A stretch of DNA of 64,000 bases from Terfezia claveryi. Taxonomy: Eukaryota; Ascomycota; Pezizomycetes; Pezizales; Pezizaceae. Shown piece after piece: positions 1 to 64,000 of the stretch (its first letter is position 1; every line of letters begins with the position of its first letter). The notes beneath the pieces are model-generated. The model was not told where the DNA came from. It was given only the letters and a program-made list of their open reading frames with translations, and did not search any database. Location of the stretch: the NCBI GenBank assembly GCA_015179025.1, contig WHUX01000235.1, positions 1-64,000 on the forward strand. The letters are read 5' to 3'. The position numbers and the translations under genes are program-made.

Positions 1-1223
1 GGTATAAGATAAGTATCCTCAAATACAAGTTTAGGGGCCTAGTGTTTTAATACCTTTATAACCCATTTTGTCTTCTTTTCTACTAGTTTATTATCATGCT
101 CTACCTTCTATTATATAAGGGACTTTTCAATAATAATAAGAGTTTCATTAAGGATCCGATGATTATGTTTACTACCTTGCTATTTGTTTAACTCTGATTA
201 CAGCTGTTTGATAGGATATTAATACAGAACAACTTGAGTACTTAATTGGTAGCTGCTATATTGAATTTGATTAAGGCTTTTTAGACTTTTAGAAGAGGCT
301 CTAAGTAAAGTAAGTATCATTTTGAGAACCTAGAGGTTTTCTTGTAGGTTAGAAGCAGGAAGCTATACTGGCTTAGGTAGTAGTAAGATTAAATGATCAT
401 AGACTTGTATTGGATTATAAAGCCAAATGCTTACAATTTAAAATATACTATAGATCAAATTTGGTTTATTAAATATAGCTTTGTATATAGGCTTGAGGAA
501 TTGTAAAAAGTTATATTTTATAATTCCAAACCATCTCAACTATAATACTATATTGATTTTAATAGAATAATTATACTAAAAAGTTGAAAAAACTACTAAA
601 TCTAAAGGCTAAAGAACATGAGTTGAATGAGATAGTAGCTTTAATATCTTTATCTACTATGTATTGCAAAATTCAAGAACCTCCAATTTCATATACAATT
701 TATAGCTATTCTATATTAGCAACTACTATTCTTATAGATGACTCGGCTTAGCAGTAGTTTGTAGTTTAAAGGTATTCATTAACTAGCCTAATAGAAGCTT
801 ATAATCAATATACCCTTTAACTGAATAGCCAAAGATAAATTGATTGGGGATTTCTTATTTTGAGTCTTTAATACATTCAGGATACTAGTTATAATTGTAT
901 GCTGCTCCTTTATAAATGATAATTAGTGAAACTATTATTCTATTAGTATAAATACACTCTATTATAGTAACTAGCTCTTAATTTTGATTTTGATATAAAG
1001 CTTGAAGCTCAGTATAATAACTTTATTTCTATTTGTCATTTCTATCATAAATCTTTTTTTATTAAGATTATAAATATTTCCTTACTGTAAAGGTATACTC
1101 TTATATATAGAACCCAACTATATTATAAATTAATATAATTAATATAAGTATTAAATATAATATTTTACCTTTGCAAAATAATCCTCTAAAATTGCTTAAT
1201 TTATATTTTCTATATATATTTAG
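1..1223. other. AT-rich unassigned DNA
   Basis: No open frame of note and no recognised domain. The sequence is strongly AT-rich with many stops in all frames, as expected of an old RIP-mutated repeat. The left boundary of the H3R repeat at 1224 is set by alignment with its second copy at 33429, so this block is outside that repeat. Confidence 0.5.
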
Positions 1224-1569
1224 TGTACGCTGCAAGGCAATTTTTTCTCAAACTGCCTCGCCAATACTCACCCTGATAAGTCAGTTTTTCTCTACTCTTC
1301 AAACTGGTGAGTTGGTTATTCGCTGCTCTGGATTACTTGGGTCAGCGCTGAGTAGCCGACGAGTACTCGCTCACCCTTTGTATTATTAATTTAGTACTAG
1401 TGCCGGTGCCTGACTCTGAGTGAGTTCTCATACATACTGTATATAATTCGGGTCAAATTTAACTTAGTACACTGTCACTGTCACGGATTTCTTGTACATC
1501 ACGGATTGCCTCCACTATTATGGATTGCTTGCACTATGATGGAATTGTCACCATTTCTTACAGTCCAAT

Positions 1570-1648
1570 AGTTGTTACAGAATCAACTTAAGTTGTCACG
1601 GAATCAACTCAAGTTGTCACAGAATCAATTCAAGTTGTTACGGAATTG
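1570..1648 (+). repeat. 21-bp minisatellite of H3R
   Basis: About four imperfect copies of a 21-bp unit close to GTTGTCACGGAATCAACTCA. The same unit is present in about six copies at 33776-33893, and a related short array lies in the diverged copy 3 and in the scrap near 55600. Confidence 0.8.
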
Positions 1649-1843
1649 TTTAAAGCTAACTCTAGCAAATTATGATTCTTCTTGATTCACCTAGATTACA
1701 ACCTCTTATAATATTCCATTTCCTATCCTTACAACTTAATATTACCTATAACAACTACCGCAAAAAAAAAAAAAAGGAAAATATGATATCTATTTCTCCA
1801 ATACATAACACAACCAAAAAAATAACCCTATAGATAACGTTAA

Positions 1844-2401
1844 ATACCCTACTCTTGGTACAACCTTCTCTTTAACCTCCACACTCTTCCTTCTGTTTCT
1901 TATACGTCATCAAGTTGTGGTGGTGGTATAGGTGGTGCCAGCCATATAGGTCATGCCAGGGGTGGAAGTGTTGCTAGAGGTGGAAGTGTTGCTAGAGGTA
2001 GTAGTGTTGCTGGGGGTGGATATATTTTCAGGGGTGAAAGTGTTGCTGGAGGTGCAAGTGGTGTCGGAGGTTCAAGTAGTGCTGGCAGGGCAGGTGCGGG
2101 AGATAGCTACAAACCAACAGATGCCAGTGTTGCCGACTGCAGTATTGCCAATGTCAATGAAGATGATAACGAGGAAGATGATGATGGTGATGATGATAAT
2201 AGTGATGATGATGATGATGATAATGATGAGGATGAGGATGATGATGAGGAAGATAGTAGTACTAGTGGTACTTATGGTATGGGGTGGTTGGTCACATTAC
2301 CCCCCACAAGCCGATTGGCTTTCACCCGATGCCACAACATTACAACCCTTTGTAGAATTGTTTGGCATGGTGGATTTCGGTCTCTACTTTGTATTGCATA
2401 A
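1844..2401 (+). pseudogene. Gly/Ser-repeat and acidic-tract protein, H3R copy 1
   Basis: The frame is open from 1844 to TAA at 2399-2401. It starts with a Gly/Ser/Ala/Arg repeat (units like R-G-G-S-V-A), then a run of Asp/Glu of about 40 residues (2155-2265), then a tail beginning G-M-G-W-L-V-T-L-P-P. The same frame and order exist in copy 2 at 34110-34648, which argues this is the coding frame rather than the Met-rich frame beside it. No ATG was found, so an upstream exon or a mutated start is likely. It converges on the H3-like gene, 33 bp from that gene's stop. Acidic tracts are common in histone chaperones, but that role is only inference. Its function is not recognised. Confidence 0.5.
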
Positions 2402-2434
2402 AGGTTAATAGCTATTTCATACACCTAGTTAGTA

Positions 2435-2900
2435 TTACCCTAACCTTCTAATGATATATACATTATTACTTGTCAAAAATCCATGCATGTATGCCTTCAT
2501 AGCCTCTTGGAGGGCATTTGTTGCTATGATACCAATTCTGTCTATATTTGTCCACCCACCGAGTATCATAGGAAAACTATTGTATTTGGTATTGACATTC
2601 TGTACAATATCTTGACATAACTATCAGAACGTAGTCTTCAGAATGATTAATTGCATGCTGGCCTGTTGCCTCTGAATTTGTCTAATAATTGCCACTGACA
2701 CCAGACTTAACATTCCCAGTTCAAATTAGACTAGAGGAGTTCTTACACTGATTCACTCTTCTCTTTTTTGGGACTATCCTTTTCTTTTTTGGAACCACTT
2801 TACACCTCTATTCTGTTGTGATGGGCACTTTTGCAGGGGGTACTATTGTCTTGATATTCCTAGTTCATTATTTCATTCCGGCTATTATATCTGTCCGTAT
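2435..2900 (-). pseudogene. Histone H3-like gene, H3R copy 1 (broken)
   Basis: Two exons on the minus strand. Exon 1 (2900-2747) gives a basic tail with R-T near its start, then R-N-I-K-T-I-V-P-P-A-K-V-P and V-P-K-K-K-R-I-V-P-K-K-R-R-V. A 52-bp intron (2746-2695, GTAAGA...TCAG, length 1 mod 3) restores the frame. Exon 2 (2694-2435) reads L-A-I-I-R-Q-I-Q-R-Q-Q, matching H3 VALREIRRYQ, and ends with N-A-L-Q-E-A-M-K-A-Y-M-H-G-F, matching H3 ALQEASEAYLVGLF. Loop 1 is about 13 residues longer than in H3. The last helix of the H3 fold is not seen before the stop at 2435. Broken by stops in the tail and one in helix 1, and the start ATG reads ATA. Confidence 0.8.
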
Positions 2901-3101
2901 TTGGAGGTATAAAGGAGTAAGTATTATTTTTCATACTGTTTGAAGATTGTAGATTAAAGGATCTGAGGTTTGGGACAATAAGTTTGCTTATATATGTATG
3001 TTCCCGAGGGTACAAAAATTAGACTGACATCAACCAATGAGCTGTACAATAAGGTATAATTCATTATTCATCTGCATCTCCATCTGTTAGCTTACTCATA
3101 A

Positions 3102-3825
3102 TGTAATGGAGAACGTTGTTTCATTGCTTATATAATTGATTATATACTTTTGTATTTCCTATATTACTACTATGTTATGTAACTAAACCTCTCGGTTGAA
3201 GAACTAGCCTTCTACCACCTTCTACTACTTTATAAGCATCCATAACACGCGGAATTTGCTATAGGAAGTTCCATGGCACTTGCCATATGAGGACACCCTC
3301 ATTATAGCTGCGTGACCTCTATTTTAAGGCGTGTGACTCATTACTATGGCCATATGACTATTGTTTAAGGCATGTGACTCATTACTATGGCCACATAACC
3401 ATTGTTTAAGGCATGTGACTCATTACTATAGCCACATGACCCCTTTTATACAGTGCACCACCTTCTGGTGTGCCACTCTTTATTGTATTTATTTCCTTAG
3501 TCATTAGATCTGAGAGGAGTATAAATAGGCCACTGAATTCCCTTTAGAATCCACAGACAGAAAGAAAGCAAGCAACCAGAAGCATACAGTAGCAAGCAAG
3601 CCTATATTCCAATCAGATCAAGATTATATAGCTTAGATAGTACAAATTATATAAGATAGATTACAACAGTTAATTACTGTTCCCTTTGGGAACGTCCTAT
3701 ATAGTAATCTCTCTACCCTTTTAAGGTCTTACCTCAGCAGATCCGAAATACATAAACGTCCATACCTATGGTTATAAATTGTATAAATAGTACCGAATGA
3801 ATTCTGTCTAGTACCATTCATTACA
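3102..3825 (+). repeat. 5' LTR of family 2 gypsy element G
   Basis: 724-bp LTR with ends TGTAAT...ATTACA, homologous to the LTRs at 30790, 43151 and 51698. It holds a TATAAATA box at 3520-3527 and three copies of a roughly 45-bp unit (about 3300-3450) built on GGCCACATGACC and GCATGTGACTCATTACTATG. It interrupts H3R copy 1. The extra unit explains why it is longer than the 673-bp LTRs of F. Confidence 0.9.
3520..3527 (+). promoter_or_regulatory. TATA box in family 2 LTR
   Basis: TATAAATA in the middle of the LTR, preceded by GAGGAG and followed by GGC. The same box is at 31166-31173, 43524-43531 and 52071-52078 in the other family 2 LTRs. It is the likely core promoter that sets the U3/R border. 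Confidence 0.7.
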
Positions 3826-4633
3826 TTTTTTTAACTCACTTACTTAATCTTTACTCTTAAATCCAAGGCCTGATCAATCTTCGGATATCTTTATTACACT
3901 CACCCAAGTGAATACAATTCGACACACAAGTGCACATATAAAATCAATATCGTTATTCAACTAGCTAGCCAATAAGAAATCCAACAAAACAAGACATTAA
4001 ACTCTCAACTGTAGTACATCAACAAAAGACTTAGAAGCAAGCTCAGCAGAGCTCTAACGGGCAGTAGTATCCCACATTAAACAATCCCATCCTCGTTCAC
4101 AACACTTTTCCCAATATGATCAACAACTCATCTTGTACTTCTAGCAACTGCCATTACATCTGTACCTGTAAATCCGGTACACCATTGAAAAACCAGCCCC
4201 CCAGGTCCCAGGAATAATTGGTCTCAACAACCAAGCATCACAATCCTAAGGCTCAAATCTTACTGCCTCCACTGTAGCCATTTCCTCCAGAAAAGAATTA
4301 CCTCCATCAGAATCTTCTTTAGGCCTAGACATCTCTACAATACCTCTGCGCCCCCAACGTTTACCTCAACACACCAATCAGAAAACGTGACACTTTTGCC
4401 GGAAGACCTAGAACTAGATTCTAGAGTAGTAGACGAAGAAAAACTAGGACCATAAGAAATATTAGATCCTGACATCCAGCCTCAACAGCCGCGTGAGCTA
4501 CCAAGCCAATAGAACTGTCAGTCAAATGGATATTATAAGGATTATCAGCCACCATACTATTAGCACAGTAAGGTGCAAAGAAGAAAAGGTACTCGATGAT
4601 TGTATCGCATAACCAGCTGCATTTGGTTGCAGA
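3826..4633 (+). mobile_element. Leader of family 2 element G, truncated
   Basis: This follows the LTR and aligns with the untranslated leader of F (43824-44640) and H (31464-32285). It stops at the sequence GCATTTGGTTGCAGA, where F goes on into gag but here element A begins. The rest of G is not present on the far side of A. Confidence 0.85.
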
Positions 4634-4662
4634 TGTCACAACCGTGTTCTTAGTCTTGATTT

Positions 4663-4728
4663 GACACTCGAACAGGCTTGTTCGGGTGTCGCACTGTTTT
4701 GACACTCGAACAGGCTTGTTCGGGTGTC
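4663..4728. repeat. Two 28-bp palindromes in LTR U3
   Basis: Two copies (4663-4690 and 4701-4728) of an imperfect palindrome GACACTCGAACA-GGCT-TGTTCGGGTGTC. Copies also sit at 10377-10404 and 10413-10440 in the 3' LTR, at 58503-58568 in D and at 56339-56443 in C. The position upstream of the TATA box suggests a regulatory site or a hairpin. Confidence 0.85.
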
Positions 4729-4815
4729 GTTGATGGGTTATCGTTACCTTGCTTGGCTTCTGAGATAAGGGATCTTGGGAAGCTTATTCCTTCCGTTGCC
4801 CTGCCCGGAATTATG

Positions 4816-4823
4816 TATATATA
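4816..4823 (+). promoter_or_regulatory. TATA box in family 1 LTR
   Basis: TATATATA followed by GCCCCTGTCCC. The same block is at 10527-10534 in the 3' LTR and 58846-58853 in D. Likely core promoter of the element. Confidence 0.6.
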
Positions 4824-5018
4824 GCCCCTGTCCCTCGTACTGTCGTTGGATCCCTATCCAACGTCTTGTATACCCAATACAGGACCTTGCTTCTCCCAGC
4901 GCTTGTGCACCTCCCTTGTGCACATCCTTGTCTCGAACAAACAACTCTGCAGTACAGCTGCCTCCCTTGACACACGCGGCAACTGCCTCCGCGTGTCTCG
5001 TGTCCCTTGCCCTCTGCC

Positions 5019-5074
5019 TCTTGCCTCTTGCCTCTTGCCTCTTGCCTCTTGCCTCTTGCCTCTTGCCTCTTGCC
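5019..5074 (+). repeat. TCTTGCC heptamer array
   Basis: Eight exact copies of TCTTGCC in the 5' LTR; the 3' LTR has nine (10730-10792). The difference shows slippage after insertion. It creates the artefactual reading frames with A-S-C-L-L-P-L repeats on the plus strand and R-Q-E-A-R-G-K on the minus strand. Confidence 0.9.
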
Positions 5075-5272
5075 CTTGCCCCGTCTCAGTCTTCCCCTGG
5101 TCACACACGTAGCGTTCCTACGTGTGTCTTACCCTAGCCTTTCCCCCGATCATACACGTAGCGCTCCTACGTGTGCGATTGCCCCTTGCCACTTCCCCGG
5201 CGTACCCCTTGGTCGCCTTGTCCCCCAGAGCCCTCGTTACACTACGTTGGATCTTTCAGACCAACCGGTACG

Positions 5273-6406
5273 ATGTCCGCGAACATTCCACTACCCACCG
5301 ATAGATTCGCAGCCTGGAGGGCGACTCCGATCCCATCAGACCCGATAGAACTATCAGCATACCGACGAACTGTGATCGAGATATTTACAGATACTTATGC
5401 CATCGGCGAACAACAAGGAGCGGACCTTCAGAAAGCCGAAAGGTGAATCCGAGAAGCTGAAGATGAAATAACCCTCCTCCGAGAAGATGCAGCAGAGGAC
5501 AGGATAACCATCCGGAGACTGACTCGCGCTTTGGACCTGACCGATGGTCCAAAAAACCAGAAAACACAAGACCTACCCACCCCGCCCAAGTTTAATGGGG
5601 ACCGGGGCCGGCTATGAGCATGGAAAAACTCTGTGCAGATAAAACTCTCTGGGGACTCGGCGAAGTTCCCCACCGTCCACCACCAGCTCTCATAAGTCTA
5701 TGGCCTACTGGAGGGTAAGGCTATGGACCAGGTACAGCCCTTCGTCAAGGCCACGGGGATTGATTTGGTAGACATCCCAGCACTAATGGCAATCCTGGAC
5801 CGAGCCTTCAGAGACCCGAATCCTAAAGGAACCGCCAGCAGGGCCCTGCGAGACCTCAAGCAAAAACACAACGAACTGTCAGCCTATGTCGCTGAGTTCT
5901 CCAGGCTAGCAGCAGAGCTCAATTGGAATGACGAAGCCAAGCTCGATCAGTTCAAAGACGGGCTTACCTTCGAGCTGAAAAAGGCTCTGGTTTACTGCCC
6001 ACCGACCAAGACCCTGGAGGGACTTATTGAACAAGCTAGCTGGGTGGAACAGCAGACAGCGGCACTTAGAGCCCCCCAAAAGACACTCCTGACCTCGACT
6101 CCCCGTACACCATTTCTGACAGCACGCACCCAACAACAACAACCTACACCAGTCAACAAGCCTGCGCACCCCTCCTTGGTAGCGGGTGGGGCTGCCCCCA
6201 TGGACCTGTCAGCAGGTAGGCCTCGTCTTACCCAGGAGGAAAGGGACCGTCGCCGCACTCAGGGTTTGTGCATTGCATGTGGGAAGGGGGACCATTTCAT
6301 TGCGGCATGTCCCCTCCGCAAGAACCGATCCCTGGCCGCCCATGCCATATCCGAATCAAGGATTGAAGAGGTTGAAGAATCGGGAAAAGGGGAGTCCCTT
6401 GCCTAG
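5273..6406 (+). pseudogene. gag: gag of element A, three in-frame stops
   Basis: One frame from ATG at 5273 to TAG at 6404-6406, about 377 codons, broken by TGA at 5444, TGA near 5615 and TAA near 5692. The C-terminal open part (5723 on) holds the retrotransposon capsid region (about 5750-6050) and a zinc knuckle C-I-A-C-G-K-G-D-H-F-I-A-A-C (CX2CX4HX4C) at about 6270-6311. The start is chosen because the same 12-codon spacing to the first conserved block (R-F-A-A-W-R) is kept in D. Gag would form the particle. The stop at 6404 lies inside the frameshift stem-loop. Confidence 0.9.
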
Positions 6407-6427
6407 TTACTGACACTAGCAAGGGAC
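6382..6427 (+). promoter_or_regulatory. -1 ribosomal frameshift signal, gag-pol junction of A
   Basis: Slippery heptamer G GGA AAA (6382-6388) lies in the gag frame. After a 5-nt spacer (GGGGA) there is a perfect 9-bp stem, GTCCCTTGC (6394-6402) with GCAAGGGAC (6419-6427), and a 16-nt loop. A -1 slip moves reading from gag (frame 2) into the pol frame (frame 1), which leads directly into the protease. D has the same heptamer and stem at 60408-60453. Function is inferred from layout; the sequence fit is direct. Confidence 0.85.
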
Positions 6428-6765
6428 CTGCCCAGGGCCATTTATCTTTGTCTGCGTTTTCTTTGCCTGCACCTATGTCTGTTGATGAATCTCGCTTGTT
6501 TGGCGAGCATTTTGTAGTACCAATAACTGTTAAATTCAATGGTAAAACAGTGGTAACATCAGCTCTCATCGATTGTGGTGCTTCGGGAATTGCATTCATT
6601 GATCAGGCCTTCGTCAGTAAAAATTCCATACCAACCTCAAAGTTAAAGACCCCCCGCCTTCTCGACGTCATTGATGGCCGCCCCATCTCTTCTGGGCTAT
6701 TACCGACCTCGCGTGTCTGCCCAGTGCCATTGGAGACCATTCGGAGGACCTCCCAATGTTTGTGA
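6389..6765 (+). pseudogene. pol: pol of A: aspartic protease segment
   Basis: The frame entered by a -1 slip. It contains T-S-A-L-I-D-C-G-A-S-G, the retropepsin active site (D-[ST]-G-A form, here D-C-G-A), at about 6558-6590. The frame is lost near 6697 by deletion of one base relative to D (TCTGGGC against TCTGGGGC) and ends at 6765 in a shifted frame. The protease would cut the Gag-Pol polyprotein. Confidence 0.85.
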
Positions 6766-7490
6766 CCAAACTAAAATATCCAATTGTGCTTGGGATCCCC
6801 TGGCTCAGAATGCACGATGTGTCAGTCAGCTTCGGCTCGTACACCTTGCAATTCAACAGCCATTATTGCAGAAAAAACTGTGGAGGTCCAAGAATCACCG
6901 TCACGGGGCTATGCGCATTACCACCCCCGATAATCCACCCAGCCCAGGTGGTACCCCAGCCCGCGCACATCAATGCTGCCCACTCCCCGGTTACCCCTGT
7001 TTCCCCTGTTCCCCCTGTTTCCCCTGTCCCCTCGGTCCCCCTGGCGACCCCAAAGTCCCTCAACGTTAGCTTTATCGGGGCAGGGGCTTTCGCTTACCTC
7101 ACCAGGAGGCACAAGCTGAAGGCTCATGCCCTGTCCATACATGAGGTGAACCTGGAAATCAACAAGCTGCGGCCTAAGGAGGAGTGGAAGGCCATGGTCC
7201 CGGATGAATATCACGAGTTCATTGATCTGTTCTCGGAAAAAGCCGCGGAGAAGCTAGCGCCCCACCGACCATATGACCACACAATTCCGCTGGTAGAGGG
7301 TAAGACCCCCCCCTATGGGCCCCTTTACGGAATGTCCCGGGTGGAGCTGGAGGCCCTGAAGAAATACCTGAGGAAAACCTCAACAAGAGCTTCATTCGCC
7401 ATAGCTCTTCTCCAGCGGGCGCCCCTGTGCTGTTTGTCAAAAAATCAGATGGCTCCCTTCGATTGTGCTGGACTATCGTGGCCTGAATGA
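6756..7490 (+). pseudogene. pol: pol of A: protease C-terminal part to RT N-terminus
   Basis: Restored frame carrying the P-I-V-L-G-I-P-W-L motif of the retropepsin flap end (about 6780), a Pro/Val-rich linker from CCCCTGTT repeats (6985-7045), and the start of reverse transcriptase ([14 protein letters not shown]). A one-base deletion near 7370 throws the last 40 codons out of frame; more single-base losses follow near 7470 and 7511. Confidence 0.85.
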
Positions 7491-8565
7491 AATAACGGTG
7501 AAGAACAGGTACCCTTGCCCCTAATCCAGGAGACGTTGGCCAGGCTCTCCAAGGCAAAATGGTTCACCAAATTGGACCTGAGAGGGGCTTATAACCTGGT
7601 ACGGATCGCCGAAGGGGAGGAGTGGAAAACCGCCTTCCGGACGCGTTATGGCCATTTCGAGTACAATGTGATGCCCTTTGGCCTAACCAATGCCCCCGCA
7701 TCTTTCCAGCACTTTATCAATGACACCCTGCGGGACTTTCTGGATGTATTCTGCACAGCCTACCTGGACGATATCCTCATCTACTCGGATACCCTAGCGG
7801 AACACAAAATCCACGTCCGGCAGGTGCTAGAGAAGCTGGAACAAGCTGGGTTATACCTTAAACCGAGAAATGCGAATTCCACGTCAAGAGGTGAAGTACC
7901 TGGGCCTGATAATAACCACGGACGGTATCAGAATGGACCCTGCCAAGGTTACTGCAATCCAGGATTGGGAAACCCCTGCCAACCTCAAGGATGTACAGGC
8001 CTTCTTGGGCTTTGCCAATTTCTACCGCCGGTTCATCCTGGGATATTCGAGAATAGTGGCACCACTGACAGCATTAACCAAGACCAAGGGCATGGAAAAG
8101 AGCCAACGATTCCAGTGGAGTCCAGAAGCCCAATCCGCTTTCGAGAGGCTCAAGGAAGCCTTCTGCTCAGCCCCGATCCTGGCCCACTTCGATCCTGATC
8201 GTGAATGCATTGTTGAGACGGATGCCTCCGACTATGTCTCCGCAGGAATCCTGTCCCAGAACGATGACAATGGGATCCTCCACCCAGTGGCATACTTCTC
8301 AAAAAAGCACTCCCCGGCGGAGTGTAATTATGAAATCTATGATAAGGAGTTAATGGCCATTGTGCGAGCATTCGAGGAGTGGAGGCCACACCTGGAGTCA
8401 GCCAAGGGAATTATCGAGGTACTGTCTGATCATAAGAACCTTGAGTACTTTACTACCACCAAGCTGCTTAACCGGCGGCAGGCTAGGTGGTCGGAGTTCC
8501 TCTCCCGGTTAACTTCAAGATCAAATACCGGCCAGGAAAGGCTGGTGGGAAACCGGATGCTTTGA
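7491..8565 (+). pseudogene. pol: pol of A: reverse transcriptase and RNase H
   Basis: Two overlapping frames, 7515-8198 and 7870-8565, joined by a one-base deletion near 7866. RT motifs: [19 protein letters not shown], and catalytic [10 protein letters not shown] at about 7762-7790. RNase H motifs: V-E-T-D-A-S-D-Y-V (8212), [11 protein letters not shown] and S-D-H-K-N-L. It would copy element RNA to DNA in the particle. The frame breaks again near 8508. Confidence 0.95.
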
Positions 8566-9841
8566 CTAGGAGATCAGGAGACCTCCCTAAAGGGGGGGAT
8601 GAAAGGCTAAAATACCAGAATCAGGTGGTATTGAAGCCCGAAAACCTTGATCTGGCAGCCAATACCCTTGCTGAAGTGAAGCCGACCTCCGACAGCTAGT
8701 GAGACAGGCATATATGGACGACCCCCTGGCCAAGGAAATTATCACCGCAGTGGATTCTGGCCAGCGCCGCCACCCCAAGATCTCCCTAGCCGAGTGTACC
8801 GTCCAGGAAGGCCTCCTCTACCACCTCGAACGGCTGTATGTGCCGGAAGGAGAGCTGCGCCTTCGATTGATCAAGGAACACCATGACAGCCTGGTTGCAG
8901 GTCACCCTGGAGTGGCCAAAACGTTAGAGCTTCTGGCCAGGGAATACACATGGATTGACCAACGGAAGGACGTGGAGCGGTACGTACGGAACTGCCACGT
9001 TTGCAAGCGTGCTAAGCCTGTCCGCCACGCTCCTTATGGGACCCTGAAGCCCCTGGAGATCCCAGACCAGCCTTGGCAACACCTAACCATGGACTTTGTG
9101 ACTGGGTTGCCGGAGGATTCGGGGTTTAACGCTATTCTTATGGTAGTAGACCGATTGACCAAAATGAGGCACGTTATACCTTGCCATGATACCTGTTCTG
9201 CCCGGGACCTCGCCGGCCTCTACCTCAACCATGTATTCCGCTACCATGGTCTCCCCAAGTCTGTCGTCTCGGACCGCGGCCCCCAATTCGTCTCGGACTT
9301 CTGGAAGGTATTCTGCGAGCTTCTGGGAATCAACGTACACCTCTCCACGGCGTATCACCCCCAAACAGATGGTCAGTCCGAGCGAATGAATGCAATCATG
9401 GAGCAGTACCTGAGAACATACGTCAATTACCAGCAAAACAACTGGGTTTCGCTGCTGGCAACCTGTGAGTTCGCCGCTAACAACCATTTCTCGGAGTCTC
9501 TAAAAACCTCCCCGTTCCTGGCCAATTATGGCTGGCACCCTCGTTTCGTGGACTCTCTAGCACCTCTGCACAAGGCTAGGGAGAACACCCCAGCTAAGGA
9601 GTTCACCACGGAGATTGCTGAGTTGCACTCCACCCTAAGAGCCGAACTGGTATATGCTCAAGCTAGGCAAGCGGAGTATGCCAACGGATCACGGTTGCCA
9701 GCCCCCAGGTATCAGCCAGGAGATAAGGTGTGGCTCTCCAGCAGGCACTTCCGGACGGAACGGCCATCTCGCAAGCTCGACCATAAGTTCCTGGGTCCAT
9801 TCGAGGTGGTGGCGCTGTGGGCACTCATGCCTATCGATTGA
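8566..9841 (+). pseudogene. pol: pol of A: integrase
   Basis: The open stretch from 8699 to 9841 holds the whole catalytic integrase. HHCC zinc domain: H-H-D-S-L-V-A-G-H-P-G then C-H-V-C-K-R (about 8880-9010). Catalytic triad: D in T-M-D-F-V-T-G, D in V-V-S-D-R-G-P-Q-F, and E in D-G-Q-S-E-R-M-N-A-I. A short linker before it (8640-8698) lacks the Ala-Glu repeat found in C and D. The frame fails at about 9810 by a one-base loss (GTGGCGCTG against GTGGCTGCTG in D). Confidence 0.95.
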
Positions 9842-10347
9842 GGTTCCCCAAGGACATCAAACGCCACCCGGTTGTACACGTATCGGAAATTGAGCCAGCG
9901 GCTGACGATCCCCTCCCAGGGCAGAAACACCCCCCACCCCCTCCAGTGGTTATCGAAGGTGAAGAGGAATGGGAGGTGGAGGAAGTGCTGGACTCGCGAA
10001 AGAGGTATGGGCATCTGCAGTACAAGGTTAAATGGGTGGGGGACGAGGAGGCTACCTGGCAACCCGCTGAGGACCTGGAAAATGCTCAGGATCTGGTCTC
10101 CCTGTTCCATCAGCGATACCGAGGAAGCCCCGTCCGGTTGAGTGATCTGCCCATGTCTGAGTTGGGGTTCTTGTCCTTGTTGTTGTTGTCTCTGTTATCA
10201 CCTACGACGCAGGTGATGGGTCTTTGTTGTTGTTTGGAGTTGGAGTCCTTGTCGTTGCCTTTGCTGTTGTTGTTTCCTATGTTGATTTTGCCGGTTGTTG
10301 TGCCCAAGCCTACTAGTCGCTGGAGCTCCAGCCTAAAGGGGGGATAG
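9817..10347 (+). pseudogene. pol: pol of A: chromodomain tail
   Basis: Continues the integrase C-terminus (H-A-Y-R-L-R-F-P-K) in a shifted frame and encodes a chromodomain at about 9960-10120: E-W-E-V-E-E-V-L-D-S-R, Y-K-V-K-W-V-G, A-T-W-Q-P-A-E-D-L. Chromodomains in gypsy elements bind histone H3 tails and guide integration to heterochromatin; that is known for the family. The last part is hydrophobic and low-complexity, from TTGTTG repeats, and the stop TAG (10345) abuts the 3' LTR. Confidence 0.95.
10334..10347 (+). promoter_or_regulatory. Polypurine tract of element A
   Basis: AAAGGGGGGATAG directly before the 3' LTR, the usual primer site for plus-strand DNA. The matching tract in C (minus strand) is next to 56472, and in B AAAGGGAGGAGAG precedes 29879. 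Confidence 0.85.
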
Positions 10348-10960
10348 TGTCACAACCGTGTTCTTAGTCTTGATTTGACACTCGAACAGGCTTGTTCGGG
10401 TGTCGCTGTTTTGACACTCGAACAGGCTTGTTCGGGTGTCGTTGATGGTTATCGTTACCTTGCTTGGCTTCCGAGATAAGGGATCTTGGGAAGCTTATTC
10501 CTTCCGTTGCCCTGGCCCGGAATTTGTATATATAGCCCCTGTCCCTCGTACTGTCATTGGATCCCTATCCAACGTCTTGTATACCCAATACAGGACCTTG
10601 CTTCCCCCAGCGCTTGTGCACCTCCCTTGTGCACATCCTTGTCTCGAACAAACAACTCTGCAGTACAGCTGCCTCCCTTGACACACGCGGCAACTGCCTC
10701 CGCGTGTCTCGTGTCCCTTGCCCTCTGCCTCTTGCCTCTTGCCTCTTGCCTCTTGCCTCTTGCCTCTTGCCTCTTGCCTCTTGCCTCTTGCCCTTGCCCC
10801 CGTCTCAGTCTTCCCCTGGTCACACACGTAGCGTTCCTACGTGTGTCTTACCCTAGCCTTTCCCCCGATCACACACGTAGTGCTCCTACGTGTGCGATTG
10901 CCCCTTGCCACTTCCCCGGCGTACCCCTTGGTCGCCTTGTCCCCCAGAGCTCTCGTTACA
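10348..10960 (+). repeat. 3' LTR of element A
   Basis: TGTCACAAC...GTTACA, 613 bp. Differs from the 5' LTR by about eight substitutions and a few short indels, including one extra heptamer. Confidence 0.95.
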
Positions 10961-11379
10961 ACTATAGCATAGGACTCCAAGGATGAAAGTGATGGCCAGG
11001 TTCTAGAGAATGACCTTTCATTATCTGACGCTGAGGCCGAGCTTACTAATTTCAACAATGATACCAAGATATATTTGGTAAAGCATAGTGTAATCGAAAC
11101 TCTATTATAGCTAGCATTGAGGCTACATCAAAAAGGATTGTCTTATCTTAGTGGTAATTCACTCCCAGGACTTATCTCGAGTGATACACATGATGATGAT
11201 TATAAGGATGTGGAGGGATTAAGGAGAATGAAGTAGAAGAAAGGAATAAAGATAATGAAGAGGGTGAAGAGAATGAAGAAGATGAAGAGGGTAAAGAGAA
11301 TGAAGAGGATGAAGAGGATAAAGAGGATGAAGAGGGTGAAGAAGAGGATGATGTTGAGGGAGAAGAACAAGATAAATAA
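10961..11379 (+). pseudogene. Acidic-tail remnant of an unidentified gene
   Basis: Frame pieces give S-L-S-D-A-E-A-E-L-T-N-F-N-N-D and then, after a frame change near 11200, a Glu/Asp repeat of about 50 residues made of E-N-E-E-D-E-E-G-K units, ending in TAA at 11377-11379. The repeat is a GAAGAGGATGAAGAG array, so the open minus-strand frames over it (Leu/Phe/Ile-rich) are shadows. It may be the 3' end of a transposase gene with an acidic tail; no domain was recognised. It lies right after A's 3' LTR. Confidence 0.35.
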
Positions 11380-11521
11380 TAACCATGTATAGGGTGTCAT
11401 GGAGCTTACACTTTGTCACAGAATTTATATTTTGTCACAAATCTCTATATTGTCCTGCAATTATTTCTCTATTTTCTCATCGTCTGATGGAATATTTGGT
11501 ATTGATTGTTTAATATATCAT

Positions 11522-12102
11522 TGTAGGTTAGGATTATTGATATATTGTTCTTTTGGATACAGTAATAGGTTAGTATAGACTAGTTACGAGGTGGACAATA
11601 GCATACTTAAGGTATAGTCTGGTTAGCACAACCCCGGTATATTAGGCTAGTGGTGCAGGCTTAGACTAGGGTACAACCCACGTGTCGGCTTGCACTAGTT
11701 CCTCAGTATTCTAAGGTTGCATATGAGACAGATAGGTATATATATATGCTCTAGTATATATTACCTCCCAGCTTGTCTGGTCTCCTCCAGTAATCCCAGC
11801 CCACTTGCAGGCAAAAGTAACCCATATGCAGCCCCGTTAAGGAGGCCAAAATAAGTTACTCCCCAAGAGGAATTTGGCAAAAGGTGAGTTAATCTGCTAT
11901 GACAATGCTTGTTCAGCTTAATTGTGTATATAACTAATAGCCTAACAGCTAGTTATCAATATTCTTTGTCAGATTTTGTTTGTTGGGTTTCCTTTGTTAG
12001 GTTTCCTTTATCAATGTATCATACTAAAGTATCTAAGCTAACTTGAGGGAACGTGCAGGCAAACTTAGATTTATTGTTGATAGTTAGGTCTGGATCCCTA
12101 CA
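11522..12102 (+). repeat. Possible solo LTR
   Basis: 581 bp with six-base inverted ends TGTAGG...CCTACA and a TATATATATA run in the middle (about 11740). These are LTR-like features. No target duplication was found and there is no second copy in the window, so this is only a candidate. It lies 92 bp before the H3-like copy 3. Confidence 0.35.
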
Positions 12103-12194
12103 ACGCTTTGTATTGCTTCGTCTCATATAAGATTATCACTATTGCTTCTAGGTCACCAAGTTCATCGCCTCCTTTAACCAGCTAATATATAAGC

Positions 12195-12717
12195 ATGGTA
12201 AGAACAAAGCAGGTTTCGAAGAAAAACCTCGGGCAACTAGTAAGGTCACAAGTCCCTAGAAATATAAAATCAGTTGTACCCCCCCAAAAAGTGGTGGCAC
12301 CAAAAACCATGAGAAAACGGTCACAAGGAGATTAGCATTCCATTCCATAAAGCATTCTATTCCATGAAGCATTCCATTCCATGAAGCATTCTATTCCATG
12401 AAGTAAAAAGGACTAATCTAACTGTATTATCAGTCAGCTTCATATGTCAGATTAGGAATCAACAGAGAAGTATTGACCTAATATTTCCAAAGATTGCATT
12501 CTGCAGGCTATGCAGAGAGATTGTACAAGATGTGAATATGGATAATAATGACAAATACTCACAGTTCATCTATCGAAATAATATGGAGCATATCCAAGTG
12601 AGGGCAATAGATGCCATACAGGAGATGGCGGAAGCATATATATATGTGTATTTCACCAGTAAGTTAAAATATATCACAGATACTGTCATGTATGCTGTCA
12701 TAGACAAATATGACTAA
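12195..12717 (+). pseudogene. Histone H3-like gene, H3R copy 3
   Basis: ATG at 12195 opens M-V-R-T-K-Q-V-S-K-K-N, clearly like the H3 tail MARTKQTARKS, followed by P-R-N-I-K-S-V-V-P-P-Q-K-V, shared with copies 1 and 2. The core frame (about 12432-12717) has Q-I-R-N-Q-Q-R-S-I-D-L-I-F-P-K-I-A-F (H3 EIRRYQKSTDLLIRKLPF), C-R-E-I-V-Q-D (H3 VREIAQD) and A-I-Q-E-M-A-E-A-Y. Tail and core are in different frames (the core is +1), as in copies 1 and 2 where a 52-bp intron joins them; here a 17-bp tandem array sits between. Loop 1 is again about 14 residues too long. The C-terminal 20 residues do not look like H3. It is the least damaged copy of the three; whether it is expressed is unknown. Confidence 0.8.
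12335..12402 (+). repeat. 17-bp tandem repeat between H3-like tail and core
   Basis: Four units of GCATTC(C/T)ATTCCAT(A/G)AA. It directly follows the tail stop (TAG 12333-12335) and ends before a potential intron end CTAATCTAACTGTATTATCAG. The array may lie inside an enlarged intron. Confidence 0.85.
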
Positions 12718-12895
12718 TCATGAATACAGTCAAAGCAGTGAACCTGATTGTAACACAAGGCAGTGAAATACATAATAGACAAATAATCCTATAGCAGGAT
12801 GTTAGACTATAATATAAAATTCAGATGAATATATTGGCTGGAGGTAATGTGCCGGGGGTATTTCCACATGTACCTCTTATAAGCTGACGAATGCT

Positions 12896-13264
12896 CTAAA
12901 AAGCAAAAAGAGGATGCTGTACAGTACTGAAACTAGCTGTAGGAGGAGGGCCAGCAGCAGTAGCAGGAGCAGGAGGAGCAGCAGCAGAAGCAGCAGCAGC
13001 AGCAGTAGCAGGAGCAGGACTAGGGGTAGAGGGAGGACTAGGGGTGGTGGTAGCAGCAGCAGCAGTAGCAGTAGAAGCAGGACCAGGAGTAGGGGGAGGA
13101 CTAGGGGTGGTGGTAGCAGCAGTAACAGCAGCCGGACCAGGACCAGGGGCAGGAGAAGAAGAAGAAGCAGCAGCAAGTGTGGGGGCAGTAGCAGGCAGAG
13201 GGGCAGCAGGAGGAGGAGGTGCAGGTACCCAATAATCATTTCCTTGTATTAGTATACTGTACAT
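12896..13264 (-). CDS. Pro/Ala/Thr low-complexity open frame
   Basis: 122 codons from ATG at 13264: M-Y-S-I-L-I-Q-G-N-D-Y-W-V-P then Pro, Ala, Thr and Ser only, ending P-L-F-A-F. The block is a CAG/AGG-type compound microsatellite that is open in several frames on both strands (also Arg/Ser-rich on plus), so a coding role cannot be told from composition. It sits where copies 1 and 2 have the acidic gene. Confidence 0.25.
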   Translation of the reverse strand: MYSILIQGNDYWVPAPPPPAAPLPATAPTLAAASSSSPAPGPGPAAVTAATTTPSPPPTPGPASTATAAAATTTPSPPSTPSPAPATAAAAASAAAPPAPATAAGPPPTASFSTVQHPLFAF

Positions 13265-13396
13265 TATCTAGCAGAAGGTTTACTATTACTGAAGATGAAA
13301 TATATAGTTACAAGAATGACCACAATATAGGAAGGTTTACATTAACAGTCGAAGAAGGACTACCCTGATATTATATGATTCTGGTTCAGATATCAA

Positions 13397-13627
13397 TTAC
13401 CAAGGAATATAAATACCTGAATGCCTAATAGCCAAAGTAAATATTAGAATCTTTGGTGAATTAGGTTCTGGTACCCGACTTCCTACTGGTTGAATACTAT
13501 TCCACCAGCCAAGTGCTTTTTTTAAGGAACGTTTAGAGTATTTGGTTTTGCTTTGAAGAGTTTTTTTTTTCTTACTATGTTGTATAGTTATATGAATTGA
13601 TTTACGGGGGATTATTAGTAAACTCAA
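13397..13627 (-). pseudogene. Short frame possibly related to the tail of the acidic gene
   Basis: 76 codons, Lys-rich start, then A-L-G-W-W-N-S-I-Q-P-V-G-S-R and A-I-R-H-S-G-I. The spacing of G-W, P, S-R and I-x-H-x-G resembles the tail of the copy 1 acidic protein (G-M-G-W-L-V-T-L-P-P-T-S-R, then I-V-W-H-G-G). The match is weak but the place and strand fit. Confidence 0.3.
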
Positions 13628-13789
13628 GTGAGGTTAGGAAGGATTTTTAGGTTTTGTAGGATATGGGAAGGATTTTTGTTATAGTCATGGTGATGGGTCT
13701 TGTAATTTATTTAAGGTATATTAATATATTTCTTAACCGATATTTGGGTAAGGATTTTGTTTAGCCATATAGTACAGATTGCTAGTATT

Positions 13790-14060
13790 ATTCATCAGCG
13801 GGTAGGAGCAATCCATGACAGTACAAGTAATCTGTGACAGTACAAGCAATTCATAACAGTGCAAGCAATCCGTGACAGTGCAAGTAATTTATGACAGTGC
13901 AAGCAATCCGTTGATCATGCAAGCAATCCATAACAGGCAATCTGGTATAGTGAAAGAAGCAAGGAATCCATGACAGTACAAGGAATCCATGATAGGTAAT
14001 CAGGCATAGTGTATACAATTCATAATAGTACAAAAAATATGAGACAAGCAATCTGGCATC
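13790..14060 (-). repeat. About 20-bp array GACAGTGCAAGCAATCC
   Basis: A dozen or so irregular copies of CAAGCAATCCGTGACAGTG. In reverse complement this is the CACGGATTGC/CACTGTCA sequence of copies 1 and 2 (1480-1560, 33670-33760), here expanded. Confidence 0.75.
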
Positions 14061-14369
14061 ATGCAAGCAACCCGTGAAGGTAGAAAGAATCTGTCATATA
14101 AAGACAACCAAGATATAGGAGAATGGAATAAGAGTGTTAAACGTAATAAGATTATAGAAGAGTCAAGATAAAATAATAAAAAAAAAAGGAAACAGGGTAG
14201 GCTTAGCGAGTAATCTGTAGATCACCGATTAATCGTGAGTCGAGTTGTAGGATAGGAAAGCTGACTTGGCGAGTTGTTGAAACTACAAAACTCACTTGCC
14301 GAGATGCGTCTTGGTGACCAGGTCTGAGTTATACTCACCACATGGTGCACACTAATTATTCTAGAGATT

Positions 14370-15205
14370 ACCTAGGTCTAAATATATAATATCTTTAGGA
14401 ACCTTAGCTCTTACACCTTGAATTTCAATCATGAGTATTATAAGAGACACTATGGTACATTATAGACTGCAATTAAGAATTATGTACTCTACTACCTCTT
14501 ATAGAGAATCTAAGCTAGGTAGTGATAAAGACTTCCTTACTAAGACTCCTATTATAACCTCTCAATATTAACTTTATAGAAGTAAAGGCCTTTATTTACC
14601 TTACTAGAAGACATTAACTAAAGACCTATACCTTATTAATCTATGATGTTAACTTGGAAATTAATAACCTATAATTTAAAAAAGTATAAAAATCTATAGT
14701 ATCAGATAAATACTATAAATTTATGGACCTATTTTTGAGAAAGCAATAGAAAAGCTTGCCATCTACTAATCATATAACTATACCATCCCCTTATTAGAAG
14801 GTAAAACCCCCCTATACAGGCCATAGTATAGAATATTATGAGTAGAATTAAAGGCTCTAAATAAGTATTTAGAGAAAAACCTTAACAAAAGCTTTATTTA
14901 CTATAGCCCCTTCCCAATAGATATTCTTGTATTATTTATAAAGAAGTTAGATAGCTTTCTCTAGCTAATTATTGATTTTCATGGCCTAAACAAGATAATA
15001 GTTAAAAATAAATATCCTTTATTCTAATCTAGAAGATATTAGTTAAGTTTTCTAAAGCTATATGATTCACTAAGTTGGACCTAAGAGAGGCCTATAACTG
15101 AGTATAGATTGCTAAGAGAAATAAGTAGAAAACTGCCTTTTAGATATGATATAGCTATTTTGAGTATAATATAATACTTTTTGGTCTAACTAATATTATA
15201 AATAA
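14370..15205 (+). pseudogene. Family 1 gypsy pol fragment E
   Basis: Aligns with B, A and D from the end of protease to RT. Recognisable although riddled with stops: L-E-G-K-T-P-L-Y-R near 14795, F-T-K-L-D-L-R-E-A-Y-N near 15067, and F-G-L-T-N near 15180. It ends abruptly and has no LTRs. Strong C-to-T decay makes it as old as B. Confidence 0.85.
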
Positions 15206-15889
15206 TTATTTCCTTCAATATAGTTAAGTATTTCTATACTATATATTAGTGTCTCCAATAATTACTTTCTCATTATATTGATACTAATACAGACACTTGC
15301 TACCTGATTAAAAGACTTCTATATTATTTTTTTCATATATATTTATATATTATTTATATGTTCTTATTATCTTTACTTACCTTTCTAACTTAGTATCTAT
15401 TATCTTTATATGATCCTACTTTATTACTTAAAGTTACTGCTTACTTATCTCAGTTATTTTAACTTAATAATTATCTCTTCTCTAACTTTTGACTATATTT
15501 ATTGACTTATATTACTGTGTTGGTTGTATACCTCTATATATTTTTTATTTATATATATATAATATCCTATTGTTAAGTTATATAACTTAAACTTTGTTTC
15601 TAGATTTTTACTCTCAACTCATACCATTATATATGAGTTTTCTACTCCTATATCTAGTTCTATACACTTCTCGATTAAACTCAATTAGTGTATGTACTAA
15701 GTTGAGTTTTCCTTGTACTAATACCTTATGACTTATGCTGATAGCTGAGTTTTCTACAACTCTTAAACTTAATGAGTCAGCTATACAATTCTCTGGAATA
15801 CTTAAACTAGTACTAAGTAGGCAATAAGTACTTGCCAAGCCTTTTCATTATATAAAATAGACTAGAAGCATACCTTCACTGCCCAAATA
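15206..15889. other. AT-rich unassigned DNA
   Basis: Low-complexity AT-rich sequence without a supported gene. A 74-codon minus-strand frame at 15614-15838 has no recognisable domain and is not called. Confidence 0.4.
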
Positions 15890-16395
15890 TACATAGAAAT
15901 CAGGCATTTGTGGCTTATATATATATATAGAAGTTATATATTTACAGCTTATATATATACCTGGAAATTATATATTTATGGCTTATATATATATATAGAA
16001 ATTATGTATTTGCTGCCTGTATATATATATATAAATTTAATATATACTAGCTGTAAATATATAAACTTCATATATATATATAAGGCATAAATACTTAATT
16101 TGCATGCATATATATAAGCTATAAATATATGACTTCTATGGATATATATAAGTTGCAAATGAATAATTTCTATATATATACAGAGGCTATAAATATATGA
16201 TTTCTATATATATATATAAGTTAGAAATATATAATTTTCCAATTATATATATAAGCTACAAATACATAAATTTAATATATATATATAAGCTATAAATATA
16301 TAATTTCTATGTATATATATAAGCCATGAATACATAAATTCTATATATATATAAAAGCTATAAATATATATATTTTATATATATATGGCTAGTAA
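15890..16395. repeat. Small AT-rich palindrome of ~40-bp units (decayed foldback core)
   Basis: The left half has units GAAATTATATATTTATGGCTTATATATATA; near 16060 the orientation flips and the right half reads the reverse complement, AAGCTATAAATATATAATTTCTATG. Apart from C-to-T changes, the unit is like those at 19680-19740 in FB1 (GAAATCCATGCATTCGCAGG plus TTATATATA). 16396-16672, to the right, holds nothing recognised. Confidence 0.7.
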
Positions 16396-16672
16396 AGCTA
16401 GGGATGCTAGCCTGTTTCTTATAATAAAAGGGCTTAGTGAGTACTTACAAATAGCTAGTAAGTTGGTATGAGCTAGCTTCTTATGGATTACTATCAGCAT
16501 AAGTTTGTATAGAGTAGGAAAAAATAGTTAGCAAACTCACCTTGACTTAAGCTAATATATATAATAGACTCAATAGACTATTTACTCTCGACATAGTTCT
16601 ACTATCTGCTCTCTCATACTTTTGTTAGCTCACACTCTCTACTTTATTATACTACTTTCTACTGCTACTACC

Positions 16673-17250
16673 TGTCATTACTATATACTTAGGTGTCTTT
16701 TCATCACCTACAATGCAGATTAATAAGTTATTGTTATTGTTACCTTTAGTATCACTTGTGATGTAGGTGAGAGGTTATGATTACTATTATTGTTTTTGTC
16801 ATCACTTGTAATTATAGGTAATAGGTTATTGTTATTGTGTATTTATCATTACCTACAATTGCAGATAATAGGTTATTCTTATCTTCCTTAGCTTCTAAGA
16901 TAGAGATATTAGAAAGCTTATTCAATTCATTGCCTTAACAGAAATATATATATAGCTCCTATCCCTTAATACTATTATTAGATTTCTATCTAATATCTTA
17001 TATATCTAATACAGGATCTTGCTTCTCTTTATAAAGGTATACCCTTCTTGTATACCCTTTGCTATTATCTCACCTTACCTCTTTATATTTCACCTCTCTA
17101 AACAACTTTGTAGCAAAGCTACCCCCCTCTGATATAGATAGCAATTGCTTCTATATGTCTCTTACCTTATACTTCTTGCTCTTACTTCTTGCCTCTTACC
17201 CTTGCCTAATCCTAGCTGCCCTTCTATTACATATATAGTATTTCTATGTA
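16673..17250 (+). repeat. 5' LTR of B, first part
   Basis: 578 bp, continued at 24785-24853 after FB1; total 647 bp against 643 bp for the 3' LTR. Includes four decayed CATCACCTGCAATTGCAGGTGATG-type palindrome units (16705-16875) and a TATATATATAG box (about 16945). Confidence 0.85.
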
Positions 17251-17924
17251 TCAAGAAAGATTTTTCCTCGCCTCAATGCCCCTCTAGGCCTCCTGACGGA
17301 CTATACCAACCCCTTGGATACCTGTCACCCATGCGCCATAATGGCTACCTGGTCGCCCCATACGCCGTAAGGGCCACCTGTTGATGTGAGCCACGCCCTG
17401 ACATTGTACTCAGAAGGTTGGCGCTCTAGGGTTCAGTATTGTGCAACAGTGCCCTGGCATCCTATCTTGTGCATCCATACCCTTAAGCCCTATACTGTTT
17501 CTGCCCCTAGGCACCAATCCATAGTCATCCAACGTCCAGGTGCTATAAGACCGCAGTATGCCTCTGTAATGCAGGTGTGCACCCTGGTACAACAACCTGA
17601 CAGGCAACATGTCCACTCTACTTGGTGTACATGGACAATAATGGTAATAGCAGCCAGGCAAACGCAGCCAGGCAGAGATGGGCAGTCAGGCAAAGGCAGC
17701 CAGGTATAAGCAATACATTGTATGCACTAGGTAAACTTGAGCTTCCCTATATACTGATGAGCTATATTTGTACTTCCACCGAACCATTCAATCATAGATC
17801 ACACTAGGACTCTATCCTGCACATATGCCTCCCATAATCTAGCCCTTCCCAGACTATAGCAGTCTCCAAAGTAGTAACCACCCTCACTGATGTAGTTATC
17901 CACTGCCACAAGCAACCCTTAGCA

Positions 17925-19060
17925 GTAGAGCAATTAGCTAAGCAGTCCCACAGAGTCCACGGATTTGCTGGCACGTCCACGTACTTAGCTATGTATGTGT
18001 ATATTGATAGGGCATATCTTGGGAGTGTCCCTAAGAGCAATTAGCTAGGCAGTCCTATAGTGGATTTGCTAGCGAGTCCATGTACCTAGCTAGGTCTGTG
18101 CATATTGATAGGGGATATCTCGGGACTCGGAAGTGTACTTGCAGAGTCCTAAAAGCAATTAGCAATGCCTCCACATAAAGTCCGCTGGCTTTCTAGCGAG
18201 TTCACATACCTAGCTATATCTATGAATATTGATAGGGATATCTCAGCGGAGTCCTAAGAGAAATTAGCATTGCCTTCACATAGAGTCCGCTGGTTTCTGG
18301 TGAGTTCACGTACCTAGCTATGCCTGTGTCATAGATTGAGGATATCTCGCAACTACATTTGGGCGTCCTAAGAGCAATTAGCAATGCCTTCACATAGAGT
18401 CCGCTGTTTCTGGCGAGTTCACATACCTAGCTATACCTGTATCATAGATTGGGGATATCTCGCAATTGCATTTTGGGCGTCCTAAGAGCAATTAGCAATG
18501 CCTTCACATAGATTCCACTAGTTTCTAGCAAGTTCAGTACCTAGCTATGCCTTATGTCTGCGTACATAGATTGGGATATCTCCCAACTGCAGTTTGGGCA
18601 TCCCTAAGAGCAATTAGCAATGCCTTCACATAGAGTCCACTGGTTCTAGCGAGTTCACATACCTAGCTATGCCTGTGTCTGCGCACATAGATTGGTAATA
18701 TCTTGCAACTGCACTTTGGGCGTCCTAAGAGTAATTAGCAATGTCTTCACATAGAGTACGCTGGTTTCTGGCGAGTTCAGTACCTAGCTATGCCTGTCTC
18801 AGCGCACATAGATTGGGGATATCTCGCAACTGTAGTTTGGGCGTTCCTAAGAGCAATTAGCAATGCCTTCACCTAGAGTCCACTGGTTTTTGGCGAGTTC
18901 AGTACCTAGCTATGCCTGTCTCTGCGCACATAGATTGGGGATATCTCGCAACTGCACTTTGGGCGTCCTAAGATCAATTACCTAGGCCTTCACATAGAGT
19001 CCATGGATTGTCTGGCGAGTTCACACACTTGGCTATGTCTGCGCATATAGATTGGGGATA
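17925..19060 (+). repeat. FB1 left-arm array, ten ~115-125-bp units
   Basis: Ten units marked by CTAAGAGCAATTAGCAATGCC, then CACATAGAGTCCGCTGG, GCGAGTTCAC, ACCTAGCTATGCC and GATATCTCGCAACTG. Units start near 17932, 18033, 18155, 18264, 18375, 18487, 18608, 18728, 18854 and 18973. The outermost two are the most diverged. Confidence 0.9.
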
Positions 19061-19384
19061 TCTCGAGAGTACACGGGGGAGTCCTAACCTCAGCGCTGGC
19101 TGCTTGACCTTCTACCGACTACTAGCTAGCTGTGTTATGTATCATACCTGTGAAAAGAGGGCGTGCACGTGCTCTCGTGTTCTGTTGGTTCGTGCAGCCC
19201 TAGAAATATGTGTCGGTTGACACGGCCGGGAAATATGTGCTGATTGGTCGGAAGGCAGATTTGACGCACGCTAGTATGCCAAATCAGCACATGCATGTTT
19301 CAGGCTTTATATGCCCGCCAGCCGTGGGTTTACTGAAGTGGGTAATAGAAGCACTAATGGCGGGCTTGTTCATATGGACTTGGG
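19061..19384 (+). repeat. FB1 inner spacer, left arm
   Basis: About 320 bp not made of tandem units; its reverse complement is at 20640-20990. The shared part includes GTGCACGTGCTCTCGT and CGGAAGGCAGATTTGACG. The arms differ by scattered substitutions. Confidence 0.85.
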
Positions 19385-20640
19385 CATGCAAAAAACTCAT
19401 GCTTTTGGATACTTATATATATATATGCGAGAAACTCATGCTTTTGAGGCTTATATATATATATGCAAGAAACTCATGCTTTTGGAGGCTTATATATATT
19501 ATGCGAGAAACTCGTGCTTTTGAGGCTTATTAGCATATATGTGAGAAACTCATGCTTTTGGAGATATATATATATATATGCGAGAAACTCATACTTTTAG
19601 AGATATATATATATATGTGCGAGAAACTCGTGCTTTTGGAGACTTATATATATATGCAAGAAATCCATGTATTCACGAGCTTATATATATATATACGTGA
19701 AATCCATGCATTCGCAGGCTTATATATATATATGTGAAAAACTCGTGCTTTTGGAGATATAGAGAAATGTGGGCAAGACTAATATATATGCATAAGCAAA
19801 AAACTTATGCATTGGCAGCCTCTAGATCTACATGAAATCAATCTATAAGCCTCAAAAGCTCAAGATTCCCGTATATATACTAACAAGCATCAAATGCACA
19901 AGATTCTTGTATATATATATATATATCTCCAAAAGCACGAGTTTCTCGCATATATACTAATAAGCCTCAAAAGCATGAGTTTCTTGCATATATATATAAG
20001 CTTCCAAAAGCATGGGTTTCTCGCATATATACTAATAAGCTTCAAAAGCAAGAGTTTCTCGCATATATATATATATATCTCCAAAAGCATGAGTTTCTCG
20101 CATATATATATATAAGTGTCTAAAAGCATGAGTTTCTCGCATATATATATGTATATCTCCAAAAGCACGAGTTTTTCATATATATATATATATATCTCCA
20201 AAAGTATGAGTTTCTCGCATATATACTAATAAGCTTCAAAAGCACAAGTTTTCTCGCATATATATATATAAGTGTCCAAAAGCATGAGCTTTTCACATAT
20301 ATATATATATATCTCCAAAAGCATGAGTTTCTTGCATATATATATAAGCATCAAAAGTATAAGTTTCTCGCATATATATATATATAAGCCCGCGAATATA
20401 TGGATTTCTCATTTATATATATATAAGCTTATGAATACATTGATTTCTTGCATATATATATATAAGCCTCAAAAAGCATGAGTTTCTTGCATATATATAT
20501 ATATATCTCCAAAAGCATGAGTTTCTCGCATATATAACTAATAAGCTTCAAAAAGCACGAGTTTCTTGTATATATATATATAAGCTTCAAAAGCATGAGT
20601 TTCTCGTATATATATATATATAGTGTCCAAAAGCATCAGT
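19385..20640. repeat. FB1 AT-rich core array with orientation switch
   Basis: About ten plus-oriented ~40-bp units, GAGAAACTCATGCTTTTGGA followed by (TA)n, to about 19780, then about twenty in the reverse orientation to 20640. The switch is near 19800-19850. Tyr/Ile/Met-rich frames across it (Y-I-Y-I-Y) are products of (TA)n and are not genes. Confidence 0.9.
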
Positions 20641-21039
20641 TTCTTGCATGCCTAAGTCTATATAAATAAGCCTTGCTATCAGTGCTCCTATTACCAACTT
20701 CAGTAAACCCACAGCTGGCAGGCATATATAGCCTGAAACATGGATGTGCTGATCTGTCACACCAGCATACGTCAAATCTGCCTTCCGACTAATCAACACA
20801 TATTTCCTGGCAGTGTCAACCAACACATATTTTCTAGGGCCGCACGAACCAACAGAATACGAGAGCACGTGCACCCCTTCTTTACACAGTATGACACATT
20901 AACGCAGGCAGCCAGTAGTCGGCGGAAGGTCAACCAGCCAGCGCTGAGGTTAGGACTTCCCCATGCACTCTCGAGATATTCCCAATCTATATGCGTAGAC
21001 ATAGCCAGGTGTGTGAACTCGCCAGACAACTCGCAGACT

Positions 21040-21840
21040 CTATGTGAAGCCTAGCTTAATTGCTCTTAGGATGCCCAAAGTGCAGTTGCGGATATCCCCA
21101 ATCTATGTGTGCAGAGACAGCATAGCTAGGTACTGAACTTGCCAGAAACCAGTGGACTCTATATGAAGGCATTGCTAATTGCTCTTAGGACACCCACAGT
21201 GCAGTTACGAGATATCCCCAATCTATGTGCACAGATACAGGTATAGCTAGATACGTGAACTCGCCAGAAACCAGCGGACTCTATGTGAAGGCATTGTTAA
21301 TTGCTCTTAGGAATGCCCAAACTACAGTTGCGAGATATCCCCAATCTATCTGTGCAGACACAGGCATAGCTAGGTACTGAACTCGCCAGAAACCAGCAGA
21401 CTCTATGTGAAGGCATTGCCAATTGCTCTTAGGACACCCAAAGTGCAGTTACGAGATATCACCAATCTATGTGCACAGACACAGGTATAGCTAGGTATAT
21501 GAACTCGCTAGAAACCAGTAGACTCTATGTGAAGGCATTGCTAATTGCTCTTAGGGACGCCCAAACTGCAGTTGCGAGATATCCCCAATCTATATGCACT
21601 GACATAGGCATAGCTAGGTACTGAACTCACCAGAAACCAGCGGACTCTATGTGAAGGCATTGCTAATTGCTCTTAGGACGCCCAAAATGCAGTTGCGAGA
21701 TATCCCCAATCTATGACACAGGCATAGCTAGGTATGTGAACTCACCAGAAAGCAGTGGACTCTATGTAAAGGCAATGCTAATTTCTCTTAGGACTCCGCT
21801 AAGATATCCCCTATCAATATTCATAGACATAGCTAGGTAC
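21040..21840 (-). repeat. FB1 right-arm array, units 1-7
   Basis: Seven units in inverse orientation marked by GCTAATTGCTCTTAGG, near 21055, 21175, 21297, 21420, 21545, 21663 and 21780. The array is broken after unit seven by FB2. Confidence 0.9.
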
Positions 21841-23814
21841 TGTACCAAAAAGGGGGATGTTATCGCACGAGCAGCGCTGTTGCGTTCTTATGTTATTGTG
21901 GATACTTTAATGTTAGTCGGCAACTCCTATTTATTTCCGTATACATAAGACAAGTTTATTTTAGTGGCGTCGCATAGCACATAGTATGCATTGTCTGGAA
22001 TACTGTTGCTTTAGTAAGTATTGTGGAGACTAAAATGTTCGCCACCGTGTTGTTTAGAATACCGTTGCTTTAGTAAGTATTGTGGAGACTAAAAATGGTC
22101 GCTATTATATTATTAAGAATACCATTGCGATATAGTAGTGCTAAAATGCAGCTTATAACAATGCTAGAATAGGCTATGCACATGCTAACAGCTCTGGAAT
22201 CTTGGCACTAGAGCAGATTTCGGAGCAGATTTCGGAGCAGATTCCAGAGCAGATTTCGGAGCAGACTTCAGATCAAGAATATGTACAGTAGAAATATTCA
22301 TTTTATTTACTAATTATAATAGTATACACAGCGTACTAATACTCGATATAATACTCACTCTAATACTCGCTACAACACTCGCTCTAATACTCGCTCTAAT
22401 ACTCGTTACAATACTCGCTCTAATACTCGCTCTAATACTTGCTACAACACTTCGCTCTAATACTCGCTCTAATAATTACTCTAATATTCGCTCTAATACT
22501 CACTCTAATACTTACTCTAATATGCTTTAGAAATCATACAAGACATTGGATAAAGAGCAAAGGGAAAAGGTGCGAGGGGGGAAGGTATATATACAGGAAA
22601 CCTATAGTTGCCAAGCCCGATTGCCAAGGCCGATAATATAGACTTTCCGGAGACAATGAGATAATGGATAATAAGAGGGGTAGCATGACAGTGCTCAGCC
22701 CCGCTCAGCCCACTATCGCACGCGGGTGCAGTGCTACTCAATACCTAACCTGGTAATAGTCATATTGGGAAATCATAGTTGTAGTACTATGATATGTATG
22801 GATTTCAGGCTTTGTGATATATATCGTAGGAAGTTATGCCTTTATGGCCTATTATATATATCAAAGAAACTCATGCATGCAAGGCTTAAATGCATAGAGG
22901 CCGCGAAAGCATAAAATCTATGCATATATATATATAAACCTCGAATGCATGAATTCCATGCATTTCTAGAGATCGTAAAAGCATGAAATCCATGCATATA
23001 TATATATAAGCCTCGAAAGTATGAATTCCATGCATAAGTATATATATATAAGCCTCGAATGCATAAGTTTCTTAGATATATATACATAGGCTATGAAGGC
23101 ATAACTTCCTACGATACATATCACAAAGCTGAACTCCATACATATCACAGTACTATAACTAGGATTTCCTAATATGACTATTACCAAGTCAGGCATTGAG
23201 TAGTACAGCACCCGCACGCGACAGTGGGCTGAGCAGGGCTGAGCACTGTCATGCCACCCCTCTTGTTATCCATTATCTCATAGTCTTCGGAAAGTCTATA
23301 TTGTCGGCCTTGGCAATTGGGCTTGGCCACTATTGTTTTCCGGTATCTATAATTCGCTTACTCATGCTTTTTTCCTTTGCTCTTTATCCAATATCTTATA
23401 AGATTTCTAAGGCATATTACAGCAAGTATTAGAGTGAGTATTAGAGCGAGTAATAGAGTGATTATTAGAGCGTGTATTAGAGCGAAGTGTTGTAGCGAGT
23501 ATTAGAGCAAGTATTAGAACGAGTATTAGGCTGATATTATATTTGACCAACTTCGTGTATCAACATTATACTGCTATTTTATTTAACCAACTTCGTGTAT
23601 CAACATTATACCACTATTTTATTTAACCAACTTCGGGTCTCACCAAACTATGGAGTTATTGCGATCCAGGATTGCTGTGGTATTCTCAGAAGTATGTAGT
23701 ATGACCAAACTTTATTCGTAAGGCCATTAAAGTTCAGCCACCCAGACAGTTTTCTTGGTATTCATAGAGAAGCGGAATCACCACCCGAGCGATAACATCC
23801 CCCTTTTTGGTACA
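21841..23814. mobile_element. Nested foldback element FB2
   Basis: 1974 bp with inverted ends TGTACCAAAAAGGGGGATGT (then TATCGC) at 21841 and the exact reverse complement finishing at 23814. Flanks are GGTAC and GTATA, consistent with a 3-4-bp duplication GTA(C/T). Inside, a second inverted repeat (about 22330-22860 against 23095-23530) surrounds ~40-bp units of CATGCATATATATATATAAGCC type. A 12-bp array GAGCAGATTTCG is at 22200-22265, and AATACTCGCTCT arrays are at 22335-22520 and, inverted, at 23420-23530. No transposase frame. Confidence 0.85.
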
Positions 23815-24110
23815 GTATATAAACTCGCTAGAAAGCCAGCGGACTCTATATGTAGGCATTGCTAATTGCTTTTAGGACTCCGCAAGTACACTCCCGAGTC
23901 CCGAGATATCCCCTATCAATATGCATCGACATAGCTAGGTATGTGGACTCGCTAGCAAATCCGCTGTAGGACTGCCTAGCTAATTGCTCTTAGGATACTC
24001 CCGAAATATGCCCTATCAATATGCACATACATACCTAGGTACGTGGACTCGCCAGCAAATCCGTAGACTCTGTGGGACTGCCTAGCTAATTGCTCTACTG
24101 CTAGGGGTTG
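23815..24110 (-). repeat. FB1 right-arm array, units 8-10
   Basis: The last three inverse units (GCTAATTGCTTTTAGG near 23865, GCTAATTGCTCTTAGG near 23985, GCTAATTGCTCTACTG near 24090). With the seven units before FB2 this makes ten, equal to the left arm, and the outermost unit here is diverged in the same way as the outermost left unit (GAGCAATTAGCTAAGCAGTCC). Confidence 0.85.
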
Positions 24111-24784
24111 CTTGTGGCAGTAGATAACTATATCAGCAAGAGCGGTTACTACTTTGGAGACTGCTGAGGTCTGGGAACGGCTGGATTGTGGGAGGCATAT
24201 GCGCAGGACAGAGTCCTAGTGTGATCTATGATAGAATGGTTCAGTGGAAGTACAAATATAGCTCATCAGTATATAGGGAAGCTCAAGTTTACCTAGTGCA
24301 TGCAATGTATTGCTTATACCTGGCTGCCTTTGCCTGACTGCCCCTCTCTGCCTGGCTGCGTTTGCCTGGCTGCTATTACCATTATTGTCCATGTACACCA
24401 AGTAGAGTGGAAATATTGTCTGTCAGGTAGTTTTGCTAGGGTGCACACCTGCGTTACCAAGGCATACTGTGCTCTTCTTTCACCTGGACATTGCACGACC
24501 ATGGATTGGCGCCTAGGGGCAGAAACAGTATAGGGCTTGAGGGCGGGGATGCACAAGATAGGGCGCAAGGGCGCTGTTCCACAATGCTGAACCCTAGGGC
24601 ACAAAGCCTCAAGGTACAGCGTCACGGCATGGATTGCGTTAAGAACTGGCCATGGAGCGTGAGCTGCAAGGGAGCGGTGCCTGGGCGACAACAGTCTTCT
24701 GCGCTGCGCCGTTAACTGTCAGTTTGTCTTTAGAACATCGTGGGCGTTGGGGGCCGCAAAGGCAAACTGCAATCGTTTCTGATA

Positions 24785-24853
24785 TGTGTAATCCCTTTAC
24801 CTACTACTTAGGTATGCTCCTTAGTTACGTTTTCTCTTAGAGCCTTCATTACT
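24785..24853 (+). repeat. 5' LTR of B, second part
   Basis: Picks up at ATCCCTTTACCTACTACTTAG, which in the 3' LTR follows TTTCTATATATATA, so the LTR is continuous across FB1. Confidence 0.85.
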
Positions 24854-26038
24854 CTATGTTAGATCTAATTTGACTAAGTAGTACAATATCTGAGTTAGTT
24901 CTTCTACTTACAATTAGATTTCACGTCTGGAGAGAGACTTTAATCGCCTCTGACCTAGCTTAGCTTTTAGAATACTATAGAATAATTATAGAAATATTAT
25001 TAAATATTTATATAATTGGCAAAAAATAAGGAGTAGATCTCCAGAATATCAAACGAAAGCTAAAAGAAGCTAAAGACAAAATCTTTCTACTTTAAGAAGA
25101 TCTTATAGATAACCAAGTAACTGTTCATAATATTAACTATGCTCTTGCCACTGCAACTGCACAAGTACTTGTGATCACTATATCTGCCAAAACTCAAGAC
25201 CTCCCCACCTCACCTAAATTTAATAATGAACAGGCCCACTACAAGGCCTAGAAAAACTCCATTTTTATTAAGCTCAATAGATACCCTGCTAAGTTTTCAA
25301 CTACGTACTATAAACTTGTATATATTTACAGCCTGCTAGAAGAATGGGCTTTGGACTTACTAAGTCCAGCCCTAGATATTAGGAATAGATATTAAACTAG
25401 TAGATATCCCGACTCTATTTGTGATCCTCAACTAAGTGTTTAGAGATCTAGATTGAGAAGGAATGGCTATTCTAGCTCTTTGGGCCCTTCAACAAAAGAA
25501 TACTTACCTGGTTACCTATATAGCTAAATTCTCTAAGTTGGCTTTAGAAGTTAAATAGAGTGACAAGATCAAACTAAATCAATTCTAGGAATGCTTAAGT
25601 ATAGAACTAAGACAGGTACTCATCAATTTTCTAGATATGTATACTCTTGAAGAATTTATTATTTAGGCCAACTGATTAAAGCAAAAGATAACTAGGTTCA
25701 GAAATAGCCTAAAGGCCTCTCCCATAACAATAGCCCTTTGATCAATTTTTCTAGCCACTCACTCCTAGATACAGATCCCTGTAACTCTTAACAAGCTAGT
25801 CTATTCTTCTTTTATAATGGGTGGACTAGCCCCTATAGACCTTTTTTTAGGAAGACTCCAGCTTACTCAGAAGGAAAGGGATTGCTGCTGCAGTCAGAGT
25901 TTATGTATTGAGTGTAGGAAGAGGGACTATTTCATTATAACCTATTTCTTCGGCAAAAATTACTTGATAGCTGCCTATACTATCTCCAAGTCTAAGGTTA
26001 AAGAGGAGAAGTTAGGAAAAAGAGAGTCTCTTATTTAG
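24854..26038 (+). pseudogene. gag: gag of B, decayed
   Basis: Aligns with the A and D gag: near 25190 the P-P-K-F-N block, near 25490 the L-x-x-K-N-T-Y block, and the open end 25817-26038 with C-I-E-C-R-K-R-D-Y-F-I-I-T-Y, a zinc knuckle with H to Y and the last C to Y, both C-to-T or G-to-A type changes. The frameshift heptamer has become TTAGGAAAAA and the stem is broken. Confidence 0.85.
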
Positions 26039-29000
26039 CTACTGATATTAGTAAGGGAACTACTCTAGGTCATTTATCTTTGTCAGCATTTTCTTTGCCT
26101 GCACCTATATCTATTGATATATCTTGCTTGTTTGGTGAGCATTTTGTAGTACTAATAACTATTAAATTCAATAGTAAAATAGTGGTAATATTAGCTCTTA
26201 TAGATTATAGTACTTTAGGGCTTGTATTCATTGATTAGAGATTTATTAGAAAAAATTCTATACCAACATTCAAGTTAAGGAACTTCTACTTTCTTAATAT
26301 TATAATTGGCTGCTCTATCTCTTCCAGGGCTATTACTAATCTTATATACTTGCCTAGTACTATTAAAAACTACTCGGAAAGTCTTCCTATATTTATGCCC
26401 AAGCTTAAATACTCTATTGTTTTAGGGATTCTGTAGCTCTGAATGTATAATATTTCTATTAACTTTAGCTCTTGCACCTTCAATTTCAATAGTGAGTACT
26501 ATAAGAAGCATTGTAGTACCTTACAGACTACTATTAAAGGACAATATACTTTACTACCTCCAGTAAAAGACCCTAGCTAGGTGCTCATAAAAACACCTTC
26601 ACCAAAACTACTCAATATCAATTTTATTAGAGTAAGGGCTCTTACTTACCTCACTAAAAGGTACAAGCTGAAGGTGCATGCCTTCTCTGTACATAATGTA
26701 TACCTAGAAATTAATGAGGTAAGGTCTAATAAGGAGTAGAAAACCATAGTTCCAGACAAATACTAAAAGTTTATTGACTTGTTTCTAGAAAAGGCCATAT
26801 AGAAGCTTTCACCACACTAACTATATGATCACACTATTCTATTGATAGAAAGTAAAACCTCCTCCTATAGGCCTCTCTATAGAATATCCTATGTAGAGCT
26901 AGAAGACTTAGAGAAGTACTTAGAAGAAAACCTTAATAAGAGCTTTATTCACTATAGCTCCTTACTAGTAAGTACTTCGGTACTGTTTGTAAAGAAATTG
27001 GAAGGCTCCTTTTAGTTGTGTATTAATTATTATGGCCTGAACAAGATAATAGTCAAAAATGAGTACTCCCTACTACTAATTTAGGAGATATTAGCTAGGC
27101 TTTCTAAAGTAAAATGGTTTACTAAATTGAATTTAAGATAGGTATACAACCAAGTGTGAATTACTAAGGAAGAGAAATGGAAAACAGCCTTCTAGATATA
27201 ATATATATTTCAAGTATAATATGATACCTTTTAGCCTAACTAATATACTAGCCTCTTTGTAACACTTTATTAATAACACTCTATAGGACTTTTTAGATAT
27301 ATTCTCCATAGCTTATCTTAATAATATTCTTATTTACTTGGATTTCTTGGCAGAATATAAGATATATATTCGCTAAGTACTGGAGAGGCTGAAGCAAGCT
27401 GGGTTATACTTGAAGCTAGAAAAATGTGAATTTTATATCCAAGAGATGAAGTATCTAAGCTTGATCAAAACTACAGAAGGTATTAGAAGGAACTATACCA
27501 AAGTCATGACAATCTAGTAATAGGAAATCCCAACTAACCACTAGTTTATATTAGGCAATTTGAAAATCATAGCACCCATAATAGTATTGATAAAAACTAA
27601 GGGCCTAGAAAAGAATCAGCAGTTCTACTAGAATCTTGCAGCCTAGTCAGCTTTCAACACCCATAATAGTATTGATAAAAACTAAGGGCCCAGAAAAGAA
27701 TCAGCAGTTCTACTAGAATCTTGCAGCCTAGTCAGCTTTCAAAAACCTTAAGGAAGCCTTCTATTCAATACTCATTCTAGCCTACATTGACTCTAATAGC
27801 AAGTGTATTATGGAAACAGATGCCTCTAACTATGTTTCTACTAGAATTCTATCTTAGTATATCAATAGAGTTCTCTACCCTATAGTCTATTTCTGTAAAA
27901 AGCACTTCCTAGCAGAGTGTAATCACACAATCTACAATAAAGATTTAATACCTGTTATGCAAGCTTGTAAGAAATAAAGGCCCTATCTAGAGTCTGAAAA
28001 GGGGATTATTGAGGTCCTTGCTCTCTATAATAACTTGGAGTACTTTACCACCACCAAACTACTTAACTGATATTATACTAGGTACTCAAAGTTCTTATCT
28101 CAATTCAACTTCAAGATAAAGTACTAGCTAGAAAAAGTTAGGGGAAAACTGAATACTTTGACCAGGAGATTAGAAGATCTTTCTAAAGGAGGAGATAAAA
28201 GGCTAAAATATTAGAATCAAGTGGTACTTAAGCCCGAAAATCTCGATTTAGAAGCAAATAGCCAAGTTGAGGCAGACCTACTTATACTGATATTGTAGAC
28301 ATATATAGAAGACCCCTTAGTTAAAAAAATAATTGCCACAATAGAATCTAGATAGCACTATCATACTAAGATTTTCATAGCTAAATGCACTACTCAGGAT
28401 GGCCTTCTGTACTATCTAGACTAGCTCTATATACCTAAAGAGGAGATGTAGATACAACTAATTAAGGAACACCCTAATACTATAGCTGCAGGTTACTCTA
28501 GAGTAGCCAAGATATTAGAACTACTAGCCAAATAATATATGTAGATCAACTAATAGAAGAAAGTAGAATAGTATATATAGAACTACTAATTCTGCAAGTA
28601 TATGAAACCTACCCACCATGCTTTTTATGAGACCTTGAAGCCCCTAAAGATTCCAGATTGACTTTAGCAACACCTAACTATGGACTTTATAACTGGCCTA
28701 CTAGAAGACTCAAGGTTTAATACTATTCTTATGGTAATAGATTAGCTGACTAAAATAAAGTATATTATACCTTGCTAGGATACCTACTATACTCTGGAAT
28801 TCAGCAGCCTCTATCTTAATAATATATTCTATTACTATGGCTTTCCCGAGTCATTGGTCTCTGACTATAGTCTTTAGTTTATATCTGAATTATAGAAAGC
28901 ATTTTACAAGCTACTAGAGATTAAAGTAAATATTTTAATAATATACTATCTTCAAATAGATAGCCAATTAGAATGAATGAATACGGTTATAGAGCAGTAC

Positions 29001-29860
29001 CTATAGGCCTATGTCAACTATTAATAGAACAACTTGGTATCTTTATTAGTAACTTATGAGTTTACAGCAAATAACTAATTCTTAGAGTTACTAAAAACTT
29101 CTCCATTTGTAGCTAATTATAGCTAGCACCCTCAGTTCATAGATATACTAGTACCCCTACAGAAGGCTAAGGAGAATGTGCTAACTAAGAAGCTCACTAT
29201 AGAGATTGCCAAACTCTATACTATACTTAAAGCTGAATTAGTTTATGTTTAAGCTAGGCAGGCTAAATATACAAATAGATCTAGATTACTAGCTATGACA
29301 TATCAGCCAGGAGACAAGATATAGCTTTCTAGTTACCACTTCTGTACAGAACAACTATCATACAAGCTCAACTATAAGTTCTTAGGCTTTTTTAAGATGT
29401 TAGTATTTATAAGTACTTATACCTATTAGTTGAGAATCCCTAGAGATATTAATTGCCATCTAGTTGTCCATATCTTAGAGATCAAACCAGTTGTAGATGA
29501 TTTACTTTCAGGGTAAAAGTACCTCCTACCTACTCCCGTAGTGATTGTAGGTAAAGAGGAGTAAAAGGTTGAGGAGGTATTAGACTCCAAGAAGTATAAA
29601 AGGCGAGTTTAGTACAAGGTCAAATAGTTAGAGAATAAAAGAACTACCTGGTAACTCATAAAGGATGTAGAGAATATATACGATTTAGTTACCTTATTCT
29701 ACTAACAATACTTAAGAAAGCCTTGTCCAGTTGAATAATATCAGACCTTGTATATTCTTGTTATTGTTTAGAGTTGGGGTTCTTGTTTTTACCTTTATTA
29801 TTGTTTCTTATATTAATTTTGCTAGTTGTTATATCTAGACCTCCTAGTTATGAAAGCTCT
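26039..29860 (+). pseudogene. pol: pol of B, decayed
   Basis: All pol parts can be traced by alignment with A and D: protease near 26190 (A-L-I-D-Y-S), RT near 27100-27400, RNase H near 27790-28140, integrase near 28310-29400, chromodomain near 29560-29720. Dozens of stops; no long open frame remains. An 85-bp tandem duplication at 27573-27742 adds to the damage. Confidence 0.9.
27573..27742 (+). repeat. 85-bp tandem duplication in pol of B
   Basis: 27573-27657 and 27658-27742 are almost the same, with one C/T difference (GGGCCTAG against GGGCCCAG). It falls between RT and RNase H. Confidence 0.95.
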
Positions 29861-29878
29861 AGCCTAAAGGGAGGAGAG

Positions 29879-30521
29879 TATTACAAGTATATACTCAGTT
29901 GTTCTTATTATTACCTACAACACAGGTAATGGGTTATTATTATTGTCACCCTTGGCATCACCTACAATAGTGGTAATAGGTTATTGCTATTATTGTTTTT
30001 GTCCTTATATGCAATCATAAGTAATGGGTTATTATTATTATTTTCTTTATTATCACCTGTAATTATAGGTAATAGGTTATTATTACCTTGCTTAACTTCT
30101 AAGATAAGGATCTTAACAAGCTTATTCCTTCTATTACCCTAACAAAATTATATATATATAGCCCCTATACCTCATACTATTATTAGATCCCTATCCAATA
30201 TCTTATATATTCAATATAGGACCTTACTTCTCTCTATAAAGGTGTACTTTTCTTATATACTCCTTGCTATTATCCCACCTTACTTGTATATAACTCACCT
30301 CTCTGAACAACTTTATACTATAGCTGCTCTTCTCCAATATATAGTAACTACTTTCATATGTCTCTTACTTCATACCTTCTGCTTCTTACCTCTTAGCTTT
30401 TGTCTTCACCCTATTCTAGCTGCCCCACTATTATATACATAGTATTTCTATATATATAATCTCCTTACCTGCTACTCAAGTATACCCCTTAGCTACTTTA
30501 TCTCTCAAACTTCTCATTATA
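29879..30521 (+). repeat. 3' LTR of B
   Basis: 643 bp; starts TATTACAAG (TG end mutated to TA) after AAAGGGAGGAGAG and ends CATTATA. Three or four decayed CATCACCTG palindrome units occupy 29910-30080. Beyond it, 30522-30789 holds no recognised feature. Confidence 0.85.
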
Positions 30522-30789
30522 CTACCTTTATAATTACCCTCATTGATAGTAATCTTTCAATAGGTTATAAGACTAAAATAGCTTAAGACCACTTAATAAC
30601 TTTCTCACATTTACCTTCTCTCCTATATATATCTATATAATAGTATCTAGTTTAGGATCCAATTCTAGTGGTAAAGTAAAGGCTGTACCTTCTATCTTCT
30701 GACTACTGAATAACTTCAAGCCTATTGTAGTTAAACTTAATAATATAAAGTTACTTACTAGTAAAAACAACTATAAAGAATAGGCTGAT

Positions 30790-33428
30790 TGTAATAGAAA
30801 ACATTGTTTTATTACTTATGTAATTGGTTATATACTTTTGTATTTCCTATATTACTATTATATTATATAACTAAGCCTCTTAGTCAAAAGACTAGCCTTC
30901 TACTACTTTCTACTACTTTATAAGTGTCCATAATATACGGAATCTGCCATGGGAAATTCCATAAAACTTGTCATATGAACATATCCTCATTATAGCCACG
31001 TAACTATTATTTAGGCTATGTGACTTATTACTATGGCTACATGACTATTGTTTAGGCTGTGTGACTTATTACTATAGCTACATGACCTCTATTGTATAGT
31101 GCACCACCTTCTAATATACTATCCTTTATTATATTTATTTTCTTAGTCATCAGATCTTAGAGGAGTATAAATAGGCTACTAGATTCCCTCTAGAATACAA
31201 AAAAAGAAAGCAAGCAAGCATAGAATAGAGCAAGCAAGCCTATTTACCAATTAGATTAAGATTATATAGCTTAGATAATATAAATGATATAAGATAGATT
31301 ATACTAGTTAATTACTATTCTCTCTGAGGATGTCCCATATAGTAATCTCCCTACCCTTCTGAGATCTTACCCTAGCAGAACCAAAATACATAAATATCCA
31401 TGTCTACAGATATAGAATATATAAACTGTACTAAATGAATTCTATCTAGTACTATTTATTACATTTTTTTCAACTTACTTACTTAATCTTTACTCTTTAA
31501 TCCAAGGCCTAATCAACCTTTAGATACCTTTATTACACTTACACAAGTATATACTATTTGATACAGACACACATATATAAACATATAAAAAATTGATATC
31601 ATTATACAACTAGCTAGCCATCAAAGAAATCCAACAATGAGACATCGGATTCTTAACTACAGTATATTAACAAAAGACTTAAAAGCAAGCTAAGTAGAGC
31701 TCTAATAGGCTGTAGTATCTTACATTAAATACTTTCACCCTTATTTACAATACTTTTCTTAATAAGATTGATAACTTATCTTGCACTCCTAGTAACTGCC
31801 ATTACATCTGTACTTGTAGATCTAGTACACTATAGAAAAACTATCCCCCTAAGTCTCAGGAATTCTTGTTCTAAACAACCAAGCATTACAATCCCAAGAC
31901 TCAAATCTTGCTGCCTCCCATGTAGCTATTTGCTCTCGAAAAGAATTACTGCTATCAGAATCTTCTTTAGGCCCAGACATTTCTACCAATATCTCTGCAC
32001 TTATAATATGTACCTCAACACACCAATGAGAAAAAGTGATACTCTTGCTGGAAAAACTAGAACTAGATTCTAGACTAGTAGACAAAAAAAAACTAGGACT
32101 ATAAGAAACATCAGGATCCTAATATCCAACCTTACCAACTGAGTAAGCTACTGAGCCAACAGAACTGTCAGTTAAATAGAGATTATAAGGATTATCAGCC
32201 ACCACACTATCAGCACAGTAAGGTGCTAAAGAAGAAAAGTAATACAACAATTATATCATATAACTTGCTATATTTGGTTGCAGATAAAGAATAAAATCAG
32301 ATATTAATAGCACTTGAACTTAGTAAGAAGACTAAGAGGTCAAGGCAGTTAACTATATTACCTCAAGATATATAGAGATAAGTACAAGATACTCTCAGAA
32401 AGAACAGATTTATAGTTCCTAATAAGAATGGGAAAATAAATTTGTCTATAGATATAGAAATAGGAGAACTAGGTGGAGTAGAAACTAAACTATATTTTAT
32501 TATGGCATTGCCTCTCATACTAGAAGAATTTTGGAACAGACATTTTCCTACAATTGAAGAGATTTTGAAAAGTACTTACTCAATAGGATATGCCTAACAG
32601 TATCATTCAGAAGATACTCAACTTTAAATGGAAGCTATAGTAAAATACTATTTATGGTTAATACTATACACATTCAAGGAAAAGGACCTAGAAATGAATA
32701 TATTTTTAAGTAAAGAATTAAAGAAACCTATTGTTTGTCTTTTAAAGAAACTGAATTGGGTAATAAATAACTGAGAAGAAATAATAGCATTCATAATGAG
32801 TAGCACTTATCTAAAAAAATCTGTACATACTGCAGAAGATATTATCAATTCTAGTAAAGAACTTCTAAGAGTATTCCTGAGAATATAAAAAGATCAATTG
32901 AAAAGTCAAGGTCGAGCACTTAAGATATTAGAAAGGAGGACTAGATCAGCCAAAGAACTAGATGATAAAGAGCAACTACTAGAAGATATTGAATTATAAG
33001 AAGAGGATAATGATTTAGACATAGGACTAGACCAACAGAAGTAGAAAATGTAAGGAGAAGAATGAGATCCTGATAATAGTGGAGATAATATCTCAGACTC
33101 TAATAATGCATTATTAGTTGCAAGTCAAACCTCAACAAGGAAACCTAAACAAGTAAAATTAGTCTAATACCAGTAATGGGAATCTATAATGGAAATAGTT
33201 ATAATGGGTAACCATGAAGTAAGTAATGCTTTAAAAGGGATAAATATTAATCTACCAGAAAAAATATGAGGAGGAGACAAAAAATAGCAACACTAACAAT
33301 ATTTTGACTCTTGTGCTACAGCAATGCAATATTGCTTGAGTATCAAAGGAATAGATTTAGAAGGCGCTTCAGCTTTGGAAATTGTTGCATTCAGAAAGAA
33401 AGGAAATACACTCACTACTTGTAATTAG
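30790..33428 (+). mobile_element. Family 2 gypsy element H, truncated
   Basis: LTR at 30790-31463 (TGTAAT...ATTACA, TATA box 31166-31173), leader 31464-32285, then gag-like sequence to 33428 aligned with F 44640-45777. It stops inside gag where H3R copy 2 begins. Heavy C-to-T decay, comparable to B. Confidence 0.9.
32286..33428 (+). pseudogene. gag: gag fragment of family 2 element H
   Basis: Matches F gag from T-M-L-P-E-D-I-K to the D-L-E-G-A-x-A-L-E-I-V block. Many TAG/TAA at former CAG/CAA/TGG codons. The alignment ends at CACTACTTGTAATTAG, equivalent to F 45777. Confidence 0.8.
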
Positions 33429-33775
33429 TGTTCACTGTAAGGCGATTTTTTCTCGAACTACCTTGCCAAGACTCACCCTATTGAGTCGGTTTTTCTTTAC
33501 TCTTAAAACCGGCAAGTTGGTTATTTGCTGCTCTGGATTACTTGAGCCAGTGCTGAGTAGCCGATGAGTACTCGCCAAGCCTTAGTATTATTGATTTAGT
33601 ACTAGTGCTGGAGCCTGACTTCAAATGAGTTCTCATACATACTATATATAATTCGGGTCAAATTTAACTTAATATACTGTCATTATTACAGATTTCTTAC
33701 ATATCATAGATTGTCTCTACTGTTATGGATTACTTACACTGTCATGGAATTGTTGCCATTTCTTACAGTCCCATA

Positions 33776-33893
33776 GTTGTCACAGAATCAACTCAAATTG
33801 TCATGGAATTAACTCAAGTTGTTATAAAATTAACTCAAGTTGTCACAAAATCAATTTAAGTTGTCACAAAATCAACTTGAGTTGTTACAGAAT
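33776..33893 (+). repeat. 21-bp minisatellite of H3R copy 2
   Basis: About six units of GTTGTCACAAAATCAACTCA type, against four in copy 1. Confidence 0.8.
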
Positions 33894-34109
33894 TATTTAA
33901 AGCTAACTCTAGCAAATTACGCTTCTTCTTGATTCACCCAGATTACAACTTTTCATAATATTCAATTTCCTATTCTTACAACTTAACATAATGTATAACA
34001 ACTACTGCAAAAAAAAAAAAAATAAAAACGTGGTATCTATCCCCCCAATACGTAATATCATGAAAAAAATAACCTTATATATAATGTTAAATACTCTATT
34101 CCTAGCACA

Positions 34110-34648
34110 ACATTCCCTTTAATCTCCACACTCTTTCTTTTATTTCTCATGCATCATCAAGTCATAATGACAGTATAAGTGGTGCCAGCCGTATAGGTTA
34201 TACTGGGGGTAGAAGTGTTGCTCAAGCTAGAAGTGTTGCTGGGGGTGGTAGTGTTGCTGGAGGTAGATGTGTTTCTGGGAGTAGAAGTGTTGCCAGGGGT
34301 GCAAGTGGTACCAGAGGTTCAAGTAGTGCCGACAGGGCAGGTGTGGGAGATGGCTACAAACCAACTAATACCAGTGTTGCCGACCATGATATTGCCGATG
34401 TTAATGATGATAATGACGAGGAAGACGATAATGGTAATGACGATGATGGTGATGATAATGATAGTGATGCTGATGAGGATAAGGATAATAATGAGGAAGA
34501 TAGTAGTACTGGTAGTGCTTGGGGTACGGGGTGGTTGGTCATGTTACCTCCTGCTAGCCGATTGGCTTCCATCTGATACTACAACATTATATCCCTTTGT
34601 AGAATTGTTTGGTGTAGTGGGTTTTGGTCTCTGCTCTATATTGCATAG
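34110..34648 (+). pseudogene. Gly/Ser-repeat and acidic-tract protein, H3R copy 2
   Basis: Same frame and order as 1844-2401: Gly/Ser/Arg repeats (R-S-V-A-G-G-G-S-V-A), the block D-G-Y-K-P-T-N-T-S-V-A-D, an Asp/Glu/Asn tract of about 40 residues, then G-T-G-W-L-V-M-L-P-P-A-S-R-L-A. A TGA (about 34574) cuts it before the homologous stop TAG at 34646. The part from 34343 to 34576 is open from an ATG. That the repeat and acidic frame survive in two copies supports a real protein. Confidence 0.5.
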
Positions 34649-34719
34649 AGGTTGATAGCTATTTTATACACCTAGTTAGTATCACCCTGACCTTCTCACA
34701 ATATATATATTATTGCTAG

Positions 34720-35146
34720 TCAAAATTCATGCATGTATACCTCCGTAGCCTCTTGGAGGGCATTTACTACTATAATACCAATTCTGTCTATATTTGTTTT
34801 CTCACCGAGTATTATAGGAAAACTATTGTATTTGGTATTGACATTCTGTACAATTTCTTGATATAACTGTTGGAACGCAATCTTTGGAATAATTAATTGC
34901 ATGCTACCTTGTTGCCTCTGAATTTGTCTAATAATTACTACTGACAGCAAACTTAGTATTCCTAGTTCAAATTGGACTAGAGGAGTTCTTATAGCAATTC
35001 ACTCTTTTTTTTTTTAGTACTACCCTTTTCTTTTTTGGGACTACTTTATACCTCGATCCTGTTGTGATAGGCACTCTCATGAGGGGTACTATCATCTTGA
35101 CATTTCTAGCTTATTGTTTTTTTTTAGCTATTATATCTGTCTATAT
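34720..35146 (-). pseudogene. Histone H3-like gene, H3R copy 2 (broken)
   Basis: Exon 1 (35146-34993) has a tail with V-V-P-K-K-K-R-V-V-L-K-K-K-K. The intron (34992-34941) keeps its 52-bp length and CAG end, but the donor GT is now AT. Exon 2 (34940-34720) is open: I-I-R-Q-I-Q-R-Q-Q-G-S-M-Q-L-I-I-P-K-I-A-F, Q-E-I-V-Q-N, a long loop, then N-A-L-Q-E-A-T-E-V-Y-M, and a TGA in place of the next codon. The start reads ATA-TAG. It is the best preserved core of the two minus-strand copies. Confidence 0.8.
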
Positions 35147-35350
35147 TTAGAGCTATAAAGGAGTAAGTATTATTTTCCACACTACCTGAAGGTTATAGAT
35201 TGAAGAATCTAAGGTTTGGGACAATAAGTTTGCTTATATATATATGTTCTCAAGGGCATGAAAAAATAGACTGACATCAACTAATAAGGTCTATAACAAG
35301 GTATAATTCATTATTCATCTGCATCCCCATCTGTTAGCTTACTTATAATA

Positions 35351-35814
35351 ATAGGAGTAACAAAAAAACATTACCTTAGTATTATACCACATTAGCCTGT
35401 TGATGTTAAAAAAACACACAAAGAAATACCCTATAGAATTCTAAAACAAATATCTCCTAGTATATCTAGTAGGCATCAAAAAAATATACAAAGAAAATTA
35501 CTCTTGCATTATGCTGTAGACATCCAAAAAGAACAGAAAAATCGAAATACCCTTTGCTTCAAGCTGTAGACATCCAACAAATATACAAACAAAGACACAA
35601 TAAAATACACAAACAAAAATACAATAATCAAAAACAAATAACAAACTACCTTGTAATTCACGGTATCTATAACAAGTTTTCCATCCGAGACAAGTTTTCT
35701 ATTCGTGACAGTAAAAACAAATCTAAATTAGTTCCCATTCTCCTCTCTGGTCTACTTCTTCCTCATTCTTACTATAATTGTCACCTTCATCATTATACTC
35801 ACCCTTATTCTTAT
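35351..35814. other. AT-rich spacer with ~60-bp imperfect repeats
   Basis: At 35400-35610 there are three or four imperfect ~60-bp units containing TGTAGACATCCAACAAATATAC and AAAGAAATACCCT. No supported gene; the plus-strand frame 35554-36033 crosses this and the gene on the other strand and is taken as a shadow. Confidence 0.5.
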
Positions 35815-38434
35815 CTACTGGCTCATCATTCCCCCATTATTGCCTGCAACTTGCTTCTTGCTTTTGTCTTCTTTATTGTTGTCACTTGTTATTATCACAG
35901 CACCTCGATGCAATATCCACTGATATACTCGGTCATTGACCTTGTAATCATTTTCCTCATTGGAATCCCTATAGTCCTCATCTTTGGTATTTCTTGGAAG
36001 CAATTTGGCAGGCCTCTCTCTGCTAGGTGCTGACAACCCCTTTCCCCATTTGCTGGAGTTAGATTCAATTAGTTGAGCTTCTTCTTCTTCCAAATAACCC
36101 ACTGAAGCTTCCTATAGACCCCTAAGTCATACATCCTCCTCATTATCTTGCTTGTTAGGATTGTCATCATAGTCCTATCAATTGGTATGTAAATTTTTCA
36201 CATTTAGATCAAGTATAAGGATGCACTTACCTCCTCAATATTAGTTTAAATGTCCTCATCACTTAAGCAATCATCGGCACCCCCCTTGGCTAATTCGTCT
36301 TATATAGTCTGCATCTTGCTATCTATTACTACTGCCCTGTCATGTGTGTTGGGCCCTGTATAACTAGTCCCATACCCAGATACTTTTAAGAGGGTGTCAC
36401 TAGTCCAGTTAGGGGTATTACGTTTGATTGGATTGTCAAATTGGGCATAGGCCTGGCAGTTCATCAGTATAATGCTAATGACCACTGCAAATTCCTGAAA
36501 TGGCTTTATCTCTATTGCTTCCTACTCCCCATTAGGAATTTTGAATTCAGGGAGCTCTTCTTGCTCCTGTAATTCTAAATAGACTTGTTTCTACTCGTTA
36601 GACAGCTGATACCACTGGTACAAAATATATGCCTTTTTGTAGATAAATATTAGGTCACAGGTTCTTTGAACTAGTTGTTCAAAGTTGCCTCGTTTTATAT
36701 TAGTTAACTGGTTCTTTCAGGTGCCTATTGCCTTTCCAGTAGTAGAGGCATGTTCGGCCTTCTTAATCCCTACTTTGAGCATCCTGTTTACTTTTTGCCT
36801 TTTCTAGTCCTTGGTCTACTTCTATGATACTGAGTGTCCAAGCAGTTTCATATGTATTTCTCAAAATTTTTTTATATAGAGATTAGTGGAGGTGCCCTAT
36901 ATATTTCTCTCCCTGCTAAATTCTGTTTCTAGATTAAACTCTCAAGGGCCCTATAGAAAGTCGGTATATTTGGCATAAAGATTCCTTTGGGGTTCAACTC
37001 TTATCTTTGTTTTTTCTAAAACCTCCATCCTTAGCTAGTTTGGCTCTTAGTGTTCTTCTTTTTGGAATATCTGCAATTGGGGGTAGGTAGAAGCCTAGTT
37101 CGGCTCTTGTCTTTCTTCTTGTTGGAACATCCTCAACTGGGGGTAGGATGAGGGCTAGTTTGGCTCTCATCCTTCTTCTTATTAGAATATCTTCAACTAG
37201 GTAAGCTAATTCTACTCTTGTATTCCTTTTTTTTGGAACATGCTCTATTGTCTGTGCTGTTCAGGTTGTCTTTCTTTATTCCTGCTCTGGTGTCAGGCTG
37301 GCTGGCGCTTTGCTAGTTATCTTACTTTTCTTCTAAGGATAGTTTGGTATTATGAATACTTAAACACAATCTTTATCAGTGGTCTTTCCACTTTGGGCTC
37401 TACATCGAACCACTTCATATGACCTTCGTAATAGCCTCCATAATACAACTTTGCAACATATACTCCTTTATTATCTTCATAGCTGCTGGTTGTTTATACA
37501 GAAATATCTGGAATTGAGATTCCTGATAGTTAGTGAATAAGCTAACTATAATTGCACTTCAGATTTCCTGACACAACCTCCATTACAGCCTCCATGACAT
37601 CCTCCATGACAGTATCTATGATATGGCTTTGCAATACATACCCCTTTATTTTCTTCACAGCAGATTATATAGATTCAAATCACTGTAGAAGTGCTAACAA
37701 TTCCATGGATTTGTAGATAAATAGAGGATGACTACCAAAACCTTCTGTTCATACAAATAAAAGAATCAATTCTTTGTTTATAAGCAAACCTGGATGCCAT
37801 TAACTGAACATGGCCATATGACTAGCATCACTACAAGGTATATACATAAGTTCTTACATTTTGAATCCCACCTACACTAAATTCTATGTGTGAAAAATAG
37901 GTCCAAAGTTTAATTTTGGTTGACATAGAAGAATATTGGGCCAAAATGAAATTAAGAAGAGCCTGGCCCAATGTTAATACTAAGACTTCCCCCTATAGTG
38001 ACCTCCTCTATAGATTGTACTTCCTGCTACCTTTGCTATCACTTTTATTTGTAAACTTGGCATTGCCAGGACCACCTTATCCTTCTTTAGTTAATAGTCC
38101 CAACAGCAAGCAAAGAAAGATTTAGCAGCTGATTTATAGAATTTTGCTGCTGACCAGTAGTATATGAGATACCAATAATATGAGGAGGTGTAAATAATAG
38201 AGAAAGTTGTTTAGATTGGGAATGTTTATATGGCCAGTATGGAGGTTGCCTTAGAGTTTCCTCGAGAGGCTTCTCATTATCTTTATCAACCCTTAGCTCA
38301 AGATTGCCCTCCTGTATCTCTACCTTTAGTTCCTGCAAAACCCTCCTACTGTCTCGAACATAATTTGTGTTAGTGTCATCTTCCCTAAGTGTGGCAAGCA
38401 CTTCTAGCATTGGATATCGTGACTGATTTTGCAC
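35815..38434 (-). pseudogene. Unidentified coding remnant on the minus strand
   Basis: Several minus-strand blocks look coding. From 38434: M-Q-N-Q-S-R-Y-P-M-L-E-V-L-A-T (115 codons open). 37260-37000: Lys/Arg-rich 20-residue repeats, fully open. 36760-36300: K-A-E-H-A-S-T-T-G-K-A then Y-K-K-A-Y-I-L-Y-Q-W-Y-Q-L, and F-D-N-P-I-K-R-N-T-P-N-W-T. 36102-35815: acidic, then L-S-A-P-S-R-E-R-P-A-K. Joining stops are TAG/TAA of C-to-T or G-to-A type. No known domain was recognised; a gene of a DNA transposon or a captured host gene are both possible. Confidence 0.45.
37021..37260 (-). repeat. 60-bp coding tandem repeat (20-residue unit)
   Basis: Four units in exact 60-bp register on the minus strand, without a stop. 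Units read like R-A-K-L-A-L-I-L-P-P-V-E-D-V-P-T-R-R-K-T and R-A-E-L-G-F-Y-L-P-P-I-A-D-I-P-K-R-R-T-L. Differences between units favour conservative residues, as for a repeat kept in frame. Confidence 0.8.
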
Positions 38435-39621
38435 TCGGTATTAGGTTCAATAATCACTAGAAGTTTGGGGTTAAGGATTATCTGAAAGCTGATAATAAGA
38501 TTGGGTCAAATCAAGTGAGTTACTACTACAGAATACCACTATATGCTCTATTCCTGTTCCTTACCGTAGATCAGTTTCCAGTACCATGAACCTCCCGACC
38601 TTGTAGTACACATGGTTGCCAGGCGCTTCAAACATGAGCCATTCAAGGTAATAGGAAAATACGATCATCATCATCTGTTCAATAGAATTATATAAAATGG
38701 GACAAGCCCACATGACTATTGCACTTACTTAAATAACATGGGATATGTATACAATCTCATATAAAGTAAGCAAAAAAGTATGGAAGTCATACCTGGATGC
38801 TGAAAATTCAGGCCTTTACTTAATACTCATATTAGCTGGAATTTTTTGTTTTGTTGGAGTAATAAAAGATCAGAGGTATGTTCGTACGGAATGACAAAAG
38901 GGTAGGGAAAAGCAGATAATAGAGGACAGAAAGTACATTGAGTAGTAGGAGGTAGAGACATGCTGAATTTATCTTGCCCAAGCAATGTCTCTGGTCACTT
39001 CTTTTAGGCAAGTGTAGACTAAGGTATGTGCTACTTTGTACATTAACCTAGCTATGTTGCCTTGACCTATACCTCACAATGTCTAGGGTTGTACGACCCT
39101 TCTCCCTCACAAAGAAGCTTATACAACTAGACTACCTATACCACTACAAGCAATGAATGACATTATTACCAGTACAGTAATGGATAGGTTATTGGGATAA
39201 CCATATCAGGATTAACTGTGCTATTGAGAAGATATATTAACTGTTAGCATATAAGACAGATAGAACACTTGACCTACCAGGTTACCTTCTACCAGCTAAA
39301 CCAGCTCTTATGGTATAGATTATACTATTGACTCATCACTCTCATAGATGTGGTACTATTATGAACCATTTTGATAGTCCTACACCAGCCTGGAGTAGAT
39401 CAGAATGGTAGTAGCTAGTCCTAAACTTATGTGGTCATAGATATTTCTTCTGGTCTGGGTATTTTCTCTTGTTAGAGACAGATTATTTTGTCATGAATAT
39501 CTTGTCATGAATGTCTTGTTACGGATGTCTTGTTACGGATGTGTTGTTATGGATCTATTCCTTGTCTCAAATGGGCCATGCAGGTGGATACAATTAGTAT
39601 TAGCTGTAGAGTAGTTTACTT
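38435..39621. other. Unassigned AT-rich DNA
   Basis: No frame of note. A short direct repeat of TTGTTACGGATGTC type (39490-39560) resembles the CACGGATTGC motif of H3R only loosely. Confidence 0.4.
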
Positions 39622-40082
39622 TTGTCCTCCAATTCTAAGGCAAGTAGCCAATCTACCAAAAGAGGACATTGCTATTTAGGGATTCTTTCCAGAACTGTCA
39701 ACAGAATTTTTGTTATATGGTTCAACATGGTTGTAATTATCACTGACTATATTAGCTTCATAACAAGCATTGTGCCAAACAAACTACTTCATAATATGGC
39801 CAAATACTATAATCCTAAAGATGAACTCACTTTCTAAGAGTTCTGGTAGTGGTGGAGAGATACTACTGGACTATGACGCTTCTTTAGTCTACCAGTTACA
39901 GAATTAGTAACATCCCAGTCCATCTAGTTATTTATAGACCAATTCGACCCCAACAAGATTGCCTTCTAAGCAGTAGCCATAGAGCTTCTAGAGAGGATTT
40001 GGTTTAATCGGTGAGATCTAGTATTCCCTATGAGCTTGCACAGGAGTGCATAAATCTTTTATCTGGATGACTATACTCTCTA

Positions 40083-40713
40083 TGTAAAGTAAGATAGCAT
40101 GCTTCATAACCAACTCTCTACTGCTGGGTAGCAGTACTAGAGTTTACTATAGCAAACTATAGGTGCACGGAACCTATAGCTTCTGTTTAGGTATATTATG
40201 CTTGCATATATTCTATTGTCGCTCTAGTTGTAAAAGGTAGGCCCGACTAGTCTATAACTTATTATTGAAATATAGAGGGAGATAGGCCCCAATATGCTTA
40301 GAATATAAGAACTCAATACTTTATTATTGGTAGACATCTACTACTCTGTTTTTGTCTCTATCACTGGCTTGAATGCTCCTCCAACTGAGGGAAATTTAGG
40401 GGACTATATATGTTTCCAATGGGGCAGTACTGGGATAGTGCTAAGGTAGTGCATTATTATCTGACCCTTATATATGATTGAAATCAACATAATAGAAACT
40501 TCCAGAAACTACTAGAAAATATAACTACAAGTACCACATGACTCTTCCAATAAGTCACACTTATTACTATAATAAAATACATGAGGTACTATACCTTTAT
40601 TATCATCTGCCGGCTGACGCTAGCAGTCTGATAATATCTTATTCTACTAAGTTAAAAGTTGTTATGTAACAGAAGTTACATTTCATCTCCTAATGGAATA
40701 TAACTTCCTTAAA
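40083..40713 (+). repeat. 5' LTR of the non-autonomous element
   Basis: 631 bp; the final CA of copy two is AA here. The two LTRs differ by scattered transitions, so the insertion is not new. Confidence 0.9.
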
Positions 40714-40730
40714 TGGCTCCCTCAAAAAAG
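40714..40730 (+). promoter_or_regulatory. Putative primer-binding site
   Basis: TGGCTCCCTC directly next to the 5' LTR; TGG would pair with the CCA end of a tRNA. The tRNA was not identified. Confidence 0.5.
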
Positions 40731-41193
40731 AGAGTCCTACTCTTAAAAATTAAAGTTTTACCTTGTCGAAAGGTGTTGTAAATATATGTTCTTATACTGA
40801 TAAGATTTGTTGATACTACATAATAATATATAACTGTTCAGTCAGGCCTCCAACCTTTCTAATATAAGTTATTATGTTTGTCGTACATTTCTAGAAAATG
40901 TGGGACCTTACAATTAAGTAACCAATTGAATTGTACTAACTTTGGCAAAGAGGAACTAAGTCTTAAAATATGTATTTAAATCTTAAAGTATAAGTTGTAT
41001 ACTTAATAACTTCCTATTGACAAGTACTTTTTATAGTAACTTTTAGCTATTATAATAAAATCTTTATCTCGAGTTTAGTTATAACATGTCATACTATTGT
41101 AATAGAGGTAGATACATCTATTTCTTTTCATAGAAGCTTACTATTGTTACTACTTGAGACTTAAATAATAAAGTACTATATTCTATTAAAAAA

Positions 41194-41824
41194 TGTAAAG
41201 TAAGATGGTATGCTTCATAACTAACTCTCTATTGCCGGGTAGCAGTACAAGAGTTTACTATAGTAAACTATAGGTGAACGGATCCTATAGCTTCTATTTA
41301 AGTATACCTTACTTATATATATTCTATTGTCACTCTAGTTGTAAAAGATAGGCCCGACTGGCCTATAACTTGTTATTGGAATATAAAGGGAGATAGGCCC
41401 CAACGGGCCCAGAATATAATAGCTGAATACTTTATTATTGGTAGATATCTACTACTCTATTTCTGTCTCTATCACTGGCTTAAATGCTCTTCCAACTGAG
41501 GGGAATTCAGGGGACTATATGTATTTCCAACTGGGTAGTGCTAGAGTAGTGCTGAGGCAGTGCACTATCATCTGACCCTTACATATAATTGAAATCAAGA
41601 TGATAGAAACTTCCAAAAACTACTAGGAAATATAACTACAAGTACTGCATGACTCTTCCAATGAGTCATGCTTATTACTATAATGAAATATATGAGTTAC
41701 TATACTATTATTATAATCTACTAGTTGATACTGGCGGCCTAATAATATCTTATTCCACTAGGTTAAAAGTTATTATGTAATGGAAGTTACAGTTCATTCC
41801 CTAATGGAATGTCACTTCCTTACA
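41194..41824 (+). repeat. 3' LTR of the non-autonomous element
   Basis: 631 bp, TGTAAAG...CTTACA, preceded by ATTAAAAAA and followed by the CTCTA target duplication. Confidence 0.9.
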
Positions 41825-42562
41825 CTCTATGATTTGTTATAAGTTACTCTTTTCTACCATTACTTGTGTAACAGCCAACAATCATAGGGTTTATGCCAAG
41901 ATTATCGATTCCCATTTTGTTAAGTTAACTGTACACTAAAATATTGAGGTCTCGACTTATCATATACTAGGTACTCTCTCAGACCTACCAGATCCCTGAT
42001 GGGACAACTATTCGGTATACAGTGTATATATCTCTGCAATAGCATCCCCTCCCTAGAATAACAGTATTATGTTATGGGCAAGAGTTCTGGCTTTGCCCTT
42101 TTAGAAGGTATATTTCTAATCTATATACATAGATAGAGCAGCGGGCTAACTGTGTCTAGACCTTGAGAGATTATAGAACTTACAGCCAGTCCCAGTTGGC
42201 TATTAAGATGCAGGATAATCTAACTGGATTTGACCAATATCCTCGATAATATATTAAAGCTTCTAGGAAGTAATATTGCTAATAGCCCCAGATCATTTAA
42301 TAGCTCTAGCTAGACTAAGTCCAAACTTAGTAATGACTTTGGAGACCAAATGATGGAGGACAACATCGACTGCGATTCTTATTATAGCAATTTATCATCT
42401 TCCTACAGGAAAAGCTCTGATTGTACAACTAAGCTCTTGTGGTCATCCTACAGCTCAGAGGATTCTAGTAATGACGAGGATAATGACTCATATGATGACT
42501 ACGAAGACATCGGGGACCCTTTTTGGCAGGATTGGACAGTTGAGTGTTTAGATTGGGATTAG

Positions 42563-43011
42563 GCTTGGCGCACTGTAGATGCACCACAACATGATTGATA
42601 TTATGGATAGTACCTCAAATACCAATAGAATGTCTTCCACAGAATCTGTGACAAGTACACGCTATCTATGAAATGTGCCAACTGGTTGCAGAATATGAAT
42701 AAATAAAGATCTCTTCTCTAATGCCTTTCCCAACTCATTGCTACCTTCTAGAAACCCAATAACAAGACGATTTTGCCCCATACTTGAATGTATCTCTTAC
42801 TACAAGTATACACGTACCTTATTCCAATACAATAGTTTTCACTCTCACCAGAATATCAGGTAGAACTGATTTTCAGTAAGAAGCAGAGAAATCTATACTA
42901 TTTGATAAATGGTGGAAAACTACTGATTGGGTAGACAAGCTCTAGGACAATTTAGCCAAAGAGATATGAAGTAATAATATCAATCTACCCACATAGGATT
43001 CAAAACTATGA
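42563..43011. other. Unassigned DNA before the hAT gene
   Basis: No supported gene. It probably includes the 5' untranslated part or terminal region of the hAT element, but no terminal inverted repeat was found. Confidence 0.35.
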
Positions 43012-43150
43012 ATGGCAGCACATTGGGCCCATTTTGAATAAAGCACAAATATTCAGAGTGGGGAGCTGTTCATATCTTATTTATCTTGCAAGGGTACCTT
43101 ACAATACTTTAGTATGTTCAATGTGGGCACTATACACATGAGAGCTCATC

Positions 43151-43823
43151 TATAATGGAGAATGTTTTATTACTTATATAATTGCTGATATACTTTTGTA
43201 TTTCCTATATTACTATTATGTTATGTAACTAAGCCTCTCGATCAAAGGACTAGCCTTCTACCATTTCCTACTGCTTTATAAGCATCCATAGCGTGCGGAA
43301 TTTGCCATGGGAAATTCCATGGAACTTGCCATACGAGCACACCCTCAGTATGGCTGCATGACCTTTGTTTTGAACATATAAGTCACCACTATGGCCACAT
43401 GACCTTTGTTCTGGCCATGTGACTCATTACTATGGCCACATGACCTCTTTTGTACAGCACACCACCTGCTGGTGTGCCACCCTTTATTGTATTTAATTCC
43501 TTAGTCATCAGATCTCAGAGAAGTATAAATAGGCGCCGAATTCCCTCTAGAATCTAGCAAGCAGACAGAGAACAAGAAAGCATGCAGTAGCAAGCAAGCC
43601 TATATACCGATCAGATCAAGATCATATAGCTTAGATAGCACAAATCATATAAGATAGATTACACCAGTTAATTACTATTCCCTTTGGGAATATCCCACAT
43701 AGTAATCTCTCTACCCTTCTAAGGTCTTACCTCAGCAGAACCGAAATATACAAACGTCCATGCCTATGGATATTGATTGTATAAACGGTACCGAATGAAT
43801 ACTGCCTAGTAGCATTCATTACA
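43151..43823 (+). repeat. 5' LTR of F
   Basis: 673 bp, starts TATAATGG (TG mutated to TA) and ends ATTACA. TATA box at 43524-43531. Two to three ~45-bp units of GGCCACATGACCTTTGTTCT at 43340-43450. Confidence 0.95.
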
Positions 43824-44690
43824 TTTTTTTTAACTTACTTACCTAATCTTTAATCTTAAATCCAAGGCCTGATCAACCTTTGGATACTTTATTATACTCA
43901 AGCAAGTGTATACAATTCGACACACATACCTATATACTCGAATGTGCACATATAAAACGATATCAATATTCAACTAGCTAGCAAATCATCCAATAACAAG
44001 ACATCAGACTCTCAACTGCAGTACATCAACAAAAGACTTAGAAGCAAGCTAAGCAGAGCTCTAATGGGCAGTGGTATCCCACATTAAACAATCCCACCCT
44101 CGTTCACAACACTTTTCCCAATAAGATCGATAACTTATCTTGCACTCCTAGCAACCGCCATTACATCTATACCTGTAAATCCAGTACACCATTGAAAAAC
44201 CGGCCCCTCAGGTCCCAGGAATAATTGGTCTAAACGACCAAGTGTTACAATCCTAAGCCTCAAATCTCACTGCCTCTACTGCAGCCAATTCCTCTAGAAA
44301 AGAATTACCTCCATCAGAACCTTCCTTAGGCCCAGACATTTTACCAAGACCTCTGCGCCCCCAACGTCTACCTCAACACACCAATCAGAAAAAGTAACAC
44401 TTTTGCTGGAAAACTAGAGTTAGATTCTAGCCCAGTAGATGAAGAAAAACTAGGACCATAAGAAACATCAGGATCCTGACATCCAGCCTCACCAGCCACA
44501 TGAGCCAGTGGGCCAACAGAACCGTCAGTCGAACGAAGATCAGAAAGATCATCAACCACCACACTATCAGCACAGTAAGGTGCTAAAGAGGAAAAGTAAC
44601 TCGACAATCGTATCATATAACCAGCTGCATTTGGTTGCAGACAGATAACAGACATCAATAGTATCTGAACTTAGTATAAAGACTAAGAGC
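43824..44690 (+). other. Untranslated leader of F
   Basis: About 870 bp between LTR and gag, also found in G (3826-4633) and H (31464-32285). It has no conserved open frame on the plus strand. The minus-strand frames 44368-44658 and 44567-44869 have counterparts in G (4421-4705), but they follow from shared sequence and are not called. Confidence 0.6.
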
Positions 44691-46550
44691 TTGAAGCAGT
44701 TAACTATGTTACCCGAAGATATTAAGAAATTAGTACAAGACACTCCCAGAAAAACGAGATTTATAGTTCCTAACACGGAAGGGGAAATAAATCTGCCTAT
44801 GGATATAGAAATAGGAGAACCAGGTGGAATAGAAAGCAAACTATATTTTAGTATGGTATTGCTTCTCACCCCTGAAGAATTTTAGAACAGACATCGTCTA
44901 ACGATTGAGGAGATTTTGAAATATACTTGCTCAATGGGACATGCCCAACAGTATCATCCTGATGATACTCAACTTTTAATGGAAGCTATAGTAAAACACT
45001 ATTTATGACTAACACCATACCCATTCAAGAAAAAGGACTTAGAAATGAATATATTTTTAAGTAAAGAATTAAAGAAGCTACTTGTTCCTCTTTTAAGGAA
45101 ACCGAATTGCATAATAAATAACTGGGAAGAAATTATGGCATTTATGATGAGCGGCACTTGTCTAGAAGAATCAGCACATACCATGGAGGATTTTTTCAAT
45201 CCTAGTAGAGAACTTCCAGGAGCGTTCCTGAGAACACCAAAAGATCAATCAAAAGGCAAAGATCGAGCACCTGAGACACTAGAAAGGAGGACTGGGTTAG
45301 CCAAAGAACTAAGCGACAAAAACCAACCACTAGAAGATATACAACTACCGGAAGATAATGACGATCTGGAAACAGGACCAGATCCATAAAAGCAGAAATC
45401 TCAGGGAGGAGGATGAGATCCTGATAATAGCGGAGATGACAGCTCGGACTCTGATAATGTATTATCAGTTGCAAGTCAACCTTTAGTTAGAAAGCCTCAA
45501 CGAGGAAAATCGGTTGAACATCAACAATAAGAATCAACTACAGGAATAGTTACAGCAGGTAACCATAAAGCGACAGATGTTTTAAGAGGAATAAAGATTG
45601 ATCTACCAGAAAAGGTGAAAGGTAAAGATAAAAAATAGCAAGACTCACAATATTTTGACTTTTGGGCTACAGCAATACAACGTTGGTTGGTTCTGAAAAG
45701 GATAGATTTAGAAGGTGCTTTAGCTTTAGAAATTGTTGGATTCAGAATGGAAGGAAGCGCAGTTACTACTTATAATCAATTCATAAGAGAAAAAGGGAAG
45801 GATACGAAATTCTTCAGTTTCATGCTAGTACTAAGAGATTTTCTGATACCCTGTACTAGCAAAGATATTTTATGGAAACGATGGAAGATAGCCACACCAT
45901 ATAAGGACAGACGTTACATAGGGATTAAACAGTTTGCCAATTGGCTCACTAAAATGCAGATCAAATTAATCAATAAGAATGGTAAACAGTTAATATCGCA
46001 GGAAGTAAAAAGAAGAAAGTTTCTTAATCACTTGCCACCATATATATCGGCCACATTAATTCCTTTAATTAAAGAGGAATAGTCATATGATCAGCTCGTA
46101 TATCAAGCGGAGTCACATAAAGCTTCAAAAAAGGATATTGCCCTATCACCAACACCAAATACATCCTGATGACAACACCCTTAGAATGAAAATCGAAATC
46201 ATGGTCCACGTAGGGACCAGAATCAACGACAAAAAACAGGATTTAATCCTAGCAGCAATCCCAGCACCAAACTTAATACAGAAAAATGGAAGAACTCAGA
46301 TTAGGATACTATTACAAAAGGATTAGATCAAAAGACAAAGATGCAATTAATTAGAGGCAAGAAATGTCTATGATATTGGAACCCTAGACACTTTTATAAG
46401 GACTATAGGAAATGAAAAAATAAGGTACCCATGCATACAGCTACACAGGATTTAGCTATGTCGATAGCCATCAAGAACCAAATCAATAAGGATAAAATCA
46501 AGGAATGACCTTTGTTAAGACAGGTACCAGATTTCAGCAAGGTATTCGTT
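44691..46550 (+). pseudogene. gag: gag region of F
   Basis: Single frame, first ATG at 44706 (M-L-P-E-D-I-K-K-L-V). Contains an acidic stretch (about 45345-45460), a capsid-like region (about 45640-46085, with F-A-N-W-L-T-K-M-Q-I), a basic Gln/Asn-rich part, and a zinc knuckle remnant C-L-W-Y-W-N-P-R-H-F-Y-K-D-Y at about 46354-46395, in which two Cys have become Tyr by G-to-A change. Stops at former TGG, CAA, CAG and CGA codons. No stop or frame change separates it from pol, unlike family 1. Confidence 0.8.
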
Positions 46551-47720
46551 AAAGCTAATGAACACCCCGCACTAGCTTTGATTGATCTCTAAACAAAGGG
46601 AGGAGACTTAATTAATTCTCAATTTGTACATCTATACAAAATACCAACCAGAAGTATTAAGAAGAAATCATTAAGCACAGTAATTAAAGGCTCAAAAGGA
46701 ACGATAGATAAAGCCTGTACTATCAAACTTGACTGGATAGGTTATATAGAAGAACGAACGTTCTATGTAGCACATTTAACTAGATAGGACATAATTTTAG
46801 GGGAACCTGCTCTTAGCAAAGTCAAAGCAATAATTCCAGCTCATCAGGAACCAGTTACTATCCAACAAGAAAATATTCTTAGATTCCAGCTAAGTACATG
46901 GAAAGGATCTAGAACCAGGGCGAATGGTATAAGATCAGCATATACTCAGGTCAGCTGCGAATCAGTTACAGATTATAGTGAACCAGATAATTGGGAAATC
47001 ATCAGCGATATGGAACATACCGATTCAGAAAGAGAACTCGTGACAGCTGTTTCTACTATACAGAAGCAATTCAACCCTGTAATGGAGTTTCCTTTATTAT
47101 TTCCTAAAACAATTCCATGGGAATTACTACCACTAAGAAAAATTTATCACTCTATGAAACTAAAACTTGGAGCTACTTGGATACCAAAATGGCGACCCTC
47201 AGGATATCGGTTTAGACAACAAATCTATGACAAATTAATTGAGGAAGAAGCGTCAGGTCGTATATATAGAGTAGAAAATGACACAAATGCTGTAGTCATG
47301 TTCACTATTCCTAAATGAGATAAATCGGAAGAAGCCAGACATGTCAATGACTGTCAAGACTGTAATTTAGCCGTTGAACCAGACTATACCCTACTACCAG
47401 ATATTAATGAAGCTATCGAACTAGTAGCGGAGAATCCCATTTGTACTAAGCTTGACTTAGCCGATAGATTTTTTAATATTAGAAACAATAAGGAATCAGA
47501 ATAACACTCTACTTTTCTATGTCACCTGGGATATTTTAGGAGTAGAGTCATACAATAAGGGGATCGTAATGTACCAGCTACTATGGTTCGCGTTATGTAT
47601 GAAATTTTTAAAGATATGGTCTATAAAGATTTAATCATCTATATTGATGATATTATTATTTTTTCCAAAACATATGAAGAACATGTAAAATTATTGAAGA
47701 AAGTACTTCAACGTTTGCAG
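46551..47720 (+). pseudogene. pol: pol of F: protease and first part of RT
   Basis: Same frame as gag. Protease: A-L-A-L-I-D-L-stop-T-K-G-G-D-L-I-N-S-Q-F (about 46572), where the D-[ST]-G motif is damaged, and D-I-I-L-G-E-P-A-L near 46788. RT: I-Y-H-S-M-K-L, F-T-I-P-K, C-T-K-L-D-L-A-D-R, and catalytic Y-I-D-D-I-I-I-F-S at about 47640-47670. The frame ends at L-Q-R-L-Q where 247 bp have been inserted. Confidence 0.85.
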
Positions 47721-47967
47721 GATCATCAGGAAAAAAAATAGTTTGTCTCCAGTGTCTCTAGAGACAGTAATGCCACTGGAGACAAGGTGTATCTCCCCGA
47801 TTGGCAGAATGTCTCCCAGTGTCTCCAGGAGACACTGGGAGACACTGGGAGACACATAGGAGACACTTAGGAGACACCTAGGAGACATAAAAGACACAAA
47901 AGACACAGGAGACAACCCTGTCTCCTGGAGACACTACCTAGCGTCCCGATGCCACTTTTTTCTTACT
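47721..47967. mobile_element. 247-bp GTCTCC-rich insertion in RT of F
   Basis: Separates L-Q-R-L-Q from D-D-E-K-F-Y-L-K-E-S-K of RT. Removing 247 bp (1 mod 3) restores the frame exactly. GATCATCAG on the left and GATGATGAG on the right may be a 9-bp target duplication with two differences. The insert is full of GTCTCC/GGAGAC in both orientations (for example CAGTGTCTCC, GGAGACACTGG) and has ATCATCAGGAAAAAA against CTTTTTTCTTACTGATGAT at its ends, an imperfect inverted repeat. A MITE-like element or a local palindromic expansion would fit. Confidence 0.7.
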
Positions 47968-48714
47968 GATGATGAGAAATTCTATCTCAAAGAAAGCAAA
48001 TGCCAGTTCTTTACTCTAGGATTGGAAATCTTAGGACACATTTTAATATCAGATGGACTACACATAGATCCTAAAAGGAGGACTACTATATTAATATTTC
48101 CAACTCCTACTCGAAAAAAGGACCTTAGAGGATTCCTTGGAATTGTTAATTATCTTAGCAGATTTATCCCCAGCTTGGCATCGTATGCAAGTACTCTATC
48201 AAAACTGCAAGGAGAAACAAAGAAATAGGAATGGAAAGATACTCATAACACAGCATTTGAAAAACTAAAGGAACTCGTAAATTCCCTATATGTTTTAAAA
48301 CCCTAGAATAATGAGTCTACCAAACTAAAATATTTAGTTTGTGATGCTAGTAATGTAGGACTAGGGTCGTGGATAGGTCAAGGACCACTAATGCATGTTA
48401 GACTATCATGCTTCCACTCAAGAAAATTTAATCCAGTACAACTCAATTTTCCTACCTTCCAGAAGGAATTATTAGCGATTATTGACTCATTAAAATTTTT
48501 GGAAGCACAATTAAGAGGTTACAAGTTCACTATCCTTACCGACCACAAACCATTAGTAACCTTTCATACTCAAATGCTGATAAGGCAAAAATTGAGGCAA
48601 TGGCAAGATTACCTAATGGAATTTGATATAGACATTCAGCATACCGCAGGAAAGGAAAATTTGATAGCAGATGCTCTATCAAGAAAGCATAAATACCCAG
48701 ATACTCCCACCAGC
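47968..48714 (+). pseudogene. pol: pol of F: RT thumb and RNase H
   Basis: RT C-terminal part L-G-H-I-L-I-S-D-G-L, L-R-G-F-L-G-I-V-N-Y; RNase H with V-C-D-A-S-N-V-G-L-G (48338), F-Q-K-E-L-L-A-I-I, T-D-H-K-P-L-V (48540) and A-D-A-L-S-R-K at the end. Two TAG stops. Open from 48391 to 48945. Confidence 0.9.
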
Positions 48715-50124
48715 GAGAACAATTATATTTCCAACTGCATCGATCCTCCTAACCATACCTACAATTGCAATATCTTTACCAACACTTTAAGAACTTCCTA
48801 CTTACCAAAAACCTCCACTCAGAATGAAATGGTTTTTCGCAGAGCTATAAATTTCAAGCATGTCGACTGTGACTTTAACAGATGTCGTGGAAGAGCCGAA
48901 GAGCTTAGACACCATATCTTCTGTCCATACTTTAAAGGTATTTAGGATGAAGAAAGTGAATATGACATGGTCAAGGAAGAAGAGTCCTCAGACGATGAGA
49001 CTCTATCTACTATGCCAGAAGAGGTTTTTACTGAGTATAACTGAGTACCCACTATAAACAAGAACAAACCTTTAACAGTTCTTGGACTAAGATATAGGCT
49101 TCCCTTTTCTGAAAGCGCTCAACAAAATACTCTCGCTCCTGAAGAAGTGAAAGAAATTGCTATCGACCTAGCTCTTAGCAATTAGCAACAACATAAGAGG
49201 ATGTACTGGTCCTTTTGTCGAGATTTTTACTATCCTACTCATGGCAGCTCCCATGTCATGAACAACTGCATGTTCACCGTCGAAACATGTGCAATCTGTA
49301 ACCACCACTGACATGGCAGTATGAACTGTAACCTGTGAGCCTCAGTTCTTAAGAAGGAGAAGGAATTCCATGAGAGTCGTATTGAGCACCTCTCAGCCAC
49401 AAATGACTCTTATAAGGAACTAGCACCAGTACAATAGGCACCGGCATATCCAGTTCCACAACCTCTCAGCCGCAACAAAGCTATCCATGAAATTAGAGAA
49501 TGGGCAAAAGGGTGGAACGCTGATAAGCTAGCAGGCTCAAATCTCCAACATAACTTTCAGTTCAGTAACCCTATCGAACAGATGACCACCCGTCAAATAG
49601 AACAGAAGATCAAAGATACTCCTATTGCCCCTCAACAATCATGGAATGCACCTCAACAACTGGCTGCAAGTGCTAGCAGTAGTAAGGCAACTCCAATCAA
49701 CACTGCCACTGTTACTACTCGTTCTCAAAAGTGAGTAGCCATTAACGAAGACCCAGAACCCTCTTTCATTCAAGGTATTAAGACCTCCAGATAGCATTGT
49801 GATTTCTGTAAGTTCTTAGGATATAATGCTTCTACATGTAAAGAGAAGAAACCTACTATCAATGACTTCAATCAAAGGATCGAACTGACCCTCGACAGGC
49901 TTATTGCAGAGAAATACATCAGTAATGGATAGGAAGATGATAAGGAGTATTTTATTACCCTTTGGCTAGATTAAGGTACAGGAATGAAAGCTGCATACCA
50001 GACGTATATGAGAGTATGTCCTATCTGGAAGAACTATTATGATACCTTTGTCAGACGCAAGGATCATAGGTTGAGAGATGGATTTTTGTATATCAACAAC
50101 TGACAAGGACAATGGAGATTAGTC
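48715..50124 (+). pseudogene. pol of F: long Cys/His-rich region between RNase H and integrase
   Basis: About 470 codons in the same frame as RNase H and integrase, so part of the polyprotein. Motifs: C-D-F-N-R-C-R-G-R-A-E-E-L-R-H-H-I-F-C (48870-48927), an acidic stretch (E-E-E-S-S-D-D-E-T), H-G-S-S-H-V-M-N-N-C ... C-A-I-C-N-H-H (49240-49310), and C-D-F-C-K-F-L-G-Y-N-A-S-T-C (49799-49840), a CX2CX4HX4C knuckle in which His has become Tyr. Nothing like it is in the family 1 elements here. Role unknown; nucleic-acid binding is a guess from the knuckle. Confidence 0.7.
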
Positions 50125-51020
50125 TTGCCCTCTACCTTTAATATTGAAGGTAAGAACTATCTCGAATTTGTTATTAAAGATGCACATGAAGCAACGGCTC
50201 ATAGTGGCATTGAAAAAACAATAAAATATCTTACTGACCGATATGATCACCAGTCCTTTGCAGAACCAACTAAGGACTATATCAGAAGTTGTGATACTTG
50301 TCAATGGACAAAGTATTCTAACAAGGCGCCACTTGGACTCGTAACCCCATTACATGTACTAAGGAGGCCATGGACAGACATATCGATGGATTTTCTTAAG
50401 TTAGCACCTGTCTTTACTAAGTATTCAATTTAGTATCCGAATATTCCTGTTAAAGAAGATCATGTTGTTTGTATTTTACGACTTTGGACGATTGTCAATA
50501 GACAATCAGGATTTAAGTTTCTTATTCCTATCTCAGATAATTTCATAGTAGAACAATGTACTGCTATCTTTGATACTCATGTAGTCCCAACTATAGGATA
50601 CCCTTTTTGTATTGTTTTTGATCAAGACACTCTTTTTATGTTATCGCATTTTCAAGATTGGGCTAGGAATAAAGGAATCAAGTTAGAACCGTCTACTGCA
50701 TATCACCTATATGCAGATGGACAATCGGAAATTGTGAACAAAGAAATCCTGCAAGTAGCAAGAGCCTGTAAAATCAAAGGATTTGATTGGCTACAGAAAC
50801 TACCAGAGATACAGTTGAAACTCAACTCTAAATATAACTCCACTAGATGGAATAGCCACTATTATACACTATTTGGATTTAATGCACATCTTGGTGTATC
50901 GATAGTTCCATACCCCATTAATGCATATGTACCGGTAAACGAACATCATGAAGTAACATCTAAAAACCTTTATGACGCCAAGAAGACTCAAGTATCTCAA
51001 GCGAACAAATGACTACCCAA
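50125..51020 (+). pseudogene. pol: pol of F: integrase
   Basis: Zinc domain H-E-A-T-A-H-S-G ... C-D-T-C-Q-W (50189-50306), catalytic D in W-T-D-I-S-M-D-F, second D in V-F-D-Q-D-T-L-F (50620), E in D-G-Q-S-E-I-V-N-K-E (50720). Stops at 50431-50433 and 51010-51012. Same frame as RNase H. Confidence 0.9.
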
Positions 51021-51624
51021 TACAACCAAATTTTCAGTCAGACAACAAGTCATACTTTCCTTAGAAAATATCAACATATCGAATGTCTCACCTAAACTCA
51101 AACCAAGATGGCTAGGCCCATTTCCTATTATTTCTAGTAATTGGAAACACAACAACTATAGCCCAGACTTGTCCAGCCAACTTGACCTGCACCTCATATA
51201 TAATACTTTTCACATTAGCAAACTCAAACCATATTATAAAAACGATTCTACACAGTTCCCTCAAAGACAAATTCAAGAACCGGGACCAATTCAAGATGAT
51301 CGTTATGAAGTTGAAAAGGTATTAGAATTTAGAACAGCTTCACGAACTGGAGAAAGACAGTATAAGGTCAGATGGCTAGGATACTCTCCTAAACATGATT
51401 CCTGAGTAAATGCCAAGGATATCACTACCGAAATTCTTCAAGAATTCTGGACGACTGGAAGTTTGGAAATAACATTTAAGAGATGACAAATAACTCGAGG
51501 AAAACAAGGACCATGAACCAGAGATACAACCAGAGCTCTCATTCAACAAGAACGAGATCGAATTATGAGTCAAGAAACTACTAAGAATATTCATGTTAAT
51601 GCAAATGTATTAACAATGCATTAA
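51021..51624 (+). pseudogene. pol: pol of F: integrase C-terminus and chromodomain
   Basis: W-L-G-P-F-P-I-I and T-F-H-I-S-K-L-K-P-Y-Y lead to a chromodomain at about 51295-51450: D-D-R-Y-E-V-E-K-V-L-E-F-R, Y-K-V-R-W-L-G-Y, with the following W codon now TGA. The polyprotein ends at TAA 51622-51624. Confidence 0.9.
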
Positions 51625-51687
51625 ATCTTAGGATGTATGGAAATCAATTTAGCAGAACAAGAGAAGTAAGGATAGGAAATTCTTCTA

Positions 51688-51697
51688 TGTGGGGAAG
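51688..51697 (+). promoter_or_regulatory. Polypurine tract of F
   Basis: GTGGGGAAG next to the 3' LTR. Confidence 0.65.
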
Positions 51698-52370
51698 TAT
51701 AATAGAGAACATTTCATTGCGTATATTATTACTTATATACTTTTGTATTTCCTATATTACTATTATGTTATGTAACTAAGCCTCTCGATCGAAGGACTAG
51801 CCTTCTACCATTTCCTACTACTTTATAAGCATCCATAGCATGCGGAATTTGCCATGGGAAATTCCATGGAACTTGCCATACGAGCACACCCTCAGTATGG
51901 CCGCATGACCTTTGTTTTGAACGTGTGAGTCACTACTATAGCCACATAACCTTTGTTCTGGCCGTGTAACTCATTACTATAGCCACATGACCTCTTTTAT
52001 ACAGCGCACTACCTTCTGGTGTACCACCCTTTATTGTATTTAATTCCTTAGTCATCAGATCTCAGAGAAGTATAAATAGGCGCTGGATTACCTCTAGAAT
52101 CCAGCAAGCAGACAGAGAATAAGAAAGCACACAGCAGCAAGCACGCCTATATACCGATCAGATCAAGATCATATAGCTTAGATAGCACAAATCATATAAG
52201 ATAGATTACACCAGTTAATTACTGTTCCCTTTAGGAACATCCCACATAGTAATCTCCCTACCCTTCTGAGGTCTTACCTCAGCAGAACCAAAATACACAA
52301 ACATCTGTGCCTATAGATATAAATTGTATAAACGGTACCGAATGAATACTGCCTAGTAGTATTCATTCCA
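51698..52370 (+). repeat. 3' LTR of F
   Basis: 673 bp, TATAATAG...ATTCCA, TATA box at 52071-52078. Followed by the TCATC duplication. Confidence 0.95.
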
Positions 52371-54054
52371 TCATCTTACCTCAAGGAGATACTAGTTAGC
52401 TAGTGGGCGAAAGAATCAGGACATTTCAACCCTATTTGGCAAGGTAATTATATAATCTGTACCTTACAATAATTATATAGACAAGCTAACATTATACATA
52501 GGGAACACCTCCTGCTGCACAATCCCAATTGCATTTTAGTAATGATGCCTTTAAATATGAACTTATAAAAACTATAATAGCCACCAACTTACCTTTCCGA
52601 ACTATCTAATATCTGCAGTTCCAGATTCTCCTGAAATTGCTTAGATCTGGAATTGATATCCCCTCTTCTACAATACTTTACTGAAGTATACATAGTTATG
52701 CAGCTGAAGTTCAAGTGAAAGTTGAAAAAAGTCTCCTGAGAGATACTTTCCTACATCTAGCTACAGACTGTTGGACTTCTCACAACCACTTAGTATTCAT
52801 AAGTAAAAGAATCCATTATATTGAGTAGGACAAGTAGCTATACCAACATACGATCAGATTCCAGTACCTAGGTAGGGAAGCTTATAGTGCTATCTACTTG
52901 GGTAACAATCTAAGTAAATCAATTCGAGAATATGGGATCATGAACCGAGTCTTGGCTGTTGTTTCAAATAATACCAGTGTGAATACAGCTTTGGCTAGAC
53001 ATTTACAAGCTAATATTTTTGGTACTAAATGGGACCCCCTGCAATATTGACTTCCCTGCCTAGCATATGTGATTACTTTAGTTAGCAACGAGTTTATAAA
53101 AGTATATAAGTCTAGCTCAGATAATGAAGATTCAAGCTCGTCTACCCCTCCGATCAAGTCTTCAATAAGAGCAGTACAAAACTATATACCAGGTACATTT
53201 GCACGCTCTATTGGCAAAGGAAGTCATTTTCCATGCTACTCAATAAATAAAGATGGATCATGAAAGGCAAACATATCATACAATAGCAGACATATTACAG
53301 AATTACAGATATGTCACAGAAGGCTTATATGCATTATGGGATGCTATTGCTAATATTTATGTAGGTTTGAGAGCTCTGTAAGGCTATTGTTGCCAGCCTA
53401 CAATGCCTGACACAATTCAAGGAACTCCAAACTGATAATTGAGTACCTATGGGTCTCATTCAGGATATCAAAACTCATTGGAACTCAATGTTTGAAATGC
53501 TTACATAAGCATTGAGGCTTCAGTACTACATTGAGTAATGGATTACTCTAGCTACAACAGAACAGAAGTACATGGAGTTGTAGTTGAGTCAAGAAGAGTG
53601 GACCTAAGTTTAGAAGGCTACTATTTTCCTCAAACCTTTGTCTGATTACACTCATACTATCTCTAAATGTTGGCATATAACCATACACAATATATTCTTC
53701 ATCTACAATGACATCTTTGACTATATAGAAAAGCAGCGCAAATATATACACAAAGTTCCTGGGAATCCTAACTGGGCTACTGGGTTTCTCTTCACGACGA
53801 AATTATATAAGCAGATATTCCAGAAGTATTATTTTAGAACTAAAAAACAATCTCTTATTTACAATCTTGCCACCATCCTTGATTTGTCTAAGAAATTATC
53901 CTTGTATATGGACTAGGGAAATCTCATAGTTTAAAATCCAAGTAGAATACAGTAGTATAGTAACTCTATTGCATACGTGAAGTATTACAAGTATATTTGA
54001 ATTCTATCTGACTCTCTCTCTTTTGCCTAATGTGTTTTCGATCTTTTTTGTAAT

Positions 54055-54127
54055 ATGAGATTTTCCATGATACCAGATTTTCCATAACATGAGATTTTCC
54101 ATGACACAAGATTTTCCATAACACAAG
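54055..54127 (+). repeat. ~19-bp array in the hAT gene
   Basis: Four to five copies of GAGATTTTCCATGACACAA. It lies between two conserved hAT blocks, in a stretch (about 53990-54190) that looks like added sequence. Confidence 0.75.
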
Positions 54128-55065
54128 ACGCTCGGTGACATACAGAAAAATAATTGTTATAAAACTCCATGCTCTGAGTTCCATTCGAAGATTATTTTAA
54201 TCATAATTATACCAAATATATGCCAGAACCCTAAGTTCATAATATACAAGTCGATGATGCAAAACAATCCTATATCATGCATTGACTACAAGAGCATACA
54301 ACACTATAATAAGAGGATATACTAGAGATCAAATGATACCTATTTATTCTAGTAATAATACTAAATGGTAAATGCCCTCTCTCTTAGTGGAAAGTCCATG
54401 CTAGTGAATTTCTATTGCTGGTATGAATGGCAAGGGACATATTGAGTATTCCACTGACATCTGAACCAGTCGAGCGAATATTCAGTAGTACTAGAGATAT
54501 TTTGCCTTACAAATAGAATAGAATGCGTTATGAGATAATAATTATACTGATGCTAACCAAATCCTAGACAACCATACATATGAAATATGGAACCCTAGAG
54601 GGACAAATTATAATAGCACATATGGTAGAAGGGATAGCCGACCTAGATGAAGGTGAGATAATGCTGGAAAAAGAGGCTCTCAGTTATAATACAGACTTCC
54701 TCTGCTATATTGTACCCTAATCCCTAGATCTGGTAAAGAGAATAATAGACTTGGATTCAGATGCAGATTATGATATGGATGCAGGTAGGAGTGATCTAAT
54801 AGAGGATTACCTAGAAAATGACCTAGCAGACATAATATTGGATAATACAAGCCTATCGTATAGTCTTATAGAACATTTTATACCAGCCTTGTCAAACTCA
54901 TTCCATCAAACTCTATTGTACGAGCAAGAAGCAACACTATCCCCCTCAACACTACATCAGAGCGTGAAGCGCTATGCATTACTATCCGTAAGTCTGACAC
55001 TATCAATAGCAACTAGGTTTCGGAATAAACTACAACCTACTCAGCATAGGAACTATAAAGTCTGA

Positions 55066-55440
55066 GTAAGTAGTATATGTTATGTGAGGTTTGAAGATAT
55101 GTAGAGTGTGCAAGAGGGTAATTATTACTGCCGGCTCAGTAATCAGGAGTGTTTAAGGATATTGCAGTTTAAGTATTAGTGTTTGATAGAAAATGTTTCT
55201 CTTGTATGTTGGGAATATTTTCAAATTCAGGTTTTTTTTTTTAGGTAGTGTTAGTTTTGATTTTGTGTTTTGTTAGGGAATTGGCATTCAGGCATATTTT
55301 TCTATAAGAGAAAATATTTCTTTTGTGTCGTGGAATTGTCTTTTAAGTTAGGTTTGCTTGGTTTTATATAAAATATATTAGGATCGAATTTTTGCAGTGT
55401 TATTTTACAATTCTCCAACTCAGCTATATGCTGCCAGTAT
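55066..55440. other. Unassigned DNA after the hAT gene
   Basis: AT-rich, no frame; probably the 3' untranslated and terminal part of the hAT element. No terminal inverted repeat found. Confidence 0.35.
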
Positions 55441-55640
55441 ATGAGTTCTCATATATACTGTATATAATTTGGGTCAAATTTAACTTAGCACACTATCACT
55501 GTTATGAATTTCTTGCACGTCATGGATTGCCTCCATTGTTATGGATTACTTGTACTGTCATGAAATTGTCGCTATTTCTCATGGTCCTGTAGTTGTCATA
55601 GAATCAACTCAAGTTGTCATGGAATTGTTTAAAGCTAACT
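55441..55640 (+). repeat. H3R fragment
   Basis: Matches 1415-1660 and 33627-33910 (GAGTTCTCATA(C/T)ATACTGTATATAATT...TTTAAAGCTAACTCT). It contains only the 5' minisatellite region, no gene. Confidence 0.85.
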
Positions 55641-55749
55641 CTGGGAAATTTCTCTGCTAAGAGAACAATTTGGTGATGATAGAAACAAAGAATACAGGGA
55701 AACATCAGTCAGTAATTCTTAGTAAGGATTCGGTTGATCACCGCATACT

Positions 55750-56471
55750 TGTAAGAATGGCCCTGGGGATAAGGCAACCAAGGGGTACGCCGGGGCAAGG
55801 GCAAGGCTAGGGTAACACACACGTAGGAACACTACATGTGTGACTAAGGGAAAGGCTAGGACGAGAGCAAGGGCGAGGGCGAGAGAGGCACACGGAAGTA
55901 GTAGGAGGTAGCAGGGCTGCAGAGACAAGGCAAGGCGAAGCAAGGACAGGAGGTTCGCAAGGTAGGCAGAAGGGCTGCAGAATTAAGGCGAGATAAGGAA
56001 GTGAATAAAGGAGATGCACCGATGTGGAGAGAAGCAAGGCCCTGTATTAGATGTACAAGGCATTAGATAGGGATCCAACGACAGTACGAGGGACAGAGGC
56101 TATATATACATAATTCCGGGCCAGGGCAATAAAAGCAATAAGCTTCCCAAGATCCCTTATCTCGGAAGCCAAGCAAGGTAACGATAACCTATCACCTGCA
56201 ATCACACGTGATGATAAAGGCAACAATGTCGATAACCCATCACCTATATCGCAGGTGATGCCGAGGGCAACAATAACAATAACCCATCACCTACGTCACA
56301 GGTAATGCCGAGGGCAACAATAACAATAACCCATCAACGACACACGAACAAGCCTGTTCGAGTGTCAAAACAGCATGACATACGAACAAGCCTGTTCGAG
56401 TGTCAAAATAGCATGACACCCGAACAAGCCTGTTCGAGTGTCAAATCAAGACTAAGGATACGGTTGTGACA
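55750..56471 (-). repeat. 3' LTR of C
   Basis: 722 bp, reading TGTCACAACCG from 56471 leftward. Three 28-bp GACAC(T/C)CGAACA palindromes (56339-56443) and three CATCACCTG...CAGGTGATG palindromes (about 56188-56320), more than in A. Confidence 0.85.
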
Positions 56472-57105
56472 CTATCCCCCCTTTAGGCTGGAGCTCCAGC
56501 GACTAGTAGGCTTGGGCACAACAACCGGCAAAATCAATACAGGAAATAACAACAACAAAGGCAACGATAAGGACTCCAACTCCAAACAACAACAAAGACC
56601 CATCACCTGCGTCACAGGTGATAACAGAGACAACAACTACAAGGACAAGAACCCCAACTCAGACATGGGCAGATCACTCAACTGGACGAGGCTTCCTCGA
56701 GTATCGCTAATGGAACAGGGAGACCAGATCCTGAGGATTTTCCAGGTCCTCAGCGGGTTGCCAGGTAGCCTCCTCATCCTCCACCCATTTAACCTTGTAC
56801 TGCAGATGCCCATACCTCTTTCGCGAGTCCAGCACTTCCTCCACCTCCCATTCCTCTTTACCTTCGATAACCACTGGAAGGAGTGGGGGGTGTTTCTGCC
56901 CTGGGAGGGGATCGTCAGCCGCTGGCTTAATTTCGGATATATGTACAACCGGGTGGCATTTGATGTCCTTAGGGAACCTCAATCGATAGGCATGAGTGCT
57001 CACAGCGGCCACCACCTTGAATGGACCCAGGAACTTATGGTCGAGCTTGCGAGATGGCCGTTCCGTTCGGAAGTGCCTGCTAGAGAGCCACACCTTATCT
57101 CCTGG
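56472..57105 (-). pseudogene. pol: pol of C: chromodomain tail
   Basis: Open from 57093 to 56707: W-L-S-S-R-H-F-R-T-E, H-A-Y-R-L-R-F-P-K, then the chromodomain E-W-E-V-E-E-V-L-D-S-R, Y-K-V-K-W-V-E, A-T-W-Q-P. The frame that fails in A by a one-base loss is intact here. A TGA/TAG stop follows L-F-H. Confidence 0.9.
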
Positions 57106-58130
57106 CTAATACCTGGGGGCTGGCAACCGTGATCCGTTGGCATACTCCACTTGCCTAGCTTGAGCATATACCAGTTCAGCTCTTAGGGTAGAATGCAACT
57201 CAGCAATTTCCATAGCGAACTCCTTAGCTGGGGTGTTCTCCCTAGCCTTATGCAGAGGTGCTAGAGAGTCCACGAAACGAGGGTGCCAGCCATAATTGGC
57301 CAGGAACAGGGAGGTTTGTAGAGACTCCGAGAAATAGTTGTTAGCGGCGAACTTACAGGTTGCCAGCAGCGAAAGCCAGTTGTTTTGCTGGTAATTGATG
57401 TATCCTCTCAGGTACTGCTCCATGATTGCATTCATTTGCTCGGACTGACTATCAGTTTGGGGGTAATACACCGTGGAGAGGTGTACGTTGATTCCTAGAA
57501 GCTCGTAGAATACTTTCCAGAAGTCCGAGACGAATTAGGGGCTGCGGTCCGAGACGACAGACTTGGGGAGACCATAGTAGCGGAATACATGGTTGAGGTA
57601 GAGGCTGGTGAGGTCCCAGGCAGAACAGGTATCATGGCAAGGTATAACATGCCTCATTTTGGTCAATCAGTCTACTACCATAAAAATAGTGTTAAACCCC
57701 AAATCCTCCAGCAACTCAGTCACAAAGTCCATGGTTAGGTGTTGCCAAGGCTGGTCTGGGATCTCCAGGGGCTTCAGGGTCCCATGAGGAGCGTGGCAGA
57801 GAGGCTTAGCATGCTTGCAAACGTGGCAGTTCTGTACGTACCACTCCACGTCCTTCCGTTGGTTAATCCATGTGTATTCCCTAGCCAGAAGCTCTAACGT
57901 TTTGGCCACTATAGAGTGACCTGCAACCAGGCTGTCATAGTGTTCCTTGATCAATCGAAGGCGCAGCTCTCCTTCCGGCATATACAGCCATTCGAGGTGG
58001 TAGAGGAGGCCTTCCTGAACAGTACACTCGGCTAGGGAGATCTTGTAGTAGTGGCGCTGCCCAGAATCCACTGCAGTGATAATTTCCTTGGCCAGGGGGT
58101 CATCCATATATGCCTGTCTCACTAGTTGTC
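57106..58130 (-). pseudogene. pol: pol of C: integrase
   Basis: Open pieces 58122-57667 (H-Y-D-S-L-V-A-G-H-S, C-H-V-C-K-H-A-K, T-M-D-F-V-T) and 57471-57106 (D-S-Q-S-E-Q-M-N-A-I), with stops between at former CAA/CGA/TGG codons. Catalytic residues D and E are still visible. Confidence 0.9.
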
Positions 58131-58473
58131 AGAGGTCAGCCTCAGCCTCAGCTTCCGCATCAGTTTCAGCCTCAGCTTCAGCTTCCGCATCAGCCTCAGC
58201 TTCAGCAAGGACATTGGCCGCCAGGTCAAGGTTTTCAGGCTTCAATACCACCTGATTTTAGTATTTTAGCCTTTCATCCCCCCCTTTAGGGAGATCTCGT
58301 TATCTTTGGGTTAATGCATCGGGCTCGCCCCCAGCCTTTCCTGGCCGGTATCTGATCTTGAAGTTGAACCGAGATGAGAACTCCACCCACCTAGCTTGCC
58401 TTCAGTTAAGCAGCTTGGTGGTTGTAATATACACAAGGTTTTTGTGGTCAGATAATACCTCGATTATCCCTTT
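58131..58473 (-). pseudogene. pol: pol of C: RNase H end and Ala-Glu linker
   Basis: RNase H end (58473-58300) and then a linker with A-E-A-E-A-D-A-E-A-E-A-E-A-E-T-D-A-E (58210-58135), from a GCTGAG repeat. The linker is shorter in D and almost absent in A. Confidence 0.8.
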
Positions 58474-59161
58474 TGTCACAACCGTGTTCTTAGTCTTGAT
58501 TTGACACTCGAACAGGCTTGTTCGGGTGTCGTGCTGTTTTGACACCTAAACAGGCTTGTTCGGGTGTCGTTGATGGGTTATTGTTATTGTTGCCCTCGGC
58601 ATCACCTGCGATGCAGGTGATGGGTTATTGTTATTGTTACCCTCGGCATCACCTGCGACGCAGGTGATGGGTTATTGTTATTGTTGCCCTCGGCATCACC
58701 TGTGACGCAGGTGATGGGTTATTGATATTGTTGCCTTTATCATCACCTGCGATCGCAGGTGATGGGTTATCGTTACCTTGTTTGGCTTCCGAGATAAAGG
58801 ATCTTGGGAAGCTTATTCCTTCTGTTGCCCTGGCCCGGAATTATGTATATATAGCCCCTGTCCCTCGTACTGTCGTTGGATCCCTATCCAATGTCTTGTA
58901 TACCTAATACAGGACCTTGCTTCTCTCTGCGAAGGTATACCTCCCTTGTACACCCCCTCGTCTTGCCGTGATCCATCGAGCAGCCCTGCAGCCCTGCTGT
59001 CTCCTACTACTCCCGCGTGCCTCGACCCCCCTCGCTCTTGCCCCCGTACTAAGCCTTTTCCCCTAGTCACACACATAGTATTCCTACATGTGTGTTACCT
59101 TAAGCCTTGCCCTAGCTCCGGCATACCCCATGGTCGCCTTGTCCCCAGAGCCCACGTTACA
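58474..59161 (+). repeat. 5' LTR of D
   Basis: 688 bp, TGTCACAAC...GTTACA. TATA box at 58846-58853. It lacks the TCTTGCC array of A but has the CATCACCTG palindromes that A lacks. Confidence 0.95.
58577..58768. repeat. Four ~47-bp palindrome units in LTR of D
   Basis: Units contain CATCACCTGCGA(T/C)GCAGGTGATG, a near-perfect palindrome, then GGTTATTGTTATTGTT. The last unit has CATCACCTGCGATCGCAGGT, fully palindromic. Similar decayed units are in the LTRs of B, and three in C. Confidence 0.9.
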
Positions 59162-59196
59162 CTACGTTGGATCACTCTGATCAACCGGTACGCTCA

Positions 59197-60432
59197 ATAG
59201 CTACCCAAGACTCCACTCTCACTGCTAGGTTTCGAGCCTGGCAAGCCCTGCCTATTCCTATGAACCAGGCCAACTTCGGCAGTTATCGCGAGACCATTAT
59301 CGACATATACCTTGCCGCGGATACCTTGGGCCAACGACTGGAATCAGCCATACATGAAGGCCAACAAAAACAGACCAGGACCAATGACGAGGTCACGATA
59401 CTCACCGAAGACCTCCTCTCATGCCAGGCCAACCTCGCCTCCTGCCAAAACAACCTCACGACCGCCCAGAACGACTTAATCAATGAAAGAAGAACCATCC
59501 AGACTCTGAATAGGGCCCTGGACACGATTGGAAGCCAAGCAGCTCCAGCACCCCAAGCATACCAGGCACCCAAAACCCAAAATCTCGCCACCCCACCAAA
59601 GTTTAATGGCGACAGGACTCGCCTGAAAGCCTGGAAAAATTCCATCAAGATCAAACTGAATAGGGATGCTGCAAAGTTCCCTACCATTCAGCACCGATTA
59701 GCCTATGTATATGGCCTACTGGAGGGCATAGCTTTGGACCAGGTCCAACTCTAAATGCTCGATGACCGCTTCAACCTCCCTGACGTTGCTGCTTTATTCA
59801 CAATCTTTGACCATGCTTTTGGAGACCCGGATCCCGTTGGTACAGCCACTCGTGCTCTCCAAGAATTAAAACAGAAAGGTCATGACCTCTCAGCGTATGT
59901 GGCCGAATTCTCAAGGTTGGCAGCAGAGGTGGAATGGAACGATCGGGTGAAGCGGGAACAATTCGAGGAGGGCCTCAATATTGAGCTCAAAAAGGCCCTC
60001 CTGCAATCTCCAGATGTCAAAACTCTCGACGAATACATTGATCAGGCATTAAAGATGGAGCAAAAATTGGCTAAGTTGAGAGCCCAGACCAGCGCCTCCA
60101 GTACCTATCGGCCTGCGAGAATACAGCACCCCCAGAGCCAAATGCAGCAACTGCGACCCCAGAACCCGAGCCCTCAGATCCAAGCTACGGCCAATAAGCC
60201 AGCCCACCCGTCCCTTGTAGCTGGCGGCACTACCCCCATGGATTTATCATCAGGAAGGCCCCGCCTGATACAAGAAGAGAGGGAACGTCGCTGCAACAAT
60301 TGGTTATGCATTGCCTGTGGAAAAGAAGATCACTTCATTGCAGCCTGTCCTTTGAGCAAGAATCACTCCCTGGCCATACATGCGGTGTCCGAGACCCCAG
60401 AGGAGTCGGGAAAAGCGGAGTCCCTTACCTAG
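59197..60432 (+). pseudogene. gag: gag of D, start lost and one stop
   Basis: The equivalent of A's ATG is ATA at 59197 (12 codons before the R-F-R-A-W-Q block, as in A). The frame then runs to TAA at 59752-59754 and on to TAG at 60430-60432. Contains a Gln/Asn coiled-coil-like N-terminal part (59380-59520), P-P-K-F-N-G-D-R, the capsid region, and the knuckle C-I-A-C-G-K-E-D-H-F-I-A-A-C (60307-60348). ATG to ATA is a G-to-A change. Confidence 0.9.
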
Positions 60433-60453
60433 TTGCTGACACTAGCAAGGGAC
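60408..60453 (+). promoter_or_regulatory. -1 ribosomal frameshift signal, gag-pol junction of D
   Basis: G GGA AAA (60408-60414), spacer GCGGA, stem GTCCCTTAC (60420-60428) with GCAAGGGAC (60445-60453). One pair is lost by a G-to-A change against A. The pol frame (frame 3) is -1 to gag (frame 1). Confidence 0.85.
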
Positions 60454-61358
60454 CTATTTTGGGTTATTTATCTTTGTCTGCGTTTTCTTTGCCTACATCT
60501 ATGTCTGTTGATGAGTCTTGCCTGTTTGGCGAGCACTTCGTTGTACCTATAACTGTCAAGTTCAATGATAAAACAGTGGTTACATCAGCTCTCATAGATT
60601 GTGGTGCTTTAGGAATAGCATTCATTGACTAGACCTTTGTCTGTAGAAAGTCTATACCAACCTCCAAGCTAAAAACCCCCCGCCTTCTTGATGTCATTGA
60701 CGGCCGCCCTATCTCTTCTGGGGCGATTACCGACCTCGCGTGCCTGCCCAGCGCCATGGGTGATCACTCGGAAGATATCCCAATTGTCGTAACCAAGCTA
60801 AAGTATCCAATTGTCCTTGGGATCCCCTGGCTTAGGATGCACGATGTATCAGTCAGCTTCGGCTCTTACACCCTGCGATTCAACAGCCCTTATTGCAAAA
60901 AACACTGTGGAGATCCAAAAACCACTGTCACTGGGCTGTGCGCATTGCCACCCCCAATAATCCACCCAACTCAGGTGGTACTCCCGCTTGCACACATCAA
61001 TGCCACCATTCCCCCTGTTTCCTTGCTTTCCCCGGTTACCCCTGTTCCCCCAGTCTCCCCGATATCCCCCACCCCCGCAAAACCCCTGAATATTAACTTT
61101 ATTGGAGCAGGGGCCTTCTCTCATCTCACCAGGAGGCATAAGCTCAAGGCACATACCCTCTCAATTTATGAGATCAATCTGAAAATTAACAAGACCAGGT
61201 CCAAGGAGGAGTGGAAATCCTTGGTTCCAGATTAGTACCATGAGTTTATTGATTTGTTCTCAGAGAAGGCCGCGGAAAAGCTTGCCCCCCATTGACCATA
61301 CGACCACACAATCCCGCTGATTGAAGGAAAAACTCCCCCTTATGGCCCCCTCTATGGA
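60415..61358 (+). pseudogene. pol: pol of D: protease and linker
   Basis: T-S-A-L-I-D-C-G-A-L-G active-site region (60583-60615, S to L by C-to-T), TAG at 60630-60632, then P-I-V-L-G-I-P-W-L near 60805, a Pro-rich linker, and TAG at 61233-61235. All in one frame. Confidence 0.9.
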
Positions 61359-62654
61359 ATGTCCCGAGTGGAATTGGAGGCCCTGAAGAAGTACCTAGAG
61401 GAGAACTTGAATAAGAGCTTCATTCGGCACAGCTCTTCCCCGGTGGGTGCTCCTGTATTGTTCGTGAAGAAATCGGATGGCTCTCTTCGGTTGTGTCTTG
61501 ATTATCGTGGCTTGAATGAGATAACGGTCAAAAACAGGTACCCCCTACCTCTAATCCAGGAGACATTAGCCAGGCTTTCTAAGGCAAAATGGTTCACTTA
61601 ATTGGACTTGAGAGGGGCGTACAACCTGGTACGGATCGCTGAGGGAGAGGAGTGGAAAACTGCTTTCTGGACATGTTACGGCCACTTCGAGTACAACGTC
61701 ATGCCCTTCGGCTTAACCAATGCCCCAGCCTCTTTCCAACACTTTATTAACGACACTCTGCGAGACTTCCTGGACATTTTCTGCACGGCTTACCTTGACG
61801 ATATTTTGATCTATTCAGATACTCTGGCAGAGTATAAAATCCATGTCAGGCAAGTCTTGAAGAAGCTGGAGCAGGCTGGGCTGTACCTTAAGCCTGAAAA
61901 ATGCGAATTCCACATCCAAGAAGTGAAGTACCTGGGCTTGATCATAACCATGGAAGGTATTAGGATGGACCCCGCCAAAGTTGCTGTAATCCAAGAGTGG
62001 GAAACCCCAGCCAATTTGAAGGATATGCAAGCCTTCCTAGGATTTGCCAACTTCTACCACCGATTTATCCTAGGATACTCAAGGATCGCGGTACCCCTGA
62101 CGGCCCTGACGAAGATGAAGGTAGAAGCTGGCTCACACCTGACGAAAAGGGCCTTCCACTGGACTCTAGAAGCCCAATCCGCCTTCCAGAACCTCAAGGA
62201 AGCTTTTTGCTCAGCACCAATCCTGGCCCATTTCAACCCCGAACAGGAGTGTGTCATCGAAACTGATGCCTCCGACTATGTCTCTGCAGGAATTCTGTCC
62301 CAGAACGACGATAACGGCATCCTCCACCCAGTGGCATACTTCTCAAAAAAGCACTCTCCGGCGGAGTGTAATTATGAGATCTATGATAAGGAGTTAATGG
62401 CCATTGTACGAGCATTCGAGGAGTGGATGCCACACCTGGAGTCAGCCAAGGGGATCATCGAGGTGCTATCTGATTATAAGAATCTTGAGTACTTCACCAC
62501 CACTAAGCTGCTGAACCGACGGCAGGCTAGGTGGTCGGAGTTCTTATCTCGATTCAACTTCAAGATCAACTATCGGCCTGGAAAGGCTGGTGGGAAACCA
62601 GATGCACTGACCAGGAGATCAGGAGATCTCCCTAAGGGGGGGATAAAAGGCTAA
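61359..62654 (+). pseudogene. pol: pol of D: reverse transcriptase and RNase H
   Basis: One frame with a single TAA at 61599-61601. RT motifs [31 protein letters not shown] (61792). RNase [16 protein letters not shown] (H to Y, C-to-T), P-D-A-L-T-R-R. From 61602 it is open for 350 codons. The frame changes by one base near 62636 (AAGGGGGGG against AAAGGGGGGG in A). Confidence 0.95.
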
Positions 62655-64000
62655 TATACCAGAACCAGGTGGTACTAAAGCCGGAAAATCTTGACCTAGC
62701 TGCCAACGTTCTGGCTGAGGCTGAGACTGAAGCTGAGATCATGGATGTTGAGGCTAATGCAGATGCTGCAAGTGATCTCCGACAACAGGTAAAAAGGGCA
62801 TACACAGAGGACCCACTGGCCAAAGATATTATCGCCACAGTGGATTCTGGCCAGCGCCACCACACCAAGATTTCCCTGGCCGAGTGTACAACTCAGGACG
62901 GCCTCCTCTACCACCTGGACCGCCTCTACGTACCTGCAGACGATGAGCTACGTCTGTGATTGATCAAGGAACACCACGACACACTGGCAGCAGGTCATCT
63001 TGGAGTGGCTAAGACGTTAGAGTTGCTGTCCAGGCAATATACGTGGATTGACCAACGGAGGGAAGTGGAGCAGTACATACGGAATTGCCATGTCTGCAAG
63101 CGTGCCAAACCCACCCGCCATGCTCCTTATGGTACCCTGAAGCCCCTGGAAGTCCCAGAATAAGCCTGGCAATACCTCACTATGGACTTCGTCACCGGAT
63201 TGCCGGAAGACTCAGGATTCAACGCCATCTTGATGGTAGTGGATCGGTTAACGAAAATGAGGCATGTAATACCCTATCGAGACACCTGCTCGGCCCCTGA
63301 ATTGGCATCCCTCTACCTGGATAATGTCTTCCGTTACCATAGCCTCCCAGTGTCGGTTGTCTCAGACCGTGGCCCTCAGTTCGTCACCGACTTCTGGAAA
63401 ACATTCTGTGAGCTGTTGGGTATCGAAGTACACCTGCCTATGGCATACCACCTTCAGACTGATGGCCAGTTACAATGTATGAACGCCATCATGGAGCAAT
63501 ATCTGAGGGCGTACATCAATTACCAGCAGAATAACTAGGTTTCATTGCTGGCCACCTGCGAATTCTCCGCCAACAACCACTTCTCGGTTACCCTGAAGAC
63601 CTCCCCATTCCTGGCCAATTATGGCTGGCACCCTCGGTTCGTAGACTCCCTGGCACCTCTGTGCAAGGCCAAGGAGAATGCCCCAGCTAAGGAGTTCGCC
63701 ACGCAGATTTCTGAACTTCACTCTACCCTGAAAGCTGAGCTGGGATATGCGCAAGCCAGGCAAGCCGAATATGCCAATAGATCACGGTTGCCAGCCCCCA
63801 AGTATCAACCAGGAGATAAGGTGTGGCTCTCCAGCAGGCACTTCCAGATGGAACGGCCATCTCGCAAGCTCGACCATAAGTTCCTGGGTCCATTCGAGGT
63901 GGTGGCTGCTGTGAGCACTCATGCCTATCGATTGAGGTTCCCCAAGGACATCAAATGCCACCCGGTTGTACACATATCGGAAATTAAGCCAGCGGCTGAC
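62655..64000 (+). pseudogene. pol: pol of D: integrase, incomplete at window end
   Basis: Linker with A-E-A-E-T-E-A-E (62715), zinc domain H-H-D-T-L-A-A-G-H-L-G ... C-H-V-C-K-R, catalytic D in T-M-D-F-V-T-G (63181), D in V-V-S-D-R-G-P-Q-F (63365), and the glutamate site, where S-E-R has become L-Q-C. Stops: TGA 62957-62959, TAA 63161-63163, TAG 63536-63538. Ends in H-V-V-H-I-S-E-I-K, before the chromodomain. Confidence 0.9.

Follow-up and report, generated by a model that had tools for sequence, protein, structure and literature searches.

Three H3-like loci in the window

The analysed DNA, referred to as the window, is a 64,000-nucleotide stretch (C152:1-64000) of the 72.6-Mb, 794-contig assembly of the desert truffle Terfezia claveryi, a member of the Pezizomycetes. 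A first-pass annotation made from the sequence had reported three H3-like loci in it; these are real, and all three are homologous to histone H3. Their positions, together with those of the transposon features around them, are given in Table 1, in which A and B (and, in the text, C, D and E) denote lineages of a single family.

Table 1. H3-like genes and transposon features in the window.
Feature	Position	Strand	Description
Copy 2, B-like element right-hand end	1221..3102	-	Truncated at 3102; right TIR (TAGTGTACGC in the inward direction) at 1221
Copy 2 H3-like gene	2300..2877	-	Exon 1 from 2877, exon 2 2471-2692, exon 3 about 2300-2415; several stops
Copy 1, A-type hAT right-hand part	10961..14354	+	Ends at right TIR GTGCACACTA at 14354; left part missing
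Copy 1 H3-like exon 1	12195..12330	+	MVRTKQVSKKN...RNIKSVVPP... (translation)
Copy 1 H3-like exon 2	12434..12658	+	Alpha-N, alpha-1, long loop 1, alpha-2; stop-free
Copy 1 H3-like exon 3	about 12736..12858	+	Alpha-3 region; two stops (1 TAG, 1 TAA)
Copy 3, old hAT element of B/E-like type containing nested insertions	33426..55073	-	Right TIR at 33426, TAGTGTTCAC read inward
Copy 3 H3-like gene	34600..35146	-	Decayed; exon 2 at 34723-34938; intron 2 has lost its 5' splice site
Copy 3 ORF2	36207..37140	-	Conserved partner of the H3-like gene, located upstream of it; stop-broken; pieces 65% and 76% identical to C355 ORF2
Copy 3 ORF0	39793-40083 + 41822-41914	+	tblastn, blastn; divided by insertion
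Copy 3 hAT transposase, N-terminal part	42644..43151	+	49% identity; strand opposite to the H3-like gene
Nested LTR retrotransposon in copy 3 transposase	43151..52371		674-bp direct end repeats, 92% alike
Copy 3 hAT transposase, remainder	52399..55073	+	57-68% identity pieces to C773 transposase; many stops

Copy 1 is 84% identical over 3435 bp (blastn) to positions 9318-12596 of a young sister element on contig C773, and it shares its right end with 11 other copies. The H3-like gene that had been placed at 12195-12717 on the plus strand is indeed there, but its third exon, which encodes the alpha-3 region, falls outside that span. Exon 1 is 87% identical over 12195-12329 to the spliced A protein, and comparison of the junction DNA with an A copy (L022) indicates that the GT of the splice site following it is gone. 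This exon carries the MVRTKQ start, which had been assigned to copy 3. Exon 2 reads ...RQIRNQQRSIDLIFPKIAFCRLCREIVQDVN...AIDAIQEMAEAYIYVYFT, in which the alpha-N, alpha-1 and alpha-2 helices of H3 are recognisable. In exon 3, positions 12732-12854 match residues 120-160 of the query at 73% identity, with the 3' splice position read from the DNA. The match values of a locus on another contig (C420:11787-12446) equal those of copy 1, and this contig is probably a duplicate (haplotig) of part of the window.

Copy 2 represents 1.9 kb at the right of a B-like element, and copy 3 was delimited by colinear blastn matches to the lineage B element on contig C355. A left TIR was looked for in copy 3 and not found, so that 55073 is the last aligned base; the best candidate, at 55486-55495, is not claimed, as its flank (TCACTGTT) differs from the right-hand flank (CTTGTAAT). 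The two 1.9-kb units at 1221-3102 and 33426-35349, previously described as near-identical, are both right-hand ends of transposons and share 81.6% identity over 1925 bp. The insertion that divides ORF0 of copy 3 occupies about 40085-41827 and its halves are 85.8% alike over 627 bp, while the C-terminal dimerisation region of the copy 3 transposase lies at 54427-54729. All window copies are dead, with stops in exons and transposase, and none of the three H3-like genes is intact, each having stops, a lost splice site or both.

When single exons were compared with the PF00125 profile, exon 2 of copy 1 passed the cut-off (2.5e-6, 28.2 bits; cut-off 26.4), and copies 3 (0.013) and 2 (0.18) fell under it. 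A search with an open relative in spliced form, however, finds every copy, with E values of 1.2e-34 for copy 1 (exon 2, 79% identity), 2.0e-13 for copy 3 and 2.3e-11 for copy 2. Because all three copies are found by this relative, and because the spliced A and B proteins match PF00125 and H3 structures in the PDB (see below), the similarity exceeds one short motif shared by chance, which was one of the outcomes that would have undone the annotation.

The hAT carrier and its copies in the genome

The C773 element is 12,596 bp long and has perfect 22-bp TIRs (TAGTGTGCGCCACGGGGCGAGT), between which lie the exons of a hAT transposase and, on the other strand, an H3-like gene. The transposase matches the C-terminal dimerisation domain PF05699 (9.7e-12, 45 bits against a cut-off of 21.4). 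TIRs of hAT elements start with the consensus YARNG, and the TAGTG start of the C773 TIR fits it. The element is flanked on both sides by the 8-bp TSD TGAGTATT; its flanks form one 12-bp tandem array, which could by itself mimic a duplication, and the array falls back into register when TGAGTATT is counted a single time. An independent 8-bp TSD (AATATCAC) flanks a 618-bp MITE (L021:7391-8008) whose ends are similar to those of the H3-carrying hAT, making it a non-autonomous relative. The evidence for an 8-bp TSD comes from the C773 element and this MITE, the left ends of the window copies being missing or not found. Twelve A-type copies share a single right-hand end base (CACACTA in 10 of them), and a search with the C773 left end located no fewer than 40 genomic places, with 40 of 122 candidates scored. 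The common right end and ragged left ends had raised the idea of a non-LTR or Helitron origin, which was given up in view of the TIR, TSD and transposase.

The association of transposase and histone extends beyond this element. The C355 element contains a transposase, ORF0, ORF1, ORF2, an H3-like gene and a right end as in C773, its left end not being reached, and in lineage D (C27) a 53%-identical transposase piece lies about 6.4 kb upstream in divergent orientation. At 34 of 78 places with an H3-like exon 2, a piece of transposase lies 5-20 kb upstream and on the other strand, compared with 3, 2 and 3 places showing each of the remaining arrangements in turn, and at 5-12 kb the divergent arrangement is found at 17 places against 3, 0 and 3; this count used 96 of 151 transposase matches, leaving out short second fragments and distant matches. 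The 69 transposase relatives listed include no Pyrenophora name. The H3-like gene is almost certainly hAT-borne, and the proposal of a divergent H3-like family on a dispersed mobile unit is upheld, with the unit a hAT transposon. With its TIR, TSD and transposase identified, past mobility goes beyond inference.

A PF00125 profile search of the genome gave 40 places, and, with 150 of 200 candidates scored, the spliced A protein gave at least 177 matches to exons. H3-like exon 2 sequences were found at 78 places or more, comprising 40 A-type places at 68-92% identity and 38 of other lineages at 38-59%; these counts are lower bounds and take in the three window copies and the C420 repeat of copy 1. 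The matched exon 2 stretch is free of stops in 20 of the 40 A-type places. Of 3263 sites compared with the majority sequence of 13 A copies, 343 are changed in copy 1; 300 of these are C>T or G>A changes that affect CpG (114 of 280) and CpA (122 of 445) more than CpC (49 of 422) and CpT (15 of 404), a pattern that we take to be RIP-like with an extra CpG component. The two youngest A copies, on C62 and C773, depart from the A majority at 4 bases in 3419 and 6 in 3371, respectively, and are recent as judged from these differences. Stops occur late in exon 1 of the lineage C copy in C512, in exon 3 of the lineage E copy in C45, and in exon 1 of lineage D, which is seen at one or two loci.

The H3-like protein, its neighbours and selection

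As read from the sequence, the H3-like gene consists of three exons and two introns. The 5' junction of intron 1 is GGAC/GTTAGC in A, GGAC/GTAAGA in E and CGGC/GTAACA in B, in the same phase, and reads GTAAGA in C; for intron 1 of lineage D no in-frame placement was found. Predicted splice sites have a 3' AG in 27 of 29 rows and a 5' GT at intron 2 in 27 of 29, two loci appearing twice among the rows. All 13 copies tested contain the alpha-3 exon (e.g. NLYATQSGDRNPPRQTILRRDVVLW; D, NYLAIYGKRSTLKIQDFQTLECI). Spliced proteins match PF00125 at 1.4e-9 (A), 1.1e-9 (B), 3.2e-9 (E) and 1.9e-15 (D), and the spliced A and B proteins, which served as the two references, gave in the PDB best E values of 4.6e-11 and 4.8e-11. 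The best 60 of 164 and 60 of 159 PDB matches are H3 chains by name, bar one group named 'Histone domain-containing protein', and by PF00125 and the PDB matches listed the histone fold is nearest to H3, not to H4, H2A or H2B. A search of a database of 5.8 billion proteins with the spliced H3-like protein gave 11 candidates, none at E 0.001.

The alpha-N helix and three core helices align in the H3-like proteins, D being without part of alpha-N. Core identity is 27-83% among the five lineages and 33-44% to host H3, and all of A-E read LCREIV where the hosts read LVREIA/S. In A, B, C and E, loop 1 exceeds that of host H3 by about 14 residues and loop 2 by four to five; these extensions could prevent the formation of normal nucleosomes. 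In two A or B regions (L021:5189-5632 and L026:5141-5791) the H3-like ORF continues past alpha-3 into long low-complexity tails, which vary by lineage: they are Ala/Gly in A and His-rich in B, and in B the other strand has an open acidic ORF.

The N-terminal tail reads M[A/V]RTKQVPKKN...RNIKS in A (MAKTKQ in one A copy), MAGTKQRARNVKT in B, MATTKTKPRNIKT in C and MARTKQKPRNIKT in E, the parts common to these four lineages being the first residues and RN[IV]K. TKQ is kept in A, B and E, and C reads TKT. No ARKS motif was found in the A, B, C or E tails. At position 9, lineages B, C and E have N and A has K (ungapped position 9, in the context PKKN); D keeps GRKT. A conserved H3 tail with the contexts of K4, K9, K14 and K27 is thus not present, and beyond the TKQ start of A, B and E the tail has diverged.

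ORF2 precedes the H3-like gene in each of the five lineages studied (A-E; D at 33% identity), and its dN/dS is 0.157-0.231. It has 39 database relatives, which include T. claveryi, T. boudieri and metagenome proteins. The ORF that follows its conserved part is acidic, with 77 D+E and 5 K+R of 147 residues in A and 48 D+E and 15 K+R of 141 in B. A Pfam scan of 25 members gave no family in more than 2, a PDB profile search gave 0 matches at E 5 or less, and an HMG-box identity suspected by eye was without Pfam or PDB profile support; the AlphaFold2 model is poor (pLDDT 52.4, pTM 0.29). With no family assigned to ORF2 and a model of low confidence, it is the acidity of the protein that suggests a chaperone. 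ORF0 and ORF1 are kept between A and B elements (C773; the L022:3430-3870 region; C355 4528-4980), and ORF1 and the flanking ORFs gave no Pfam match.

Over exons 2 and 3 of the H3-like gene, dN/dS is 0.111 for B-E (95% bootstrap 0.049-0.227), 0.166 for B-C (0.084-0.306) and 0.113 for C-E (0.000-0.222, with some bootstraps saturated); YN00 gave 0.13-0.25 for these three pairs, and dS is saturated for A-B and A-E. Three pairs within lineage A gave 0.35-0.56 and one B pair gave 0.15 (YN00). The values within A would mostly reflect relaxed decay, in keeping with the death of most copies once they have inserted. The core is very probably kept for a function, and since it is under purifying selection across element lineages, the histone probably works for the element.

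Possible roles of a transposon-borne histone

We consider it likely that the window loci are remnants of autonomous hAT transposons that encode a transposase, at least two further ORFs and a divergent H3, the core of which is selected and probably serves the element. In this scheme the H3-like protein would be made from a spliced transcript, would pair with host H4 and enter chromatin, perhaps at the element, and ORF2, with its long acidic C-terminal tail, might act as a chaperone or chromatin partner. Some action of the protein in chromatin appears somewhat the better bet. Because the tail keeps an ARTKQ-like start and is without the ARKS contexts of K9 and K27, chromatin of the element would be harder to silence, and our preferred mechanism, put forward tentatively, is that the element makes a silencing-resistant H3. 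A more elaborate version, in which an old hAT lineage has H3 as a standing kit, with ORF2 as a dedicated chaperone loading an H3 that could take the activating K4 mark but is devoid of ARKS K9/K27 sites, so that the host could not easily silence the element's chromatin, is more speculative.

The main functional rival is a dominant-negative or H4-sequestering H3-like factor, which would not mark the element but disturb host chromatin, for example by opening target sites or perturbing replication-coupled assembly. An H4-binding, nucleosome-poor protein would fit the expanded loops 1 and 2, the lost H3 residues and the retention of alpha-1 and alpha-2, but would have no need of the N-terminal TKQ that is kept in A, B and E; we hold this account to be possible rather than probable.

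That the gene is instead a captured host H3 carried as a neutral passenger, as in Pseudocercospora fijiensis, has precedent, since the same carrier and capture are described in published accounts (PMC6710886, PMC3538342), and it would suit both the dead copies that make up most of those in the window and the dN/dS values within lineage A. Neutrality is, however, difficult to reconcile with dN/dS of 0.11-0.17 between B, C and E, the upper bounds of which are 0.22-0.31, or with a derived LCREIV common to A-E, an ORF2 that always adjoins the gene and introns that are kept, whereas the P. fijiensis copies are described as intronless and all RIP-inactivated (PMC6710886). This explanation is improbable.

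The host has a separate CenH3-like gene (C773:158053-158367, L001), which is intronless, has an extended loop 1 and matches PF00125 at 3.1e-38. It is 70% identical to the H3 query over residues 36-133, and its core is nearer to H3 (72% identity) than to any of A-E (35-37%). The H3-like proteins share with it the H3 fold and a longer loop 1, but across the five lineages core identity to host CenH3 is given as 27-37%, and orthology to fungal CenH3 was not found. The centromere role suggested in the first-pass annotation is accordingly not borne out, given this separate gene and a core that is 27-44% identical to host H3 or CenH3. A host-serving H3 variant (e.g. centromeric or meiotic) that was amplified with repeats could account for the intact reading frames, the H3 fold and a loop 1 extension like that of host CenH3, but is very improbable, as the gene sits in TIR-bounded elements with a transposase, its copies are spread over many contigs, host H3 and the CenH3-like gene exist separately, and no lineage, except possibly D, is a single fixed locus.

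H3-carrying hAT elements are already known in Dothideomycetes (PMC3538342, PMC6710886). The Pyrenophora tritici-repentis element is described as a 5.6-kb hAT that includes a central ORF, and 26 nearly identical H3L genes are reported for that fungus, for which the authors suggest drift (PMC3538342). Like the T. claveryi family it has many copies and a protein that is neither H3 nor CenH3, with an altered N-terminal tail; by that description it differs from the element studied here, which is 12.6 kb long, has at least five lineages, selection for three pairs and two introns, and resides in another host class. In Pseudocercospora, Cercospora and Sphaerulina, hAT elements carry H3-like sequences reported to be intronless captures of host genes, all inactivated except the original (PMC6710886). 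The hAT carrier, the 8-bp TSD, the high copy number (hundreds there) and the RIP-type decay are shared with T. claveryi, which in contrast has open copies, introns, a divergent protein and a partner ORF. On the sequence evidence and these descriptions, the T. claveryi family is of the Dothideomycete kind, but it is older, has introns and shows selection on both its core and its partner. Set against the published descriptions, what is new is the distant host class, the deep divergence under selection, the introns, the ORF2 linkage and the tail pattern; a report of this family was not found in searches of the open-licence PMC literature. The published elements have been read as gene captures followed by drift or RIP inactivation (PMC3538342, PMC6710886), and purifying selection on the H3 core between lineages, together with a conserved partner gene, argues that here the transposon uses a core histone.

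For the silencing-resistant H3 that we prefer, the functional analogy is with the VANDAL elements of Arabidopsis, in which a non-transposase gene (VANC) is proposed to counter silencing; as described, however, VANC proteins are sequence-specific DNA-binding proteins of MULEs, and the T. claveryi proteins are histones. If the H3-like protein enters chromatin, the family would be a natural experiment on H3 without ARKS sites and perhaps a fungal parallel to anti-silencing encoded by transposons. One Pre-SET match and one chromo-shadow match in the genome make it probable that the host has K9 silencing machinery. The only canonical H3 gene found (L002; C153, 7207-10461) has a tail that is itself unusual between K18 and G33 (KQIKQQFQQAAHKVARKVAHTSNSGG in the reading frame used), K being followed by V in the K27 context, which could be a feature of the lineage or a matter of annotation or an intron.
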